DNA of 64,000 nucleotides. Source: Porphyrobacter sp. SLTP (GTDB lineage Bacteria > Pseudomonadota > Alphaproteobacteria > Sphingomonadales > Sphingomonadaceae). The position numbers were made by a program, and so were the translations under genes. How positions within the stretch are numbered: position 1 is the stretch's first letter; every line of letters begins with the position of its first letter. The notes under the pieces were generated by a model that did no database searches, had not been told where the DNA came from, and saw nothing but the letters and a program-made list of their open reading frames with translations. Where the stretch lies: assembly GCF_009905735.1 (NCBI RefSeq), contig NZ_JAAALE010000013.1:1-64000 (forward strand). The letters run 5' to 3'. Below, piece after piece: positions 1 to 64,000 of this stretch.

Positions 1-47
1 CGCATCACCTTGTCTCCCCGCTCTTCCAGCGGTTCGAGAAATCGTAG

Positions 48-1448
48 CCGGGCCGCGAGAAATATGACGGCGAGGAGGTCTCCCCCGTCAAACTGACCGC
101 TGCCGAGCCGGTTTCCACCTTCGCGGTCGATGTCGATACCGGGGCCTATGCCAATGCCCGGCGGTTCCTGACCCAAGGCATGATGCCGCCCAAGGATGCC
201 GTCCGCACCGAGGAGATGATCAACTATTTCCGCTATGACTATGCCCGGCCCAAGGATCGCAGCCAGCCGTTCAGCGTCACCACCGATGTCGCCAAGACCC
301 CGTGGAACCCGGGCACTTACCTCATGCGCATCGGCCTGCGCGGGTATGATATCACGGGCGATGAGCGTCCGCCTGCGAACCTCGTATTCCTGATGGACGT
401 CTCGGGCTCGATGAATTCCCCGGACAAGCTGCCCTTGGTCAAGACCGCGCTGGCGGGCCTTGCCGGGGAGCTTTCGCCCAAGGATACCGTCTCGATCGTC
501 GTGTATGCGGGCGCGGCGGGAATGGTGCTGGAACCCACCAGCGACACCGCCAAGATTCGCCGCGCGCTGGATAGCCTTTCTGCGGGCGGATCGACCGCAG
601 GCGGCGCCGGGATCGAGCTTGCGTATCGCATCGCCGAGGACAACTTCATCAAAGGCGGCGTGAACCGCGTGATCCTGGCCACCGACGGCGATTTCAATGT
701 TGGAGTCTCGGACACCAAGGCGCTGATCGAACTGATCGAAAAGAAGCGCGAAAGCGGCATTACGCTGACCACGCTGGGCTTTGGCCAGGGCAACTACAAC
801 GAAGCGATGATGGAGCAGATCGCCAACAAGGGGAACGGCAACTACGCCTATATCGACACCGCCTTGGAAGCGAAAAAGGTGCTGGGCGAGGAGATGCAAT
901 CGACCCTGTTCACGATCGCCAAGGACGTGAAAATCCAGGTCGAATTCAACCCCGCCGCGATCGCGCAATACCGCCTTGTGGGCTACGAGAACCGGGCGCT
1001 GCGCGAAGAGGATTTCGACAATGATCTGGTCGACGCGGGCGAGATCGGCGCGGGTCATCAGGTGACCGCGATCTACGAAGTCGTCCCTGTCGGCGGCAAG
1101 GGCTGGATCGCGCCGCGCCGCTATGAGGACAAGCCTGATGCAGCGGCGACCGCCAAGCTGGCAGAGGCCGCCAACGTCAAGCTGCGTTACAAGCTGCCCG
1201 ATGGCGATACCTCGAAACTGATCGAACAAGCGGTCCCCTCCGCCGCGCTCACCTCGGCCACCGCACCCAAGGGCGATTTTGCCTTTGCCGCAGCGGTCGC
1301 AGCTTACGGTCAGGTCTTGCGCGGGGACGAGATGATGCTGGGCTTCGGCTTTGACGACATCGGCAGACTCGCAGGCAGTCAGGACAATTTCTGGCGGCAG
1401 GAATTCCTGCAATTGAACCAGTTGGCCGCCAGCATGAAGGGCGGCTGA
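48..1448 (+). CDS. von Willebrand factor A domain protein, YfbK type; 5' part interrupted
   Basis: The reading frame shows the YfbK-family layout: the conserved segment VSTFAVDVDTGAYANARRF, a vWA domain with the MIDAS motif DVSGSM (about residue 73 counted from the ATG at 180), the strand LATDGDFNVG, and a C-terminal DUF3520-like half. Such proteins are usually exported or lipid-anchored and bind divalent metal for protein contacts; the exact role is unknown. The conserved N-terminal block lies upstream of the first ATG (180) and reads back to an in-frame TAG at 45-47. No ATG, GTG or TTG lies in frame between that stop and 180. The gene is therefore either broken by a nonsense change or frameshift, or a sequencing error is present. 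The real start would lie before the window. Confidence 0.75.
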   Translation, partial: PGREKYDGEEVSPVKLTAAEPVSTFAVDVDTGAYANARRFLTQGMMPPKDAVRTEEMINYFRYDYARPKDRSQPFSVTTDVAKTPWNPGTYLMRIGLRGYDITGDERPPANLVFLMDVSGSMNSPDKLPLVKTALAGLAGELSPKDTVSIVVYAGAAGMVLEPTSDTAKIRRALDSLSAGGSTAGGAGIELAYRIAEDNFIKGGVNRVILATDGDFNVGVSDTKALIELIEKKRESGITLTTLGFGQGNYNEAMMEQIANKGNGNYAYIDTALEAKKVLGEEMQSTLFTIAKDVKIQVEFNPAAIAQYRLVGYENRALREEDFDNDLVDAGEIGAGHQVTAIYEVVPVGGKGWIAPRRYEDKPDAAATAKLAEAANVKLRYKLPDGDTSKLIEQAVPSAALTSATAPKGDFAFAAAVAAYGQVLRGDEMMLGFGFDDIGRLAGSQDNFWRQEFLQLNQLAASMKGG

Positions 1449-1530
1449 TCGCAGGGACTTGGGCGAAGCCGCACGAGGCTGCTAGAGCGCATCGCCGCAA
1501 CGTCATGATTCGCTTGGGAGCAAAAGCGCC

Positions 1531-2103
1531 ATGTCCCCTGACCTGATGAATTATCTGCCGCTGATCCTGCTCGGTCTGGTTGCACTGGTGCTGGCCGTGT
1601 GGGTGCTCGCGCGCCTTAGCCGCAAGGCCCGTGTGATCGAGGACGAAAGCGGCACCCCGCTCGCCCGCGATGTGCTGGAAGATGGCGCAGCCCCTGCGGC
1701 GCGCAATCAAGCGTTGATCGATGCGCCGCGCGCAGTCGAGATCAATCAGGGCGCGATGTCGGCCGCTGCCAACAGTCAGGCGGTGGCAGCCGCACCGATG
1801 GCAACCGACGCCGAGGCCGGCCCAGCTATCACACCGACCGTCAGCCCGCCTTCCGCCGGCCCATCTGACGATCTGACCCGCATCAAGGGCCTCGGCCCCA
1901 AACTGGCTGCGCTGCTGGGCGAACTCGGGGTCCGCAGCTTTGCCCAGATCGCCGCGTGGCAGCCTGCCGATATCGAGCGGATAGATGCCCAGCTTGGCCG
2001 TTTCGCTGGTCGCATCACGCGTGATCAATGGGTCGAACAGGCGCAATTGCTGGCCGCGGGAGACGAAAACGCATTTGCGGCACAATTCGGCCGCAATGGA
2101 TAA
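1531..2103 (+). CDS. membrane-anchored helix-hairpin-helix protein
   Basis: A 190-residue protein with one N-terminal membrane helix (about residues 7-28), a low-complexity Ala/Pro-rich linker, and a C-terminal helix-hairpin-helix module with IKGLGPKLAALLGELGV, followed by a helix pair containing ITRDQWVEQAQLL. The C-terminal part resembles the proteins annotated as flap-endonuclease-1-like 5' DNA nuclease or L21-related HhH proteins, but no nuclease catalytic residues are visible, so nucleic-acid binding is the most that can be inferred. It stands alone between the vWA gene and a receiver gene in the same direction. The ATG is preceded by a weak purine stretch (TTGGGAGC). Confidence 0.75.
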   Translation: MSPDLMNYLPLILLGLVALVLAVWVLARLSRKARVIEDESGTPLARDVLEDGAAPAARNQALIDAPRAVEINQGAMSAAANSQAVAAAPMATDAEAGPAITPTVSPPSAGPSDDLTRIKGLGPKLAALLGELGVRSFAQIAAWQPADIERIDAQLGRFAGRITRDQWVEQAQLLAAGDENAFAAQFGRNG

Positions 2104-2175
2104 TATTGCGCAAGGTTGACGTCCAATCCGTGATACACTTTGATTTGTGGGAGTCGGAGAAGCGGGAGAGGGTCA

Positions 2176-2532
2176 ATGGTTTTGCGGATCTTGGTGGCCG
2201 AAGACGAGTTCATTACTGGATTTGATCTGTGCGACACTTTTGAGGAAGCCGGATACGAAGTTGAAGGGCCGCATGCCGGAATTTCCTCGGCGATGCTGGC
2301 CTGCCAAAAGGAAAAGCCCGATCTGGCGATCCTCGATATCGAGCTGACCGATGGGCTGTCGTATGAGCTGGCGCAGAAGCTGCTCGATGACAATGTGCCC
2401 GTGATCCTCCATTCCGAACGGCATTCCGCGACCGAAGTCGCTGCCCGCTTTCCGGGCGCGACCACGCTGGCCAAACCCTGCCCTCCGGCGATGCTCCTCG
2501 AAACTGTCAGCCGGGTCATTGCCCCGGCCTGA
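2176..2532 (+). CDS. single-domain response regulator (receiver only)
   Basis: A 118-residue protein consisting only of a receiver domain. The acidic pair is at AEDE (residues 8-11), the phospho-acceptor is Asp54 in LAILDIELTDG, and the conserved lysine is in TLAKPCPP. There is no output domain, so it should act by phosphotransfer or protein contact, as in alphaproteobacterial stand-alone receivers. The ATG at 2176 is preferred over an upstream ATG at 2140 because GGGAGAGG lies just before it and because receiver homology begins at once (MVLRILVAEDE). No kinase gene is adjacent. Confidence 0.85.
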   Translation: MVLRILVAEDEFITGFDLCDTFEEAGYEVEGPHAGISSAMLACQKEKPDLAILDIELTDGLSYELAQKLLDDNVPVILHSERHSATEVAARFPGATTLAKPCPPAMLLETVSRVIAPA

Positions 2533-2619
2533 GCGCATGCTCACTTCCTGCTGGCGTCGCCCCTCTTGCCCCGGCCTGCCAAGCCTGCAAAGGCTGGGAG
2601 AAACACAATAAGCAGGAGC

Positions 2620-3843
2620 ATGCCCGTGCACGGCACCAACAGCGCCCCCTCGCGGGCGGATTCGCGAATGGCCCCGTTCAACTGGGAAGACCCGTTCGAC
2701 CTGGAAAGTCAGCTGACCGAGGAAGAGCGGATGATCCGCGACGCCGCGTACGGCTTTGCGCAGAGCGAACTTCAGCCGCGCGTGATCGACGCCTTTCGCG
2801 AGGAAACCGACGCGCCTGAACTCTTCCCGCTGATGGGCGCCGCGGGATTGCTGGGTGCGACCATCCCCGAAGAATTCGGCGGCGCGGGCGCGGGCTATGT
2901 CGCCTATGGCCTGATCGCCCGCGAGATCGAGCGGGTGGACTCGGGCTACCGCTCAATGGCGAGCGTGCAGTCGAGCCTCGTGATGCACCCGATCTATGCC
3001 TATGGCTCTGACGAACAGCGCCGCAAATACTTGCCCGGGCTTGCCGCCGGGACGCTGATCGGCTGCTTTGGTCTGACCGAGCCTGATGCCGGTTCAGACC
3101 CTGCCGGGATGAAAACCTACGCCCGGAAGGACGGGGATGATTACGTCATCTCCGGTAGCAAGACCTGGATCAGCAACGCGCCCTTTGCCGATGTCTTCGT
3201 GGTCTGGGCCAAGTCCGAAGACCATGGCGGCGCCATTCGCGGCTTCGTGCTGGAAAAGGGCATGGCTGGGCTCAGCGCGCCCAAGATCAAGGGCAAGATC
3301 AGCCTTCGCGCCTCCACCACCGGTATGATCATGATGGACGAGGTGCGGGTGCCGTCCTCGGCACTGCTGCCCAATGTCGAAGGCCTCAAGGGCCCGTTCG
3401 GCTGCCTCAACCGCGCGCGCTACGGCATCAGCTGGGGCGCGCTGGGGGCGGCAGAATTCTGCCTCCATGCTGCGCGCCAATATGGGCTGGACCGGCACCA
3501 GTTCGGCCGCCCGCTGGCCGCGACGCAGCTGTTCCAGAAGAAGCTCGCCGACATGATGACCGATATTGCGCTCGGCCTTCAGGCGTCACTCCGCGTCGGC
3601 CGCTTGATCGACGAGGGCCGCTTCGCGCCCGACATGATCTCGATCGTGAAGCGCAACAATGTCGGCAAGGCTTTGGATATTGCCCGGCAATCGCGCGACA
3701 TGCATGGTGGCAACGGAATTTCCGAGGAGTATCAGGTCATTCGCCACATGGTGAACCTCGAAACGGTCAATACCTATGAAGGTACGCATGATGTCCACGC
3801 GCTGATCCTGGGCCGCGCGATCACGGGGATTGCAGCGTTCTGA
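2620..3843 (+). CDS. gcdH: glutaryl-CoA dehydrogenase (acyl-CoA dehydrogenase family)
   Basis: FAD enzyme that oxidises and decarboxylates glutaryl-CoA to crotonyl-CoA in lysine and tryptophan degradation. The chain has the acyl-CoA dehydrogenase order: helical N-terminal domain, middle beta domain with [13 protein letters not shown], and a C-terminal helical domain carrying the catalytic glutamate in [17 protein letters not shown], the signature of the glutaryl-CoA branch. The ATG at 2620 follows AGCAGGAG and gives 407 residues; a second ATG at 2668 ([11 protein letters not shown]) fits homologue starts nearly as well. The stop codon overlaps the start of the next gene by one base, so the two are translationally coupled. 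Confidence 0.9.
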
Positions 3844-4478
3844 TGCGTCTGTTCGGCTACTTCCGCTCGTCGACCTCCTACCGCCTGCGGATTGCGCTCA
3901 ACCTCAAAGGCCTCGCCTTCGAGAATGTGCCGGTCAATCTGGTGACAGCAGAAAACAAGGACGAAGCCTTCACTAGCCGCAACCCCTTCGGCTCGCTGCC
4001 GATGCTGGAGGCGGACGGGCGTGACCGCGCGCAGTCGATGGCGCTGCTCGAATGGCTGGATGAAGCCTATCCCGAGCCGCGGTTCCTGCCCGCCGATATC
4101 GAGACGCGCTACACGGTGCGCGAACTCGCTTACGGGATCGCGACCGAGATTCACGCGGTCAACAATCTGCCGGTGCTGAAGTATCTGAAAGACCCCCTCG
4201 GCCACACGCAGGACGAAATCGACACGTGGTATCGCCACTGGCTGGCGCGCACGCTGAACCCGGTCGAGGCGCGGCTGGCGCAGCTGGGTGCGGGCGATTT
4301 CCTCCAGGGTGACGCCCCCGGTCTGTTCGAGATCGTGCTGATCCCTCAGCTCGCGAATGCTCGGCGGTTCAATTACGACCTGACGAGCAGCCCCCACATG
4401 ACCCGCATCGAAGCTGCCTGCCTTGCGCTGCCCGCCTTTGCTGCAGCGCATCCCGACAAGCAGATCGACGCACCCTAG
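3843..4478 (+). CDS. maiA: maleylacetoacetate isomerase (zeta-class GST)
   Basis: A 211-residue glutathione S-transferase fold protein. The N-terminal thioredoxin domain has the zeta-class active-site segment FRSSTSYRLRIALNLKG and the cis-Pro region NPFGSLPMLE; an all-helical C-terminal domain follows. Zeta-class members isomerise maleylacetoacetate to fumarylacetoacetate using glutathione in tyrosine/homogentisate breakdown. The next gene encodes an FAH-family hydrolase, which fits the final step of that route. The start overlaps the gcdH stop. No homogentisate dioxygenase is in the window, so the upstream steps must be encoded elsewhere. Confidence 0.88.
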   Translation: MRLFGYFRSSTSYRLRIALNLKGLAFENVPVNLVTAENKDEAFTSRNPFGSLPMLEADGRDRAQSMALLEWLDEAYPEPRFLPADIETRYTVRELAYGIATEIHAVNNLPVLKYLKDPLGHTQDEIDTWYRHWLARTLNPVEARLAQLGAGDFLQGDAPGLFEIVLIPQLANARRFNYDLTSSPHMTRIEAACLALPAFAAAHPDKQIDAP

Positions 4479-4503
4479 ATTTTTCCGGACGGAGGAACGC
4501 CCA

Positions 4504-5514
4504 ATGAAACTCGCAACCCTCGATAATGGCACGCGCGACGGCAAGCTGGTGGTGGTCTCGAAAGACCTGACCCGCTGCTCGGCAGCAGGCTATATCGCGC
4601 CGACCCTGCAAGCCGCGCTTGATGATTGGGAGCGGATCGCGCCGGAGCTTGAACTGCTCGCCCGCGATGTCGAGCACGAGACCGTGCCGTGCGAACGCTT
4701 CCACGAGCGGCAGGCGCATTCCCCCCTGCCGCGCGCCTATCAGTGGGCCGATGGCAGCGCTTACATCAACCATGTCGAGCTGGTGCGTCAGGCGCGGGGC
4801 GCAACCGTCCCCGAGAGTTTCTACACCGATCCCCTGATGTATCAGGGCGGATCGGACAGCTTCCTGCGCCCGCGTCAGGATATCCCGCTGGGCGATCCGG
4901 CATGGGGCTGCGACATGGAGGGCGAGATCACCTGCATCACCGATGATGTGCCGATGGGCGTGTCTGCGGAAGAAGCAGCCAGCCACATCAAGCTGCTGAT
5001 GCTGGTGAACGATGTGTCGCTGCGGGGCCTGATCCCGGCGGAACTGGAAAAGGGCTTCGGCTTCTTCCAGTCCAAGCCGGCCAGTGCCTTTTCACCCGTA
5101 GCAGTGACGCCGGATGAACTCGGCGAGGCCTGGGCTGACTATCTGATCCATCTGCCGCTGATGGTCGATCTGAATGGCGCGCCGTTCGGACGGGCGAATG
5201 CGGGCAAGGATGCGACTTTCAACCTCGCGCAACTCGTCGCCCATGCCGCCAAGACCCGTAACCTCGGCGCGGGCACGGTCATCGGCACAGGCACGATCTC
5301 GAACAAGGGTGCCGATGGCGGCCCCGGTCAGCCAGTGGCGGAAGGCGGCGCGGGCTATTCCTGCATCGCGGAAATCCGCATGATTGAAACGATCCGCGAT
5401 GGGGCTGCCAAAACGCCGTTCATGCAGGTTGGGGACACGGTGCGGATCGAGATGCGGGACGCGCACAACCATTCGATCTTCGGAGCGATTGAGCAGCACG
5501 TCATAGCGGTTTAG
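4504..5514 (+). CDS. fumarylacetoacetate hydrolase family protein
   Basis: A 336-residue FAH-fold protein expected to cleave the carbon-carbon bond of fumarylacetoacetate or a related beta-diketo acid. The metal-binding core is visible as WGCDMEGEITCITDD and VSLRGLIPAELEKGFGFFQ, followed by KPASAFSPVAVTP and GTGTISNKGADGG typical of this fold. The start at 4504 follows GGAGGAACGCCC; a longer frame from 4423 lacks homology in its extra residues. The position directly after maiA supports a tyrosine/homogentisate role. Substrate remains an inference because the FAH superfamily is broad. Confidence 0.85.
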   Translation: MKLATLDNGTRDGKLVVVSKDLTRCSAAGYIAPTLQAALDDWERIAPELELLARDVEHETVPCERFHERQAHSPLPRAYQWADGSAYINHVELVRQARGATVPESFYTDPLMYQGGSDSFLRPRQDIPLGDPAWGCDMEGEITCITDDVPMGVSAEEAASHIKLLMLVNDVSLRGLIPAELEKGFGFFQSKPASAFSPVAVTPDELGEAWADYLIHLPLMVDLNGAPFGRANAGKDATFNLAQLVAHAAKTRNLGAGTVIGTGTISNKGADGGPGQPVAEGGAGYSCIAEIRMIETIRDGAAKTPFMQVGDTVRIEMRDAHNHSIFGAIEQHVIAV

Positions 5515-5538
5515 ACCTTGCTAGACCCCATCTAGACC
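5512..5538 (+). repeat. three phased TAGACC direct repeats
   Basis: TAGACC occurs at 5512, 5522 and 5533, at steps of 10 and 11 bases, so all three lie on the same face of the helix. The first copy contains the stop codon of the FAH-family gene. The block sits in the leader of the semialdehyde dehydrogenase gene. A phased-repeat binding site is possible, but three short copies could also arise by chance. Confidence 0.35.
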
Positions 5539-5562
5539 CCCTCCAGCGCGCCGTCGCGGCGA

Positions 5563-5578
5563 TGTTTCGCGTGGAACA
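5563..5578. promoter_or_regulatory. parS-like 16-bp palindrome (candidate ParB site)
   Basis: The + strand reads TGTTTCGCGTGGAACA, and its complement reads TGTTCCACGCGAAACA. The latter differs at one position from the widely conserved bacterial parS sequence TGTTCCACGTGAAACA. It lies in the 97-base gap between two genes, as many real parS sites do. Function is not shown: the mismatch falls in the central CACGTG core, and no parAB genes or origin-proximal genes are in the window. Confidence 0.4.
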
Positions 5579-5611
5579 TTTGTGCGCGCCCACACCATCA
5601 GGAACTGACCG

Positions 5612-7063
5612 ATGACCGACTACCCCACCCTCAAGATGTTCATCAACGGCGACTGGATCGAAGCCGGAGAGGCAGGCACGATGGACGTGATCAACCCCGC
5701 CACTGGCGCGGCAATCGGCCAGTGCCCCAAGGCCTCACCCGCGCAGCTCGATGCCGCACTGAAGGCGGCGGACGATGCCTTTGCGAGCTGGAGCCGCACT
5801 TCAGGGGCGGAGCGTTACGCGATCCTGCGCCGCGCCGCCGACCTGCTGCGCGAACGCGCGCCTGCGATCGCCCGGGTGGTGACCGCCGAAATGGGCAAGC
5901 CTCGCGCGCAGGCCATCGGCGAGATCACCTCGTCCTGCGACGTGATCGACTTTCTCGGCGAAGAGGCCAAGCGTCGCGGCGGACGCCTGATCCCGACACG
6001 CGGCGCGGCGCTGATCGCGCAGATGGTGACCCACGAGCCGATTGGTCCTGCTGTCCTGCTCACCCCGTGGAATTTCCCGATCAATCTGCCGGTCAAGAAG
6101 ATCGCCGGTGCGTTGGCGGCGGGCTGCACTGCCATCCTCAAGCCGGCCGAAAACACCCCGGGCTCGGCGCAACTGCTGGTGGAATGCTTCGTCGATGCGG
6201 GCGTGCCCAAGGGTGTGCTCAACCTCGTCCATGGCGATCCCGGCCCGGTGTCCGAACACCTCATCGCCTCGCCCGTCACCCGCAAGGTGAGCTTCACCGG
6301 ATCGACCGCGGTTGGCAAGCAGCTGGGTGCGCTCGCGGCGACCCACATGAAGCGCTTCACCCCGGAATTGGGCGGACATGCCCCGGTGATCGTCAGCAAG
6401 CACGCCGACCTGGACCGCGCGGTGGCGATGTGCGCCAGCACCAAGTTCCGCAACGCCGGACAGGTCTGCGTCTCGCCCACCCGGTTTCTGGTCGCGCGCG
6501 AGATTTACGACCGCTTCGTCGCCGAATTCGCCGCCGTTGCAAGCAAGCTGAAGGTTGGCGATCCGGGCGCGGATGAAAGCGTCGACATGGGCCCGCTCGC
6601 CCACGGCCGCCGGATTGCGGCCATGGAGCAGGTCGTGGCGGACGCTGGCGGCAACCGCGGCGAAGTCGTAACCGGCGGCTCCGTGATCGCTGGCAGTGGG
6701 TTCTTCTTCCAGCCGACCGTGATCGCCAATCCCTCGCCCGACAGCCGCTTCATGACCGAAGAACCCTTCGGCCCCATCGCCGGGATTGTGCCCTTCGATG
6801 CGATCGAGGACGCGGTCGGGATCGCCAATGGCCTCCGTTATGGCCTTGCCGCCTATGCCTTCTCGGGCGATCTGGACGAAGCCCATTACCTCGGCCGGGC
6901 GCTGCGCGCAGGCATGGTGGGGATCAACCAGCTGATCGTCTCTTCGCCCGAAACCCCGTTCGGCGGGATCGGCGACAGCGGGTTCGGATCGGAAGGCGGC
7001 GAGGAAGGCTACCTTGCCTTCACCGATACCAAGCTGGTCATGCTGGCCAAGTCCGGCGGTTAG
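5612..7063 (+). CDS. NAD(P)-dependent succinate-semialdehyde dehydrogenase family protein
   Basis: A 483-residue aldehyde dehydrogenase. Visible features are the cofactor-site motif TPWNFPINLPVKKIAGALAA, the Rossmann turn FTGSTAVGKQ, the general-base glutamate in FTPELGGHAP (about residue 252), the catalytic cysteine in NAGQVCVSPTRF (about residue 286), and the C-terminal PFGGIGDSGFGSEGG. The last resembles the GabD / ketoglutarate-semialdehyde branch. It would oxidise a short semialdehyde to the acid. It follows the FAH-family gene in the same direction after a 97-base gap containing phased repeats and a parS-like palindrome. The exact aldehyde cannot be fixed from sequence. Confidence 0.85.
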   Translation: MTDYPTLKMFINGDWIEAGEAGTMDVINPATGAAIGQCPKASPAQLDAALKAADDAFASWSRTSGAERYAILRRAADLLRERAPAIARVVTAEMGKPRAQAIGEITSSCDVIDFLGEEAKRRGGRLIPTRGAALIAQMVTHEPIGPAVLLTPWNFPINLPVKKIAGALAAGCTAILKPAENTPGSAQLLVECFVDAGVPKGVLNLVHGDPGPVSEHLIASPVTRKVSFTGSTAVGKQLGALAATHMKRFTPELGGHAPVIVSKHADLDRAVAMCASTKFRNAGQVCVSPTRFLVAREIYDRFVAEFAAVASKLKVGDPGADESVDMGPLAHGRRIAAMEQVVADAGGNRGEVVTGGSVIAGSGFFFQPTVIANPSPDSRFMTEEPFGPIAGIVPFDAIEDAVGIANGLRYGLAAYAFSGDLDEAHYLGRALRAGMVGINQLIVSSPETPFGGIGDSGFGSEGGEEGYLAFTDTKLVMLAKSGG

Positions 7064-7221
7064 GCGCGCAGGTTCTTCCAAGCGATCCGCGAAAGTAGCG
7101 ACTTGCGCTGTTCCATCGGCTGGATTTGACCATAGCGCGCCCGCCGCACCTGTTCATCCTGCAAGCAAACAGTGCGTCGCATCAGATCTGGCCGGCTCGA
7201 CCAGATGGTTGGTTTTTCCAT
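7060..7221 (-). CDS. possible small protein, unknown
   Basis: An open frame of 53 codons, start MEKPTIWSSRPDL, rich in Arg and Gln and ending RIAWKNLRA, with no membrane helix. GGGGA lies about 10 bases before the ATG. The 3' end overlaps the stop codon of the upstream + strand dehydrogenase by four bases, tail to tail. An in-frame upstream ATG would extend it to 73 residues, but the extension looks unlike protein. The composition is unlike a random GC-rich frame, which makes a real small gene possible. I do not recognise the family. Confidence 0.3.
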   Translation of the reverse strand: MEKPTIWSSRPDLMRRTVCLQDEQVRRARYGQIQPMEQRKSLLSRIAWKNLRA

Positions 7222-7326
7222 GTCATGCGTCCCCGAAGTGCGTGTTGTTATATCGCAATGGATAGCATAAATTCCCTGCATAAATAGTGTCTTAATGCAG
7301 TTCTAGGTAAGAATCGCGCGGAGGGC

Positions 7327-8493
7327 CTAGGCCGTCGTGCGGCGAACCCCGGCGGCGCGAACATCGGCGAGCGTCGGATAGCCGTTGACCGCCATCAGCA
7401 GGTCCGCCTCGGCCAGGATCGAGCGCAGCACCCAAGCGGCCCCCTCAGCCCCGCCCAACGCCAGACCATAGGTGTACGGCCGCCCCACGCCAACCGCCCG
7501 CGCACCCATCGCCAAGGCCTTGACGGCATCGGAGCCGGAACGGATGCCGCTGTCGAACAGCACCGGCGTGTCGCCCGAGGCTGTCACCACATCCTCCAGC
7601 AGATCGATGGTCGCGATCCCGCCATTGGCCTGCCGCCCGCCGTGATTCGAACAATAGACTGCGTCCGCCCCGCAATCGACCGCGCGACGCGCGTCGTCGG
7701 GGTGGCAGATGCCCTTGAGGACGATGGGCAGCTTGGTCACCGACTTGAACCACGCCATGTCGTCCCACGTGAGCACCTGCCCAAAGGTCGCCGCCCAAGT
7801 AAAGATCGCCGCCGCCGGATCTTCCTCGGGCGGCTTGGCCAGCAGCGAGCGGAACACGGGGTCGGTGAAGTAGTTCTGCAAGACTTTGCCGCGCAGCTGC
7901 GGGAAGTTCGACGCGTTGAGATCGCGCGGCCGCCAGCCCGTTACCCAGGTGTCGAGCGTCACCACCAGCGCGCTATAGCCAGCCTCCTCGGCGCGGCGGA
8001 TCAGGCTGGTCGCGAGTTCCCTGTTCTTGGGGGTGTAGAGCTGGAACCACGCGGGCGTATCGCCGCAGGCTGCCTTCACATCCTCCAGCGGATCATTGGC
8101 GAGGGTCGAAGCACAGAACGGCACCCCCGTCAGCGCCGCAGCGCGTGCGGCGGCCATGTCCCCATGACGATCCTGCGTCGCCTCTCCGTTCAGGCCGATG
8201 GGGGCCATGAACAGCGGCGTGGGATAGGTGTGGCCGAACAGTTCGATGCTGAGATCCCGCACCGAGCAATCGACCATCATCCGCGGCACCATGCCCCAGT
8301 GGTGGAAGGCAGAAGCATTGCTGTTTTGCGTATGCTCATCGCCGCAACCGCCCGCGACATAATTGGTGAGACCCGGCCCCAGCGCCTCATGTGCCCGCTT
8401 TTCGAGGGTGGCGAAATCGACCGGCCACGTCGGCAGAATGCCCCGCAAACCGGCGTTGTAGATTTCGTTCTGCATTGCGCCGAAATTGCTCAT
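7327..8493 (-). CDS. lactate 2-monooxygenase / FMN-dependent alpha-hydroxy acid oxidase
   Basis: A 388-residue FMN enzyme of the alpha-hydroxy acid oxidase family. Its closest match by eye is mycobacterial lactate 2-monooxygenase, which turns lactate and O2 into acetate, CO2 and water. Shared features are the N-terminal NEIYNAGLRG, YVAGGCGDEHTQN, the FMN segments PIGLNGEAT and STLANDP, TLDTWVTGWRPRDL, the active-site CSNHGGRQANGG with catalytic His and Arg, and the phosphate-binding DSGIRSG and MGARAVGVGRPY. The start at 8493 follows GGAGA and matches the family N-terminus; a frame open to 8541 adds only a poor sequence. It lies downstream of the cytochrome bd operon on the same strand. Confidence 0.88.
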   Translation of the reverse strand: MSNFGAMQNEIYNAGLRGILPTWPVDFATLEKRAHEALGPGLTNYVAGGCGDEHTQNSNASAFHHWGMVPRMMVDCSVRDLSIELFGHTYPTPLFMAPIGLNGEATQDRHGDMAAARAAALTGVPFCASTLANDPLEDVKAACGDTPAWFQLYTPKNRELATSLIRRAEEAGYSALVVTLDTWVTGWRPRDLNASNFPQLRGKVLQNYFTDPVFRSLLAKPPEEDPAAAIFTWAATFGQVLTWDDMAWFKSVTKLPIVLKGICHPDDARRAVDCGADAVYCSNHGGRQANGGIATIDLLEDVVTASGDTPVLFDSGIRSGSDAVKALAMGARAVGVGRPYTYGLALGGAEGAAWVLRSILAEADLLMAVNGYPTLADVRAAGVRRTTA

Positions 8494-8562
8494 GGCGGCT
8501 GGTCTCTCCCGTTGCTTATGGGAACAGATCAGACGATCCACGGGTGCAGGGCAAGCGGTTTT

Positions 8563-8913
8563 CTAGGCGAAGAAGCGTTGCAGGCGCGGACGTACCTTGA
8601 GGAAGCGCAGGTAAGCGGCCTCCAGCACGCGCAACACAAAGCCATTGCGCGCGGCCAGCCCCAGCGGACGCAGCAACGGGATGGCGCGCCACATCGCCGC
8701 AAAGGCGGCCGCGCCAGAGTGGACCACGCCGTCTTCCTCGGCATGGAACCGGGCGAGCAGTTTCGCGCGGTCGATCGGGCAGGAAGGATCGGCGCCGCTC
8801 GCGACATCAACGAAGGTGATTGCCCCGCGCCGGTCGAGCCGACGCATCAGCGCGATCTCACGCAGGCACAGGGGGCAGGCACCGTCGAACCAGACCTTGA
8901 CCGTGCCGCTCAA
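8563..8913 (-). CDS. DCC family thiol-disulfide oxidoreductase-like protein (DUF393)
   Basis: A protein of about 116 residues with the DUF393/DCC signature [21 protein letters not shown]. This is a thioredoxin-like start with a CPLC motif, followed by the FVDVAS strand and the conserved C-terminal block [16 protein letters not shown]. The most likely start is the TTG at 8913, which overlaps the TGA of the DUF2474 gene (TTGA) so that the two are coupled. Any upstream start would run through the DUF2474 frame and lacks homology. The role is not established for the family; linkage to cytochrome bd suggests redox or heme maintenance. Confidence 0.72.
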
Positions 8914-9044
8914 GGCGCGATCCACAGCCGGATCACATAAGCGACCGCGCCCAGCACGGCGACGCTCGCCGCCCAGATGCCCGCCATCCATAGCAAGCGC
9001 TGCCACAGGGGCTTCTCAGGTTCTAGTTCCGGCGGGGCGAGCAT
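8910..9044 (-). CDS. DUF2474 family small membrane protein of the cytochrome bd operon
   Basis: A 44-residue protein starting [19 protein letters not shown], with a single hydrophobic helix ([20 protein letters not shown]) and ending WIAP. DUF2474 proteins of this size follow cydB in cyanide-insensitive oxidase operons, much as CydX follows cydB in enteric bacteria. The ATG overlaps the cydB stop codon (ATGA) and the stop overlaps the next gene's TTG start. It probably stabilises the oxidase as a small single-helix subunit; this role is inferred from position and size. Confidence 0.82.
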
Positions 9045-10042
9045 CAGTGATACCCCTCATGGCCGACCTTGCCGCGGAACACCCAATAGGCCCACACGGT
9101 GTAGGCGATGATCAGCGGCAAGGTCAGCGCGACGCCGACCAGCATGAATTCCTGGCTCCGCTCAGGCGCGGCAGCGTCCCAGATCGTGATCGAGGGTGGC
9201 ACGACATTGGGCCAGATGGTGACACCCAGCCCGCTCATGCCCAAGAAGAACAGCGCAATCGCCAGCCAGAACGGCGCGGAATTGCCGGTCCCCCGGATCG
9301 TCCGGATCAGTGTGATTGCCACCAGCGCGGTCACAATCGGCACGGGTGCGACCCAGTACACCTCGGGCGCAGACAGCCAGTGCGCAGCATATTCGGGGTT
9401 GAGGGTGATGTTGTAGAGGCTCACCGCGCCCATCAGCACGATTGTCGCAAGCGCGGCCCGGAAGGCAACATAGCGCGCATGGGCCTGCACTCCGCCGTCG
9501 AGCTTCCAGATCAGCCACGTGCTGCCGAGCAGCGCATAGCCCGCAACCGTGCCAAGCCCGGTGAGGAAGGTGTACGGCGTCAGCCAATCCCACCAGCTGC
9601 CGGCATAGGCCCGACCGTCAACCTCGATCCCTTGCAGCAACGCACCGAGGATCATCCCTTGCGACATCGCCGCGACCAGCGAGCCGCCGAAGAACGCCAA
9701 GTCCCAGAACTTCTCATGAGCCGGATCACGCCAGCGATATTCGAACGCCACACCCCGGAACACGAGGCCGAGCAGCATCGCGATGATCAGCGGATAGGTC
9801 GCAGGCAGGATCACAGCATAGGCCAGCGGAAAGGCCGCAAACAGCCCGCCGCCGCCCAGCACCAGCCAGGTCTCGTTGCCATCCCACACCGGCGCAATCG
9901 AGTTCATCGCCCGGTTGCGGCCCTGCCCGACCCGGAAGGTCGGGAACAGGATACCGATGCCGAGGTCGAAGCCATCCATCACCACGTAGGCAAAGACCGC
10001 AAAGGCGATGATGAAGGCCCAGATGACTGTGAGATCCATCAC
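9044..10042 (-). CDS. cydB: cytochrome bd-type quinol oxidase subunit II
   Basis: A 332-residue polytopic membrane protein starting [28 protein letters not shown], here split as MDLTVIWAF and [13 protein letters not shown], with [21 protein letters not shown], both hallmarks of CydB. It partners CydA in the two-subunit quinol:O2 oxidoreductase, which reduces oxygen without proton pumping. The start overlaps the cydA stop by four bases. The length is shorter than E. coli CydB and fits the CioB type. Confidence 0.92.
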
Positions 10043-11493
10043 ACCGGCTCCTTTTCGGAAGGCGCTTCGGTCGGCAGCGGCTCGTCGCCGCCGGGGTTCT
10101 GCGTCGGACCGGGGGTGATCCCGGCGGTGCGGATCGGGCCATCAATCTCGCCCTTGATCCCGCTCTCGCCCGCATGCGGCGGTTTGCCCATCAGCTTGAG
10201 GATATACCACACGCCGATGCCGAAGACGGTGAAGTAGACGATCACAAACGCCAGCAGCGACGCCGCGACAGCAGGCGCGTCAAGCGGGCTGGCCGCATCG
10301 GCTGTCCTCAGCACGCCGTAAATCACATAGGGCTGGCGGCCCACTTCGGTCGTGATCCACCCGGCCAGCACGGCGGCAAAGCCCGATGGCCCCATGACCA
10401 CAGCGGCACGATGCAACAACGGCATGTCAAAGAGCCGCCCACGAACGCGCCCGAACAGGCTCCACAGTCCAATCCCGAGCATCGCAAAGCCGATGCCGAC
10501 CATCACCCGAAAGCTCCAGAACACGGTGCCGACCGGCGGCTCCTTGTCATCGGGGATCGTGTCGAGGCCCGCCATCGGCGCGTTCAGATCATGCTTGAGG
10601 ATCAGCGAGGAGGCCTTGGGAATCTCGATCGCGTAACGCACTGTCCGGGCTTCGCTGTCGGGAATGCCGAACAGGATCAGTGGCGCGCCCTCGGGGTGGC
10701 TTTGGTAGTGCCCCTCCATCGCCATCACCTTGGCCGGCTGATGTTCGAGCGTGTTGAGCCCGTGCATGTCGCCTGCGAAAATCTGCAAGGGCGTGACGAT
10801 CGCGGCCATCCACATCGCCATCGAGAACATTGTGCGCGCGTGCGGGTTGGCCTTGTCCTTGAGCAGGTGCCATGCGCCCACCGCGCCGACCACGAAGGCG
10901 GTCGTCAGATAGGCGGCCATCACCGTGTGGACCAAGCGATAAGGGAAGCTCGGGTTGAAGACGATGTCCCACCAGCTGGGGCCGGGCAGGAACTGGCCAT
11001 TCGCGCCAATCTCGTACCCCGTCGGGGTCTGCATCCAGCTGTTGACGCTGAGGATCCAGAAGGCCGAAACAAAGGTGCCGAGCGCCACCATCAGCGTCGC
11101 GGCGAAGTGCAGCTTCTTGCCGACCTTCTCCATCCCGAACAGCATCACGCCAAGGAAGCCTGCTTCGAGGAAGAATGCGGTCAGCACCTCATAGGCCATC
11201 AGCGGCCCGATCACCGGCCCCGCCTTGTCCGAGAATACGGCCCAGTTGGTGCCGAACTGGTAGGACATGACGATGCCGGAGACGACGCCCATGGCAAAGG
11301 CAATCGCGAAGATCTTCAACCAATACTTGAACAGGTCGTGATAGACCGACTTGCCGGTCTTCAGCCACAGCCCCTCAAGCACCGCAAGGTAGCTCGCCAG
11401 CCCGATCGAGAAGGCCGGGAAGAAGAAATGGAAGCTGACGGTGAACGCGAACTGGATCCGCGCAAGCAGCAGAGCGTCGAGGTTCTCAAGCAT
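10039..11493 (-). CDS. cydA: cytochrome bd-type quinol oxidase subunit I, cyanide-insensitive type
   Basis: A 484-residue polytopic heme subunit. The N-terminal LARIQFAFTVSFHFFFPAF contains the conserved heme-ligand histidine, SYQFGTNWAVFS marks the quinol-oxidase core, and TTEVGRQPYVIYGVLRT is the conserved C-terminal GRQP motif. The loop between helices VI and VII appears short, which together with the DUF2474 gene points to the CioA branch. It is the first gene of the operon cydA-cydB-DUF2474-DCC. The enzyme would support respiration at low oxygen or with cyanide or sulfide present, which fits the sulfur module beside it. Confidence 0.92.
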   Translation of the reverse strand: MLENLDALLLARIQFAFTVSFHFFFPAFSIGLASYLAVLEGLWLKTGKSVYHDLFKYWLKIFAIAFAMGVVSGIVMSYQFGTNWAVFSDKAGPVIGPLMAYEVLTAFFLEAGFLGVMLFGMEKVGKKLHFAATLMVALGTFVSAFWILSVNSWMQTPTGYEIGANGQFLPGPSWWDIVFNPSFPYRLVHTVMAAYLTTAFVVGAVGAWHLLKDKANPHARTMFSMAMWMAAIVTPLQIFAGDMHGLNTLEHQPAKVMAMEGHYQSHPEGAPLILFGIPDSEARTVRYAIEIPKASSLILKHDLNAPMAGLDTIPDDKEPPVGTVFWSFRVMVGIGFAMLGIGLWSLFGRVRGRLFDMPLLHRAAVVMGPSGFAAVLAGWITTEVGRQPYVIYGVLRTADAASPLDAPAVAASLLAFVIVYFTVFGIGVWYILKLMGKPPHAGESGIKGEIDGPIRTAGITPGPTQNPGGDEPLPTEAPSEKEPV

Positions 11494-11578
11494 GATGAGG
11501 GCGTAATCCCGTAGCTGCAGCGATCAAATGCAAAGGCTGCACCGGATATACGGTTTCAGGCCGAAAGGGTTGCAAGGC

Positions 11579-12361
11579 TCAACCCCAGAGCGCCAGCCCG
11601 CTGCGGTAGAGCATGTAGAAGGCCACCACGAAGATCAGCAGCGCGAAGACGGTCTTGAGCTGGCCGCCCGCCGACAGGCGGTGCGACAGCCGCGTGCCGG
11701 CCAGCCCGCCAGCCACACCGCCAGCGATGAATACGCCGGCCAGAACCCAGTCGATCAGGCCCGAAAGGGCGTAATTGCCAGCCGTCGCGAGCCCGAAGGC
11801 GGTCACCGCCACCAGGCTGGTGCCGACCGCATTGATCATCATCATGTCGGTCGAGGCAATCAGTCCCGGCACGATCAGGAACCCGCCGCCGATCCCGAAA
11901 AAGCCGCTGAATGCGCCCGTGCCGAGACCGAAGGCCATGAGGCGCGGGGCATTTTCGCGGTTGAGCCTGACATGGGGATCGCCTTCCGCCTTGCGGCTGC
12001 GCAGCATCATCGCGCCGACCACCAGCATGAGCAGCGCAAACAGGAACAGCAGCTTCTGCCCATCAAAGCTCTTGCCGAGGGTCGAACCGCCAAGCGCGCC
12101 GACGACGCCAAAAGCTGCATACATCAGGCCGCAGCGCCACCGCACATCTCCCGCGCGGGCATGCTGGAACAGGCCGGTCGCGGCATTGGCCGCCACTGCC
12201 AGCGCGCTGGTGCCGATCGCGACATGGGGGTTTGGCACGCCGACCAGATAGACCATCAGCGGCACCGCGAGGATCGACCCGCCGCCGCCCACGAGCCCGA
12301 GCGCGAAACCGACGAGCACGCCCGACATTCCGCCCAGCGCAAGGTGCAGCGGATCGATCAT
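11579..12361 (-). CDS. sulfite exporter TauE/SafE family membrane protein
   Basis: A 260-residue TSUP-family permease with about eight membrane helices and the two family repeats, seen as GFALGLVGGGGSILAVPLMVYLVG and, in the second half, GFFGIGGGFLIVPGL. TSUP proteins move sulfur oxyanions or organosulfonates. It is the last gene of a minus-strand set with two YeeE/YedE proteins and an MBL-fold enzyme, so export of sulfite produced from persulfide oxidation is a reasonable job. The gene begins 21 bases after the preceding stop. Confidence 0.85.
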   Translation of the reverse strand: MIDPLHLALGGMSGVLVGFALGLVGGGGSILAVPLMVYLVGVPNPHVAIGTSALAVAANAATGLFQHARAGDVRWRCGLMYAAFGVVGALGGSTLGKSFDGQKLLFLFALLMLVVGAMMLRSRKAEGDPHVRLNRENAPRLMAFGLGTGAFSGFFGIGGGFLIVPGLIASTDMMMINAVGTSLVAVTAFGLATAGNYALSGLIDWVLAGVFIAGGVAGGLAGTRLSHRLSAGGQLKTVFALLIFVVAFYMLYRSGLALWG

Positions 12362-12382
12362 CTCTGCGCCGCGCTCACCGGC

Positions 12383-12796
12383 TCAGCTTTCGATCAGCCG
12401 CACGAGAAGCATTCCGCCAAGCATCGCGATTACGAAGATCGCTGCCGAGGCGGGCGCGATGGCCAGCGCGGCAAAGCCGGGCCCGGGGCACAGCCCGGCG
12501 ATGGCCCAGCCAATCCCGAACAGCGCCGATCCGCCGATCAGGCGCGGGGTGATGTCGCTCCGGTCAGGCAGAGCGAAGCCATCACCAAAGAAGGGGCGCA
12601 GCATCTTGCGTTGCACGGCCCAGGCGAACGCCATCACCAGCACCGCTCCGCCCATCACAAAGGCGAGCGTCGGATCCCAGTCTCCGAACAGGTCGAGGAA
12701 CCCGCGCACCCGCGCCGGATCGGTCATGCCGCCGATGGTGAGGCCTGCGCCAAAAATGGTGCCCGAAGCGAGCGGGACCAGCGTTTCGCGGATCAT
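12383..12796 (-). CDS. YeeE/YedE-type (DUF6691) membrane protein, C-terminal half
   Basis: A 137-residue membrane protein with the repeats GTIFGAGLTIGGMTDP and FGIGWAIAGLCPGPGFA, the second bearing the conserved cysteine of the YeeE/YedE family. YeeE-type channels take up thiosulfate or sulfane sulfur through successive cysteine contacts. This chain is half-size and pairs with the adjacent 149-residue half, whose stop it overlaps by four bases, so the two together would make one full transporter. Confidence 0.83.
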   Translation of the reverse strand: MIRETLVPLASGTIFGAGLTIGGMTDPARVRGFLDLFGDWDPTLAFVMGGAVLVMAFAWAVQRKMLRPFFGDGFALPDRSDITPRLIGGSALFGIGWAIAGLCPGPGFAALAIAPASAAIFVIAMLGGMLLVRLIES

Positions 12797-13242
12797 GGCA
12801 GCACCGCAAGGCCGAGCGCGTTCATCGCGGCGACTGTGGCAAAGCCGGTCGCCATGAAGGTGGCGGTGGCGACCAGCGACCGCTGCGACAGGCGGCTGAG
12901 GCCGCATACGCCATGCCCGCTGGTGCAGCCGCTGCCGAGGCGGGTGCCGACGCCGACGATCACTCCCGCGATGGCTAGCGTCACCGGATTGGCGAAGGCC
13001 GGGGCTGAAGCGGCAGTCTGGCTGGTCACGATCAGCGCCCCCAAGGGCAGGCCGATGATGAAGGCCCATGCGCCGAGCCGCGGTTGCGACCCGCTGGCAA
13101 GCCCGAAGGCGCGCGCGGCAATGCCCGAGACGCCAGCGATCCGCCCCGCCCCCAGCAGCATCAGCGCCGCCGCTAGTCCGATCAGAACGCCGCCGATCAG
13201 GCCATCAAGCGGTGCGGCATCAGGGAATCCGGGTAATGTCAT
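12793..13242 (-). CDS. YeeE/YedE family membrane protein, N-terminal half
   Basis: A 149-residue membrane protein carrying the diagnostic motif RLGSGCTSGHGVCGLSRLSQ with two cysteines that line the sulfur-passage route in YeeE. Hydrophobic stretches before and after it give about four helices. The start overlaps the stop of the MBL-fold gene by four bases. Split YeeE/YedE pairs next to MBL persulfide enzymes are common in alphaproteobacterial sulfide-response operons. Confidence 0.85.
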   Translation of the reverse strand: MTLPGFPDAAPLDGLIGGVLIGLAAALMLLGAGRIAGVSGIAARAFGLASGSQPRLGAWAFIIGLPLGALIVTSQTAASAPAFANPVTLAIAGVIVGVGTRLGSGCTSGHGVCGLSRLSQRSLVATATFMATGFATVAAMNALGLAVLP

Positions 13243-14171
13243 ACGGCGTTGACCGGGATCTTGAGGTAGGTGACGCCATTATCGTCCGGCGGGGGCATAT
13301 GGCCCGCGCGCATATTCACCTGCACCGAAGGCAGGATCAGGCGCGGCATATCAAGCGTTGCGTCACGCGCCTCGCGCATGGCAACGAATTCGTCCTCGGT
13401 AATCCCGTCATGCGCGTGGACATTGCCTGCGCGTTCCGCGGCGACGGTGGTCTCCCACACATAGTCGTTGCGGCCCTTGGGCAGATAGTCGTGACACATG
13501 AACAGACGGGTCGCGGGCGGCAGCGCGAGGATCCGGCGCAGCGAGCGGAACAGCGTGCGCGCGTCCCCGCCGGGGAAGTCAGCGCGCGCCGTGCCGTAGT
13601 CGGGCATGAACATCGTATCGCCCACGAACACCGCCTCGCCCACCACATAGGCAATGCAGGCGGGCGTGTGGCCGGGGACATGCATGACTGTCACGGGCAG
13701 ATTGCCGATGGTGAAGGTGTCGCCGTCCCTGAACAGCACATCGAACTGCGATCCGTCCCGCGCGAACTCGGTTCCGGCATTGAACAGCTTGCCGAACACG
13801 GATTGGACCGTGGTTATGTCTGCACCGATGGCGATTTTGCCGCCAATCTTCTCCTGAAGATAGGGCGCGGCAGAGAAGTGATCGGCGTGGGCATGGGTCT
13901 CCAGCAGCCATGTCACTTTCAGATTATGCGAAGTGACATGGTCGATCACCCGGTCGGCCGACAGCGTAGCGGTCCGCCCAGAGTTGGGATCGAAGTCGAG
14001 CACCGAGTCGATCACCGCGGCCTCAAGTGTCGCCGGATCGTGGACGACATAGGTGACGGTGAAGGTCGCCGGGTCGAAAAAGCTCGCGATTTCGGGGCGC
14101 AGTGCTGAGTCATCAACGGCCTTCAACACCTGCGCGGTTGCGCTTTGCAGCACAGGGTCAATCGCGCTCAT
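13239..14171 (-). CDS. MBL-fold metallo-hydrolase, persulfide-dioxygenase-like (Blh type)
   Basis: A 310-residue metallo-beta-lactamase-fold protein. Metal-binding motifs are visible as LETHAHADHFSAA (HxHxDH), VMHVPGHTP, VFVGDTMF and FMCHDY. This set matches the ETHE1/Blh group that oxidises glutathione persulfide to sulfite. The start at 14171 follows GGGAGG, and the frame upstream of it lacks homology. It leads the operon MBL-YeeE-YedE-TauE, divergent from peroxiredoxin and ArsR genes across a short AT-rich promoter region. The function is inferred by family. Confidence 0.85.
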   Translation of the reverse strand: MSAIDPVLQSATAQVLKAVDDSALRPEIASFFDPATFTVTYVVHDPATLEAAVIDSVLDFDPNSGRTATLSADRVIDHVTSHNLKVTWLLETHAHADHFSAAPYLQEKIGGKIAIGADITTVQSVFGKLFNAGTEFARDGSQFDVLFRDGDTFTIGNLPVTVMHVPGHTPACIAYVVGEAVFVGDTMFMPDYGTARADFPGGDARTLFRSLRRILALPPATRLFMCHDYLPKGRNDYVWETTVAAERAGNVHAHDGITEDEFVAMREARDATLDMPRLILPSVQVNMRAGHMPPPDDNGVTYLKIPVNAV

Positions 14172-14233
14172 TCCCAACCTCCCGTCATTTTCATAAATCG
14201 TGTATATGTATTGCAATTGAAGAGTCAAGTGCT
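14172..14233. promoter_or_regulatory. divergent AT-rich promoter region of the sulfur module
   Basis: These 62 bases between the MBL gene (minus) and the peroxiredoxin gene (plus) are much richer in A and T than the surroundings (TTTTCATAAATCGTGTATAT, then GTATTGCAATTGAAG). They must hold both promoters and probably the operator of the ArsR-type repressor encoded by the second + strand gene. A partial dyad around TTGCAATTGAA is visible, but no clear binding site can be fixed. Confidence 0.5.
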
Positions 14234-14896
14234 ATGACCCGGTCCATGGACCAGACCGCCTCCCCCCTTCCCCCCTGTGCAGGCCTGCGGATCGGCGATT
14301 TCGCCCCCGATTTCGAAGCGCGCAGCACCATCGGCCCGGTGCGACTCTCCGATCACCGGGGGCGCTGGCTGGTCTTGTTCTCGCACCCGGCGGACTTCAC
14401 CCCGGTCTGCACCACCGAATTCGTCGCCCTCGCCCGCGAGGCGGCGGCGTTCGAGGCGCGCGACTGTGCGCTGATGGCGCTCTCGGTCGACAGCCTGTTT
14501 TCGCACTTCGCGTGGCTCAGAATGATCCGCGACCGCTTTGGCGTCGAGGTGCGCTTTCCCATCCTTGAAGACCCGACACTGGTGATCGCCCGCGCCTTCG
14601 GCATGGTCGGCGCGCAGGACAGCGACAGCGCGGCGGTGCGCACGACCTTCTTCATTGACCCCAAGGGCGTGATCCGGGCGATGACCTGCTATCCCGCAAA
14701 CCTTGGCCGCTCGGTCCCCGAGATGCTGCGCATCCTCGATGGGCTCCAGGCGATCGACGCGAAGGGCGCCCTCGCCCCTGCCAACTGGCAGCCGGGTGAG
14801 CCGCTGCTCAATCCGCCGAGCCAGACCCTGGATGAGGTGTTCGACGCGAAGGACGCGACCAGCTGGTTCCTGCGCGATGAGCGGAGCGGCGACTGA
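14234..14896 (+). CDS. 1-Cys peroxiredoxin (Prx6/AhpC2-like)
   Basis: A 220-residue peroxiredoxin with the peroxidatic motif HPADFTPVCTTEF (Cys59), the FFIDPKGVIRAM strand, and the extended C-terminal domain of the Prx6/archaeal group (GEPLLNPPSQTLDEVF). Other cysteines occur at residue 15 and in RDCALMA and MTCYPAN, so the resolving partner is uncertain. It removes peroxides and can reduce organic persulfides. It is divergent from the persulfide operon and its stop overlaps the ArsR start by one base, suggesting shared control by sulfur or oxidative stress. ATG 14246 is a possible alternative start. Confidence 0.87.
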   Translation: MTRSMDQTASPLPPCAGLRIGDFAPDFEARSTIGPVRLSDHRGRWLVLFSHPADFTPVCTTEFVALAREAAAFEARDCALMALSVDSLFSHFAWLRMIRDRFGVEVRFPILEDPTLVIARAFGMVGAQDSDSAAVRTTFFIDPKGVIRAMTCYPANLGRSVPEMLRILDGLQAIDAKGALAPANWQPGEPLLNPPSQTLDEVFDAKDATSWFLRDERSGD

Positions 14897-15243
14897 TGGC
14901 TGACGATGATCTGATCGAAGCGCTCAAAGCCCTCGCTCATCCCTTGCGCTGGCGGATTCTGACGACGTTGGCAGGCGGCGAGCGCAATGTTGGTGAGCTG
15001 GAGCAGGCGACCGGGATCGTCCAGCCGGGCCTGTCGCAGCAGCTTGGCGTGTTGCGCAAGGCCGGACTGGTCGCCACGCGCAAGGATGCCAAGCTGGTGT
15101 TCTATTCACTTGCGCCGGACGAACTCGGCGCGGTGACGGCGGCAATGGCGAAGGTCGCTCCGGCGAGCGCCACCCCGATCAGCGAGCCTGCCGCACAGCG
15201 CACGCCGGCACCCGGCGTCGCCAATTTTGCCCGAATGTCCTAG
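14896..15243 (+). CDS. ArsR/SmtB family repressor without cysteines
   Basis: A 115-residue winged-helix protein: DLIEALKALAHPLRWRIL, then LEQATGIVQPGLSQQLGVLRK as recognition region and KLVFYSLAP as wing. The genomic setting is that of the BigR/SqrR sulfide sensors, but the chain contains no cysteine at all, so the two-cysteine persulfide switch of those proteins cannot operate. It may sense another ligand or bind constitutively. The proline-rich C-terminal tail is unusual. It is co-transcribed with the peroxiredoxin and its 3' end overlaps the convergent membrane-protein gene by four bases. Confidence 0.85.
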   Translation: MADDDLIEALKALAHPLRWRILTTLAGGERNVGELEQATGIVQPGLSQQLGVLRKAGLVATRKDAKLVFYSLAPDELGAVTAAMAKVAPASATPISEPAAQRTPAPGVANFARMS

Positions 15244-15956
15244 CCCGCAGCGGGCGGGTTTGCGAGCGCCGCGCGGAAGCGTCGCCGCACCAGCCACGGC
15301 TCCAGCCAGCGCCCAACGAGATAGATCAGCGCGAAGACACCCGCCATGAAGTACCCCTCATCCGGCGAATGGCGGCCTTCGTCCTTCTTCTCGTCTTTCT
15401 TCTTCTTGTTCGGATCTTCAGGCGCAGGCGCACCGAGGAATTGATCGACCGGGTTGAGCACCTTCACCGGCTTCGGCTTCTCATCCTTCTTCTCAGCCTT
15501 CTCCGACGCGTCGGCGCCCGCGCCTTCCCAGGCGTTGATCGCCACCGCCATCTGGGCAAAGCCGAGGAACAGCAGCGGTGCGAGGAAGCACAGCAGCAGC
15601 GCGTGGCTGAACAGGTCAAAGCGCAGCACCGCGCCCGCGCCGACCCGCTCGATCCGCAGCTGGCCGCAGGTGAAGGTTGCCAGCTTGTCCTGCGCGGCCG
15701 GGTTGTCTTTCGAATAGGTCAGCGTGCCGCCCTCCGCGCGCACGGCCGTCCCCGGCGTGCGCAGCAGCGGATCAAGCCGGGCGAAGACCTCCTCCGGCGC
15801 AAGCAGAGGGTCAATCGGCACATCGCCGCGCACCCGCCAGATGTGGTCGATCAGCGGCACCCTCATGGTCGGAAGGCCCGCCGGGCGTTCCGGGGAGGGC
15901 GCCGCGCCCCACGGCCCCGTTGTCTCACTGGCAATACCCCCAGACGTTCCGCTCAC
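15240..15956 (-). CDS. membrane protein of unknown function with Lys/Glu-rich loop
   Basis: A 238-residue protein. The N-terminal soluble region (from about residue 31, MRVPLIDHIWRV) has a small beta-rich segment, then one membrane helix (ALLLCFLAPLLFLGFAQMAV), a highly charged loop rich in Lys, Asp and Glu (about residues 150-195), and a second helix near GYFMAGVFALIYLVGRWLEP. I do not recognise the family. Its start overlaps the stop of the sterol-desaturase-family gene by four bases, so the two probably work together, with this one second in the operon. Confidence 0.7.
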   Translation of the reverse strand: MSGTSGGIASETTGPWGAAPSPERPAGLPTMRVPLIDHIWRVRGDVPIDPLLAPEEVFARLDPLLRTPGTAVRAEGGTLTYSKDNPAAQDKLATFTCGQLRIERVGAGAVLRFDLFSHALLLCFLAPLLFLGFAQMAVAINAWEGAGADASEKAEKKDEKPKPVKVLNPVDQFLGAPAPEDPNKKKKDEKKDEGRHSPDEGYFMAGVFALIYLVGRWLEPWLVRRRFRAALANPPAAG

Positions 15957-16969
15957 TCGGCAGGCTCCATCTGGGCTGTTTGAAGCTGCGGGTTGGCCCC
16001 GCGCCCGAAGCGCTTGTCCAGCGCGGCCTTGGTGCTGCGCCAGCCTTCGCGGAACGGGAAGATCATCGTCTCGCCAATATGCATCCGGCGTCCGCCTTCC
16101 ATGCCCAGCACCTCGGCCTCACCATCGACACAGGTGCCGAAGATGCGGTCCCAGATGATCCAGGTGCCCGAGTAATTGCTGCGGGTTGCCTCGTAATCCT
16201 GCGAGTGGTGGACGGAGTGATGCTCCACCGTGTTGAAGATGAACCGCCACCAGCGCGGCGTGTTGAAGCGCACGTTGATGTGCTGATAGACGCTCACCGT
16301 CATCCCGATGGCCCCTGCCAGCAGGAAAGCGCGCGGCAGGAAGTCGAACAGTCCGCCGATGCCGAGGCCGATCAGGAACAGTTCGATCGGGTTGCCGACC
16401 GCGCCTTTGTTGATGTTGAGCTGGGTGATGTAGTGGTGCGGCGCATGGGTCAGCCACAGCGGGTACCAATTGTGCATCGCGCGGTGCATCCAGTACTGGC
16501 CGAAGTCGAAGATCATCGAGATCAGCACCGCTTGCAGCAAGAGCGGCAGGCCCGTGAACCAGCTGAACTTCTCCCAATCGAACACGCCCTGTACCGCTTT
16601 GATGATCACCCCATCGCCGATGTAGGCATCGACCATGCCGAGGAAGGTCATGCCGAGCCCGACATAGAAGGCGTCCGTGGCGAATTCCTTCCACGTCAGT
16701 TGCCAGCTTTCATAGCGCGGATTGACCCATTCGAGCGCCAGCAACAGGATCATCCAGCCGAGCCGGATGGCAATCGCGGTCGAGGCGACGGCGAGCCAAT
16801 TGGGGGCGTAGTACCAGAACAGGATCGCGGCAAAAAGCATCGCGGGCTGGAAGTACGTGAACACGAATTGCTTGACCGGACCGCCTTGGACCCGGCCGAT
16901 ATTCTCCCAGCCGACAATCACCGGAGCATCTGCTCCGATAATACGCTTGCCCACCTGCACTCCGGCCAT
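15953..16969 (-). CDS. sterol desaturase / fatty acid hydroxylase family protein
   Basis: A 338-residue integral membrane di-iron enzyme. Histidine clusters typical of the superfamily are present: HRAMHNWYPLWLTHAPHH in the middle and HHSVHHSQDYEATRSNYSG toward the C-terminus, separated by hydrophobic spans. Members hydroxylate or desaturate lipids, carotenoids or sterol-like molecules; the substrate is not predictable here. It heads a two-gene operon with the following unknown membrane protein. A C-to-T rich leader of about 130 bases separates it from the response-regulator gene. Confidence 0.85.
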   Translation of the reverse strand: MAGVQVGKRIIGADAPVIVGWENIGRVQGGPVKQFVFTYFQPAMLFAAILFWYYAPNWLAVASTAIAIRLGWMILLLALEWVNPRYESWQLTWKEFATDAFYVGLGMTFLGMVDAYIGDGVIIKAVQGVFDWEKFSWFTGLPLLLQAVLISMIFDFGQYWMHRAMHNWYPLWLTHAPHHYITQLNINKGAVGNPIELFLIGLGIGGLFDFLPRAFLLAGAIGMTVSVYQHINVRFNTPRWWRFIFNTVEHHSVHHSQDYEATRSNYSGTWIIWDRIFGTCVDGEAEVLGMEGGRRMHIGETMIFPFREGWRSTKAALDKRFGRGANPQLQTAQMEPAE

Positions 16970-17099
16970 GAGGAACTCCCCTTAAGATGTCCGTTTCATT
17001 CCAAATACCCATGGCGACCTCCCCCATTCGAGGAAGTGGCCAAATGACGTAGGTTTGCGCGGACCCGTGGAAAGTGACGTGATTTCAGTGAGAAAGTGA

Positions 17100-18011
17100 T
17101 CAATCAGCAAGATATCGCACGGCAATGGCCGTCGCGGCGGCGCGGGTTTCGACCCCGAGTTTACGGAACACCTGTTCCAAGTGCTTGTTCACCGTCCGCG
17201 GGCTTATACCAAGAATCTCGCTGATCGTCTTGTTGGTTTTGCCATAGCTCACCCACAGCAGCACTTCCGCCTCGCGCCGGGTCAGGCCGTTATGCTTTTG
17301 CAGGTCGGCGATCTTGCCATCTTCCCGCACTTCGGTGACGCGGATCAGGCTTTCGCCCGGCCGACCGGTTTCGACCAAGGCGAGATCAATCTCCAGCCCG
17401 CGCACATCGACGCGTGTGCTGGCCGGCGGCTGGACGGCGTCTGCGGCGATCAGACCGAGGGCTGCGCCGATCAAGGCTTCCGGCAGCACGCCGCGATCGG
17501 CGGTCCAGTCGGGATCGACCGCGATGAACAGCGCTTCGGCCTGCGGCGTGCACCAGATCAGCCCCGCATCCTCGCCCAGCGCCGCCAGACTGCGCCCGGC
17601 CAGACCGAGCGCCAGCCGGGAGCGATAGGTTGTGCGGGCATTGGCGAGGTGCACCTTCATCCGCGCCAGCAGTTCCTCGATCACCACCGGCTTGCGCACA
17701 TAATCGACCCCGCCGGTGCCGAGCGCGGCGACCACGTGTTCGGGATCGTTGAGGCCGGTCATGAAGATCACCGGGATATGCGCGGTCGCCGGATTGCGCT
17801 TGATCGCCTGCGTGGTCTCGATCCCGCCGATGCCGGGCATGATCGCGTCCATCAGGATGAGGTCGGGCTGCACTTCGGCCAGCAGTTCAAGCGTCGCCTC
17901 TCCGCTGCGGGCGATCAGCACGGTCATGTCCTCGGCTTCGAGGGTATCGACCAGGAACCGCAGCGATTCCGGGCTGTCGTCAACGACGAGGATGCAGTCC
18001 TTAGCGCGCAT
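17100..18011 (-). CDS. LuxR-type response regulator
   Basis: A 303-residue two-domain regulator. The N-terminal receiver has the acidic pair VVDDSPE and phospho-acceptor Asp55 in LILMDAIMPG; after a middle region of about 100 residues the C-terminal LuxR helix-turn-helix reads LTRREAEVLLWVSYGKTNKT followed by ISPRTVNKHLEQVFRKLGVE. The start at 18011 overlaps the kinase stop and gives a standard receiver N-terminus; a start at 18032 is possible. The gene ends the long guanidine/urea operon and should be the partner of the adjacent kinase. Confidence 0.85.
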   Translation of the reverse strand: MRAKDCILVVDDSPESLRFLVDTLEAEDMTVLIARSGEATLELLAEVQPDLILMDAIMPGIGGIETTQAIKRNPATAHIPVIFMTGLNDPEHVVAALGTGGVDYVRKPVVIEELLARMKVHLANARTTYRSRLALGLAGRSLAALGEDAGLIWCTPQAEALFIAVDPDWTADRGVLPEALIGAALGLIAADAVQPPASTRVDVRGLEIDLALVETGRPGESLIRVTEVREDGKIADLQKHNGLTRREAEVLLWVSYGKTNKTISEILGISPRTVNKHLEQVFRKLGVETRAAATAIAVRYLAD

Positions 18012-19482
18012 CGGCAGCCACCGCTTTGGCAAGGTCGGCCAGCGCTTTCAGATCGAAGCTGTCGAGCACCCGCCGCATCCGTTCGGCCAGCGGCGCCGCT
18101 TCGGGAGCGAGGGCGGCGATGGCGTCGATCTCCGCTTCAATGGCGCGGACGTGGCCGATCCGCACCAACCGCTCGATTTCGGCGCAATGGGCAGCGGCAC
18201 GGGACGCGATGCCTGGCGACAGGTGCGGAACGCCAGCTTCGGGCAGGTCACGGGCGGAGCCACCGGCCCGGAGCCATTCGAGCCCCAACTGGTCGGCAAT
18301 CACATCGAGCAGCACAGTAAATTCGAACGGCTTCATCACAAACGTATCATTGGCCGGGCCGTCCGCAGGCCATGTGGCGGAATGGGGTCCCTCACCCGAT
18401 AGCATCACGATCCGCAACGCCGCGCCGTGGCGGCGGCGCAGTTTCGCCGCAATGTCCCATCCGGACTCGCGTCCCAGCATCACATCGCACAGCACCAGAT
18501 CGGGCTGCACCTGCGCGGCGAGCGCAAGGCCGGTCTCGCCATCGCTGGCGGTGTGCACCCGGAAACCCAGCGGTTCGAGCAGGCCGCGCACCATCGCCAG
18601 ATGCGCCGTATCGTCATCGATCAGCACCACCCAGCGTTCACGCCCGAGATAGCCGGTGACAACGCCGGGCTCCGGCGCCGGATCGGTCGGCGGGCTGAGC
18701 GGCTGCGACAGCATCAGCCGCACGATGAAGCGCGAACCTTCCCCCGGTGCGCTCTCGACCCGGATTTCGCCGCCCATCATATGCACCAGCGCCTGCGTGA
18801 TCGCGAGGCCGAGCCCGACGCCGGGCCGCTCGCCCGCCGGCCCCGCCACCCGCTCGAACGGCGCGAAAATCCGCTCCGCATCGCCGGGCGCGATGCCGAT
18901 GCCGGTGTCTATCACCGTGAAGGTCGCCAGCTGGTTGCGATATTCGACCTTGAGCGTGACCGACCCGTGATCGGTGAACTTGATCGCGTTGGTCAGCAGA
19001 TTGATCAGCACCTGCCGCAAGCGCTTGGGATCGGCATGGACGAACTCGGGCAAGCCCGGGGGATGGTCGAGCACCAGCGCGATCCCCTTCGCCTGCGCTT
19101 GCAGATCGAGCATGGCGATCAGCTGGGCGAGGAACTCGGGGAAACGGATCGCCTCCCGGCTCAGCTTCAGTGCGCCGCCTTCGACCTGCGCGATGTCGAG
19201 CAGGCCTTCGACCAGGTGCGACAGGTGTTCGGCGCTGCGGCGGATCACCCGTGCGGCATTGAGCGCGTCCTTGCCGTCATTGCGCTCCAGCAGCTGGGCA
19301 TAGCCATAGATCGCATTGAGCGGGGAGCGGATCTCGTGGCTGACGCTGGCGAGGAAGCGGGTCTTGGCTTCGTTGGCGGCTTCAGCAGCTTCCTTGGCGG
19401 CGCGCAGCTGTGCGAACGCGTCGTCGGTCGGCCCTGTTGTGCCGTCGCCCTTCAGCCAATTGGTGATCCGCCCCGCCATCAT
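18001..19482 (-). CDS. cytoplasmic hybrid histidine kinase
   Basis: A 493-residue kinase with domains in the order HisKA (His49 in FLASVSHEIRSPL), HATPase (N box NLLTNAIKFTD, G1 DTGIGI, G2 GVGLGLAI), a receiver (Asp333 in PDLVLCDVMLG) and a C-terminal segment of about 110 residues that may be a phosphotransfer-like helical region. There is no membrane helix and no PAS or GAF domain before HisKA, so the input must come from a partner protein. The gene begins one base after the allophanate hydrolase stop codon, placing it in the nitrogen-source operon, and its end overlaps the response-regulator gene. Confidence 0.87.
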   Translation of the reverse strand: MMAGRITNWLKGDGTTGPTDDAFAQLRAAKEAAEAANEAKTRFLASVSHEIRSPLNAIYGYAQLLERNDGKDALNAARVIRRSAEHLSHLVEGLLDIAQVEGGALKLSREAIRFPEFLAQLIAMLDLQAQAKGIALVLDHPPGLPEFVHADPKRLRQVLINLLTNAIKFTDHGSVTLKVEYRNQLATFTVIDTGIGIAPGDAERIFAPFERVAGPAGERPGVGLGLAITQALVHMMGGEIRVESAPGEGSRFIVRLMLSQPLSPPTDPAPEPGVVTGYLGRERWVVLIDDDTAHLAMVRGLLEPLGFRVHTASDGETGLALAAQVQPDLVLCDVMLGRESGWDIAAKLRRRHGAALRIVMLSGEGPHSATWPADGPANDTFVMKPFEFTVLLDVIADQLGLEWLRAGGSARDLPEAGVPHLSPGIASRAAAHCAEIERLVRIGHVRAIEAEIDAIAALAPEAAPLAERMRRVLDSFDLKALADLAKAVAADAR

Positions 19483-19483
19483 G

Positions 19484-21250
19484 TCATCGCGAGGCGATAT
19501 AGGCGCGCCAGCCGCCCAGATGGGTGATGTCCTCCGCCCCGGTCAGCGCGCGCGGTTCGGCGACGAAGCCCTTCACGCTGCTGCCGTCCGCCAGCGTCAC
19601 CGTGCCGATGGCCAGCGGCGGCGGGACTTCGGCAACGAAGCTGCCGAAGCTGGCGAAGTCGAGCTCGTAGACTTCCAGCGCGATTTCCGCCCCGTCCTCG
19701 CTGTGCACCAGTGCGGGCTTGGGCGGGACGCTATCGGCCATCGCATAGAGCCGGTAATTGGGCGCAGTGGTGAAGGCGCCCACGAAGGTCGCTCCGCGCG
19801 AGGTCAGCTGCCAATGCAGCGGCATCCCTTCAAGATGTGCACCAACGACGGCGAGTTTGACGGTGTCCATGCGGTCTCCAAGATCGAGCGGGGGCGGAAG
19901 GGGAAGGTCGGCCGAAGCCAGATACGAACGCGCAAGATCAATGAGCGCACAATCGCTGTGTGCAGGCCCGATCAGCGTGATCCCGAAGCCCGTGCCATTG
20001 TCGCGCGCACCGGCGGGCACGGCCAGCGCGGCCATGTCGAGCAGATTCACGAAATTGGTATAGAGCCCGAGATTGCTGTTCAAGGCCACCGGCGCTTCAA
20101 GCAATTCGGCCACGCGATAGGTCGTGCCGGTGGTGGGAAAGGCGAGCACATCGACCTCGCCCCACATGCTCTCGGCATGGCGCTGCAACTCGGCGAGGCG
20201 GTAGATGCCGTTCCACAACTCGGTCGCCAGCATGGCGCTGCCGGGCGCGATGACTTCACGCACCACCGGGTCAATGGCGAGCGGATTGCTCTCGAGCAAC
20301 GGAGCGATGGCGGCCGTGCGTTCGGCCACCCACGGCCCGCCGTAGAGCAGGCGCGCGGCTTCGAGCAGCGGGGCGATGTCGATCTCGACGATGTCGCCCT
20401 GCGCCGCCAGCACGCTGAGTGCGCGGTCGTAGAGATATTCAGCCGCGACATCGCCGAAGAACACTCGCTGGTCGCGGCGCGGCACGCCGATCCGGCGCCC
20501 GCTGATCGCCACGTCCGCAAGGGTGCGCGAGAAGGCATCCTCGGCGTCGAACCCGGCGATGACGGCGTCAACCGCCTGCGCATCGTGCAGGGCATCGGTG
20601 AACACCGTGATGCAATCGAGCGTGCGGCAGGCTGGCACCAGCCCGCGCGTGCTCCAGCGGCCCTTGGTCGGCTTCAACCCGATCAGGTGATTGAACGCGG
20701 CCGGCACCCGCCCCGATCCTGCCGTATCCGTGCCAAGCGCGAAGGCCACCAACCCCGCCGCCACGGCAATCGCCGAACCGGAGCTCGACCCGCCGCTGAC
20801 ATAGTCGCGGTTATAGGCGTTGCGCGGAATGCCATAGGGGCTGCGCGTGCCGACAAGGCCCGTGGCGAACTGATCGAGATTGGTCTTGCCGACACAGATC
20901 GCGCCCGCTGCCTCCAGCCGTTCGATCACGGTGGCGGAACGCTCGGGGCGGTAGGCGAAGGCTGGGCAAGCAGCAGTCGTCTCCAGCCCCGCAACGTCGA
21001 TATTGTCCTTCGCCGCGAATGGCACACCGGCCAGCGGCAGGTGCTCGCCAGCAGCAACCCGTGCGTCAATGGCGCGGGCTGCGGCGCGCAGGGCGGCAGG
21101 ATCGGCTCGGCTGATCCACACCTGCGGCTGGTGCGCATCATAGGCAGCGAGGCGGGCGAGCGTATCCTCGATCACGGCGAGCGCCGTGGCCGCGCCGCTG
21201 GTGACGCTTGCCGCGATGGCGGTCGCGCTGAGGCGGGCGAAGGCGCTCAT
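19484..21250 (-). CDS. atzF: allophanate hydrolase
   Basis: A 588-residue amidase-signature enzyme that splits allophanate into ammonia and CO2, the last step of carboxylase-based urea or guanidine use. The catalytic triad is visible as Lys81 in PFAAKDNIDV, the cis-serine in GGSSSGSAIAVAAG and the nucleophile region GTDTAGSGRVPAA. The C-terminal region beyond about residue 470 corresponds to the extra domain of full-length allophanate hydrolases. The start overlaps the carboxylase stop by four bases. The length is normal for the bacterial stand-alone form. Confidence 0.92.
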   Translation of the reverse strand: MSAFARLSATAIAASVTSGAATALAVIEDTLARLAAYDAHQPQVWISRADPAALRAAARAIDARVAAGEHLPLAGVPFAAKDNIDVAGLETTAACPAFAYRPERSATVIERLEAAGAICVGKTNLDQFATGLVGTRSPYGIPRNAYNRDYVSGGSSSGSAIAVAAGLVAFALGTDTAGSGRVPAAFNHLIGLKPTKGRWSTRGLVPACRTLDCITVFTDALHDAQAVDAVIAGFDAEDAFSRTLADVAISGRRIGVPRRDQRVFFGDVAAEYLYDRALSVLAAQGDIVEIDIAPLLEAARLLYGGPWVAERTAAIAPLLESNPLAIDPVVREVIAPGSAMLATELWNGIYRLAELQRHAESMWGEVDVLAFPTTGTTYRVAELLEAPVALNSNLGLYTNFVNLLDMAALAVPAGARDNGTGFGITLIGPAHSDCALIDLARSYLASADLPLPPPLDLGDRMDTVKLAVVGAHLEGMPLHWQLTSRGATFVGAFTTAPNYRLYAMADSVPPKPALVHSEDGAEIALEVYELDFASFGSFVAEVPPPLAIGTVTLADGSSVKGFVAEPRALTGAEDITHLGGWRAYIASR

Positions 21251-24200
21251 GATGCTTTCCTCAAGGCCAGCATCGGCGCGCCGGGTTGCAAGGCCTGATG
21301 CTCGGTAATGTAGAGCGCGGCCACCGTACCGCTGGCAGGGCTTTCAAACGGGCATTCCATCTTCATCGCTTCGATCACCGCAATCACGTCGCCTTCCGCC
21401 ACCACATCGCCGGGGGCGACCAGCAGCTTCCACACAGAACCGCCGAACGGGGCTTCGATGACGTCCGCGCCGTCCGGCACCTCGATTGCCGCCACATCGC
21501 CGCCGCCTGCCCCGCCCTCAAGCAGGTCGCTGACCCGGTCGAACTCGCCCGAGGCCTGCCACGCGGCGCGTTCGGCATCAAAGGCGGCTTGGCGGGTGGT
21601 CTCGAAAGCGGCGATGCTGGCGGCATTGTCGGCCAGGAACGCGCGGTAATCGGCGAGGCGGAAAGTGGTCTCCTCCACGCGGATCGACCGGCGGCCATGC
21701 GGGAAATCGCGGCGCCAATCGGTCAGTTCGTCGGCGGTGACAGGGAAGAACCGGATCTGGTCAAAGAACCGCAGCAGCCACGGCTTACCATCAACAAAGG
21801 CATCAGTCTGCCGGTGCGTGTTCCACACCTGAATGGTGCGCCCGAACAGCTGATAGCCGCCCGGCCCCTCCATCCCGTAGATGCACATATAGGCCCCACC
21901 GATCCCGACCACATTGGGCGGGGTCCAGGTGCGCGCGGGGTTGTATTTGGTGGTGACGAGCCGGTGGCGCGGATCGACCGGCGTGGCGACCGGCGCGCCG
22001 AGATAGACATCGCCGAGGCCCAGCACGAGGTAGCTCGCATCGAAGATCAGATCTTCGACCGCCTGCGCATCGGGCAGGCCATTGATGCGGCGAATGAACT
22101 CGATATTGTCCGGGCACCACGGCGCATCATCGCGTACCGTGCCGATATACTTCGTTATGGTCTCCTCAATCGCGGGATCGCGCCAGCTCAGCGGCAGGTG
22201 GACGATGCGCGAGGGCGCTTCGAAATCATCGAGATCCCCCATCGCCTCCTCGGCCGCCATCAGGGCAGCGAGCGCGCGGGGCTGGTCCAGCGTGGTACCG
22301 TCGAAGTGCAATTGCAGCGAGCGGATGCCCGGTGTGATGTCGATCACGCCGGGCAGCTTCATCGCCTCCAGCGCCTGCATCAGGGCATGGATACGGATGC
22401 GCAGCTCGATATCGAGCACGATGTCGCCATACTCGACCAGGATGTTGCGGTCGCCCTGCTGGCGATAGGTGGTCTTGGGGCGCGCGCCCTGCGCGGGGAA
22501 CGCGGCGAGGACCGGCGAAAGGTCTGCGATGGGCACAGCAGGGCTCGGCGCGGTCGCTTGGTCCAGCGGTTCGGCGTTGGCCGCCATGGCGTCAGCAATC
22601 GTGACTGGCACGAAGCGCAGCCGGTCGTCGGGGCTGAGCTGGCCGATCTTCCACCGGTCCGCCGCGATCACGGTGAAGGGGCACACGAACCCGCCAAGCG
22701 ACGGCCCGTCCGGCCCCAGAATGATCGGCATATCCCCGGTGAAGTCGACCGCGCCGATGGCATAGGGGTTGTCGTGAATATTCGAGGGATGCAGCCCCGC
22801 CTCACCCCCGTCGCGCCGCGCCCATTCGGGCTTGGGGCCGACAAGGCGAACCCCGGTGCGGTTGGAGTTGTAATGCACCTGCCATTCAGCTTCGAGGAAG
22901 CGGGCAATGTCGTCCGGCGTGAAGAAATCGGGCGCGCCGTGGGGGCCATAGAGGACGCGCAACTCCCATGTCCGGGCAAGCTCAGGCAGCGCAGCCGCGA
23001 TACCCGCGCCGATCGCAGCGTCGCCCAGATGCAGCACATCGCCTGCCACCAGCCCCCGCGCGGCGTGGCCGCCAAACTGGCCCAGCGTGAAGGTCGCCGC
23101 GCTGCCGAGATAGGGCACCACATCAAGCCCGCCCGCGAACAGGATATAGCCGCGCATCCCCCCGCCGGTCGCCCGGCCCAGCGTCAGCGTTTGTCCGGCA
23201 GCAATCGCGATCGGCATCCCGCGCGGGGCTGGCGCGCCGTCGAGCTTTGCGCCGAAATCCGCGCCGGTCAGGCAAATAGTTGAAGGCGCCTCGAACAGCA
23301 GCGTCGGGCCGCTGGCGGTGACTTCCAGCCCCGCTGTGCCTTCGGGGTTGCCGAGCATGAGATTGCCCAGCCGGAAGCTCCGATCATCCATCGGCCCGGA
23401 TGGCGGGACGCCCACATCCCACAGCCCGAGCCTGCCGGGAAAATCCTGCACCGAAGTCGCCGTGCCGCCTGCAATCACCCGCACCGCGCGGCGCGTATGG
23501 GTGACGGTGTCGAGCATCCGCGTCGAGACTTGCCCGCTGGTGAAGCCCTCGTGCCGCACGACATCGCGCAGCCACCGGAGGTTGGTCTCGATCCCGTCCA
23601 CGCGGCTCGCATCGAGCGCCGCCTGCATCGCGCTGATCGCGCCATCGCGGGTGTCGGCAAAGCTGATGAGCTTGGCCAGCATCGGATCGTAGAACGCGCT
23701 GACCTCGCTGCCCGCCATGACCCAGGTCTCGGCGCGGATATTGTCCGGGAAGGCGACATTGGTGAGCGTGCCGATCGTCGGTCGGTATTCCATCGCCGGG
23801 TCTTCGGCATAGAGCCGCACCTGCACCGCGTGCCCGTGGGCGACGGGCGCGGGGGCATCGAGAAAGGCGAAATCGCCCGCTGCGCCCCGGATCATCCATT
23901 CGACCAGATCGATCCCCATCACCTCCTCGGTGACGCCGTGTTCGACCTGAAGCCGGGTGTTCATTTCGAGGAAGAAGAAATCGTCGCGCTGCGCATCGTA
24001 CAGGAACTCGACGGTGCCTGCCGAAAGATACCCCGCCGCTTCGCCCAGCCGCACGGCGGCAGCGATCAACTCGGCGCGCTTGGCATCCGAGAGGCACGGT
24101 GCGGGCGCTTCTTCCACGACCTTCTGATTGCGCCGTTGCAGCGAGCAGTCGCGCTCGCCCAGCGCCATCACCCGGCCCTGCCCGTCGCCAAAAATCTGCA

Positions 24201-24831
24201 CCTCGATATGGCGCGCGCGGGCGACATAACGCTCAAGGAAGACGCCCGCGTCACCGAAGCTCGCTTCGCCCTGCCGGACGACGGCGGCAAAGCCCTCGCG
24301 CACCGCCGCCTCGCTCTCGCAAATGCGCATGCCGATGCCGCCGCCCCCGGCAGTCGCCTTGAGGATCACCGGATAGCCGATCCGCGCCGCAGCCTCGGCC
24401 GCCTCGTCCTCGCCGGTCAGCAACCCGGTGCCGGGGGCGAGTGGCAGGCCATGCGCTTCGGCCAGCGCACGGGCGGAGTGCTTGAGGCCAAAGGTGCGGA
24501 TATTGTCCGGCGTCGGCCCGATAAAGGCGATGCCGACGGCCGCGCAGCTTTCCGCAAACTCCGCGTTTTCGGCGAGGAAGCCGTAGCCCGGATGGATTGC
24601 CCCGGCGCCCGTCGCCTTGGCCGCTGCGAGAATGGCCTCGACATTCAGATAGCTCTGCGCCGCTGGCCCCGGCCCGATGCACACGGCCTCATCCGCCGCG
24701 CTGACATGGAGCGAACCTGCGTCCGCCTCGGAATAGACCGCCACGCTGCGTAGCCCCATCGCCTTGCAGGTGCGGATGATCCGCGTCGCAATCGCGCCCC
24801 GGTTGGCGATAAGGACGGTATCGAAACTCAT
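21247..24831 (-). CDS. urea carboxylase / guanidine carboxylase
   Basis: A 1194-residue biotin enzyme. The N-terminal biotin carboxylase domain (about 1-450) has the ATP-grasp loop KATAGGGGIGM and FFFLEMNTRLQVEHGVTEE. The central carboxyltransferase part holds KipA-like then KipI-like modules. The C-terminal biotinyl domain carries the biotin lysine in VIEAMKMECPF near residue 1165. The enzyme carboxylates urea to allophanate or guanidine to carboxyguanidine. The presence of two DUF1989 partners, known from work on guanidine carboxylase operons as carboxyguanidine deiminase subunits, favours guanidine. Sequence alone by eye cannot settle the substrate. Confidence 0.9.
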   Translation of the reverse strand: MSFDTVLIANRGAIATRIIRTCKAMGLRSVAVYSEADAGSLHVSAADEAVCIGPGPAAQSYLNVEAILAAAKATGAGAIHPGYGFLAENAEFAESCAAVGIAFIGPTPDNIRTFGLKHSARALAEAHGLPLAPGTGLLTGEDEAAEAAARIGYPVILKATAGGGGIGMRICESEAAVREGFAAVVRQGEASFGDAGVFLERYVARARHIEVQIFGDGQGRVMALGERDCSLQRRNQKVVEEAPAPCLSDAKRAELIAAAVRLGEAAGYLSAGTVEFLYDAQRDDFFFLEMNTRLQVEHGVTEEVMGIDLVEWMIRGAAGDFAFLDAPAPVAHGHAVQVRLYAEDPAMEYRPTIGTLTNVAFPDNIRAETWVMAGSEVSAFYDPMLAKLISFADTRDGAISAMQAALDASRVDGIETNLRWLRDVVRHEGFTSGQVSTRMLDTVTHTRRAVRVIAGGTATSVQDFPGRLGLWDVGVPPSGPMDDRSFRLGNLMLGNPEGTAGLEVTASGPTLLFEAPSTICLTGADFGAKLDGAPAPRGMPIAIAAGQTLTLGRATGGGMRGYILFAGGLDVVPYLGSAATFTLGQFGGHAARGLVAGDVLHLGDAAIGAGIAAALPELARTWELRVLYGPHGAPDFFTPDDIARFLEAEWQVHYNSNRTGVRLVGPKPEWARRDGGEAGLHPSNIHDNPYAIGAVDFTGDMPIILGPDGPSLGGFVCPFTVIAADRWKIGQLSPDDRLRFVPVTIADAMAANAEPLDQATAPSPAVPIADLSPVLAAFPAQGARPKTTYRQQGDRNILVEYGDIVLDIELRIRIHALMQALEAMKLPGVIDITPGIRSLQLHFDGTTLDQPRALAALMAAEEAMGDLDDFEAPSRIVHLPLSWRDPAIEETITKYIGTVRDDAPWCPDNIEFIRRINGLPDAQAVEDLIFDASYLVLGLGDVYLGAPVATPVDPRHRLVTTKYNPARTWTPPNVVGIGGAYMCIYGMEGPGGYQLFGRTIQVWNTHRQTDAFVDGKPWLLRFFDQIRFFPVTADELTDWRRDFPHGRRSIRVEETTFRLADYRAFLADNAASIAAFETTRQAAFDAERAAWQASGEFDRVSDLLEGGAGGGDVAAIEVPDGADVIEAPFGGSVWKLLVAPGDVVAEGDVIAVIEAMKMECPFESPASGTVAALYITEHQALQPGAPMLALRKAS

Positions 24832-25475
24832 GCGTTGGCGTTCTGGGCCACGATCATGCGCACCGGCGTCGGGTTGAAGCCGTTGCAGGGGTTGTTGATC
24901 TGTGGGCAGTTCGACACGACCACGATCACGTCCATCTCGGCGCGCAGATCGACGGTGAGGCCCGGCGCGGAAATGCCGTCAACGATACCCAGCGTGCCGT
25001 CTTCCTCCACCGGAACGTTCATGAAGAAGTTGATGTTGGAGACGATATCGCGCTTGCCGCGCCCCTCGGTAAGGTTGGCCTCAAGAAAGTTATCGACACA
25101 GGCATGCTGTGACTTGGTGTGATGACCATAGCGCAAGGTATTGGATTCGCACGAACACGCTCCGCCGATAGTGTCGTGATATTCCACCGCGCTGTCCACG
25201 ATGGTCATCAGCGCGCGGCCTTCGTTCGAGAGAAGCATGGTTCCGGTGCGCAGGAACAGATTGCCCTGCGCTGCCACCGTGTCCTGCGCCGAGTACCGCT
25301 CGGCATCATCGGCGGCGGCATAGATCAGGAAATCGACCGCCTGATTGCCTTCCAGATCGACAATCCGCAGCACCTCGCCCGCCGCGACATGGTGCAACCA
25401 CGGCGCGCGGGCGGGCACGATCTCGTCGTGAATGATGCTGCCGGTAAGGCCGGAGAGGGCCGGATCGCTGGTCAT
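24828..25475 (-). CDS. cgdB: urea amidolyase-associated protein UAAP2 (DUF1989), carboxyguanidine deiminase subunit
   Basis: A 215-residue DUF1989 protein. Cysteine-containing segments GGACSCESNTLRYGHH and VVSNCPQINNPCNGFNPTPV are the likely zinc-binding region, and GIVDGISAPGLTVDLRAEMDV is a family hallmark. Together with the upstream paralogue it corresponds to UAAP2, shown in guanidine-using bacteria to form a heteromeric deiminase that turns carboxyguanidine into allophanate. Its 3' end overlaps the carboxylase start by four bases. Assignment of the A and B labels follows gene order and is tentative. Confidence 0.82.
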   Translation of the reverse strand: MTSDPALSGLTGSIIHDEIVPARAPWLHHVAAGEVLRIVDLEGNQAVDFLIYAAADDAERYSAQDTVAAQGNLFLRTGTMLLSNEGRALMTIVDSAVEYHDTIGGACSCESNTLRYGHHTKSQHACVDNFLEANLTEGRGKRDIVSNINFFMNVPVEEDGTLGIVDGISAPGLTVDLRAEMDVIVVVSNCPQINNPCNGFNPTPVRMIVAQNANA

Positions 25476-25499
25476 GGTTTGCCTTGCTTTTTGCGCGGG

Positions 25500-26321
25500 T
25501 TATCGGCGGTAGTAGTCCTCGGTATTGAGGAAGGCGCGCTGCCCTTCTGGCGTGGCATTGCGCACGGGGTCTTGTTCAGCCGCGATCGGGCCGCGCCATG
25601 CGGTGACGCGCAGCGGAGCGGAGTTCCAGCCCTCGCGCGGGTCGAGCACATGGGGGCAGTTGGCGATGACGACGACGACATCCATCTCGGCACGCAGCAG
25701 AACTGCGCGGCCCGGTGCGAAAGGGCCGACAATCGGCGTGATCGTGCCGTCGGTTTCGATCCGGGTGCCCTTGAACAGGTTCACGCACGGGTGGACATCG
25801 CGCCGCGTCAGCCCGTGCTTGGCCGCGCCCAGGATCAGCCGGTCGCGCCCATTGGGATAAGCGCCGGAATTACGACCCTCACCATATTTCCGCAGGTTGC
25901 TGGCGGCATTTGAGACACCGCAGAAGGTATCATGCGTGCCCGCGTCATCTTCAACGAGGCTCATCATCACCCGCCCCATGTCGCTGAGGAGCAGCTTGCC
26001 CGCGTCGAGATAGGCGTTCCACTGCACCTTGACCGTATCGGCGACGTTCAGCCGCTCGGTCGGCATGTCGGCGTTGAAGATGTTGAGGCTCGCACAGGCA
26101 TCGCCTGCCTTGTCGATCAACCGCAGCCGCGTGCCGCGCGCGATCCGCCGGGAGGCATAGCCGCCCGGCGCGATGGTTTCTTCCCAGAGCAGGTCATCAC
26201 CTGCGACGCCTTCGGGCAGGTCGCTTGCGACGGGCGGCAGGGTCGGCATCGCTTCGACCCGCGTACCGCCTTGCGCGCGGGCATGGTCGCGCGCGGCCTT
26301 GGGATCGGCGGTCGCGCTCAT
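25500..26321 (-). CDS. cgdA: urea amidolyase-associated protein UAAP1 (DUF1989), carboxyguanidine deiminase subunit
   Basis: A 273-residue DUF1989 protein paralogous to the next gene. Recognisable parts are ETIAPGGYASRRIARGTRLR, DTFCGVSNAASNLRKYG, VHPCVNLFKGTRIETDGTI and LLRAEMDVVVVIANCPHVLD. Compared with its partner it keeps fewer cysteines in the metal-site loop, which suggests that one subunit carries the active site. The start overlaps the regulator stop by four bases. UAAP1 and UAAP2 always travel with urea/guanidine carboxylase genes. Membership is clear; which subunit is catalytic is not. Confidence 0.82.
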   Translation of the reverse strand: MSATADPKAARDHARAQGGTRVEAMPTLPPVASDLPEGVAGDDLLWEETIAPGGYASRRIARGTRLRLIDKAGDACASLNIFNADMPTERLNVADTVKVQWNAYLDAGKLLLSDMGRVMMSLVEDDAGTHDTFCGVSNAASNLRKYGEGRNSGAYPNGRDRLILGAAKHGLTRRDVHPCVNLFKGTRIETDGTITPIVGPFAPGRAVLLRAEMDVVVVIANCPHVLDPREGWNSAPLRVTAWRGPIAAEQDPVRNATPEGQRAFLNTEDYYRR

Positions 26322-26797
26322 TCCGCCGCCTCCTGCCGCGCGGGCGGGAAGTCCTGTTCATGCAGCGGCGGCAACAGTGCCGTGGTGGTGACGAGCTGCA
26401 ATTGCTGCACGCCTCGGATTGCGCGCAGGGCATCGCACAGCTGCTTGAGCCGCACCGCAGGCCCCTGCACCAGCAGCACTTCGAGCGACTGGTCCTCTTC
26501 GAGGAACACGTGCTGCGACGAGATTACCTCTTTCAGGTAATCCACCTGCGTTTCAGCGAGTTGCTGGCGCACCCTGCCACCGCCTCCAGCATAGACGATG
26601 GTCACGGTCCCCGCGAGCGTCTCGTCCGGTCGGGTCAGCGCCTCATGCTCGGCCAACGCGTGGCGGATCAGCTCGGCGATCAGCTGCGAGCGCGAGGGTA
26701 GCCCGCGTTCCTCCACCATCATGTCGAGCTGGCGGAACAGCTCAGCCGGCAGGCTCATGCTGAGACGCGCGAGGCGAGAGGGTTCGGGGGAGCTCAT
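26318..26797 (-). CDS. NikR-fold ribbon-helix-helix regulator with a lost nickel site
   Basis: A 159-residue protein with an N-terminal ribbon-helix-helix (RLSMSLPAELFRQLDMMVEE, then SRSQLIAELIRHAL) and a C-terminal ACT-like domain that aligns with NikR, including ISSQHVFLEEDQSLEVLLVQG and AIRGVQQLQL. By alignment with E. coli NikR the four nickel ligands (His76, His87, His89, Cys95) become Val85, His96, Phe98 and Ser104, so a classical nickel site is impossible. The gene lies between the transporter genes and the UAAP genes. A dyad TATTAC-N14-GTAATA sits 18-43 bases upstream of its ATG, and a matching one precedes the transporter operon, so it is the likely local regulator. Confidence 0.82.
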   Translation of the reverse strand: MSSPEPSRLARLSMSLPAELFRQLDMMVEERGLPSRSQLIAELIRHALAEHEALTRPDETLAGTVTIVYAGGGGRVRQQLAETQVDYLKEVISSQHVFLEEDQSLEVLLVQGPAVRLKQLCDALRAIRGVQQLQLVTTTALLPPLHEQDFPPARQEAAE

Positions 26798-26809
26798 GCA
26801 GCGATCATT

Positions 26810-27613
26810 TCAATTATTACCAACTCTGTCAATCGTAATACCGTCGACCTCGACCTGTTCATCCGCCCCCGCTTCCGCAGGGACGTGCTGGACTTTGCGG
26901 GTCAATTCGAGGTCATAGACCACGGCTGCCCCATACCGTTGCGGGGCGTGCGGATCATGGCGGCGCTTGTCGAGCGTCAGCACCCGTGTGCCGAGCGAAA
27001 ACGCCTCTTTGATATCGTGGGTGACCATGATGATCGTCAGCCCATGCTCGCGCCACAGCCGGGTGATGAGCGCGTGCATATCCTTGCGGATGCCGGGATC
27101 GAGCGCGCCGAAGGGCTCGTCCAGCAATAGGATACGCGGCCGCTTGATCAGCGCTTGGGCGATGGCGAGGCGCTGCTGCATCCCGCCCGACATCTGCGCG
27201 GGGTAGAGGTGGCGGCTGTCCGCCAGCCCGACTTGCTCCAGCATCGCCTCTGCCTCTGAGATCGCGGCGCGCCGGGCGCTACCGAACAGGCGGGCGGTGA
27301 AAGGCGAGGCGGAGAACTCCAGCCCCAGCAGGGTGTTACCCAGCACTGTCAAATGCGGGAACACCGAGTAGCGCTGGAACACCACCCCGCGATCCGGCCC
27401 GCATTCCGGCGGCAGCGGCGCGCCGTCCAAAGTGATCGTCCCGCGCGTCGGCTTCTCCTGCCCCAGCACCACGCGCAGCAGGCTGCTTTTGCCCGCGCCC
27501 GAAGGCCCGATGATCGACACGAAGGAACCCTCGGCAATATCGAGCGAAATCCGTTCGAGCACGACCTTCTCGCCATACTCGACCCACAGGTTTTTCAGGC
27601 TCAGCAACGCCAT
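26810..27613 (-). CDS. ABC transporter ATP-binding protein (nitrate/taurine/guanidine type)
   Basis: A 267-residue ATPase with Walker A GPSGAGKSSLL, Q loop, signature MSGGMQQRLAIAQAL, Walker B ILLLDEPFGALD and switch His in VTHDIKEAF. It is related to the SsuB/TauB/NrtD group, which serve small nitrogen or sulfur compounds. The start overlaps the permease stop, and the 3' end holds one copy of the operator dyad within the coding sequence. With the permease and binding protein it should import the substrate of the carboxylase pathway. Confidence 0.88.
   Translation of the reverse strand: MALLSLKNLWVEYGEKVVLERISLDIAEGSFVSIIGPSGAGKSSLLRVVLGQEKPTRGTITLDGAPLPPECGPDRGVVFQRYSVFPHLTVLGNTLLGLEFSASPFTARLFGSARRAAISEAEAMLEQVGLADSRHLYPAQMSGGMQQRLAIAQALIKRPRILLLDEPFGALDPGIRKDMHALITRLWREHGLTIIMVTHDIKEAFSLGTRVLTLDKRRHDPHAPQRYGAAVVYDLELTRKVQHVPAEAGADEQVEVDGITIDRVGNN
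26815..26840. promoter_or_regulatory. operator-like dyad TATTAC-N14-GTAATA upstream of the RHH regulator
   Basis: Perfect 6-bp half-sites at 26815-26820 and 26835-26840 are separated by 14 bases, and AATTATTAC is shared on the left arm with the second copy near 29582. The site lies at the 3' end of the ATPase gene, immediately before the regulator gene. NikR-type proteins bind two half-sites spaced about two helical turns apart, which this layout fits. Confidence 0.7.
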
Positions 27614-28428
27614 CAGTGCGCGGCCCCGTGCGCCCAGCCGAACAGGCGGCGGCTGCCGCGCGACAGGGCGAAATCCATCACCACGGCGAGGATCGCGATC
27701 CAGGCGACATAGGGCAGGATCACGTCCATCGCGAGGTAGCGGCGGACGAGGAAGATGCGGTAGCCCAGCCCTACGTCAGCCGCGATGGCTTCGGCGGAGA
27801 TCAGGAACACCCAGGCCGGGCCCAGCGACAGGCGCAGCGCCTCGATCAGGCGCGGCATCGCTTGGGGCAAAGCCACCCGCAGTATCACGCCCCAGGAATT
27901 TGCGCCCAAAGTCAGAGCCTTGATCACCTGTTCGCGCGGCAGAGCGGCGATGTGTCCGGCCACGTCGCGGATCATGAACGGGGCGACCCCGATGACGATC
28001 AACGCCACTTTGGCCGTCTCGCCCAATCCGAACACGATGAACAAGATCGGCAGCAGCGCAATGGGCGGGATCACGGCAATCGCGGTGACAAGCGGGCCCA
28101 ATGTGGCTCTCACCGGGGGCAATGAACCGACAACCAGGCCGACGCAAAGTGTCGATGCCGTAGCAATGCCAAGGCCTAGCCCCAAGCGCGTGAGACTGGC
28201 GAGGGTATCGGCCCAGAACAGATATTGGCCGGACAGCGGATCGGCTTCGAAGATCAGCGCCGCCATCGCTGCGGCCATTGCTCCGGGCAGCGGCAGGATC
28301 TTGTCCGCCGCGTTATCGGAATGGCGCGCGGCAGCGGCGACGATGTAGGCGAAGGCCAGCACCACCAGCGGCAGCGCGCCCAACAGGATCGCCCGGCCTC
28401 GCCCCGGCTGGGCGGTCACCCAGCGCAT
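27613..28428 (-). CDS. ABC transporter permease (SsuC/TauC type)
   Basis: A 271-residue polytopic membrane protein with the cytoplasmic EAA-loop AALPREQVIKALTLGANSWG, the interaction site with the ATPase. The start at 28428 (MRWVTAQPGRG) lies four bases after the binding-protein stop. A frame open further upstream overlaps that gene in a non-homologous way and is not used. It is the membrane subunit of the importer in this operon. Confidence 0.85.
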   Translation of the reverse strand: MRWVTAQPGRGRAILLGALPLVVLAFAYIVAAAARHSDNAADKILPLPGAMAAAMAALIFEADPLSGQYLFWADTLASLTRLGLGLGIATASTLCVGLVVGSLPPVRATLGPLVTAIAVIPPIALLPILFIVFGLGETAKVALIVIGVAPFMIRDVAGHIAALPREQVIKALTLGANSWGVILRVALPQAMPRLIEALRLSLGPAWVFLISAEAIAADVGLGYRIFLVRRYLAMDVILPYVAWIAILAVVMDFALSRGSRRLFGWAHGAAH

Positions 28429-28432
28429 CGGC

Positions 28433-29518
28433 CTAGAGCTTCCCGTCGGCGGCGAGTTGCATATAGGTCGGATCGAAGCGCAAGGTGATCGCGGCCTTGT
28501 CACCCAGGGTCTTGCCGCCCGGGAACTCCATCCCAACCGCATCGGCCGAACGGGCACCTTGGCCGAACAGGCCTTGAGCAAAGCTGAAATCGCGCACGCG
28601 GGTCATGGTGGTGACCAGATCGGGCGAGGCCATTGCCATCAGCGCCGCCTTGGGATCGGCGTAGAGGAAGGTGGTGGCGAGCTGGCCTTCGAATTCCTCC
28701 GGCGTTGTCCCCGCCAGCTTCGCCATCGCGGCGCGGGCGGCAGCGCCCTCGGCATCCTGCCGGGCCATCAGCGTCATCGTTTCGTACCAGATCCCCGCCA
28801 ATGCCTTGCCGAGATTGGGGTTCGCCTTCAGCACCGCCGTATCGACCACCATCAGGTCAAGAATCTCACCCGGGATATCGGCCGAGGTGAACACAGCCTT
28901 CGTGCCAGCGACACCCTTCATCGTGGTCACCTGCGGGTTCCACGCCACTGCCGCAGTCACATCCGGAGCGCTGAAGGCGGCGGCGATATCGGCGTCGGAC
29001 GTGTTGACCGTCTTCACGTCGGTCAGCTTCATGCCAGAGGTCTCGAGCGCGCGGGCGAGCAGGTAGTGCGAGACCGAAAGCTCGGCGAGGTACACCTGCC
29101 GCCCCTTGATCCCCGCTACAGAATCCGCGCCCTTGAGCAGCACCGCATCATTGCCGTTGGAATAATCGCCAAGGATGATCGCCGAGGTGTCCTTGCCGCC
29201 CGCCGCCGGAATCGTCAGCGCGTCCATGTTGGCCACGGTCACGCCGTCCAGCTTGCCAGCGGTGTATTGGTTCACGCTCTCGATGTAGTCGTTGACCTGC
29301 ACGAAGGTGATCTTGACGCCGTACTTGTCTTCCCACTTCTTCACGATTCCGGCCTGCTGGGCATAGGGCCAAGGCATCCATCCAGCATAGATCGACCAAC
29401 CGATGTTGAAGTCGGTGCGGGGCGCGGATGCGTCCTCCTCGCTGCCCGAACAGGCCGTCACCGCAAGGGCGAGCGCGATAAGCAGGAAGCGGGCCGCGCG
29501 GCGGGCCAAGTGGCGCAT
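28433..29518 (-). CDS. ABC transporter substrate-binding lipoprotein (NMT1/SsuA type)
   Basis: A 361-residue exported binding protein. The start at 29518 follows GGGGA and opens a lipoprotein signal (LLIALALAVTACSGSEED, lipobox with Cys). The mature region shows the periplasmic-binding layout NIGWSIYAGWMPWPYAQQAG and VNDYIESVNQYTAGKLDGV. It is the first gene of the operon that continues through permease, ATPase, regulator, UAAP1, UAAP2, carboxylase, hydrolase, kinase and response regulator. The ligand is inferred from context to be guanidine, urea or a related compound. Confidence 0.88.
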   Translation of the reverse strand: MRHLARRAARFLLIALALAVTACSGSEEDASAPRTDFNIGWSIYAGWMPWPYAQQAGIVKKWEDKYGVKITFVQVNDYIESVNQYTAGKLDGVTVANMDALTIPAAGGKDTSAIILGDYSNGNDAVLLKGADSVAGIKGRQVYLAELSVSHYLLARALETSGMKLTDVKTVNTSDADIAAAFSAPDVTAAVAWNPQVTTMKGVAGTKAVFTSADIPGEILDLMVVDTAVLKANPNLGKALAGIWYETMTLMARQDAEGAAARAAMAKLAGTTPEEFEGQLATTFLYADPKAALMAMASPDLVTTMTRVRDFSFAQGLFGQGARSADAVGMEFPGGKTLGDKAAITLRFDPTYMQLAADGKL

Positions 29519-29581
29519 GATTCGTCCCCTATGTTGCGGGTGCGAACATCCCCTCGTTTGCTGCGTTTGTCTATGGGGAAT

Positions 29582-29607
29582 TATTACGATTGATTGCAAA
29601 AGTAATA
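29582..29607. promoter_or_regulatory. second operator-like dyad TATTAC-N14-GTAATA in the divergent promoter
   Basis: Half-sites at 29582-29587 and 29602-29607 are identical in sequence and spacing to those at 26815-26840. The dyad is 64-89 bases before the binding-protein ATG on the minus strand and 87-112 bases before the lipoprotein ATG on the plus strand, so it could control both. The gap also has no sign of a guanidine riboswitch. Confidence 0.7.
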
Positions 29608-29693
29608 TGCGCAAGGTTGCGTCAGTCTGGCAGGCATTGTGCCCTTGCGGCGCTCCTCTCCTTTCCCTGCCATGCGTGGAGGCTCAGAGACCC

Positions 29694-30695
29694 ATGACAC
29701 CCATGATGCGCAATTCCGCTGCCCGCCCGCTTGCTCTTGCCCTTGCCGCCAGCCTTGCTGTCGCGGCGTGTGCGGCTGAGGAGAGCGAACCACCCACGGA
29801 GATGGTCGGCCCCGCGCCCGACCTCACCGAAACCGCGCTGAAAGTGCCAGGCTTCGCCGATTTCCTCGCGGTCGATGGCGATACGGTGTGGGTCACCAAT
29901 GACGGACGGGTCGAGCAATGGTCGCCTGCGGGCAAGCTTGCCAGCACCCCTGTCCCCCGCCCCTGCGGCACGATGGCGATTGCGGCCGGATCGCTGTGGG
30001 TCGCCAATTGCGACGACGGTGAGCTGTGGCGCATCAACCTCAAGACCGCCGCGGTCGAAGCCAAGATCGCCACTGGCCTCGCCAATCCCAAGGGCGAAAC
30101 CAATGTGATCGCGGGCGCAGGCTCTGTCTGGGTGCCGAGCGATCCGGCAGGCAAGCTGGCGCGGATCGACCCTGCGACCAATGCGATCGTCGCGACCGTC
30201 ACCGTCACACCCGAGACGTGGTATCTCGCCTATGGCTTCGATGCGGTCTGGGCGGTGTCGAGCGAAGGCAAGGTGCTGGAGCGGGTCGATCCGGCGACCA
30301 ACGCCGTCACCGGATCAGCCGCCCTGGGCGACACGCCCGGCTTCCTCGCAGCGGGTGAAGGCGCGGTGTGGGTGCAGGAACAGGGCGATGGCACGGTCGC
30401 CAAGGTTGATCCGGCCAGCCTCAAGATCGCGGGCCGCACCAAGGTCGGCGATAACCTCAAATGGGGCGATATCGATGCCAATGGCGGCGCGGTGTGGCTG
30501 CGCACCACGGATGATCAGACGATGGTGGTGATCGATCCCGCCACGCTCAAGATCCGCGCGCGGATGGGCGATGCGGTGGGCAGCGGCGCGCTGCGCTGGA
30601 CACCCAAGGGCGTGTGGACCTCGGCCCATGACAACCAGACCCTGTCGTGGTGGAGCGCACCCGCGGCCCCGGCAACGGCCACACCCGCGCCCTGA
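29694..30695 (+). CDS. exported beta-propeller lipoprotein
   Basis: A 333-residue protein starting with a lipoprotein signal (LALAASLAVAACAAEESE, Cys in the lipobox). The rest consists of repeated units of the form xVWVxx...GxLxRIDPATNAIVAT, for example GSVWVPSDPAGKLARIDPAT and GAVWLRTTDDQTMVVIDPAT, which would fold into a six- or seven-bladed propeller of the Vgb/YVTN type. There is no visible catalytic motif; binding or scaffold roles are likely. The start at 29694 has GGAGG about ten bases upstream. It is divergent from the transporter operon and shares its operator, so it may be co-regulated. Confidence 0.78.
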   Translation: MTPMMRNSAARPLALALAASLAVAACAAEESEPPTEMVGPAPDLTETALKVPGFADFLAVDGDTVWVTNDGRVEQWSPAGKLASTPVPRPCGTMAIAAGSLWVANCDDGELWRINLKTAAVEAKIATGLANPKGETNVIAGAGSVWVPSDPAGKLARIDPATNAIVATVTVTPETWYLAYGFDAVWAVSSEGKVLERVDPATNAVTGSAALGDTPGFLAAGEGAVWVQEQGDGTVAKVDPASLKIAGRTKVGDNLKWGDIDANGGAVWLRTTDDQTMVVIDPATLKIRARMGDAVGSGALRWTPKGVWTSAHDNQTLSWWSAPAAPATATPAP

Positions 30696-30708
30696 TCGGA
30701 GCAAAAAA

Positions 30709-30742
30709 GAAGCGCGCAGAGCGGGTCGTCTCTGCGCGCTTC
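30709..30742. terminator. bidirectional rho-independent terminator
   Basis: A perfect 13-base inverted repeat (GAAGCGCGCAGAG, eight-base loop, CTCTGCGCGCTTC) stands between the convergent lipoprotein and TonB-receptor genes. It is flanked by AAAAAA on the left and GGTTTT on the right, so it can end transcripts from both strands. Confidence 0.88.
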
Positions 30743-30779
30743 AATTGGTTTTGCGACGCCCGCAAGGGCTCTTGTTGTT

Positions 30780-33314
30780 TTAGAACTTGTAACCGAACTC
30801 CACCCCGAAGCGCTGACGCGCACCCGGCGAGATGAACGATCCGCCGAACTCGACCGCGGTGATGACCTCGTTCAGATACTTCTCGTTGAACAGGTTTTCA
30901 GCATAGGCCGTGATCGACCAGCGCTTCGCATCCAGCCCGACGCGCAGATCAAACACACTGAAGGTGTCGCGCTGCGAAACCGAGTAATCGGCATCGCCCA
31001 CGAAGGCCGGCAGCGCCAGCGCCGAACCCGGCAGCAGCCCGCTGAACAGCGTCGGGTTGGGATCATCCTGCAACGTGTGGAACCACGTCGGGCCGGTGAT
31101 GCGGTAATCCGCGCGGGTGACGAAATCGATGCTGTCCGAAACCGGCAGATCAAGCTGCGTCCCGAAGTTCAGGGTGTAATCGGCGGTATAGGGCGACTTG
31201 TTGCCCACCGTCACCGGGCGCGAGGCGTTTTCGAGGATTTCGCTCTCGGTCACGTTGCCCGAACCGAACACCGTCCAGCCATCAAGGATTTCTGCCGACA
31301 GGTTAAGCTCGGCGCCGTATAGCTCGACCTCATCGATGTTCGACACCACGCGGAGCAGGCCGAAGCCGCCCACGAAGAATTCGAAGAACTGCATGTCTTC
31401 GACCTTGGTGTAGTAGCCCGCCAGATCGAAGGTCACTGCGCCGTCCAGCAGCGTGCCCTTCACGCCCGCTTCGAAGGCGCTGGAGACTTCCTTGCGGTAC
31501 TGGTCGTCAATCAGCACGTTGGTGCCGATGAAATCGTTGAACGCGGAATCGACGATTGCGGCCGAGCCCTGGTTGTTGAACCCGCCCGATTTGAAGCCGA
31601 TCCCCCAGTTGCCATAGAGGTTGATGTCGTCGGTCAGTTCATACCGCAGCGAGATTTTGGGCTGGAACTGCTTGAAGGTTTCCGATTTCGGCGCAATCGG
31701 CTGAACCGCGCCGCCCACGACGGTCTGGCCGGGGTTGATCGGCCCGCCCGTGATCGGATCGAACACCGCCGGCACAAGGCTGGACACCTGACGGTCCTCA
31801 ATGTCGTAACGGCCCGCAAAGCTGACGTTGAAGCGATCGGACACATCGGCATCGATGGACGCGAAGGCCGCATAGACGTCGGTCTTGAACGCATCGTGGT
31901 AAAGCTGCGTGGTCGGGTTGTCCGATCCCGGCGCGTTATACAGCTCGCGGATGATGCCGCGGCCAAGGTCCGCCCCAAGGCTCACCCCAACCTCGCGGTC
32001 GATGTGGAGGTAATACGCGCCGACCTGCCAGTTGATCGCGCCGTCCCCATTCGAGGCGAGGCGGATTTCGCCGCTGATGTCTTCCTGCTTGCGGATCTGG
32101 AACTGGGTGCCGTCACAGGTGGTCGGGCTGTAGGGGCCGAAAGTCGAACCATTGACCGGATCGAAGATGAACGGGACCGGGTTATTGCCGATGAAGGTCG
32201 GCTGGTTCAGCGGGAAGCCGGTCAGCGCGGCGGTGCTGGCAAAGCAGGCGTTGGACGCCGCCACCGATGCCGGTGTCGCGCCGGGGAAGGTGAAGCGGGC
32301 AAAGTCGGCCGAGGTGCTGTCTGCAGTGAGCGACTGGTCGACATCGCTGTAGAGCACCCATGCGGTCAGCGTGGTGCTTTCAAACTCATGCTCGACCTTG
32401 GCCGAGGTTTCGAAGGTCACCTGATCATTGGTCGGGCGAATGTTCGAATAGAAACCGAAGGGATGCTCGTTCACATCTTCGAAGAACGCCGGGTTCACCG
32501 CCGCAAAGTTGGGCAGGTGGAAGCTGGCGTTGAAGTTGATCGAAGCGCCGCGCAGGTCCGCATAGCGCGCCTTCACGTCGAGCTCGGTGTTCGGCCCCAG
32601 CTGCGCCACGAAGCGCCCGTCGATGCCGAAGACTTCCTGATCGTCGATTGTCTTGGAATTGCCGAGGAAGCTGTTGCGGAAGAAGCCATCGGTGGTCGAA
32701 TAATTGGCCGAGAGCACCAGCCCCGCGGTGTCGCCGATCGGGGTCGAGATGAAGCCATTGGCAAGGTAGGTGTTGTCCTGCGCCGCGCGGACCAGCATCC
32801 CGCCTTCCAGCGCATCGCCGGGCTTCAGCGTTTGCAGCACAATCGCGCCCGCCGCAGCATTGCGGCCATAGAGCGCGCCTTGCGGACCTTTCAGGATTTC
32901 GACCTGGCGCAGCGTGCCCTGGTTCTGGTTCAATTGCGCGGTGTTGGTCTTGAGGATTCCGTCGACCACCAGCGCGACCGAGCTTTCCGCGTCGCGCGCG
33001 CCGTTGATGCCGCGAATGTTGATCTGGGTGTCGCCCGCTTCGGCGGTGCCGGTGACGATGGTGACGCCCGGCGTCAGCTGGATGAAGTCATCCGCGCGCT
33101 GCACCCCGGTCTTGGCGAGCGTTTCCGCGCCGAACACGGTGACGGCGGCGGGGACGTCCTGCAAGCTTTCCGACTGGCGGCGAGCAGTGACGATGATCCC
33201 GCCTTCCTCCTCGGCAGCAGGTTCAGAGGCGGGGGCGTCCTGCGCCAGAGCGGGCGAGGACAGGGCAATGGCGCCGAGCGCCGCGCCAGAAGCAAGAACC
33301 AAACGGACATTCAT
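30780..33314 (-). CDS. TonB-dependent outer-membrane receptor
   Basis: An 844-residue receptor. A signal peptide (MNVRLVLASGAALGAIALSS, cleaved after ALAQ) is followed by a TonB-box-like IIVTARRQ, the plug domain with LQDVPAAVTVFGAETL and INIRGINGARDA, and a long beta barrel ending in the aromatic residue FGVEFGYKF. It takes up a substrate across the outer membrane. It is the last gene of the operon racemase-like, NTF2-like, NTF2-like, receptor; the whole arm shares an operator with the Hyu arm, so it likely imports the pathway substrate. Confidence 0.9.
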   Translation of the reverse strand: MNVRLVLASGAALGAIALSSPALAQDAPASEPAAEEEGGIIVTARRQSESLQDVPAAVTVFGAETLAKTGVQRADDFIQLTPGVTIVTGTAEAGDTQINIRGINGARDAESSVALVVDGILKTNTAQLNQNQGTLRQVEILKGPQGALYGRNAAAGAIVLQTLKPGDALEGGMLVRAAQDNTYLANGFISTPIGDTAGLVLSANYSTTDGFFRNSFLGNSKTIDDQEVFGIDGRFVAQLGPNTELDVKARYADLRGASINFNASFHLPNFAAVNPAFFEDVNEHPFGFYSNIRPTNDQVTFETSAKVEHEFESTTLTAWVLYSDVDQSLTADSTSADFARFTFPGATPASVAASNACFASTAALTGFPLNQPTFIGNNPVPFIFDPVNGSTFGPYSPTTCDGTQFQIRKQEDISGEIRLASNGDGAINWQVGAYYLHIDREVGVSLGADLGRGIIRELYNAPGSDNPTTQLYHDAFKTDVYAAFASIDADVSDRFNVSFAGRYDIEDRQVSSLVPAVFDPITGGPINPGQTVVGGAVQPIAPKSETFKQFQPKISLRYELTDDINLYGNWGIGFKSGGFNNQGSAAIVDSAFNDFIGTNVLIDDQYRKEVSSAFEAGVKGTLLDGAVTFDLAGYYTKVEDMQFFEFFVGGFGLLRVVSNIDEVELYGAELNLSAEILDGWTVFGSGNVTESEILENASRPVTVGNKSPYTADYTLNFGTQLDLPVSDSIDFVTRADYRITGPTWFHTLQDDPNPTLFSGLLPGSALALPAFVGDADYSVSQRDTFSVFDLRVGLDAKRWSITAYAENLFNEKYLNEVITAVEFGGSFISPGARQRFGVEFGYKF

Positions 33315-33351
33315 GGGACGGCTCTCCTGAAGAGGATTGAGAGATAGGCGA

Positions 33352-33762
33352 TCAGACGAGGACGTTGGCCCCGCTCATGTAGACATAGACTTCCTGGAAC
33401 TTCGGGCCGTCCGCACCGGGGCGCAGTCGCCAGAAATTGGTGTTTTCCAGCAACGTCACCTGCCCGGCTGCATCATGCAGTTCGGCGGTGAAGCTCGCCG
33501 TGATGCGGCCATTGGCTTCGTCTACCGTGCAGGTGAAATCGCGGTGGATGATGGTTTCGTAGGCGCCGAAGAAATCTTCGAACATCCGGCGGATTTCGGC
33601 CTTGCCGGCGTGGCGCGTGAAAGCGGTCTGGACGCAGAACAGCGCGGTGTCATGGAAGCAGTCGAGCGCGCCTTCCATGTCCTTGGCATCGACGCGGGCG
33701 AAGTATTTGTTCAGCGCAAAGTCGATCAGCTCGGCGCGCGAGAGAGTGGGTTCGTACTGCAT
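33352..33762 (-). CDS. NTF2-like/SnoaL-fold protein (second of a pair)
   Basis: A 136-residue cone-shaped NTF2-fold protein with the usual start ALNKYFARVDAKDMEGALDC and C-terminal VYVYMSGANVLV. It shares overall layout and the VYVYMSG ending with the upstream 143-residue paralogue, so the pair arose by duplication. NTF2-like proteins range from hydrolases and isomerases to ring-hydroxylating subunits and ligand carriers; no firm catalytic set is visible. The ATG overlaps the preceding stop, so both are translated together. Confidence 0.78.
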   Translation of the reverse strand: MQYEPTLSRAELIDFALNKYFARVDAKDMEGALDCFHDTALFCVQTAFTRHAGKAEIRRMFEDFFGAYETIIHRDFTCTVDEANGRITASFTAELHDAAGQVTLLENTNFWRLRPGADGPKFQEVYVYMSGANVLV

Positions 33763-34193
33763 CAGACGTCCCCTTCTTTCAGCAGGTTGTCACCCGACAT
33801 GTAGACATAGACGCGGTGGAACAACCGATCCTTCAAGTAGAAGCGGTTGCAATTTTCATACCGCAACTCCTCGCCCCCGTTGGGAGTGATCAGCACGGTG
33901 AACTGCGAGCAGATCGCGTTCGTCTCCGGGTCGGCGGTGTGGACGAAATTGCCGTGCCAGATGCTTTCAAAGTCGGCGAACAGCTTCACGAACATCGCCC
34001 GGATCGCCTCGCGGCCCTGATGGACGGTGTTGCTGGTCACCTCAGTCAGGATGGCATCCGGCGTGAAGCAATCGAGCACCTTGTCCATGTGCTTGTTATC
34101 GACCCCGTCGAAATACCGCTTGGTGACGATATCGACATAGACCGGATAGGGCAGCGCGGTCTGGCCCGACCCGCCCTCTTGCCACTCACTCAT
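33762..34193 (-). CDS. NTF2-like/SnoaL-fold protein (first of a pair)
   Basis: A 143-residue protein of the NTF2 superfamily: VTKRYFDGVDNKHMDKVLDCF, AIRAMFVKLFADFESIWHG, and a C-terminal strand pair ending RVYVYMSGDNLL. It is paralogous to the next gene. The start overlaps the stop of the racemase-like gene (ATGA). A role in the pathway of this island, for example as an isomerase or carrier, is inferred only from the operon. Confidence 0.78.
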   Translation of the reverse strand: MSEWQEGGSGQTALPYPVYVDIVTKRYFDGVDNKHMDKVLDCFTPDAILTEVTSNTVHQGREAIRAMFVKLFADFESIWHGNFVHTADPETNAICSQFTVLITPNGGEELRYENCNRFYLKDRLFHRVYVYMSGDNLLKEGDV

Positions 34194-34936
34194 CAGTACC
34201 AGCCCTTTCGGATATCGGCGTGCTTGGGCACTTCGGGTGCGGGAAACGCTTTCTTGGAATGGGTCATCCCCAGTTCGATCAGCGTTTCCAATTGCTTGTA
34301 GGCGACCTGCCCGGGGTTGATCACCGGCACCGGCAGTTCGCTTTGCAGATAGGTCGCCGACTGGTGCATGGTGGTCGAACCCAGCACGATCACGTCCGCG
34401 CCATCTTCATTGATGGCGCGCATGGCCTCAGCTTTCAGCTTGGCGAAGACGACCTCTTCCTTGCCTTCAAGCAGTTCGGTCACGTCAGGCCGCGTGTCGA
34501 TTGACCGGACCGATGCGCAGCGATGGTCCCAGCCGTGCTGGTTCAGCACCTTTTCGTAGAGCGGGAACCACTGCGGCCACATGGTGATGACGCTGAACTT
34601 CTTGCCCAGCATCATCGCGGCGGCAAAGCTCGCCTCGCCAGGGCCAACGACGGGGATGTTGAGAGCCGAGCGCAGCGGCCACAGCCCCGAATCGCTGACC
34701 GTGTCGATCAGCACTCCGGCGTAGCCTTCATCCTCTGCCGTCACCCCAGCCTGGAACACCGTCCAGTCCATCAACAGCGTATCGTGATAGGAATCGCCGA
34801 GCGCCGCGCCCCAGCGCACCGCTTCGAAGGTGGGCGCGAAGCCCGGGCGCACGAAATCGGCCGGAAGCTGCTGCGCGCGATTGGCGACGCCTGCTTCGTC
34901 CATTGCGATCGGTACGATGACCTTGATACGCTTCAC
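34193..34936 (-). CDS. Asp/Glu/hydantoin racemase-fold protein lacking both catalytic cysteines
   Basis: A 247-residue protein of the cofactor-independent racemase superfamily. The two catalytic loops, normally ACxxDPGL and LGCAGM, read LIDTVSDSGLWPLR and VIVLGSTTMHQSA, so the cysteines are replaced by Thr and Ser. The only cysteine, in HRCASV, is elsewhere. Normal two-base racemisation is therefore unlikely; a decarboxylase, isomerase or lyase role, or a binding role, is more likely. It is the first gene of the minus arm of the divergent island and its promoter carries the ATTGTATACAAA operator. Confidence 0.8.
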   Translation of the reverse strand: MKRIKVIVPIAMDEAGVANRAQQLPADFVRPGFAPTFEAVRWGAALGDSYHDTLLMDWTVFQAGVTAEDEGYAGVLIDTVSDSGLWPLRSALNIPVVGPGEASFAAAMMLGKKFSVITMWPQWFPLYEKVLNQHGWDHRCASVRSIDTRPDVTELLEGKEEVVFAKLKAEAMRAINEDGADVIVLGSTTMHQSATYLQSELPVPVINPGQVAYKQLETLIELGMTHSKKAFPAPEVPKHADIRKGWY

Positions 34937-34968
34937 GGCACTCCCCTGTTGCCCTGGTTCGCGTGGTT

Positions 34969-34980
34969 ATTGTATACAAA
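34969..34980. promoter_or_regulatory. GntR/FCD operator ATTGTATACAAA, minus-arm promoter
   Basis: A near-perfect palindrome with core TTGTATACAA at 34970-34979, 33 bases before the ATG of the racemase-like gene. An identical 12-base copy lies before the HMG-CoA-lyase-like gene on the other side of the gntR gene. FCD-class GntR regulators bind such short palindromes of the TNGTNNNACNA type. Confidence 0.8.
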
Positions 34981-35133
34981 ACCATCTCGTCAAGTGCATA
35001 ACTGAATTGCCGTGACAAGGCTGATGGGGTGTGTTCTTGCCGCCGCACAGGCTTGCGACTGGCGTCGGACGGCCTAGAACAGGAAGGGCATGATCATCCC
35101 CCGCACCTCCCCCCTCCCCCGGACCACAGCCGC

Positions 35134-35805
35134 ATGAGCCGCGCATCCGAACAGGCCTATGCCAAGATCCGCTCGCATCTGATGAGCGCGGCGTTGAAGC
35201 CCGGCGAACAGCTCACCGAAGATCAGCTTGCGCAGATCACCGGGGTCAGCCGTACGCCTGTGCGTGAAGCGGTGCGGCGGCTGGAGGATGAATTGCTGCT
35301 GGTGCGCAGCGATACCAAGCGATTGTTCGTGGCCGATTGGAGCCGCGACGATATCGAGGAGATGTTCGCACTGCGCCAGATGCTTGAATGCCACGCGGCG
35401 GAGCGCGCCGCCCAGCGCCTTTCCCGAGAGCAGATCGGCGACCTGGAGGCGATCAACCGCGCTTTGAAGGCCGCGATCGAACAGCCCGAACCCGACGTCG
35501 TGCGCTTTCTCGAAGCCAACCGCGCCTTCCACGAAGTGATCATCGAAGCGGCCCATTCGCCGCGTTTGGGGCAGTTGCTGGGCCGGCTGGTTGAAGCGCC
35601 GGTGGTGCTGCGGACGGCACGCACCTATTCGCAGGACGACCTGCGCCAATCAGCCCGCGATCATGACGAGTTGATCGCCGCTTTTGCTGCCCGCGATCCC
35701 GATTGGGCCCGCGCGGTGATGGGCAGCCACTTGCGCCGCGCCTTCCACACCTTCGCCAAGACGGTTGGCCCGCCAGCGCCCCGCTATGGTAACGGCAAGG
35801 CGTAA
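35134..35805 (+). CDS. GntR family regulator, FCD subfamily
   Basis: A 223-residue regulator with an N-terminal winged helix (AYAKIRSHLMSAALKPGEQL, then VSRTPVREAVRRLEDELLL) and a C-terminal FCD ligand domain that starts DIEEMFALRQMLE and contains histidines suitable for metal binding (ANRAFHEVIIEAAHSP). It sits between two divergent catabolic operons, each with the same operator sequence, and is the evident local regulator. The start at 35134 gives the normal family N-terminus; the longer open frame upstream lacks homology. Confidence 0.88.
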   Translation: MSRASEQAYAKIRSHLMSAALKPGEQLTEDQLAQITGVSRTPVREAVRRLEDELLLVRSDTKRLFVADWSRDDIEEMFALRQMLECHAAERAAQRLSREQIGDLEAINRALKAAIEQPEPDVVRFLEANRAFHEVIIEAAHSPRLGQLLGRLVEAPVVLRTARTYSQDDLRQSARDHDELIAAFAARDPDWARAVMGSHLRRAFHTFAKTVGPPAPRYGNGKA

Positions 35806-35863
35806 CAACGCACGTTCCCGGCCCGCGGTTCCAGCCGAACTTCCCGACCCAAGCATGATTGCA

Positions 35864-35875
35864 ATTGTATACAAA
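35864..35875. promoter_or_regulatory. GntR/FCD operator ATTGTATACAAA, plus-arm promoter
   Basis: A second exact copy of the 12-base sequence, with palindromic core TTGTATACAA at 35865-35874, lies 52 bases before the ATG of the HMG-CoA-lyase-like gene. Two identical copies at the two arms of the island strongly suggest binding by the regulator encoded between them. Confidence 0.8.
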
Positions 35876-35926
35876 CCCGGTAATTGACCTACCGAAGCTT
35901 ACCGCATCAGCAACAGGCGATTCATC

Positions 35927-36847
35927 ATGTCAGGCCCAAAGTCCGTCTGCGCGATCGAACTGGTCGAAGTGGGCCCGCGCGACGGGTTGCAGAACGAACC
36001 CGACATTATTTCGACCGAAGTGAAGCTCGACCTCATCAGCCGCATGATCGGCTACGGTGCGCGGCGGCTGGAGGTGGCGAGCTTCGTCCATCCCCAGCGC
36101 GTCCCGCAAATGGCCGATGCCGAGGCGGTGATCGCGGGCCTGCCGGATCGGAGCGACTGCACCTATATCGGCCTCGTCCTCAACAAGCGCGGCGTGATGC
36201 GCGCGCTGGCCACCCGCGAAAATGGCGCCCGCGGGGTTGATCAGGTCGGCTGCGTCATCGTCGCCAGCGATACCTTCGGTCAGAAGAACCAGGGGCAGAC
36301 GATTGCGGAAGGCATCGCCGAAACCCGCGCCATGCTGCGCTTCGCCCGCGCGGAGGGAATGCGCGCGCAGGTCACCATCAGCGCCGCGTTTGGCTGCCCG
36401 TTCGAGGGCGAGGTGAAGCACGAAACGGTGCTCGCCATCGCGGAGGAAATCGCCGCCGAAGCGCCTGAGGAAATCGCGCTGGCCGATACCATCGGCGTCG
36501 GCACGCCGTGGGAGGCGGGCGAATTGTTCGGCAAGCTGGGCGAGACGCTCGGCGGCACAATCCCGATGCGCGCGCATTTCCATAACACGCGCGGCACCGG
36601 CATTGCCAATGCGTGGGAGGCTTACAAGGCGGGCGTGCGCGTGTTCGATGCCTCGCTCGGTGGCCTCGGCGGCTGCCCCTTTGCCCCGCGTGCGACCGGG
36701 AACATCGCGACCGAAGACCTCATTTACATGATGGCACGTTCCGGGGTGGACACGGGCATCGATCTCGCAGCCGCGATTGCGGCCAACAAGTGGTTTGCGG
36801 ATGTGCTGGGGCGCGAATTGCCCTCGGCCGTTGCGCGCGCAGCATAG
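35927..36847 (+). CDS. hydroxymethylglutaryl-CoA lyase family protein
   Basis: A 306-residue TIM-barrel lyase of the HMG-CoA lyase group. The N-terminal VEVGPRDGLQNEP provides metal and catalytic residues, HFHNTRGTGIANAWEA is the metal-binding His pair, and SLGGLGGCPFAPRATGN holds the catalytic cysteine of the family signature. It would cleave a 3-hydroxy-3-methyl-acyl-CoA-type intermediate. It is first in a five-gene plus-strand operon with HyuA, HyuB, a CoA transferase and an amidohydrolase, where a CoA thioester made by the transferase could be its substrate. Confidence 0.87.
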   Translation: MSGPKSVCAIELVEVGPRDGLQNEPDIISTEVKLDLISRMIGYGARRLEVASFVHPQRVPQMADAEAVIAGLPDRSDCTYIGLVLNKRGVMRALATRENGARGVDQVGCVIVASDTFGQKNQGQTIAEGIAETRAMLRFARAEGMRAQVTISAAFGCPFEGEVKHETVLAIAEEIAAEAPEEIALADTIGVGTPWEAGELFGKLGETLGGTIPMRAHFHNTRGTGIANAWEAYKAGVRVFDASLGGLGGCPFAPRATGNIATEDLIYMMARSGVDTGIDLAAAIAANKWFADVLGRELPSAVARAA

Positions 36848-36863
36848 AGCATAAGGACACAGC

Positions 36864-38921
36864 ATGACGTACAGGTTGGGTGTTGATGTGGGCGGGACGT
36901 TTACCGACCTGCTGCTGTTCGACGAGGCGAGCGGCGCGTTCTGGCGGCACAAGACGCCGTCGACCCCGCATGATTCCTCGGAAGGCATCCTGACGGGCGT
37001 GAAGGCGATCATGGCGCAGGCGGGCATCACCGCCGAGGACATCACCTATTTCCTGCACGGCACCACCGTCGCCACCAATGCCGTGCTGGAAGGCAAGGGC
37101 GCAAAGGTCGGCCTCGTCACCACGCAGGGCTACCGCGACATCATGCAGATCGCGCGCAGCTTCGTGCCCGGCGGGCTTGCTGCATGGATCGTGTGGCCTA
37201 AGCCGCAGCCGCTCGCGCGCTTGGAGCACACGGTCGAAGTGCCCGGCCGCATGGATGCGCAGGGCCGCGAGGTCGCCCCGCTGGATGAAGACGCGGTGCG
37301 CGCGGCTTTGCGCAAGCTTAAGGGTGACGGGATCGAGGCGCTGACCGTCTCGCTGATGAACGCCTACTTGAACGGCGCGCACGAGGCCCGCATCGGCGAA
37401 ATCGCGGCGGAAGAACTGCCCGGCATCCCCGTCTCGCTCTCCCACGAAGTCCTGCCCGAAATGCAGGAATACGAACGCACGCTGTCCACCGTCGCCAACG
37501 CGGCGGTGCGCCCGGTGGTGAGCAAGTATGTCTCGAACTTGCGTGACCGCTTGGCGACCGAGGGCTTCAAGGGCCGCTTGTCACTGCTGCGCTCAGACGG
37601 CGGCTTGATGTCGAGCCAGAAGGCCGAGGAACACCCGGTCAACATCCTCATGTCCGGCCCTGCGGGCGGGGTCACCGGCGCATTGTGGGTGGCGAAGAAT
37701 GCGGGCTTCGAGAACATTCTGACGCTCGATGTCGGCGGCACCTCCACCGATGTCGCGCTGATCCAGGGCCTCGAACCGCGCCGCCAGCGCACCACCGAAG
37801 TGGGCCACCTGTCGGTCCGTGCCTCAGCGCTCGACGTGAAGACCGTGGGCGCAGGCGGCGGGTCGATTGCCCACGTGCCGCAGCTCACCGGCGCGCTACG
37901 CGTCGGGCCGGAGAGCGCGGGCGCTGTCCCCGGCCCGGTGGCCTACAACAAGGGCGGCACGCTCCCCACAGTGACCGACGCCAATGTGGTGCTCGGCTAC
38001 CTGCCTGAAGACCTGCTCGGCGGCAGCTTCAAGCTCGACCGCGAAGGCGCGAAGGCGGCGGTGCAGACCATCGCCGATGCACTGGGCGTCACACTGATGG
38101 AAGCCGCGCGCGGGATCATCGACATCGTTAACGAGAATATGTTTGGCGCGCTGCGGATGATCAGCGTGCAGCAGGGCTACGACCCGCGCGAGTTCGCGCT
38201 GATGGGCTTTGGCGGCGCGGGGCCGCTCCACGTCAATGCGGTCGCCCGCCTGATGGGAAGCTGGCCCGCGATCTCGCCCGTCTCCCCCGGCGTGCTGTGC
38301 GCCTTGGGCGATGCCACCACCCGGATGCGCACCGAAACCGCGCGCAGCTTCTCGCGCCTCGCCAAGGACACCAGCATCGCCGATCTCGTCGCGGTCCTGG
38401 ATGAAATGGCGGCGCAGACGCGCAGTGAATTGCTGGCGGACGGCATCCCCGAGGATCAGATCACCTCGCTGTTCGAAATCGACGTGCGCTATGCCGGGCA
38501 AGCCTTCGAAGTGCCGCTGACGATCACGCAGGATATTCTTCAGACAGACGGGATCGCCGGCATCCTCGCTCGCTTTGACGAGGAGCACCTACGCCTCTTC
38601 ACCTTCAACATGGATACCCCGCACGAGATCGTGAACCTGCGCGCAGTGGCTCAGGGGCAGGCCCCCGCCCTCCCCGCTGCCGAGCTGCCCAAGGGCGACA
38701 GCGATCCGTCAGCCGCCAAGATTCGCGACCACACGGTGTGGATCGACGGGACGGAACGCGCCGCGGTGATCTACGACCGCGCGAAGCTGCGGCAGTGCGA
38801 TGTCATCCCCGGCCCGGCGATCATCACCGAAATGGATTCGACCACGCTGGTCGAACACGATTGCACCGCACGCGTTGACGCTGTGGGCAACATCCTCATC
38901 ACTCTGACAGCGAAGGGCTAA
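36864..38921 (+). CDS. hyuA: hydantoinase/oxoprolinase subunit A family protein
   Basis: A 685-residue ATPase of the actin-like fold, starting RLGVDVGGTFTDLLLFDE and carrying TTVATNAVLEGKGAKVGLV. These match the HyuA half of ATP-dependent hydantoinases, 5-oxoprolinases and acetone/acetophenone carboxylases. It acts with HyuB, the next gene four bases on, in ATP-driven opening of a cyclic amide or carboxylation of a ketone. Which of these applies cannot be read from sequence. Confidence 0.9.
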   Translation: MTYRLGVDVGGTFTDLLLFDEASGAFWRHKTPSTPHDSSEGILTGVKAIMAQAGITAEDITYFLHGTTVATNAVLEGKGAKVGLVTTQGYRDIMQIARSFVPGGLAAWIVWPKPQPLARLEHTVEVPGRMDAQGREVAPLDEDAVRAALRKLKGDGIEALTVSLMNAYLNGAHEARIGEIAAEELPGIPVSLSHEVLPEMQEYERTLSTVANAAVRPVVSKYVSNLRDRLATEGFKGRLSLLRSDGGLMSSQKAEEHPVNILMSGPAGGVTGALWVAKNAGFENILTLDVGGTSTDVALIQGLEPRRQRTTEVGHLSVRASALDVKTVGAGGGSIAHVPQLTGALRVGPESAGAVPGPVAYNKGGTLPTVTDANVVLGYLPEDLLGGSFKLDREGAKAAVQTIADALGVTLMEAARGIIDIVNENMFGALRMISVQQGYDPREFALMGFGGAGPLHVNAVARLMGSWPAISPVSPGVLCALGDATTRMRTETARSFSRLAKDTSIADLVAVLDEMAAQTRSELLADGIPEDQITSLFEIDVRYAGQAFEVPLTITQDILQTDGIAGILARFDEEHLRLFTFNMDTPHEIVNLRAVAQGQAPALPAAELPKGDSDPSAAKIRDHTVWIDGTERAAVIYDRAKLRQCDVIPGPAIITEMDSTTLVEHDCTARVDAVGNILITLTAKG

Positions 38922-38925
38922 ACCC

Positions 38926-40824
38926 ATGCCGGCTCGCATCATCGAACCCAACACCACCCCGTTCCAGAAAATCGCCATCGACCCGGTGACGCTCGACATC
39001 ATCGAGAACGCGCTGCGCAACGCCCGCATCGAAATGGACGCGACGCTGGTGCGCACCGCCATGTCGCCCGGCATCCGCGAACAGGGCGACGCCTTCCCGC
39101 TGATCTCGGACCCCGCCGGCAAAATGATCGTCGGCCAGTTCGGCAGCTTCATCGACGGCTTCCTCAAGCAGTTCGATGGCACGATTGAGGACGGGGATAT
39201 GATCTTCCTGTCCGATCCCTATTCCTGCGGCGGCGCGGTAAGCCACTCGAACGACTGGCTGGTGCTGCTCCCCGTGTTCAAGGACGGCCGCCTGCTCGCC
39301 TACACTGCGATGTTCGGCCACCAGAGCGACATCGGCGGATCGGTCCCAGGCTCGATGCCCATCGGCGCGTCGTCGATCTTCGAGGAAGGCGTGCGCATCC
39401 CGCCCGTCAAGATCTGGAAAAAGGGCGAATACAACGAAGACCTGATGAAGCTGGTGATGCACCAGACCCGCAAGCCCGACTGGTGCCAGGCCGACCTTAA
39501 CGCGCTCATCGCCTCCTGCCGCGTCGCCGCGCGCCGGGTGGTCGAGATGGCCGACCGCTTCGGCGATGACGTTTACGTCTCCGCCACGCAGGAGCTGCTC
39601 GCACGCAACCACCGCGCGATGAAGGCGCTGCTGGCGATGGCGGTGGCCGAGGAGCCGGTGAGCTTCGAGGATTACATCTGCGACGACGGCAAGGGCTATG
39701 GCCCCTACAAGATCCGCTGCACGATGTGGCGCGACGGCGACAAGGTGATCCTCGATTTCGAGGGCACCGATCCGCAGTCGGCGGCATCGATCAACTTTTT
39801 CCTCAATGAAAACATGTTCAAGATGTTCTTCGGCATCTACATGATCATGGTCTTCGATCCGCAGATCCTGTTCAATGACGGGTTCTACGATCTGATCGAG
39901 GTGCGCATTCCGTCGGGCTCGCTGCTGAAGCCGCACTTCCCCGCCGCGCTTTCGGGCCGCACCCATGCGCTGGGGCGCATCTTCGACATCTTGGGCGGGT
40001 TGCTCGGCCAGAAAACGCCGGAATTCCTCAACGCTGCGGGCTTCTCCTCCAGCCCGCACCTGTTCTATTCGGGCTGGGACAGCCGCGAGGACGGGACGCG
40101 CAACTGGTTCCAGCTGTTCCAGATCGGCTTCGGCGGCATCCCGGGGCGTCCGCTGGGCGACGGGCCGGACGGGCACTCACTGTGGCCGGGCTTCACCAAC
40201 GTCCCCAACGAATTCCTCGAACGCTACTTCCCCTTGCGGATCGAACGCTATGCCACCGCGCCCGATAGTGGCGGAGCGGGCCTGCATCGCGGGGGCAATG
40301 GCATCCACATGACCTACCGCTTCCTCGCCGATGGCGAGATCGCGATCCATGACGACCGCTGGTTCGTCCCGCCCTGGGGCGTCAATGGCGGGCATCCCGG
40401 CAAGCGCGCGCGCAAGGTGCTCGAACGGGCCGATGGCTCACAGGAAATCGTCGGCAACAAGGTCGAAAGCGTCGCGGTGAAGGCGGGCGATCTGCTCCAC
40501 TTCATCACCTGGGGCGGCGGCGGCTGGGGCGACCCGCTCGCGCGCGATCCGGAGCTGGTCGGCCTCGAAATCCGGCAGGGCCTCGTCACGGCTGAAGGCG
40601 CGCGCGCCTATGGTGTTGTTGCGGACGGAAACGGTGCGGTCGACACCGCTGCCACCGAAGCGCTGCGTGCCGAAATGACCAACTCGCGCGGGGAACTGCC
40701 GCTGTTCGACTACGGCCCGGGCATCGATGCCCTGCGCGCGAACTGCGAGGCCGAGACCGGCCTTCCTGCCCCGATCCAGCCAGTCTGGAACACTGTCCCC
40801 GGAATGCGCGAGGCAGCAGAATGA
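38926..40824 (+). CDS. hyuB: hydantoinase/oxoprolinase subunit B family protein
   Basis: A 632-residue protein of the HyuB family, with IDPVTLDIIENALRNARIEM, DGDMIFLSDPYSCGGA and the C-terminal glycine-rich WGVNGGHPGKRARKVLE and ITWGGGGWGDPLARDPE segments. It forms the second subunit with HyuA. The stop overlaps the CoA transferase start by four bases. The length and motif order are normal for the family. Confidence 0.9.
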   Translation: MPARIIEPNTTPFQKIAIDPVTLDIIENALRNARIEMDATLVRTAMSPGIREQGDAFPLISDPAGKMIVGQFGSFIDGFLKQFDGTIEDGDMIFLSDPYSCGGAVSHSNDWLVLLPVFKDGRLLAYTAMFGHQSDIGGSVPGSMPIGASSIFEEGVRIPPVKIWKKGEYNEDLMKLVMHQTRKPDWCQADLNALIASCRVAARRVVEMADRFGDDVYVSATQELLARNHRAMKALLAMAVAEEPVSFEDYICDDGKGYGPYKIRCTMWRDGDKVILDFEGTDPQSAASINFFLNENMFKMFFGIYMIMVFDPQILFNDGFYDLIEVRIPSGSLLKPHFPAALSGRTHALGRIFDILGGLLGQKTPEFLNAAGFSSSPHLFYSGWDSREDGTRNWFQLFQIGFGGIPGRPLGDGPDGHSLWPGFTNVPNEFLERYFPLRIERYATAPDSGGAGLHRGGNGIHMTYRFLADGEIAIHDDRWFVPPWGVNGGHPGKRARKVLERADGSQEIVGNKVESVAVKAGDLLHFITWGGGGWGDPLARDPELVGLEIRQGLVTAEGARAYGVVADGNGAVDTAATEALRAEMTNSRGELPLFDYGPGIDALRANCEAETGLPAPIQPVWNTVPGMREAAE

Positions 40825-42002
40825 GCGCGCTTCAAGGGATCAAGGTTGTCGAAATGGGCCAGCTTCTGGCAGGCCCGTTCTGCGGGCAATTGCTCGGCGA
40901 TATGGGCGCGGACGTCGTCAAGATCGAGCCGCCGGGCGCGGGCGATCCGATGCGCAACTGGGGTCAGGGCGACGAGAAGGTGCAGTGGGAAGTCATCGCC
41001 CGCAACAAGCGCTCGGTCACCTGCAACCTGCGCGTGCCGGAAGGTCAGGCGCTCGCCAAGCGGCTGATTGCCGAAGCCGATGTGCTGATTGAGAACTTCA
41101 AGCCCGGTACCCTTGAACGCTGGGGCCTCAGCCCGGCCGAGCTTCACGCGGTGAACCCCGGCCTGATCATCGCCCGGATGTCCGGCTATGGGCAGGACGG
41201 GCCGTACTCCGACCGCGCCGGGTTCGGCGGGATTGGCGAGGCGATGGGCGGGTGGCGCTACATCGTTGGCGAACCCGACCGTCCGCCGAGCCGCATGGGC
41301 ATTTCCATCGGTGACACCCTGTGCGCAACCTATGGCGCGCTGGGCGTGCTCGCTGCGCTGCACCACCGCGAGAAGACCGGCGAGGGTCAGGTGGTGGACT
41401 CCGCGCTCTATGAAGCCGTGTTGCAGGTGATGGAGGGGCTGGTGCCCGAATATGACCGCAACGGCGTGATCCGTGAGCGTTCGGGTTCGGTGCTCAAAGG
41501 CATCGCCCCGTCCAACGTCTACACCTGTAAGGATGGCAGCTACATGATCGGCGCCAATGGCGATGCGATCTTCGCGCGGCTGTGTCAGGCGATGGGCCGC
41601 CCCGAACTGTCGAGCGACGAGCGCTATTCCTCGCATATCGCGCGCGGCATCCATCAGGACGAGCTCGACGCGCTGATCAATGACTGGACCGGCACGCTCA
41701 CCGTCGACGAGGTCGATGCGCTTATGATCGAGTATTCGATCCCCGCCGGCCGGGTCTACCGCGCGCCCGATATGCTCGCCGATCCGCATTTCCAGGCGCG
41801 CGAGGCGATCATTGAGGTCGAGACGCAGAACCGTGGGCGGATCAAGATGCAGAACGCCTTCCCGAAGCTCTCCAAGACCCCTTCGACCATTCGCCGCCCT
41901 GCCCCTGCCGCGCCGGGTCAGGACAATGCCGAGGTCTTCGCCGAGCGGCTCGGTCTGGATGCCGCCGAGCTCTCGCGGCTGGCAGAAGCGGGGATCATCT
42001 GA
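40821..42002 (+). CDS. CaiB/BaiF family class III CoA transferase
   Basis: A 393-residue enzyme with the N-terminal GIKVVEMGQLLAGPFCGQLL, DMGADVVKIEPPGAGD, and the loop containing the catalytic aspartate in RMGISIGDTLCATYGALGV. Class III enzymes move CoA between carboxylic acids through an aspartyl-CoA anhydride. In this operon it could activate the acid released by ring opening so that the HMG-CoA-lyase-like enzyme can cleave it. It overlaps its neighbours on both sides by one to four bases. Confidence 0.89.
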   Translation: MSALQGIKVVEMGQLLAGPFCGQLLGDMGADVVKIEPPGAGDPMRNWGQGDEKVQWEVIARNKRSVTCNLRVPEGQALAKRLIAEADVLIENFKPGTLERWGLSPAELHAVNPGLIIARMSGYGQDGPYSDRAGFGGIGEAMGGWRYIVGEPDRPPSRMGISIGDTLCATYGALGVLAALHHREKTGEGQVVDSALYEAVLQVMEGLVPEYDRNGVIRERSGSVLKGIAPSNVYTCKDGSYMIGANGDAIFARLCQAMGRPELSSDERYSSHIARGIHQDELDALINDWTGTLTVDEVDALMIEYSIPAGRVYRAPDMLADPHFQAREAIIEVETQNRGRIKMQNAFPKLSKTPSTIRRPAPAAPGQDNAEVFAERLGLDAAELSRLAEAGII

Positions 42003-42637
42003 TGAGCGGCCCCTCGGCATCCGACAATTACGCCGGGGTGTACGAGGGCCGGCTCCAGCCGGGGTCGCGCCCGGCGCTGCTGATCGTTGATGTGGTGGTC
42101 GCCTACCTCACCGAAGGTTCGGCGCTGTTCATGGAGACCGCCGCTGCCGCGAAAGATGCGAACCGGCGCTTGGCCCAAGCGGCGCGCGCGGCGGGGGTGC
42201 CGGTGGTTTTCACCAACGTCCAATACAAGCCCGATGGCTCGGATGGCGGGGTGTTCTATCGCAAGGCCCCGGTGCTGAAAGCGTTTGTCGAGGGTTCACC
42301 GCTTGGGGCCTTTCCCGATGATCTGACCCCCGCACCGGGCGAGCGGGTGTTCACCAAGCAGTACCCTAGCGCCTTTTTCGGCACCGGCCTCGCTGACGTG
42401 CTCCATGCCGACGGGATCGATACGCTGCTGATCACCGGCTACTCCACCTCCGGCTGCGTCCGGGCGAGCGCGCTTGACGCGATGCAACACGGCTTTGTCC
42501 CGCTGGTGGTGCGCGAGGCCTGCGCCGACCGCCACCCCGCCCCGCACGACGCCAACCTGTTCGACCTTCAGGCCAAATATGCCGAGGTCATCTCCGAGGC
42601 CGAAGCACGGGCGGTGATTGCCGCGCACGCTGCTTGA
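42002..42637 (+). CDS. isochorismatase-fold amidohydrolase (N-carbamoylsarcosine amidase-like)
   Basis: A 211-residue cysteine hydrolase. The catalytic triad is visible as Asp in ALLIVDVVVAY, Lys in FTKQYPSAFFGTG and Cys in GYSTSGCVRASALDAMQHGF. Relatives remove carbamoyl groups or open cyclic imides, which suits a position downstream of hyuA and hyuB. The start overlaps the CoA transferase stop by one base. The substrate is inferred only from neighbours. Confidence 0.87.
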   Translation: MSGPSASDNYAGVYEGRLQPGSRPALLIVDVVVAYLTEGSALFMETAAAAKDANRRLAQAARAAGVPVVFTNVQYKPDGSDGGVFYRKAPVLKAFVEGSPLGAFPDDLTPAPGERVFTKQYPSAFFGTGLADVLHADGIDTLLITGYSTSGCVRASALDAMQHGFVPLVVREACADRHPAPHDANLFDLQAKYAEVISEAEARAVIAAHAA

Positions 42638-42738
42638 TCGAAACCAGCGATACTGGCCACCCGCTCTTTTGGGCTTGTGCGCGACGGTCTGGGCCTTCAA
42701 GTAACGCCGCAGCGGGCATCAACAGGGAGAAGCGCCTC

Positions 42739-44055
42739 GTGGCATTTGCAAAGTCGAGGCGATGGGCAATCGCCGGTCTGACGGGAACCGCCCTCACCGG
42801 CATCGCTCTCATAGCGAGCCCTGTGGCAGCGCAGGAACGCCCGGTTGCCTTCACCGGCGCGCGCATCCTGACCATGGCGGGCGAACCGGTCGAGAACGGC
42901 ACAATCGTGATCAAGGATGGCAAGATCGTCGCGGTCGGCGCCAATGTCGCCATTCCCGCTGATGCCGAGCGCCGCGCGGTTGATGGCCGGGTGATCATGC
43001 CCGGCATCGTCGACACCCATTCGCATATTGGCCAAGTCGCAGGCGCGGACGGCTCTGGCCCGATCCAGCCCGAAGTCCGCGCATTGGATTCGATCAACCC
43101 CTTCTCGACCTCGATCGACAAGGCGCGCGCCGGCGGGGTCACCACCGCCAACATCATGCCCGGATCGGGCCACCTGATGAGCGGGCAGACCTTCTACATG
43201 AAGCTGCGCAAGGGCCGCACCGTCGATGACATCGCGTTCGAGATGAAGGGCGGCGCGGCGCTCGGCGGCATGAAGATGGCGAACGGGACCAACCCGATGG
43301 GCGGCAGCGGCTTCCCCGGCACGCGCGCCAAGTCCGCGTCGCTGGTGCGCGAGCAGCTGACCGAGGCCAAGGCCTATTGCGCCGGCGACCGCAAGAAGCG
43401 CGATCTGGGCAAGGAAGCGCTGTGCGAGGTGCTCTCGGGCGAGCGGCTGGTGCATTTCCACACCCACCGCGCCGATGACATCATGACCGTGCTGCGGCTC
43501 AAGCAGGAATTCGGTTTCAGCGTGCTGATCCAGCATGGCACCGAAACGTGGAAAGTCGCCGAGGAACTGGCCAAGGCCGGGGTGCCGGTATCGAACATCA
43601 CGCTGGATGCACCGGGCGGGAAGCTCGAAACGGTCGACCTGCGGATGGACAATGCCGCCATCCTCGAACGCGCGGGCGTGCTCGTCTCGATCCATTCGGA
43701 CGACGCAATCGTGGATTCACGCATGATGCTGCGCGAGGCCGCGCTGGCGGTGCGCGGCGGGATGAGCCGTGATGGCGCCTTGCGGGCGCTCACCATCAAC
43801 GGGGCCAAGCAGATGCGGCTCGATGCCCGCATCGGCTCGCTCGAAGTGGGCAAGGATGCCGACTTCCTCGTGCTCGATGGCGATCCGTTGTCGACCTACA
43901 CCCACGTGCTCGAAACCTGGGTGGAGGGCGACAAGCTGTTCGATCGCAGCCTGCCTGAGGATTTGTTGATGGCCACGGGAGGCTTTGGCGCGGGCAGCCC
44001 GATGGAAGCCTCGCACCACCACTGGGAAATTGCCGAAGCGGAAGGGCACAACTGA
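42739..44055 (+). CDS. exported amidohydrolase family protein
   Basis: A 438-residue metal-dependent hydrolase of the imidazolonepropionase-like group. The GTG at 42739 is favoured: GGGAGAA lies before it and it opens a signal peptide (AGLTGTALTGIALIASPVAA, cleaved near AQE). Metal ligands are present as GIVDTHSHIGQ, HFHTHRAD and HSDDAIVDS. An upstream ATG overlapping the preceding stop would add about 35 residues of poor quality. The next gene is a paralogue with a degraded metal site and overlaps by one base, so the pair probably forms one complex in the periplasm. Confidence 0.85.
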   Translation: MAFAKSRRWAIAGLTGTALTGIALIASPVAAQERPVAFTGARILTMAGEPVENGTIVIKDGKIVAVGANVAIPADAERRAVDGRVIMPGIVDTHSHIGQVAGADGSGPIQPEVRALDSINPFSTSIDKARAGGVTTANIMPGSGHLMSGQTFYMKLRKGRTVDDIAFEMKGGAALGGMKMANGTNPMGGSGFPGTRAKSASLVREQLTEAKAYCAGDRKKRDLGKEALCEVLSGERLVHFHTHRADDIMTVLRLKQEFGFSVLIQHGTETWKVAEELAKAGVPVSNITLDAPGGKLETVDLRMDNAAILERAGVLVSIHSDDAIVDSRMMLREAALAVRGGMSRDGALRALTINGAKQMRLDARIGSLEVGKDADFLVLDGDPLSTYTHVLETWVEGDKLFDRSLPEDLLMATGGFGAGSPMEASHHHWEIAEAEGHN

Positions 44056-45287
44056 TGCGTATCGCCGGATATTGCCTTGCCGCCGCCAGCGCACTCGCGC
44101 TTGGCACAGCGGTCCACGCGCAGGACATCGCGATCAAGGGCGGCGAGGTTCACACCATGGCCGGCCCTGCCATCACCGACGGGGTGGTGGTGATCGATGA
44201 CGGCAAGATCGTCGCCGTTGGCCCCGCCGCCAGCACACCGATCCCCGAGGGGTTCACCGTGATCGAGGCCAAGGTCGTCACCCCCGGTCTGGTCGATGCC
44301 CGCACCGTGGTCGGGCTGGCGGGCTATCTCAATCAGGAGCATGATCAGGACCAGCTGGACGAAAGCGCCCCGGTGCAGCCGCAGCTGCGCGCAATTGACG
44401 CCTATAATCCCGGCGAGGCGCTGGTGGCATGGCTGCGCGGGTTCGGGGTCACCACGATCCACACCGGCCACGGCCCCGGCGCGCTGGTTTCGGGCCAGAC
44501 GATGATCGCCAAGACGGTCGGCAACACCGCCGATGCCGCGGTCATCGTGCCCCGCGCGATGGTCGCCGCCAATCTCGGGTCCGGCGCGCTGGCCGAGGGC
44601 GGCAAGGCCCCCGGCACCCGTGCAAAGCAGATCGCAATGCTGCGTCAGGCGCTGCTCGCCGCCAAGGAAGGCGAAGCGCCCAAGCCCGCGAAGAAGGGCG
44701 AGGAAAAGTCCGGCCCTGACAAACCGCCCAGCCTTGACGTGCAGGTGATGCGCGATGTGCTCGCCCGCAAGCTGCCGCTGCTGATCACCGCCCACCGCGC
44801 GCAGGACATCATGAGCGCGCTGCGGCTGCGTCAGGAGTTCGGCATTGATGTCGTGCTCGACGGGGCGGCTGAGGCCTATCTGCTGACGGCCGAGATCAAG
44901 GCTGCCGGGGTCAAGGTCATCCTGCACCCGCCCATGGCGCGGCAATATGGCGAGTTCGAAAACGCCAGCTTCACCACCGGCGCAGCGCTGCGCGCCGCGG
45001 GCATTCCGTTCGCCTATCAGTCGGGGTACGAAGGCTACGTGCCCAAGACGCGGGTGATCCTGTTCGAAGCCGGGGTCGCGGCGGCCAACGGGCTGGCGTG
45101 GAATGACGCGCTGGCGAGCATCACCATCGATGCGGCGCGGGTGATCGGGCTGGAAAAGCGGGTCGGTTCGCTTGAAGTCGGCAAGGACGGCGATGTCGCG
45201 CTGTTCGACGGCGATCCCTTCGAATACGCCTCGCACACGGTGGGCGTGGTGATCGACGGCAAGGTGGTCAGCACCGCCACGCAGTGA
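44055..45287 (+). CDS. exported amidohydrolase-fold protein with degraded metal site
   Basis: A 410-residue paralogue of the preceding gene with its own signal peptide (YCLAAASALALGTAVHAQ). Where active members have DTHSHIG it reads DARTVVGLAG, and the catalytic HSDD motif becomes QSGYEGY. The middle motif LLITAHRAQDI is kept in part. It is therefore probably a non-catalytic partner or has a changed chemistry. The C-terminal KRVGSLEVGKDGDVALFDGDP is a normal amidohydrolase ending, so the protein is full length rather than decayed. Confidence 0.84.
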   Translation: MRIAGYCLAAASALALGTAVHAQDIAIKGGEVHTMAGPAITDGVVVIDDGKIVAVGPAASTPIPEGFTVIEAKVVTPGLVDARTVVGLAGYLNQEHDQDQLDESAPVQPQLRAIDAYNPGEALVAWLRGFGVTTIHTGHGPGALVSGQTMIAKTVGNTADAAVIVPRAMVAANLGSGALAEGGKAPGTRAKQIAMLRQALLAAKEGEAPKPAKKGEEKSGPDKPPSLDVQVMRDVLARKLPLLITAHRAQDIMSALRLRQEFGIDVVLDGAAEAYLLTAEIKAAGVKVILHPPMARQYGEFENASFTTGAALRAAGIPFAYQSGYEGYVPKTRVILFEAGVAAANGLAWNDALASITIDAARVIGLEKRVGSLEVGKDGDVALFDGDPFEYASHTVGVVIDGKVVSTATQ

Positions 45288-45305
45288 CGGGCTGACACGC
45301 CGCGA

Positions 45306-45761
45306 TTAGCCCAGCGCCGCGGCTTCCTTGATGGCGCGGCGGATGCTCATATAGGTGGCGCAGCGGCACAGGTTGCCGCTCATCGCTTCGTCGATGGCCG
45401 CGTCATCGGGCGCGGGATTGTCCCGCAGCAGCGCGGTCGCGGCCATGATCTGCCCGGATTGGCAATAGCCGCATTGAGGGACGTCATTGGCCACCCAGAC
45501 CTGGCGGATGGCGTCGGCGGCCGCGCCTGCAACGCCTTCGATGGTGGTGATCTCCGCCCCTTCGAGCGAATCATGCGGCGTCACGCACGAACGGGTCGGC
45601 GCGCCATCGACATGGACGGTGCAGGCGCCGCATTGGGCGACCCCGCAGCCGAACTTCGTGCCCGTCATCCCAAGATGATCGCGCAGCACCCACAGCAAAG
45701 GCGTGCCCGGAGCCGCATCGACGCTTGCGGATTTCCCATTGATTTTGAGGGTAATGGCCAT
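45306..45761 (-). CDS. iorA: (2Fe-2S)-binding subunit of an IorAB-type molybdenum hydroxylase
   Basis: A 151-residue iron-sulfur protein with the plant-ferredoxin-like cluster cysteines GCGVAQCGACTVHVDG and the second cluster in QCGYCQSGQ and GNLCRCATY. It matches the small subunit of isoquinoline 1-oxidoreductase and aldehyde dehydrogenase type enzymes. It lies 15 bases after the large-subunit gene. Electrons would pass from molybdenum in the large subunit to an external acceptor; no dedicated c-type cytochrome gene is adjacent. Confidence 0.9.
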   Translation of the reverse strand: MAITLKINGKSASVDAAPGTPLLWVLRDHLGMTGTKFGCGVAQCGACTVHVDGAPTRSCVTPHDSLEGAEITTIEGVAGAAADAIRQVWVANDVPQCGYCQSGQIMAATALLRDNPAPDDAAIDEAMSGNLCRCATYMSIRRAIKEAAALG

Positions 45762-45776
45762 GCTCGGCTCCTGATC

Positions 45777-48158
45777 CTAAACGGTCTTTGTCGCGGGCAG
45801 CTTGAGCGTGTCGCCCTCGGCCCCGATCAATGGCAGCGTGCGCAGCCGGTGCCCGGTCGCGGCGAAGATCGCGTTGGCAAGCGCGGGGGCAGCGGGCGGC
45901 GTTGCCGGTTCCCCCACCCCGCCCGGCGGCGCGTCCGAAGCGATGATCTCCACCTTGAAGTCGCGCGGCGCCTCTCCCATCCGCATGAGCCGCCAGCTCG
46001 GGAAGTTGTCCTGCACGACCGCGCCATCCTTGGCGGTGATCGCGCCATAGAGCGCGTTCGACAGCCCGTAGATCGTCCCGCCCTCCATCTGCGCGCGGAC
46101 GTGGCGCGGGTTGATCACGGTCCCCGCATCCACCGCCAGCCACACGCCCGGAATGCGGAGCGTGCCATCCTTGCCGACCGCCACTTCGATCACCGTGGCG
46201 ATGTAGGTGAGGAACGAGCGGTGCACCGCGATCCCCAAGCCTCGTCCGGCGGGTAGCTTGCGGCCCCATTCGGCCATCGCTGCGGCCTTCTCGACCACAT
46301 TGCGCAGCCGCCCGGTGTCGATCGGGTATTCCGACAATTCCGCGCCGTAATTGCCGTAAGTCGCGCCCTCCGCCTCCGGGTCGATGGTACGCGGCGGACC
46401 GATCAGTTCGAGCAGATAGTCTTTCTGATCACGCCCCGCCGCATGGGCGAGTTCGGCGGCAAAGCTCTGCACCGCAAAAGCGTGGTAGATATTCGCGACC
46501 GAGCGCAGCCAGCCGATCCGCATATGACCCTTGGCGTCGCCGGATTCGACCCGGAGATTGGGCGCGGCAAAGGGGACATCGGTGGCGCCCATGCTCATCT
46601 CGCCATCACTCGGCTCGGCCACCGTGTTGTCGAAGGTCGAGCTGATCGGCGGGAACACCGTGCGGTGCAGCCACGCGGTGCATGTGCCGTCCGCGTCGAG
46701 CCCAGCCTCGCAATACTGCGCACTGACCGAGTGGTAGAAGCCGTGGCGGATATCATCCTCACGCGTCCAGGTGACCTTGACCGGCTTGCCGACCTCGCGG
46801 GCGATCAATGCTGCCTCAATCACGAAATCGGGCTTGGACTTGCGCCCGAAAGCACCGCCGAGCCAAGTGGGCGTGACCTTGATGTTTTCCTTGGGAATCC
46901 CCAGCGCTTCGGCGAGCGTATCACGGGTGTTCTGCGGGTCTTGCACGCAGGCCCAGCATTCGAGCCGATCGCCATCCCATTCCGCTGTCGCGCTCGGCGG
47001 TTCCATCGGTGACTGGTTGAGGTGCGGAGCGTAATATTCCGCCGTCACGCGCTTTGAGGCGGAAGCCAGCGCAGCGCTGACATCGCCGCGCGACCGCCGC
47101 ACCTTGCCGCTGCGCTTCGCGGTGGCCTGCAACTGTTTGGCATAGGCTTCGGAATCGTAACCCGCATTGGGGCCGTCCTGCCACGCGATCTCCAGCTCGC
47201 GCCGGCCCTCGATTGCGGCCCAAGTGTCGCGCGCGACCACGGCCACACCGCCCAAGGGCTGGAACAGCGCGGGCGGCTTGGCATCGGGCAGACGCATGGT
47301 GCTGAGCACGCCGGGCACCGCCAGCGCCTTGGCATCGTCAACGCTGCCGACCCGTCCGAACAGCTGCGGCGGGCGGGCGACCACGGCATAGACCATCCCC
47401 GGCCGCTTCACATCGATCCCGAAAGTGCTGTCCCCCTTCACAATGCGCGGCACGGTCAGCGAAGGGATTTCCTCGCGGATGTAGCGCCATTCCTTGGGGG
47501 TCTTGAGCCTGATATCGGCCTCGGCCGGAATAGCGAGCCGCCCGGCCAGTTCGGCCAGATTGCCATAAGACAGGGTCTCGTCGTTCTTCGTGTTGCTGAC
47601 CAGCCCGCCCTTGGCCGAGCACTGGTCCCGCGGCAGCTTCCAGTAGAGCGCGGCTGCGGCGACCAGCATATGCCGCATCGCCGCGCCAGCCACGCGCAAC
47701 CGGTGGAAATTGAACCGGACCGAGCGCGAACCATCGGTGTTCTGGTCGCCGTAGCGCTCATGCCCTTCGGCCTGAACGATGGCGACCTTGTCCCAGTCTG
47801 CCTCAAGCTCATCGGCCACGATCTGGGCCATCGCCGTCCAGGTCTGCTGGCCCATCTCAGAGCGGTGGCAGGTGATCTTGACCGCCCCGTCCTTGTCGAT
47901 CGCAATCCACAGCGACGGGGTGGCATCCCCGCCCTTCACCCCCGTGAGCGGGCTAGCGCCGGGGTCCGGCAGCTTGAACGCGTCCGCATCAATGACCGGC
48001 TCGACATAGCTCGAACAGCCCGCCAGCGTTACGCCAAGGACGAACAGTCCCGCCCCGCCCACAAAGGCGCGGCGGCTGAGATTGACAAAGGGGCTTGGCC
48101 CATCGCCTGTACCGTCCGCCTTTGGTGCAGGAATGATCCCGAGATCGCGCATCAGCAT
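45777..48158 (-). CDS. iorB: molybdopterin-binding subunit of an IorB-type aldehyde/N-heterocycle hydroxylase
   Basis: A 793-residue catalytic subunit. A twin-arginine-like signal ([18 protein letters not shown], then TLAGCSS) sends it to the periplasm, typical of IorB. Two xanthine-dehydrogenase-type domains follow, with [19 protein letters not shown] and [12 protein letters not shown] as molybdopterin-site motifs and [18 protein letters not shown] at the C-terminus holding the active-site glutamate of the family. It would hydroxylate an aldehyde or N-heteroaromatic ring. The substrate is unknown, but a hydantoin/lactam operon lies nearby. Confidence 0.9.
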
Positions 48159-48171
48159 CGGCTTTTCCCCT

Positions 48172-48312
48172 TCAGCCGGATCGTCGGCTCATGTCCGACG
48201 ACACAATCTTGGGCGAGGTCGCGCGCTGTGGCAAGCCGCCATGCGCAATGGCGGGCGTGGCAAGCGATGTTGCCGCAGCAAGCGCGGCGATGGCGACCCG
48301 GTTCATCGCCAT
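48172..48312 (-). CDS. possible small exported protein, unknown
   Basis: An open frame of 46 codons starting MAMNRVAIAALAAATSLATP, which looks like a signal peptide cleaved after AIA, leaving only about 22 residues (HGGLPQRATSP and on). No strong Shine-Dalgarno sequence precedes it. It fills the gap between the copper-chaperone operon and iorB. It may be a real secreted peptide, a remnant of a longer exported protein, or chance. Function is not recognised. Confidence 0.25.
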   Translation of the reverse strand: MAMNRVAIAALAAATSLATPAIAHGGLPQRATSPKIVSSDMSRRSG

Positions 48313-48334
48313 TCTGTCTGTGAAACGCGTGCGG

Positions 48335-48991
48335 TCACCCCACCAGCCGTTTCAGTTTCGCGAGAGCGTTGGGGCCCGTTTCGTCATAAGCGATGATCGA
48401 CTGAAGCTTGCCCGACGCGTCCATCAGGTACACGCTGGCGGTATGGTCGATGGTGTAGTCGCCGCCCTGAGTGGGCACCTTCTGGTAGAAGGCGCGGTAG
48501 GCCTTCACGGCGCGGTCGACCTCCGCGTCGGTGCCCGTCAGCCCTAGGATCGGGGTGCCGAACAGCGCGACATAGCGGCCGATATCCTCCGGGCTGTCAT
48601 AGCCGGGGTCGACCGAAACGAAGACGATCCGGAACTTGTCGCCATCCGCCCCCATTTGCTTGCGCAGCTGCGCCATGCGCGACAGCGTGGTCGGGCAGAC
48701 GTCGGGACAGCGGGTGAAGCCGAAGAAGATCGCAAAGGGTTTGCCCTTCAGCGTCGCGTCGGTGACGCGTGACCCGTCCGGCGCGGTGAGCGCAAACGGC
48801 CCGCCGACGCTGGCCGAATAGACGTTCTCGCCCTCTGGCGACGTCGCGCGATCGGGGGCGAACATCGCCACCAGCCCGACCCCGATCACCAGCGCCACCA
48901 GCAGCCACAGGATTAGCCGTAGTGTCTTGAGCCCCTCGCTGCGGTCCGTGAGCGAGGGTTCATCCTCGTGTTCAGGAAAGGGATCAGTCAT
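48335..48991 (-). CDS. SCO1/SenC family copper chaperone
   Basis: A 218-residue membrane-anchored thioredoxin-fold protein. One N-terminal helix (LILWLLVALVIGVGLVAMFA) is followed by the copper site FTRCPDVCPTTLSRM and the conserved histidine in YTIDHTASVYLMD. SCO proteins deliver copper to the CuA centre of cytochrome c oxidase. The start at 48991 overlaps the end of the PCu(A)C gene, and the two function together in copper insertion. Confidence 0.9.
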   Translation of the reverse strand: MTDPFPEHEDEPSLTDRSEGLKTLRLILWLLVALVIGVGLVAMFAPDRATSPEGENVYSASVGGPFALTAPDGSRVTDATLKGKPFAIFFGFTRCPDVCPTTLSRMAQLRKQMGADGDKFRIVFVSVDPGYDSPEDIGRYVALFGTPILGLTGTDAEVDRAVKAYRAFYQKVPTQGGDYTIDHTASVYLMDASGKLQSIIAYDETGPNALAKLKRLVG

Positions 48992-49505
48992 GCCCGCCGT
49001 GCTCCCCTTCGCCATGCTCCATGCCGGGAGCCATCGCCCCGGCGGGCTTGACTGCAAGTTCGGTCACGACCGGGCCCGCGCCTTCGAAGGTCAGCGTCAG
49101 CGGCACGGTCTCGCCTGCCTTGAGCGGCTGCTTCAGATCCATCAGCATGATGTGGAAGCTGCCTGGCTTGAGCGTCACTTCGCCGCCTGCCGGCACGTCC
49201 AGCCCGTCTTCCAGCTGGCGCATCCGCATCACCCCGCCGTCCATGCTCATGGTGTGGATCTCGACCCGTCCGGCAACCGGCGTGCTGCCGCCTGTGATGC
49301 GGTCGGCGGCGGTGCCGGTGTTGGCGATGGTCATGAAAGCGCCGCCCGCGTTCTGGCCCACAGCGGTCTCTCGCGACCAAGGCTCGGATATCGCGATGAT
49401 GCTGGCGCCGGTCTCAGTGGCCGCGGGCGTTTCGGCAGCAGGGTTGCAGGCGGTGATGATGATCGTGCTCGCCAACAGGGCGGCGGCAAAGAACGGGCGG
49501 GTCAT
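48984..49505 (-). CDS. periplasmic copper chaperone PCu(A)C
   Basis: A 173-residue lipoprotein: signal ALLASTIIITACNPA with lipobox cysteine, then the PCu(A)C copper motif in the pattern His-x-Met (VEIHTMSMD), Met-x-Met (GVMRMRQL) and His-x-Met (SFHIMLMD). The His/Met-rich tail (GMEHGEGEHGGHD) may add copper capacity. It passes copper to SCO or directly to the oxidase. The ATG at 49505 follows GGAGATT; it is first of the two-gene unit with SCO. Confidence 0.9.
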   Translation of the reverse strand: MTRPFFAAALLASTIIITACNPAAETPAATETGASIIAISEPWSRETAVGQNAGGAFMTIANTGTAADRITGGSTPVAGRVEIHTMSMDGGVMRMRQLEDGLDVPAGGEVTLKPGSFHIMLMDLKQPLKAGETVPLTLTFEGAGPVVTELAVKPAGAMAPGMEHGEGEHGGHD

Positions 49506-49696
49506 GCTGAAATCTCCTCGGGTGATGGATTGTGGCGTGCGCAATCTTGGCGCGACGCGGCAAAAGCGGCGGGTTGATCCGCTGTTGGCTGCCCGGTGGG
49601 GCAGTCCATGATTGCAAACATGGGAACGATACTCCGACAGCCCGGCGCATCATGAAGCGACGCGCGGCGGGCCTACCGATACACAGGGGTGCAGGG

Positions 49697-50110
49697 TCAG
49701 GCGGTCGCCGGAGGGCCGCGCAGTTGCGGGCGCAGGAAGGGAATGTCGCGCAGCGAAAGCGCGGGTAGCGGGGCAATCCCGATCAGCAGGATAAAGGCCA
49801 GCGCGGTGGCAAGCAGAACCGGGTCTACCCCGCCGAGCGCGAAATGGCCGAGGCCGGAGAAGGCGCAAGCCTGCCCCTTGTCTGCCATGTCGGAATGATC
49901 ACCACCCGCGGCGTGCTTGCCCCCAATCGCGATCTGCATTGGCTTCGGCGTGCCGCTGGCATCCGAGCAGATCGTGACCGTCAGGAACCGGTCACCGCTG
50001 GCCGCCAGCATGAAGCCCGAGGGCACCACGGCCTTCACCGCCAGCGCCAATGCCAGCAGCATCAGCGTCAGCCGGGCATGGTCACGGAACAGGGCGCGCA
50101 GGCGGTTCAT
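49697..50110 (-). CDS. DUF2946 family protein
   Basis: A 137-residue protein with an N-terminal membrane helix in LTLMLLALALAVKAVVPSGFM, the family core TVTICSDASG, a short His-containing loop (GGDHSDMADKGQACAF) and a C-terminal helix ending RDIPFLRPQLRGPP. DUF2946 genes occur beside copper and TonB loci and are thought to be metal-related, without a proven function. It stands about 190 bases before the PCu(A)C gene on the same strand. Confidence 0.78.
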   Translation of the reverse strand: MNRLRALFRDHARLTLMLLALALAVKAVVPSGFMLAASGDRFLTVTICSDASGTPKPMQIAIGGKHAAGGDHSDMADKGQACAFSGLGHFALGGVDPVLLATALAFILLIGIAPLPALSLRDIPFLRPQLRGPPATA

Positions 50111-50185
50111 GCCTGCATGCCCATAACGGCTGAGGCACGCCCTGTCATTACGTCTCGGCCCGCAATGGCAGCGGCCGCCGCTGCG

Positions 50186-50578
50186 TCAATGCCGGTGCAC
50201 CCGGCGCAGGCGCGCCCCATGCGCCGCCAGCAGCAGCGCTGCTCCAGTGACCGTCAGTGCCTGCTCACCGGCCTCATTGCCGACGAACAGTCCCCCGATC
50301 AGCGCGGCGAAGGCCGCCAGCACCAGTCCGGTCTGCCAGCGCCCTGGGCTCGCGCGCAACAGCACCGGGCCGCTCACCAACAGCACGGGCAGGATAAGCG
50401 CGGCGTGGAGCCACGCATTTTCGCGCAATCCTTCGGGCAAGGCGGCGAGGATCACCACCGGCAGGCTCGCCAGCAGCCACGGCAGGGCGAGGCAATGCAC
50501 GAGGCACAACGCCGACAAGCCCATGCCAAAGCGGTGCCACGGTGCCTCGCTGCGCGTCTGTGGTGGTGAACCGGCCAT
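50186..50578 (-). CDS. MerC domain-containing membrane protein
   Basis: A 130-residue protein with about four membrane helices and the MerC metal motif [15 protein letters not shown]. It is not part of a mer operon; MerC-domain proteins of this type are found under zinc control. Its start faces the COG0523 GTPase gene across an 82-base gap that contains a Zur-like site, so zinc transport or trafficking is the likely role. Confidence 0.8.
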
Positions 50579-50593
50579 GCCTCATCCCTGTTG

Positions 50594-50608
50594 CGTTATG
50601 TTACAACA
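50594..50608. promoter_or_regulatory. Zur-like operator in a divergent promoter
   Basis: The minus strand reads TGTTGTAACATAACG, matching the alphaproteobacterial Zur pattern TGTTAT-N3-ATAACA at 10 of 12 fixed positions. It lies between the divergent MerC-domain and COG0523 genes, both typical members of zinc-starvation regulons. The match is by eye only. Confidence 0.65.
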
Positions 50609-50660
50609 TCACTTAATTAGCAGCGACGTCTTTGCAAGCCGCACACCACAGGATTTCCGC

Positions 50661-51914
50661 ATGACCGCCCCTGCATCTGCTCGGCCCACTACCGATCCCC
50701 GCCTGCCCGTCACTGTCCTGTCCGGCTTTCTCGGCGCGGGCAAGACCACGCTGCTCAACCACATCCTCGCCAACCGCGAAGGCAAGCGCGTGGCGGTGAT
50801 TGTCAACGACATGAGCGAGGTGAACATCGACGCTGATCTGGTGCGCGGCGGCGAGGCGGCGCTGTCCCGCGCGGAGGAAACGCTGGTCGAGATGACCAAT
50901 GGCTGCATCTGCTGCACCCTGCGCGATGATCTGCTGAAGGAAGTGCGCAAGCTCGCCGAGGAGGGCCGCTTCGATTACCTCGTGATCGAGAGCACCGGGA
51001 TCTCCGAACCCCTCCCCGTTGCCGCCACCTTCTCCTTCCGCGACGAAAATGACGAATGCCTTGGCGATGTCGCGCGGCTCGATACGATGGTTACGGTGGT
51101 GGACGCGCTCAACCTGCTGGCCGATTATTCGAGCACCGACCTGCTTTCCGCCCGTGGTGAGACTGCGGGCGAAGGCGATGATCGCAGCCTTGTCGGCCTG
51201 CTGGTCGAACAGATCGAATTTGCCGATGTGGTGATCGTCAACAAGGCGAGCGCCGTGTCGCCCGAACAGCTTGCCACGGTCAAGCAGGTGGTCGCGTCCC
51301 TGAACGCCGATGCCCGCATCATCGAGGCGGATTTCGGCAAGGTCGCGCTGGACACCATCCTCGACACCGGCCTCTACGACGAGGAGCGTTCCGAACAGCA
51401 TCCGCTGTGGATGAAGGAGCTCTACGACTACGCCAGCCATCGCCCCGAAAGCGAGGAATATGGCGTCGAAAGCTTCGTCTATCGCGCCCGCAGGCCCTTC
51501 CACCCGGCGATGTTCTATCGCTTCCTGACCAGCGACGCGCTCGACACAGTGATCCGCGCCAAGGGCCACTTCTGGCTCGCCACCCGCAGCGAATTCCTCG
51601 GCGAACTGGCGATTGCGGGCCACCAGAAGACCGTCAGCCGCATGGGCCGCTGGTGGGCTGCGGTGCCCAAGAACCGCTGGCCTGACGACGGCACCTTCGA
51701 GGAATTCGTGATCCGCCACTGGGACGCGGTGTGGGGCGACCGGCGGCAGGAGCTGGTGTTCATCGGCATCGGGCTCGACAAGGACGCGATCACCAAGGCG
51801 CTTGATGCCTGCCTCATGCCGACAGCCGCATTCACGCCCGAAAAGTGGGAGCGGCTCAACGACCCCTTCCCCGCATGGGGCGAGGCGCAGACGACGCTCG
51901 AACCGGCGGAATGA
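50661..51914 (+). CDS. COG0523 family GTPase, putative zinc chaperone (ZigA-like)
   Basis: A 417-residue G3E GTPase with Walker [17 protein letters not shown], the metal motif [11 protein letters not shown] (CxCC), [12 protein letters not shown], and a base-recognition NKAS segment. The C-terminal CobW domain ends with the block [16 protein letters not shown]. Members under Zur move zinc to client enzymes when zinc is scarce. The start at 50661 is chosen because family homology starts with VTVLSGFLG; the longer frame overlaps the divergent promoter. A Zur-like operator precedes it. Confidence 0.88.
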
Positions 51915-52025
51915 CGCCAGCGACGGCCTTCTAGCCGATCCGAACTTCGCACCCTGTCATCAGGGCATTCTGCGCCTGATCGAGCACGCTCGACAATGGC
52001 GGGGACATCCCACAATGTCCGCCGC

Positions 52026-52712
52026 ATGACGTCTTCGCTCCCGCATCAGCCACCCACGTGGCCGCTTCTGGCATGGCTGACGGCAGGCCTGGCAGGGATC
52101 GCGGCCCCTGCACTCGCCATGCTGCTGTTGCCCGAGGCACCTGACACTGCGCCGATCGCTGAGATCGCCGGACCGATCCTCGCGGTCGGCCTGATGGGCA
52201 CCGGCATGATTTCAGCGGCCATCGCCGGGAGGCTGTGGATCGGTATCGCGCTGGCGCTGCTGACGGGGGCTGGCCTTATCTGGCTCGCCTCTGCGCTGGG
52301 AATGGCGCCCATTGCGCATCTCATGGCAACCGGATGGGCCGTCATCATCGCCAGCACCAGCTTCGCTGCCCGCGGCACCCTGTTTGCCCGCAGCGCAGCC
52401 GACAAGGGCTGGTGGATCGCCGTCGCCGTGGTTGCAGGAGAGGCCGCGGTTGTCGCAACCGCCGCGGCGACGCCGGGTGCCCTGCCCGGCTGGCTGTTGG
52501 CCTTGCTGCCAGCACAATGGGCCAGCATGGCCATCCAGTCAGCACTCACCGGCCCCGCCACACCGGCAGCAAGCGCGGCCCTGTTCGCCCTCGGCGGAAC
52601 GGCGGCAGCGACGTTACTGGTCGCCCACTTATGGCCAAGCCGCTGGCCTTACCTGATCATGTTTACGACTTGGCTCGGATTCTCAGCGCTGGTCTGGCAC
52701 CAGATCGGGTGA
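52026..52712 (+). CDS. polytopic membrane protein, unknown
   Basis: A 228-residue protein made almost wholly of hydrophobic helices, about seven, rich in Ala, Gly and Leu, with no charged motif or cysteine pattern that I recognise. The start at 52026 (MTSSLPHQPPTW) is preferred over an in-frame ATG at 51996. It is the last apparent complete gene before the IS-disrupted region. Orientation and spacing suggest its own promoter. Function cannot be given. Confidence 0.6.
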   Translation: MTSSLPHQPPTWPLLAWLTAGLAGIAAPALAMLLLPEAPDTAPIAEIAGPILAVGLMGTGMISAAIAGRLWIGIALALLTGAGLIWLASALGMAPIAHLMATGWAVIIASTSFAARGTLFARSAADKGWWIAVAVVAGEAAVVATAAATPGALPGWLLALLPAQWASMAIQSALTGPATPAASAALFALGGTAAATLLVAHLWPSRWPYLIMFTTWLGFSALVWHQIG

Positions 52713-52811
52713 TCGCCAGCGGGCGATACATGCGACAATTGGCGTGATCTTAATGTGATCAAACGGCAGCTTGACGCTCAAGCGAGCATCGGCATGTCAG
52801 GCGCCACGTGA

Positions 52812-53172
52812 TCAGTCACGCACCAGAACCGGCTTGGTAAGTCCTTCGGCCAGAACTCCCGGTGCGTCATCGAACGGGGCGATGCACGAGACGACATGAG
52901 CGGGATCGGCGCGTCCCTGCGCCACCCATGCCAGCGCCTCGGCCACGTTCGGCCCGCCGCGTCCGCGGCCGGTGTAGAAGCGCACGCCGCGCCGATACAT
53001 CTCGAACAGCGGGAGGGCGACATCGCCGAAATGCCCGCCAACCGATGACACGATGCCCTCAGGCCCGACCGAGCGCAGGGCGCACAGCAAAGCCGCCTGA
53101 TCGGCGCTGGCATCGACCACGATCGGGAACTCGCCCGCGCGGCGCGGGGGCGGACCTTCGACGACATCGGCG
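52812..53172 (-). pseudogene. zinc-type alcohol dehydrogenase, 3' fragment cut by IS6-family element
   Basis: The frame encodes the C-terminal part of a medium-chain dehydrogenase: PIVVDASADQAALLCALRSV (end of the Rossmann fold), then EGIVSSVGGHFGDVALPL, and the closing strand LTKPVLVRD before its stop. About 120 residues remain; the N-terminal catalytic domain and most of the cofactor site are missing. The frame runs straight into the left end of the IS element at 53173, so the truncation was caused by insertion or an IS-driven deletion. Confidence 0.8.
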
Positions 53173-54014
53173 GGTGCTGTCAGTCTAATCGCAACTCGTC
53201 TCCAATTTACGGAGTGCGCGCTTTCCTAGTGTGAGATCAGGCCATGATGTTTTGCCACTCAGCCAGTGCGGCTGAGCGGGCGGTCTTGTAGGTCTGGCGG
53301 TCGGTGAGATGGCGATCGAGGTTGAAGTGGTTGTGGACGTTGGCGTGGACCGAAGCGAACTTCTGTAGGCTCTTCATCTGCCGGAACCGGAGCATTGCCC
53401 GCTCGCGCCGTCGGAACGGCAGGTGGCTATTCTCCACCCGGTTATTGGCCCAGCGCCCCACCTCCTGCTTATCGGTGTTGCCGAGCTCTTTCATTGCCGC
53501 CTTGTACGAACGCAGCCCGTCGGTGGTGATTGTCTCAGGTGATCCGTGGCGTTTCAGCGCCTTCTTCATGAAGATGAGAGCTGCCCGCTTGTCCCTCGTC
53601 TTGGTGACGTAGCTTTCCAGCACCTCGCCCTCTTGGTCGACGGCTCGCCAGAGGTAATGCATCTCACCGTTGATCTTTACGTACACCTCATCGAGGTGCC
53701 ACTTCCATTGGCGGAAACCCTTCATCCGGCTGACACGCTGCTTCCTGACATCAGCAGCGAACAGCGGACCAAACCGGTTCCACCAGTGCCGCACCGTCTC
53801 GTGGCAGATATCGATCCCGCGCTCCGCCAGCAGGTCCTCCACGTTTCGCAAGCTCAGCGGGAACCGCACGTACATCATCACCACCAGCCGGATGACCTCC
53901 GGCGAGGAGTTGAAATACCGGAACGGGCTGGCTGGCTTACGGGGTCGGGGCATAGCCCTATCCTAGCTTATCGCACCCGTTCCGCCATCACGGTGTATTT
54001 GCTTTGACAGAGCC
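53173..54014 (-). mobile_element. IS6-family insertion sequence, 842 bp, no target duplication
   Basis: The ends form imperfect inverted repeats: left GGTGCTGTCA from 53173, and right, read on the minus strand from 54014, GGCTCTGTCA (8 of 10 match). The size and single transposase gene fit IS6 elements. The eight flanking bases, CATCGGCG on the left and CGAGGTTG on the right, are not a direct repeat, so the element does not sit in a simple insertion. An adjacent deletion or cointegrate resolution is likely. Both flanking genes are truncated at the ends. Confidence 0.8.
53237..53953 (-). CDS. IS6 family transposase
   Basis: A 238-residue DDE transposase. The N-terminal part has ERGIDICHETVRHWWNRFGP, the first Asp lies in WHLDEVYVKINGEMHYLWRA, the second in ETITTDGLRSY, and the Glu in WANNRVENSHLPFRRRERAM, the usual IS6 order. 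It fills most of the element and appears intact. IS6 elements move by a replicative route that often leaves adjacent deletions, which fits the truncated genes on both sides. Confidence 0.93.
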   Translation of the reverse strand: MPRPRKPASPFRYFNSSPEVIRLVVMMYVRFPLSLRNVEDLLAERGIDICHETVRHWWNRFGPLFAADVRKQRVSRMKGFRQWKWHLDEVYVKINGEMHYLWRAVDQEGEVLESYVTKTRDKRAALIFMKKALKRHGSPETITTDGLRSYKAAMKELGNTDKQEVGRWANNRVENSHLPFRRRERAMLRFRQMKSLQKFASVHANVHNHFNLDRHLTDRQTYKTARSAALAEWQNIMA

Positions 54015-56799
54015 CGAGGTTGGCATTGTGGGTCACCATGATGACCTGCCGATGCGCCTTGGCTGCGATGAACAGGCTGACCAACTCCTCGAAGACTGAC
54101 TTCGGGTCGAGATTTTCCTCCGGCTGATCAATTATTAGAGGACGATTGTCATGATCGTCGAGGGCCAGATAGAGCAGCAGGAGGACGATGCCCCGCGTGC
54201 CTGGAGAAAGCTTGCGGATATCTACGCCATCATATTCGATGCCGTATCGAATGGCGATGTGGTCTGTGCTGAACAGCCACTGGGCGAAGCGCTTGGACCA
54301 AGCGCGAAATTCAGCTTGATCGGTATGCGCGACCGGGGAATGGTCCAGCAGCTCTTTTTGATAAAGCCGCCTAAACTCCGCCATTGCGGTAACGACTTCG
54401 GCGGACCCTCCGGTCTCCCAAGCGCATTTTAGCGCTTCATTGGCCTTTTGCAGCAAGGTTCCCTTGCCCTTGAAGGCGCCTGCCTTCCTCAGGTCGATCA
54501 GCCCATCTTCGGCTTCCGAGGCCCATTGCTCCACATTGGCTATACGGGCCACCGAGAAGGAAAGCTTCTTCAGGGTTCCTTGAGCGGCGGCGAGCCGGTT
54601 CATCAGGGGCTGATAAAGGGCTTCGAGCACTTGTTGTTCGGCCACCAGCGCATCGATGGTGCGGCCGTAGGCAGCTTCGCGTTCTGTCTGAAGTGTTACC
54701 GCACGCTCGCGTGCCCCCTTGGCGTCTGTGAGCTTCTCGGTCAGCGTCTGCCACGCGGCGGTTTCGGTCGCGATGCGGGTGGACAGGGCGCTGTATTGTC
54801 GCTGCGTCTCCTTGTCGGCGCTTACGAGCTTTTCGAGCCGCAACATTTCGGCTTCAAGGGCGGCCTGAGGCAAGGTCGCCAGATCGGTGCCGTCAGGGAA
54901 ATAAGGCGTGTTTGGATCGCCGAGAGGGGAAGGCGGAACGCCTTTCAGTTTGGCGACTTCTCCATCGACCCACCGAATGAAACCCGCGAGGTCGGTATCG
55001 ACCGGCCCTTTATAGTCCAGCAGGAAGGAGGCCCATTGGTCGGCTGACATGCCGCTATGGTTATGTCGAGCCTGTGTCTGCCGCAGGGCCTCCGGTGCCT
55101 GATTTCTGCGCAGGTCTCTGACTTCATCCTGCATGGCGAGGAAGGTTTGGCGCCGGGTCGCGAACTGCCGCAGTTTGCTCGTGATCTGGCTGGCGGCGCC
55201 TGCAAGCTGGGTGTGCCGTTGCGCGCGCTGTTCGCTGCCTGCCGAGACAAGCTTAGCGCGATCTGCGGTATAGGCATCGACAAGCTGTTTCTTCTGGGTG
55301 GCCTGAGCCTCATAGCTGGCGGCCAGCTTTTCCTTCTCCAGTTCGGTGCTGATCCGTTCCGAAATCTGTGAGACGGCCTCCGCTTCTCGTTCCTTGGCGA
55401 GGCGATGACGTGATGCGCGTTGGTCGAGAAGCTCATCGAAATCGAGTGCGCCGTCGCGGGTATTGACGGGATGGGCTTCGAAGATGACCCGTTCTATCTC
55501 TCGAAGGAGGCCGTCGGTCAGGCCGTTTGAGGAGCAGAGTTCCTCGACAAATTGCTGAGAGAGATACTGAACACGGGGATAGCTGAGAGGCCCATTGGCG
55601 TCGGATCCGTTGAGCGCGCGCATGCTGGGGTTGCCGGCTGCCCAAGAGATTTCAACCTTTGCGCTCCCAAGGAGAGGGCGTGCGCGAACAAGGAAGGATG
55701 GACTTGCCCATTCGTCTGCGCTCCAGGCTGCGTCGGGAATGGAGTCGCATCCGGCGGCAATCATATCAGCCAGAGCGGTCTTTCCTGAACCGCGCGCGCC
55801 GATGATCGCTACGAGCCCGGGGTTAAGCGGGATGACGGGCGTCGTAATCCAAGGGGCGCCGGTGATCTTTACCTGTGCGATAACTTGCGAGGGATTTGGA
55901 GATGCCGGCGGCTCCGCGCCGACATAGGCTCGGCCTTCCGGATCGATGCAGGCTTGCCGCAGGGCATCGAACTCAAGCCCGCCCTTGATCCAAGAAAAGC
56001 GGTCCCCAAAGGGCGAAGCAACGGTTTCCAGCTTATGAGCGTCGCTACCGTGCAGGCAAGGTTTGAGGCCGCCATAGGTCTCGCGAATTTCGGCCGGCCC
56101 CATGCCTTTTCGGCCTAGCCAGAAATCGCGCTGAGCCTCGCTGCTGGCGAGTATGACATGGGCGAATGTCTCGATCTCGCGCCTAATGGTCTGATCGGCG
56201 GCTTCCCGCACGCCGGATGTGCCATCATTGGCTCCACCTGCAACAGCGATGAGAATATTCTTCTTGGCCCAACCGCTTTCGGTGAAGACCTCGCGCAACT
56301 GCTGGAAATTCACCTTGAACTGGCTGGCACCGTAACTGAGTGCGGTACTATCATCGATGATGCAAGTGTCGGCTTTCCTCCCCAGGCGAATGAGGTCGGC
56401 GCGGGTGCAGTCGAACCGGTCCTGCATGACGTTGAACTGCAATCGCGAGAGCAGGCGCCGCAGCTCGTCAATATGGTCGGGATCTTCGGGACTAACGAAC
56501 AGGTGCAGATTGACGAAGCCGCCCTTGGCCGTCGCAACATCTAGCCGGACTTCCACATTCGGGAAAATCAGCTTGGCGTTGGGAATGCGCCCATTTTCGC
56601 GGTGACGGAGGACGGCTTGATAGGTGTCGGTGACGTAATAGTCGGTGACGGCGATTGCCTCGATGACCGGTGTGGCCTGTTCGAGAGCGGTCAAATAATC
56701 ATCCCACGCACTTGGCCCGCTGAACTGGTTATTCATGACGGTCCCTGGGGCATGGATGTGTGGTTCCCATCTACGCCAATCAGAGCCTCTGTTCAGCAT
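53968..56799 (-). CDS. TrlF-type protein: PHP-like nuclease domain plus SMC-like ATPase, 3' end truncated by IS
   Basis: A 943-residue protein. Residues 1-285 form a PHP-type metal domain: EPHIHAPGT, VTDYYVTDT, NVEVRL, FVNLHLFVSPE and LHGSDAHK. An ATPase follows, with Walker A IIGARGSGKTALADM (about 334-341), a long charged coiled coil (about 460-790), signature LSPGTRGIVLLLLYLAL and Walker B RPLIIDQPEENLDP, then VTHNANL. Family members continue past this point, but here the last 14 codons plus stop (LCQSKYTVMAERVR) come from the right end of the IS6 element. The natural C-terminus is lost. Similar PHP- or SMC-like ATPases are often defence proteins; activity after truncation is doubtful. Confidence 0.83.
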   Translation of the reverse strand: MLNRGSDWRRWEPHIHAPGTVMNNQFSGPSAWDDYLTALEQATPVIEAIAVTDYYVTDTYQAVLRHRENGRIPNAKLIFPNVEVRLDVATAKGGFVNLHLFVSPEDPDHIDELRRLLSRLQFNVMQDRFDCTRADLIRLGRKADTCIIDDSTALSYGASQFKVNFQQLREVFTESGWAKKNILIAVAGGANDGTSGVREAADQTIRREIETFAHVILASSEAQRDFWLGRKGMGPAEIRETYGGLKPCLHGSDAHKLETVASPFGDRFSWIKGGLEFDALRQACIDPEGRAYVGAEPPASPNPSQVIAQVKITGAPWITTPVIPLNPGLVAIIGARGSGKTALADMIAAGCDSIPDAAWSADEWASPSFLVRARPLLGSAKVEISWAAGNPSMRALNGSDANGPLSYPRVQYLSQQFVEELCSSNGLTDGLLREIERVIFEAHPVNTRDGALDFDELLDQRASRHRLAKEREAEAVSQISERISTELEKEKLAASYEAQATQKKQLVDAYTADRAKLVSAGSEQRAQRHTQLAGAASQITSKLRQFATRRQTFLAMQDEVRDLRRNQAPEALRQTQARHNHSGMSADQWASFLLDYKGPVDTDLAGFIRWVDGEVAKLKGVPPSPLGDPNTPYFPDGTDLATLPQAALEAEMLRLEKLVSADKETQRQYSALSTRIATETAAWQTLTEKLTDAKGARERAVTLQTEREAAYGRTIDALVAEQQVLEALYQPLMNRLAAAQGTLKKLSFSVARIANVEQWASEAEDGLIDLRKAGAFKGKGTLLQKANEALKCAWETGGSAEVVTAMAEFRRLYQKELLDHSPVAHTDQAEFRAWSKRFAQWLFSTDHIAIRYGIEYDGVDIRKLSPGTRGIVLLLLYLALDDHDNRPLIIDQPEENLDPKSVFEELVSLFIAAKAHRQVIMVTHNANLGLCQSKYTVMAERVR

Positions 56800-57119
56800 T
56801 CATCCCCCGGATTCAAAGTAATCTTCAATCCAACTTATCGAGATTCTACAAGAGTTACAACTGTGTGGGTCGCTTCGTAAAGGCGCCAGATCCCTAACGA
56901 AGTCGCATCGAGGTGGTCAACTTTTGGGGAAAGGGTGCATGCCCATTCGGAGCCTGACGAACTGATGCCCGCTTTTGGCCAAGTCTGCCACTCGATCGGT
57001 CACCTGAGAACGGCAGAAATGTCCCAGAGTCGGCCATTTAGACCGATTGCCCACCTTATCCGCTTTGAGGCGATCGTCAGGCGGTCCGCTATGACCGACA
57101 TGAGGGCGCAAAACAGCCG
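56800..57119. other. non-coding gap upstream of the TrlF gene
   Basis: No open frame here shows protein-like composition on either strand. The TrlF promoter must lie at the left end, which is AT-richer (around TTCAAAGTAATCTTCAATC). The rest has no clear repeat or RNA signal. Confidence 0.5.
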
Positions 57120-57404
57120 CTAAACTAGGGACGCCACAGCCGCGCTAATCGCAGCGATCGATGCTGACGCCCGCTGCAAATTATCGATCCGGGCCGTTCG
57201 TTCCTCGGCTGACACTGCACCGATCGTCAGCGCGATGACGCTCGCATCTTCCATGATCACGCCGATCTTGGCGCAGAGCAGATCGATCAGCTCGTCGTTG
57301 TTATCGTCCATATGCACCTGACGCCCGATCACGCCCGCGAAGTCCATATCCAGCTTTTCAGCGTGCTGCGTCTTTCCATTCGACTTCGTGCGCGAACGAA
57401 GCAT
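57120..57404 (-). CDS. small conserved-type protein of the recombinase cassette
   Basis: The C-terminal part of this frame reads like a real small protein: HMDDNNDELIDLLCAKIGVI, then EDASVIALTIGAVSAEERTA and helices to AAISAAVASLV. It would be a 94-residue protein from 57404, or 75 residues from ATG 57347. It is divergent from the DUF3489 gene. An extension of the open frame beyond 57404 runs antisense to DUF3489 and is not credible. I do not know the family; position suggests cargo of the recombinase module. Confidence 0.45.
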   Translation of the reverse strand: MLRSRTKSNGKTQHAEKLDMDFAGVIGRQVHMDDNNDELIDLLCAKIGVIMEDASVIALTIGAVSAEERTARIDNLQRASASIAAISAAVASLV

Positions 57405-57519
57405 TGCTGTTCGGACAGACCGCGGCCGCTTGTGCCCGGTGGCTGCCCCGACCGGCGGAACCGGCGGGGCTTGAAGTGGTGGAGCGGCACAATGCCGCCT
57501 CCCTGACAGGAGACCACCC

Positions 57520-57885
57520 ATGACCAATACTATTAAGGCGAAGCGCGCCCGCCAGATTGCCCGGACGCCCAGCAGCGCTCCCCAGCATGAGAGCAGCGCA
57601 CCAGCAAACGCTAGCGAACAGGTCGCACCGGCATCAGCAACCGCACCCGCGACGGAACCCGCTACCAAGCCTGAGACCAAGTCCGCACGCGTGGTAGCGC
57701 TGCTGCAGCGCGAGGAAGGCGCCACGCTTGAAGAGCTGGTCGCTGCCACCGGCTGGCTGCCGCACACCACCCGCGCGGCAATGACCGGCCTCAAGCGCAA
57801 GGGCCACGCTGTCACCGGTGTCAAAGCTGATGGCGTGCGCCGTTACTACACTAAAGCCTCTACCTCGGGCGCCGCAGTTAAATGA
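57520..57885 (+). CDS. DUF3489 domain protein
   Basis: A 121-residue protein with an Ala/Pro/Thr-rich N-terminal half and a small winged-helix-like C-terminal domain, VVALLQREEGATLEELVAA then GWLPHTTRAAMTGLKRKGH. DUF3489 genes precede DUF2924 and a large serine recombinase in many alphaproteobacteria. A DNA-binding role in the cassette is inferred. Its stop overlaps the next start (ATGAG). Confidence 0.85.
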   Translation: MTNTIKAKRARQIARTPSSAPQHESSAPANASEQVAPASATAPATEPATKPETKSARVVALLQREEGATLEELVAATGWLPHTTRAAMTGLKRKGHAVTGVKADGVRRYYTKASTSGAAVK

Positions 57886-58292
57886 GCCGCTTGAACCTGC
57901 AACAGCAACTGGAAGAGATCGGCTCAATGGATCTCAATGCTCTTCGCCAGGCTTGGAGGGACCGCTACGGCGATCCCCCCTCGCTGCGCTCAACTCCCAT
58001 GCTGCAGATGATGCTCGCATGGCGGATACAGGCCGACGCCATGGGCGGCCTCGATGCGGACACGCGCAAGGCCCTGGCCCGCACAGGCGCGGTCGAGATC
58101 GAAGGCCGCCACCTAGGTGTCGGCGCCCGGCTATCGCGGACATGGAAAGGCAGGCCGGTCGAGGTGCTGGTGGAAGAGGATGGGTTCCGCTGGGATGGCA
58201 TGCTCTATCCTAGCCTCTCAGCCGCTGCCACCGCGATTGCCGGGAGCAAGTGGAACGGCCCGCGCTTCTTCGGTCTAAGGGACACGCCATGA
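57882..58292 (+). CDS. DUF2924 domain protein
   Basis: A 136-residue basic protein with the family blocks DLNALRQAWRDRYGDPPSLR, AWRIQADAMGGLD, GARLSRTWKGRPVEVLVEED and YPSLSAAATAIAGSKWNGPRFF. It is always found beside recombinases of this type and may be a recombination directionality factor or accessory DNA-binding protein; this is not proven. It overlaps both neighbours by four bases. Confidence 0.86.
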   Translation: MSRLNLQQQLEEIGSMDLNALRQAWRDRYGDPPSLRSTPMLQMMLAWRIQADAMGGLDADTRKALARTGAVEIEGRHLGVGARLSRTWKGRPVEVLVEEDGFRWDGMLYPSLSAAATAIAGSKWNGPRFFGLRDTP

Positions 58293-59860
58293 GCCGTAAG
58301 ACCATCCGCTGCGCGATCTACACCCGCAAGAGTTCGGACGAAGGTCTCGACCAGTCGTTCAACAGCCTCGATGCACAGCGCGAAGCGGGCGAAGCCTATG
58401 TGAAGAGCCAGGCCCATGAGGGCTGGAAGTGTCTGCCTGCCTTGTATGATGACGGCGGGTTCTCGGGCGGAACCATGGAGCGCCCTGCCCTCAAACGCCT
58501 GCTGGCCGATGTTGATGCAGGGCTGATCGATGTGGTGGTCGTTTACAAGATCGACCGCCTCACCAGGGCGCTCACGGATTTTGCGCGCATCGTGGAGCGC
58601 TTCGATGCGCGCGAGGTCAGCTTTGTCAGCGTCACTCAGTCGTTCAATACCACCAGCAGCATGGGCCGGCTGACGCTTAACGTGTTGCTGTCGTTCGCGC
58701 AGTTCGCGCGCGAGGTAACCGGCGAGCGCATCCGCGACAAGATCGCCGCTTCCAAGGCCAAGGGCATGTGGATGGGCGGCAATGTGCCGCTTGGCTATGA
58801 TCTGCCAGCTTCTGGAACGCGAATCCTGGAGGTCAACAAAACTGAGGCGCTGACCGTCCGGCACATCTTTACCCGCTATCTCGAACTCGGCTCTGTGCAT
58901 GCACTCCAGCGCGAACTGACTGCGCAGGGGATCGTCTCAAAGCTGCGGATCACCGGCTCGGGCAGGACCTCGGGCGGACTCCCGTTCAGCCGCGGGGCTC
59001 TGTTCCACATACTGCGCAGCCAGATCTATGTCGGTCGCATTCCGCACAAGGATCTGGTCCACGAAGGCAGCCATGCGGCGATCATTGATCAGGCATTGTT
59101 CGATGCAGTCCAGCAGCGGCTTAGCTCGCAAGCCCGCAGGCACACGGCGGCTGGTGAGCAACGCACCGCGAGGGCCGTTCTGACTGGGCGACTGTTTGAC
59201 GCGATGGACGAGCTGATGACCCCCACGTTCTCGCACGGCCGTAGCGGACGGCTTTATCGCTACTACGTGTCGGCCTCGCTCCAACAAGGTGGCAGGACCG
59301 ACGACCGTGTCATGCGGCTACCGGCAGCAGCGTTCGAGAAACTGGTCAGCGAGGCTGTCTCGCGGTGGTTGCCCCATGCAGGCGCACCGCTCGATCTCCC
59401 GATCTCGATCCGCCTTCGCGAGCATGAGATCCTCATCGATCTGCCGGGACAGCTTGCTGCCGACGTTGCAACACGGCTGCATGAAGGCGAGCGGTTGATG
59501 CACTCCACCAAGCAGTCCTGTCGCATCGCAATACCACTGACCCTGCCGGTGCGCGGCGGCAGGAAGAGCGTCGCGCTCGGCTCGCGCACTTCAAAGCCAG
59601 ACCGCTCACTCATCAACGCGCTTCGCATGGCGCACACCATGATCGAACACCATCGCGGGCTCCCTTCCCTCGAGACCTCGCCGCGCTCGCACTATAAACG
59701 AAAGACCATCTCATTCGCCTTTCTCGCACCGGACATCCAGAGCGATATCCTGGCAGGCCGGCAGCCACCGAAGCTTACCCTCGAAGCGCTGCGCCACACC
59801 GACGTTCCGCTGTGCTGGCAGCGCCAACGCGAGGTTTTGGGCTGGCCTGCTCGCCGCTGA
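58289..59860 (+). CDS. large serine recombinase
   Basis: A 523-residue site-specific recombinase. The N-terminal resolvase domain has the nucleophile Ser15 in IYTRKSSDEGLDQ, KIDRLTRALTDF and SLDAQREAGEAY. A recombinase domain follows (LGYDLPASG, then THIFTRYLELGSVHALQREL in slightly different form). The usual cysteine zinc ribbon is replaced by TGRLFDAMDELMTPTFSHG without cysteines. The ATG overlaps the DUF2924 stop (ATGA); an in-frame upstream ATG adds 13 residues without support. It would integrate or excise the cassette. Confidence 0.88.
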   Translation: MSRKTIRCAIYTRKSSDEGLDQSFNSLDAQREAGEAYVKSQAHEGWKCLPALYDDGGFSGGTMERPALKRLLADVDAGLIDVVVVYKIDRLTRALTDFARIVERFDAREVSFVSVTQSFNTTSSMGRLTLNVLLSFAQFAREVTGERIRDKIAASKAKGMWMGGNVPLGYDLPASGTRILEVNKTEALTVRHIFTRYLELGSVHALQRELTAQGIVSKLRITGSGRTSGGLPFSRGALFHILRSQIYVGRIPHKDLVHEGSHAAIIDQALFDAVQQRLSSQARRHTAAGEQRTARAVLTGRLFDAMDELMTPTFSHGRSGRLYRYYVSASLQQGGRTDDRVMRLPAAAFEKLVSEAVSRWLPHAGAPLDLPISIRLREHEILIDLPGQLAADVATRLHEGERLMHSTKQSCRIAIPLTLPVRGGRKSVALGSRTSKPDRSLINALRMAHTMIEHHRGLPSLETSPRSHYKRKTISFAFLAPDIQSDILAGRQPPKLTLEALRHTDVPLCWQRQREVLGWPARR

Positions 59861-59917
59861 AACGCGCGCCAGGTTTTCACTACAGCGCATGGAAGAAATC
59901 CGTGCCGAGAGCGGGAT

Positions 59918-60070
59918 AATTCCCTGCCAAGTTCTACAGGGAATTTGAAGTCCAAATCACGCCTAACCCACTCGATATACGACGCTCTTGATGTTGCGGT
60001 TTCCGTCGAAATTGCCGGATTCAGCGCCTTTCTCACAGATTTCCCTGCTAATACCCTGCACGGCAGGGAA
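59918..60070. repeat. two related inverted repeats, TTCCCTG/CAGGGAA, after the recombinase
   Basis: AATTCCCTG (59918-59926), ten bases, CAGGGAATT (59937-59945) is a perfect dyad. A second dyad, TTCCCTGC (60041-60048), 14 bases, GCAGGGAA (60063-60070), has the same core arms. The gene-free stretch 59861-60237 holds both, between recombinase and tRNA-Ser. They may be recombinase binding sites, terminator hairpins or parts of an att site; no duplicate att sequence was found by eye. Confidence 0.6.
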
Positions 60071-60237
60071 ACCGCACCGAGCACAATTGGCGCGGAGACT
60101 CGCGGCGCAAAACGCGCCGGAAGACACCGGAAATCGCCGGTTACACGGAGGGCAGTGACGGATTACCGCCCCCAAGCCGCGGATTTGTGCGGGTCTCGTG
60201 CGCTCACTGCGGAGCGGAGACTAGTGCTGGGGGTTCG

Positions 60238-60327
60238 TGGCGGAGAGGGTGGGATTCGAACCCACGTTACCGTCGCCGGTAAACCGCATTTCGAGTGCGG
60301 CGCATTCGACCACTCTGCCACCTCTCC
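60238..60327 (-). tRNA. tRNA-Ser (CGA anticodon)
   Basis: The minus strand folds as a type II tRNA: acceptor GGAGAGG pairs with CCTCTCC, discriminator G and an encoded CCA follow, the anticodon CGA is at 60293-60291, a long variable arm is present, and the T loop reads GGTTCGAATCC. Length 90. A tRNA next to a recombinase cassette is a common integration target. Confidence 0.95.
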
Positions 60328-60470
60328 GCGAGGCCTGTCGAAGTGCTTGAGGCCATCTGGTCGGGACGGCTGGCGACAGGGAGCGCGCCCGTTAGCCCAA
60401 GGCGCGGGGCTTGCCAAGACCCGAGGGTGCACAAAATTCGGGCATATCTCGCAGGTGCACAAAGCCTTCG

Positions 60471-60498
60471 CTTGTTTTACCAGCGCAAAGGTCCATAT
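60471..60498 (+). promoter_or_regulatory. heat-shock-sigma-like promoter of hspQ
   Basis: CTTGTT (60471-60476), a 15-base spacer and TCCATAT (60492-60498) resemble the RpoH pattern CTTGAA-N13-17-CCCATNT. The predicted transcript start falls within a few bases of the ATG at 60507, so the mRNA would have almost no leader. No Shine-Dalgarno sequence is visible. Confidence 0.55.
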
Positions 60499-60506
60499 TA
60501 TGAGAC

Positions 60507-60887
60507 ATGGAACGTGCAGAGTTCTTCTCGAGCCAGGCCGGGCGCACCATTATCGCCCCGCGCCAGACCCGTGCCCGCTTTGGCATCGGCGATGTGGTCC
60601 GCCACCGCCTGTTCGCCTTTCGCGGCGTCGTGTTCGATATCGATCCGGTCTTCGCCAATTCGGAAGAATGGTACCAGTCGATTCCCGAGGACATCCGCCC
60701 ACGGCGCGACCAGCCTTTCTATCACCTGCTCGCAGAGAATGATGACTCGTCCTATGTGGCCTATGTCAGCCAAGGCAATCTCATCGCGGACTCGGATGGC
60801 GGGCCGGTCGATCACCCGACCGTGCGCCAGCTGTTCGAGAGCTTCAAGGACGGCCGGTACCGAATGCGGGCCTCGCTAACGCATTGA
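60507..60887 (+). CDS. hspQ: heat shock protein HspQ
   Basis: A 126-residue protein of the HspQ/YccV hemimethylated-DNA-binding family. The core is FGIGDVVRHRLFAFRGVVFD, DPVFANSEEWYQSIPED, and QPFYHLLAEND followed by YVAYVSQGNLI. HspQ promotes Lon-dependent proteolysis in E. coli. The N-terminal 24 residues are longer than in some relatives. A heat-shock-like promoter lies directly upstream, consistent with stress control. Confidence 0.9.
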   Translation: MERAEFFSSQAGRTIIAPRQTRARFGIGDVVRHRLFAFRGVVFDIDPVFANSEEWYQSIPEDIRPRRDQPFYHLLAENDDSSYVAYVSQGNLIADSDGGPVDHPTVRQLFESFKDGRYRMRASLTH

Positions 60888-60913
60888 CAATCCTTTTGGG
60901 ATAATTCTTGGCC

Positions 60914-61555
60914 ATGTCGGGTAAGACGAGCCCTCGCCAAGATAACCTCATCATGTCGCGGCTGCGGCTGGCACTTGAGCGTGAGCTTCGCGCCCGCGAG
61001 ACCGTCGTGTGGCATGGCTGGCAGTTAGGTCGACTGGAACCGCTCAGCTTCGGGATCTACATCTTCGCAGTCCCCTGGACCGCCTTTTCGGTGATGTGGA
61101 CCGTTCTTGCCTCCGGCGCGATCGCCATGTCCGGAGATGATGGCCCAGGCTGGATCGGCTGGGCCTTTCCGCTGTTCGGCCTGCCCTTCATCGCCATCGG
61201 CCTTGCCATGCTGGCGCGTCCTTTTGTGCCGCTATTCCAAAAAGGGCGAGTGCTCTACGTCGTGACGAATGAGCGCGCGCTGAAGCTCAGCATGGGCCGC
61301 GAGTTGGCAGTGGAGACCGTGCCGGCCGACCGCATTGGCTTGATCCAGCGGTTCGAAAGGCGCGATGGGAGCGGCAAGCTGCAACTCGCGGTGAAGATCG
61401 GCAAGGACAGCGACGGCGACCGCCAGACCGACTACTTCGAGATCGGCAATGTGGCCGATGTGATGGGCGCGCAGGAAGCGCTGGACCGCATTTCGGTCAG
61501 CACCACCACGGCCTCGGCGCTGGCCAAAGGTCAGACCAGCCCGCTCAGCTCTTGA
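60914..61555 (+). CDS. membrane protein with a PH-like domain
   Basis: A 213-residue protein. After a basic N-terminal helix, two membrane segments (FGIYIFAVPWTAFSVMWTVL and FPLFGLPFIAIGLAMLA) precede a beta-rich domain, VLYVVTNERALKLS, IGLIQRFERRD and DYFEIGNVADV, of the bacterial PH type. ATG 60914 is used; a TTG at 60908 is possible. Its 3' end overlaps the convergent ABC-2 permease gene by 11 bases. The role is unknown. Confidence 0.72.
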   Translation: MSGKTSPRQDNLIMSRLRLALERELRARETVVWHGWQLGRLEPLSFGIYIFAVPWTAFSVMWTVLASGAIAMSGDDGPGWIGWAFPLFGLPFIAIGLAMLARPFVPLFQKGRVLYVVTNERALKLSMGRELAVETVPADRIGLIQRFERRDGSGKLQLAVKIGKDSDGDRQTDYFEIGNVADVMGAQEALDRISVSTTTASALAKGQTSPLSS

Positions 61556-62450
61556 GCTTCCAGCCCGATCGCAGCAGTGCATAGACGCCGGCGGCCAGCA
61601 CAGCGTTGAGCACCAGCAGCCCCACCGCCGCCGCCGTCAGGACAGTGCCGGGGCCCATGTCGCTTGCCCCGAGGAAGCCATAGCGGAACCCCGATATCAC
61701 GTAGAAGAACGGGTTCAATCGGCTCACCCACTGGAACACGGGATCGAGGTTCTCGATCACGTAGAACGTGCCCGACAGCAGCGACAGCGGTGCGATGATA
61801 AAGTTGGTGACGGCGGCGTTGTGATCGAACTTCTCGGCCCAGATCGAGGTGGCCAGGCCGAGCGTCGCTAGCAAGAGCGACCCCATCAGGCCGAACCACA
61901 CGACCGCCCAAGGGTGCGTCATTGTGAGCGAAACGCCAGGCCACAGCGCAATCGCCAAAGCCACAGCCAGCCCCACCGCAATCGCGCGGGTCACAGCCGC
62001 CGCAAGGATCCCTGCCATCAACTCGCCCGACGACAAGGGCGGCATGAGCAGGTCGATGATTGTGCCCTGCATCTTGCCCGACAGCAGCGAGAAGCTGGAA
62101 TTGGCAAAGGCGTTCTGCATCATCGCCATCACGATCAGGCCCGGCGCAACGAAGCTGGCAAAGGGCACGCCCAGCACTTCGCGCCCCTGACGGCCCAAAG
62201 CGACCGTGAAAATCACCAGAAACAGCAGTGTGGTAAAGGCCGGAGCCCAGATCGTCTGCGTCTGGACCTTGAGAAACCGGCGCACCTCCTTCATATAGAG
62301 GGCGAAGAGCCCCACGCGATTGACCCCGATGATAACGGGCACGCCGCGGGGGGAAAACCGGATGCTCCCGCCGGTCTTGTCATCAGGCGTCATTTCAGTC
62401 ACGGGAGCAGCGTCGTGCAAAGGGTTTGCTGAAGGAGCGCGTTCGGCCAT
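61545..62450 (-). CDS. ABC-2 type transporter permease
   Basis: A 301-residue membrane protein with six predicted helices and ABC-2 family motifs: GLFALYMKEVRRFLKVQTQT, FVAPGLIVMAMMQNAFANSS, GTIIDLLMPPLSSGELMAGI and SGTFYVIENLDPVFQWVSRLNP. It would export a drug, polysaccharide or lipid with an ATPase. No ATP-binding partner is adjacent in the window, so the ATPase must be encoded elsewhere. Confidence 0.87.
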   Translation of the reverse strand: MAERAPSANPLHDAAPVTEMTPDDKTGGSIRFSPRGVPVIIGVNRVGLFALYMKEVRRFLKVQTQTIWAPAFTTLLFLVIFTVALGRQGREVLGVPFASFVAPGLIVMAMMQNAFANSSFSLLSGKMQGTIIDLLMPPLSSGELMAGILAAAVTRAIAVGLAVALAIALWPGVSLTMTHPWAVVWFGLMGSLLLATLGLATSIWAEKFDHNAAVTNFIIAPLSLLSGTFYVIENLDPVFQWVSRLNPFFYVISGFRYGFLGASDMGPGTVLTAAAVGLLVLNAVLAAGVYALLRSGWKLKS

Positions 62451-62535
62451 GGCGCAGGTGCCTAGGCCGCATGGGACGCTCTGACAAGCATCAGCGCTTT
62501 ACGGCACGCGCCGGACACAGGAACAGGTAGTACAT

Positions 62536-63258
62536 ATGGGCTGGACGGACGAGCGCATCGCAACGCTCAAGAAGATGTGGGAAGGCGGCTCCACCGCGAG
62601 CGAGATCGCGGCCGAGCTCGGCGGGGTCAGCCGCAATGCCGTAATCGGCAAGGCGCACCGCCTTGGTCTGAAGGCGCGCCCCTCTCCGGTGAAGGCCAAC
62701 GACAAGAAGAAGCCGGCCGCTCCGGCGAAAAAGCCCGCTGCCGCGCCCGCGCCGCGCGTGGCCGAACCGCGGGCCGAACCCGCTGAGCGCAGCGTCACCG
62801 GCGAAGCGGCTGAACGCCCTGCGCCCCGCGCGCCTGCCCCCTCCCCCCGCGCTGAAGTGGCTGCGGATGACGCCTTGAACGCGGTGCCCTCGCAGCCCGT
62901 TCCCGGCCCGTCGGCCGATCTGCCCAAGATCGTCTCGGTCGGGCCTGGCGGCTTCCTGCGTCAGGGTCCGGGCGATCAGCAGGCGCCGATCCCCCCCGCG
63001 CCGCCGCGCCGTCTTGTGCCCGCCAAGCCGAGCCCTGAAATTGCGGGCAAGACCACGCTGCTGGATCTGTCGGACAAAGTGTGCCGCTGGCCGATGGGCC
63101 ATCCGGGCGAGGCCGATTTCCATTTCTGCGGCGTCGCAGTGAACCCGGGCTTCCCCTATTGCGTCGAACATTGCGGCCGCGCCTATCAGGCCCAGCTTCC
63201 GCGCGGCGTGCGTCGTCCACCGCCGCCACTGCCGTTCGGCGGCCCACGCGTTCGGTAA
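62536..63258 (+). CDS. gcrA: GcrA cell cycle regulator
   Basis: A 240-residue alphaproteobacterial regulator. The N-terminal DNA-binding part is GWTDERIATLKKMWEGGSTA and GGVSRNAVIGKAHRLGLKAR; a long Ala/Pro-rich linker follows, and the C-terminal sigma-contact part has VCRWPMGHPGEADFHFCG. GcrA works with sigma70 at methylated GANTC promoters in the CcrM cycle. No GANTC site is in the 85 bases upstream. The linker is longer than in Caulobacter GcrA. Confidence 0.92.
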   Translation: MGWTDERIATLKKMWEGGSTASEIAAELGGVSRNAVIGKAHRLGLKARPSPVKANDKKKPAAPAKKPAAAPAPRVAEPRAEPAERSVTGEAAERPAPRAPAPSPRAEVAADDALNAVPSQPVPGPSADLPKIVSVGPGGFLRQGPGDQQAPIPPAPPRRLVPAKPSPEIAGKTTLLDLSDKVCRWPMGHPGEADFHFCGVAVNPGFPYCVEHCGRAYQAQLPRGVRRPPPPLPFGGPRVR

Positions 63259-63351
63259 ACCATCGCGCATGGCGAAGGGCAGCCCGCATCGGGCCTTGCC
63301 CTTGCCAAGCCTCGCCTTCTATGACTGGGGCGGGTCAAAGGGAGCGCTAAC

Positions 63352-64000
63352 ATGCACGCCAGATCAGGATTGCAACTGGTAGCGCTAGTCGCACTCATGA
63401 CTGCGCAGGCGGCCCATGCTGAATTGCCCGAACCAGTGCGCGCCATGATCGATGCCGCGATCGCCACCGGTGATGAAACCAAGGTGCGCACCGTTACCGA
63501 AATTGCGCGCGCGACCAATCCGGGCGATCAGGAAGAAATCGACGCTATCGTCGCCACCTTCGAGGCGGGTGTCGCAGCGCGCAAAACGGCCGAGGCCGAG
63601 GCGAAAGTGGCGCAGATCCGCTCGGCCGGCTTGTTCGACAACTGGTCCGGCAAGGGCGAATTTGGCGCTTTCCGCGCCACCGGCAACTCGGACAATACCG
63701 GCGTGACCGCAGGTCTGACCTTGGACCGCCAAGGCATCGACTGGCGCCACAAGCTGACAGGTCGAGTCGATTATCAACGCGCCAATGGTCTCACGACCCG
63801 CGAACAATACCTCGCCCGCTACGAGCCCAACTTCAACGTCTCCGACAATTTCTATGTCTATGCACTCGCCCAATACGAGCGCGACCGGTTTCAGGGCATC
63901 GCAGCGCGCTACGCCGTGTCGGGCGGCATGGGCTATCAAGCGCTCAAGGCGGATGACATCCAGCTGTCGGTCAAGGCCGGGCCTGCTTACCGCGTCACCG
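63352..64000 (+). CDS. DUF481 outer-membrane protein, 3' end beyond the window
   Basis: The first 216 residues of a YdiY-like protein: a signal peptide (LVALVALMTAQAAHA), a helical linker rich in Glu and Ala (about residues 25-90), then beta strands GKGEFGAFRATGNSDNTGV, HKLTGRVDYQRANG and FYVYALAQYERDRFQGI, which match DUF481 salt-inducible outer-membrane barrels. The start follows GGGAGCG. The gene continues past base 64000. Confidence 0.85.
   Translation, partial: MHARSGLQLVALVALMTAQAAHAELPEPVRAMIDAAIATGDETKVRTVTEIARATNPGDQEEIDAIVATFEAGVAARKTAEAEAKVAQIRSAGLFDNWSGKGEFGAFRATGNSDNTGVTAGLTLDRQGIDWRHKLTGRVDYQRANGLTTREQYLARYEPNFNVSDNFYVYALAQYERDRFQGIAARYAVSGGMGYQALKADDIQLSVKAGPAYRVT

Follow-up and report, generated by a model that had tools for sequence, protein, structure and literature searches.

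The window, the 64,000-nt stretch of Porphyrobacter sp. SLTP DNA that was analysed as a whole, contains an island of ten genes arranged in two divergent arms flanking a GntR/FCD regulator (Table 1). In arm A (RACE, NTF2b, NTF2a and a TonB receptor) neighbouring genes overlap by 1 bp except at a single 37-bp gap, and in arm B (HMGL, HyuA, HyuB, a CoA transferase and an amidase) they are separated by 16 and 4 bp or overlap by 4 and 1 bp. The host is described as a marine-type bacterium. All ten genes lie where the first-pass annotation had placed them and match named families according to Pfam, NCBIfam and comparisons with solved relatives; one correction concerns the GntR gene, whose longest ORF begins at 35029, the start adopted earlier, while the start kept in relatives is 35134. 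None of the NCBIfam models reached its cut-off for the TonB receptor. The amidohydrolases at 42634-45287 were excluded from the island because among the mapped relatives they were found only at loci L037 and L081, and the urea-type ABC transporter at 26810-29614 because no more than some of the relatives have it next to the island. Labels relating the island proteins to caprolactam, biuret, acetophenone carboxylase or siderophores were also rejected, all scores being below the curated cut-offs.

Table 1. Genes and operator copies of the island, with positions in the 64,000-nt window.
Feature	Length (aa)	Position	Strand	Family match or remark
TonB-dependent outer-membrane receptor, arm A	844	30780..33314	-	PF00593 + PF07715
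NTF2a, SnoaL-like protein, arm A, optional module	136	33352..33762	-	PF12680
NTF2b, SnoaL-like protein, arm A, optional module	143	33762..34193	-	PF12680
RACE, Asp/Glu/hydantoin-racemase fold, arm A, optional module	247	34193..34936	-	both catalytic cysteines absent
Putative operator copy 1, TTGTATACAA, upstream of RACE / arm A		34970..34979	.	
GntR/FCD regulator		35134..35805	+	PF00392 + PF07729
Putative operator copy 2, TTGTATACAA, upstream of HMGL		35865..35874	.	
HMGL, HMG-CoA-lyase-like enzyme	306	35927..36847	+	NF004283, 290.7 bits vs cut-off 246
HyuA, ATP-binding subunit	685	36864..38921	+	PF05378, PF01968, PF19278
HyuB, metal-binding subunit	632	38926..40824	+	PF02538
Class III (CaiB) CoA transferase	393	40821..42002	+	PF02515, 424.9 bits
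CSH, isochorismatase-superfamily amidase	211	42002..42637	+	PF00857

HyuA carries the ATP phosphate motifs DVGGTFTD at 8 and DVGGTSTD at 289 and the adenosine motif GAVPGP at 353, the reference being the CapA-type motifs given in PMC8453981. In the alignment of HyuB with CapB, D55, H107, D110 and H132 match the metal-binding residues D41, H99, D102 and H124, so that both the nucleotide motifs of subunit A and the Asp-His-Asp-His tetrad of subunit B are present. The ATP-driven ring opening suggested initially is consistent with these conserved sites, which support the prediction that HyuAB is an ATP-dependent ring-opening enzyme for a cyclic amide. Its two-part organization, DxGGT phosphate motifs, GxxPGP motif and metal site are shared with the ATP-dependent caprolactamase CapAB, N-methylhydantoinase and 5-oxoprolinase, and the nearest solved structures of HyuA are N-methylhydantoinase and 6yra (caprolactamase). 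Unlike the CapAB group, however, HyuA and HyuB score far below both caprolactamase NCBIfam equivalogs (537.9 and 220.6 bits, cut-off 1000 each) and are accompanied by CoA and carbon-carbon cleavage enzymes.

Among these partners, HMGL passes its NCBIfam subfamily cut-off, and R18, D19, H217, H219, C250, N259 and E263 fall in the same motifs as in two aligned solved lyases; we take their roles to be those known from the human enzyme. A second HMGL was not found in the genome in a search at E up to 0.001. The CoA transferase exceeds the Pfam CoA_transf_3 threshold of 23.3 bits and stays below the succinate-glutarate CoA transferase equivalog cut-off (270.5 vs 750), its solved relatives including formyl-CoA transferase and succinate-hydroxymethylglutarate CoA transferase. 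For the amidase the nearest solved protein is N-carbamoylsarcosine amidohydrolase, and D30, K119 and C152, the Asp-Lys-Cys triad of the isochorismatase superfamily, are conserved in alignments with the nearest solved relatives. It misses the biuret amidohydrolase cut-off (60.2 vs 370), the NCBIfam models scored being a set without a carbamoylsarcosine model. Amide removal, CoA activation and carbon-carbon cleavage, as proposed in the first-pass annotation, are thus retained as predicted steps.

RACE has the fold of the hydantoin/allantoin racemases, which are also its nearest solved relatives, but not their two catalytic cysteines: these are replaced by Thr79 and Ser187, which are invariant in 41 aligned sequences. 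The earlier description of the protein as cysteine-less therefore applies to the catalytic positions, although not to the whole chain, where Cys140 is still present. Conserved motifs are DTVSDSG and GSTTMH. OpaE, a protein of the same fold, differs in retaining its cysteines, and according to PMC12661438 its Cys-to-Ser variants show 4.8% (C90S) or at most 0.3% (C199S and the double mutant) of the activity. With both catalytic cysteines missing, RACE probably does not work as a conventional racemase; it marks a subfamily of the racemase fold whose chemistry is unlikely to be of the known two-cysteine type. NTF2a and NTF2b are 36% identical, and a fold search with the AF2 model of NTF2b (pLDDT 94.2) pointed to a ketosteroid-isomerase, epoxide-hydrolase and polyketide-cyclase type fold, which indicates the broad family only and no function.

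The perfect palindrome TTGTATACAA stands once in front of each arm. The shared operator of the first-pass annotation thus holds as a sequence common to both arms, yet it consists of two copies and not of a single site. These are the only copies in the 64 kb, even with one mismatch allowed; 0.13 would be expected by chance, and at least two copies occurred in 1 of 100 shuffles. Around related islands, 157 copies were counted in 117 loci (2.1 Mb), of which 156 precede an island gene by at most 300 bp and the remaining one lies 304 bp before a TonB-receptor match, while 19 other palindromes of equal composition occur 0 to 5 times in the same loci; these counts cover stretches around islands only and are not independent, since near relatives are included and some genomes appear twice. 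The GntR protein may repress both arms through this putative operator sequence until an intermediate binds to the protein.

The HyuB marker (E up to 1e-150) was detected in 69 of 100 genomes of relatives, in 30/385 of a class sample and in 14/398 of a phylum sample, the latter two counts including the genome studied here. Many Sphingomonadales retain the core as a unit; it comprises the TonB receptor, regulator, HMGL, HyuA, HyuB, CoA transferase and amidase. Among RACE-anchored loci, taken as the best 80 of 557 and reduced to 57 by excluding 23 shorter than 19 kb, all seven genes are present in 42, and the other 15 lack the amidase only (11), HMGL only (1) or most genes (3). A HyuB-anchored, RACE-negative set was formed from 29 of 37 loci (L178, L183-L188 and L192 were not taken, being from RACE-positive genomes or on short contigs), and after two loci below 17 kb were dropped, 17 of the 27 carried all seven genes. 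The amidase is absent from 14 of the 57 loci drawn from the best 80 and from 7 of the 27, which counts against the pathway proposed below. In the mapped relatives gene order is reshuffled and gene content retained, and in most of them the TonB receptor adjoins the core. Given this recurrence, rearranged, in dozens of loci, the association of the genes is beyond chance. The first-pass view of the two arms as one unit with a common operator sequence is supported by the retained content and by the pairing of the palindrome with island genes.

Elsewhere in Proteobacteria, HMGL, LeuC, a PEPM-lyase or PrpD lies within 9 kb of HyuB at 26 of 44 loci vs 0 of 19 distant HyuB paralogues (p 3e-6), and an amidase at 27/44 vs 1/19 (p 2e-5); these p values overstate independence because of the common ancestry of the loci and because 7 of the 19 controls come from one genome. 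One of the 44 loci (L035) was counted despite a HyuB only 32% identical, and p is 8e-6 without it; when six loci chosen beforehand are left out, hydratase or lyase partners remain at 21/38. Two of the 40 newly fetched loci (L246, L251) were assigned to the sphingomonad set. Of the 17 sphingomonad loci from other genera, 15 have HMGL, 14 the CoA transferase and 12 the amidase beside HyuB, and none has LeuC, PEPM or PrpD there. Outside the order, L185 combines HyuA, HyuB, a methylisocitrate-lyase-like protein, LeuC, LeuD and an amidase in one operon, and in one family outside the class (L238, L240, L241) receptor, CoA transferase, HMGL, HyuA, HyuB, amidase, LeuC and LeuD occur together, LeuC/LeuD of L241 being on the opposite strand. 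A hydratase or lyase partner is lacking at 18 of the 44 loci, several of which are on short contigs, and L213 and L215 (HyuB 77%) have HyuAB without CoA transferase, HMGL or amidase, which again counts against our preferred explanation. The PrpD matches are weak (24-29%) and the methylisocitrate-lyase-like partner is below its cut-off (252.9 vs 354.4). In the genome that contains the window, a single LeuC scores above its cut-off, and the only PEPM-family match falls in a frame of the size of an isocitrate lyase. Taken as they are, the LeuCD-, methylisocitrate-lyase-, PrpD- and HMGL-like partners favour the conversion of a substituted five-membered imide to a dicarboxylate that is subsequently cleaved.

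No paper on an operon with this gene set was found in a full-text literature search, in line with the first-pass annotation, which knew of no characterised pathway of this composition, and the island probably encodes an unrecognised degradation pathway. Several known systems resemble it in part. In nicotinate breakdown, maleamate amidase NicF and maleate isomerase NicE similarly bring together an isochorismatase-type amidase and an Asp/Glu-racemase-fold protein with a dicarboxylate end. The 2-methylcitrate cycle comprises PrpB, PrpD and PrpR, and a dimethylmaleate hydratase and lyase are also known; PrpB-, PrpD-, PrpR- and LeuCD-like proteins adjoin HyuAB homologues in some lineages, but all are absent from the window. 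The Pseudomonas NS671 cluster, reportedly hyuA-hyuB-hyuC-hyuE, likewise groups HyuAB together with a relative of the hydantoin racemases and an amide hydrolase, whereas here RACE lacks the cysteines, the amidase is from another superfamily, and a CoA transferase, HMGL, receptor and regulator are added. Blastobacter A17p-4 is said to possess an imidase, half-amidase and dicarboxylate pathway, and the order imide, half-amide, diacid is the one we propose. In the fungal case, the imidase HxnM resembles a polysaccharide-deacetylase/allantoinase-type protein, according to PMC9304392; the island would instead rely on HyuAB, and the acid formed would be a substituted one, handled by a CoA lyase.

We give about even odds to the island being a single inducible regulon for the catabolism of a small cyclic imide that is substituted and most probably has a five-membered ring (maleimide, succinimide, hydroxysuccinimide). 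The TonB receptor would import the imide, HyuAB would open the ring to a half-amide at the expense of ATP, and the amidase would free ammonia, leaving a substituted dicarboxylate. If unsaturated, this would be hydrated, here perhaps by the housekeeping LeuCD, while other lineages cluster LeuCD- or PrpD-like enzymes. The CoA transferase would then convert the hydroxy-diacid to a thioester, which the HMGL-type lyase would cleave to an acyl-CoA, the second product being a 2-oxo acid or a ketone. Against this, a TonB receptor is unusual for so small a molecule, and to our knowledge HMGL enzymes act on HMG-CoA and not on alkylmalyl-CoA. If correct, the proposal would define a catabolic route that has so far gone unrecognised and whose cleavage modules can be exchanged, and HyuB-marked 'hydantoinase/oxoprolinase' genes, annotated by family only, would gain a testable function. 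The boldest substrate fit, which we regard as a long shot, concerns maleimides from oxidised tetrapyrroles (heme, chlorophyll, bilins), e.g., hematinic acid or methyl-vinyl-maleimide. From these, HyuAB together with the amidase would yield a 2-methyl-3-alkylmaleate, hydration a methylisocitrate homologue, and either a methylisocitrate-lyase-like enzyme or the CoA transferase with HMGL would release pyruvate together with an alkanoate, free or as its CoA ester, the alkanoate being glutarate when starting from hematinic acid. Such a pathway would be a bacterial route for tetrapyrrole ring fragments, with RACE as an add-on of new, cysteine-independent chemistry.

A six-membered substrate is unlikely, although parts of arm B would suit it: a 3-hydroxy-3-methylglutarimide-like compound would give 3-hydroxy-3-methylglutarate, from which the CoA transferase and HMGL, acting as named, would produce acetyl-CoA and acetoacetate. 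The HMGL score above its cut-off, its being the only HMGL found and the proximity of the CoA transferase to the solved succinate-hydroxymethylglutarate enzyme agree with this, but the CoA transferase falls under the succinate-glutarate cut-off, and the LeuCD and methylisocitrate-lyase-like proteins found beside HyuAB homologues belong to families whose substrates are vicinal dicarboxylates and not glutarates. A hydantoin/ureide route, to which the carbamoyl branch of the first-pass annotation would correspond, would start from a 5-substituted hydantoin that RACE racemises and HyuAB opens, with the amidase taking off the carbamoyl group; it has in its favour the nearest solved relatives (N-methylhydantoinase, N-carbamoylsarcosine amidohydrolase, allantoin/hydantoin racemases). 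Its product would be an amino acid, however, so that the CoA transferase, HMGL and LeuCD or PEPM lyases would be superfluous, and RACE lacks both cysteines; as dicarboxylate hydratases and lyases often adjoin HyuAB homologues, we judge it quite unlikely. A remote similarity to acetophenone and acetone carboxylases speaks for HyuAB being an ATP-dependent ketone carboxylase whose product is CoA-activated and cleaved by HMGL, but this is highly improbable in our view, since HyuA is nearer to hydrolases (475 and 391 bits vs 318 and 240) and an amidase often accompanies HyuAB.

The island could also be two pathways under a common regulator, with the RACE/NTF2 module acting on a compound unrelated to the HyuAB substrate. 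Many core islands indeed lack this module, and RACE relatives also occur beside Rieske oxygenases or UbiD. In a 61-genome genus sample, in which some genomes are less than 90% complete, RACE was nevertheless found in 24 of 50 HyuB-positive and 0 of 11 HyuB-negative genomes (Fisher p 0.0022), that is, never without HyuB, and a HyuB homologue, in one case a fragment, is present in all 11 RACE-positive genomes picked for a test; we regard two pathways as very unlikely. For the imide regulon, the inclusion of the racemase-fold and NTF2-like proteins in the original set is right for arm A, but they are an optional add-on, RACE being absent from 26 of those 50 genomes. We infer an upstream module that would act on another isomer of the imide or on a precursor of it. 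Aerobic phototrophs are common in the genus, but a link of RACE with photosynthesis was considered and rejected, as within the genus sample RACE is present in 20 of 48 genomes with reaction-centre genes vs 4 of 13 without.

Judged from sequence, the island appears to be a conserved catabolic unit with a shared operator, whose substrate would most likely be a substituted cyclic imide. The ten genes listed in the first-pass annotation were all found at the positions and in the families it had assigned, and both this gene set and the general logic read from it held up. Arm A, on the minus strand, carries RACE (a racemase-fold protein lacking both catalytic cysteines), the SnoaL-like NTF2b and NTF2a, and a TonB receptor, while arm B, on the plus strand, carries an HMG-CoA-lyase-like enzyme (HMGL), HyuA, HyuB, a CoA transferase and an isochorismatase-superfamily amidase. 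A GntR/FCD regulator gene lies between them, and neighbouring genes inside each arm overlap or almost touch. The perfect palindrome TTGTATACAA is located upstream of both arms, with no further copy in the 64-kb window when one mismatch is allowed. Across 117 related loci (2.1 Mb, covering island surroundings only, with some genomes represented twice), 157 copies were detected, 156 of which precede an island gene by no more than 300 bp; the remaining one is 304 bp ahead of a TonB-receptor match (L180). In the same loci, 19 control palindromes of equal composition occurred 0 to 5 times each. Furthermore, where the CoA transferase is divergent from HMGL, a copy precedes the CoA transferase in 37/42 loci. 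These counts, though non-independent, are strong evidence for a putative operator shared across the island.

Gene content of the island is better conserved than gene order. RACE is present in 35/100 genomes of relatives and in 24/61 of the genus sample (own genome counted), and HyuB (E up to 1e-150) in 69/100 and 50/61, respectively. In the genus sample, all 24 RACE-positive genomes carry HyuB and none of the 11 HyuB-negative genomes carries RACE (p 0.0022). Among the best 80 of 557 RACE matches, the named relatives with RACE 91-98% identical belong to Erythrobacter or Porphyrobacter wherever a genus is given, and the host is accordingly an Erythrobacter-type sphingomonad. Of the 57 RACE-anchored named loci of at least 19 kb, 42 contain the TonB receptor, regulator, HMGL, HyuA, HyuB, CoA transferase and amidase, 11 lack the amidase only, one lacks HMGL only and three lack most genes. 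RACE had been regarded as a necessary component, but 17 of the 27 RACE-negative loci retain all seven genes, while NTF2 genes are absent from all 27. These seven genes thus form the core, and RACE, NTF2b and NTF2a an optional module. Some loci, within the genus or close to it, have exchanged HMGL, CoA transferase and amidase for versions only approximately 50-60% identical, with HyuA/HyuB still at 80-98%.

Concerning the core enzymes, phosphate and adenosine motifs are both present in HyuA, which scores closer to hydrolases than to carboxylases. HyuB Asp55, His107, Asp110 and His132 align with the four metal ligands reported to be essential in caprolactamase (PMC8453981). The amidase retains Asp30, Lys119 and Cys152. 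HMGL exceeds its subfamily cut-off with active-site motifs retained, and no second one was found in the host genome. The CoA transferase is close to formyl-CoA and succinate-hydroxymethylglutarate CoA transferases, below all equivalog cut-offs listed.

HMGL, LeuC, a methylisocitrate-lyase-like (PEPM) enzyme or PrpD was found within 9 kb of HyuB in 26/44 loci (21/38 without six loci preselected as already known) vs 0/19 distant HyuB paralogues, and the amidase near HyuB in 27/44 vs 1/19, seven of these 19 control loci coming from a single genome. The other 18/44, including L213 and L215 (HyuB 77%), show no hydratase/lyase partner in this range. LeuCD-, PEPM-lyase- and PrpD-type enzymes act on vicinal dicarboxylates, unsaturated or hydroxylated. 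The carbamoyl reading proposed earlier is therefore not sustained: the partners of HyuAB homologues, a putative half-amidase and dicarboxylate enzymes, would better suit a five-membered cyclic imide than a hydantoin, since the latter would yield an amino acid. The boldest fit, tetrapyrrole-derived maleimides, seems rather unlikely to us; it is suggested by PrpB-, PrpD- and PrpR-like proteins recurring beside HyuAB in some lineages, as such Prp-type enzymes use methylisocitrate-like acids. For a cyclic imide route, hydration might be performed by LeuC, of which the host genome has one above cut-off; its sole PEPM-family match is within a frame of isocitrate-lyase size. A full-text literature search, with most subscription journals beyond its reach, did not find a description of such an island.

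Gene sets flanking the island and accompanying RACE or HyuB homologues in other loci
Locus	Position (strand)	Genes	Remark
Window	26810-29614 (-)	ABC transporter	Adjoins island in only some relatives
Window	42634-45287 (+)	Two amidohydrolase-family proteins	Immediately 3' of amidase
Window	45306-48158 (-)	Small 2Fe-2S protein, large molybdenum-hydroxylase-like subunit	Translations judged by eye
L063	7075-8507	Two adjacent glutathione S-transferases	Accompany the RACE/NTF2 module in certain remoter relatives; also L128, L144, L146
L031, L148, L152		Paired Rieske-type oxygenase alpha subunits, small partners	Beside RACE relatives 52-56% identical; Rieske domain confirmed by Pfam in L148 only
L154, L157		At least two RACE copies, two isochorismatase-type amidases, UbiD decarboxylase, AMP ligase	Pfam run on L154 only; possibly another N-heterocycle pathway
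L185		HyuA, HyuB, methylisocitrate-lyase-like enzyme, LeuC, LeuD, amidase (operon order)	Alphaproteobacterial genome
L183, L184		HyuA, HyuB, amidase, LeuC, LeuD, RACE, one NTF2 gene	Same stretch; two genomes outside the class
L183	13363-19701 (-)	DUF1329, DUF1302, MMPL, YCF48-like	Immediately upstream of HyuA
L238, L240, L241		Receptor, CoA transferase, HMGL, HyuA, HyuB, amidase, LeuC, LeuD	One family outside the class
L218, L219		HyuAB, amidase, methylisocitrate-lyase-like enzyme	Weak PrpD match

In L183, where no TonB-receptor match was found in the stretch, a regulator with a PrpR_N domain adjoins LeuD, and the one adjoining LeuD in L184 resembles it (judged by eye). Next to the island, the binding protein of the ABC transporter scored 523.7 bits against a cut-off of 333.9 for a 'putative urea ABC transporter' model. 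The amidohydrolases have counterparts in L037 and L081 only among the mapped loci, and the 2Fe-2S/molybdenum-hydroxylase-like pair could feed an N-heterocycle route.
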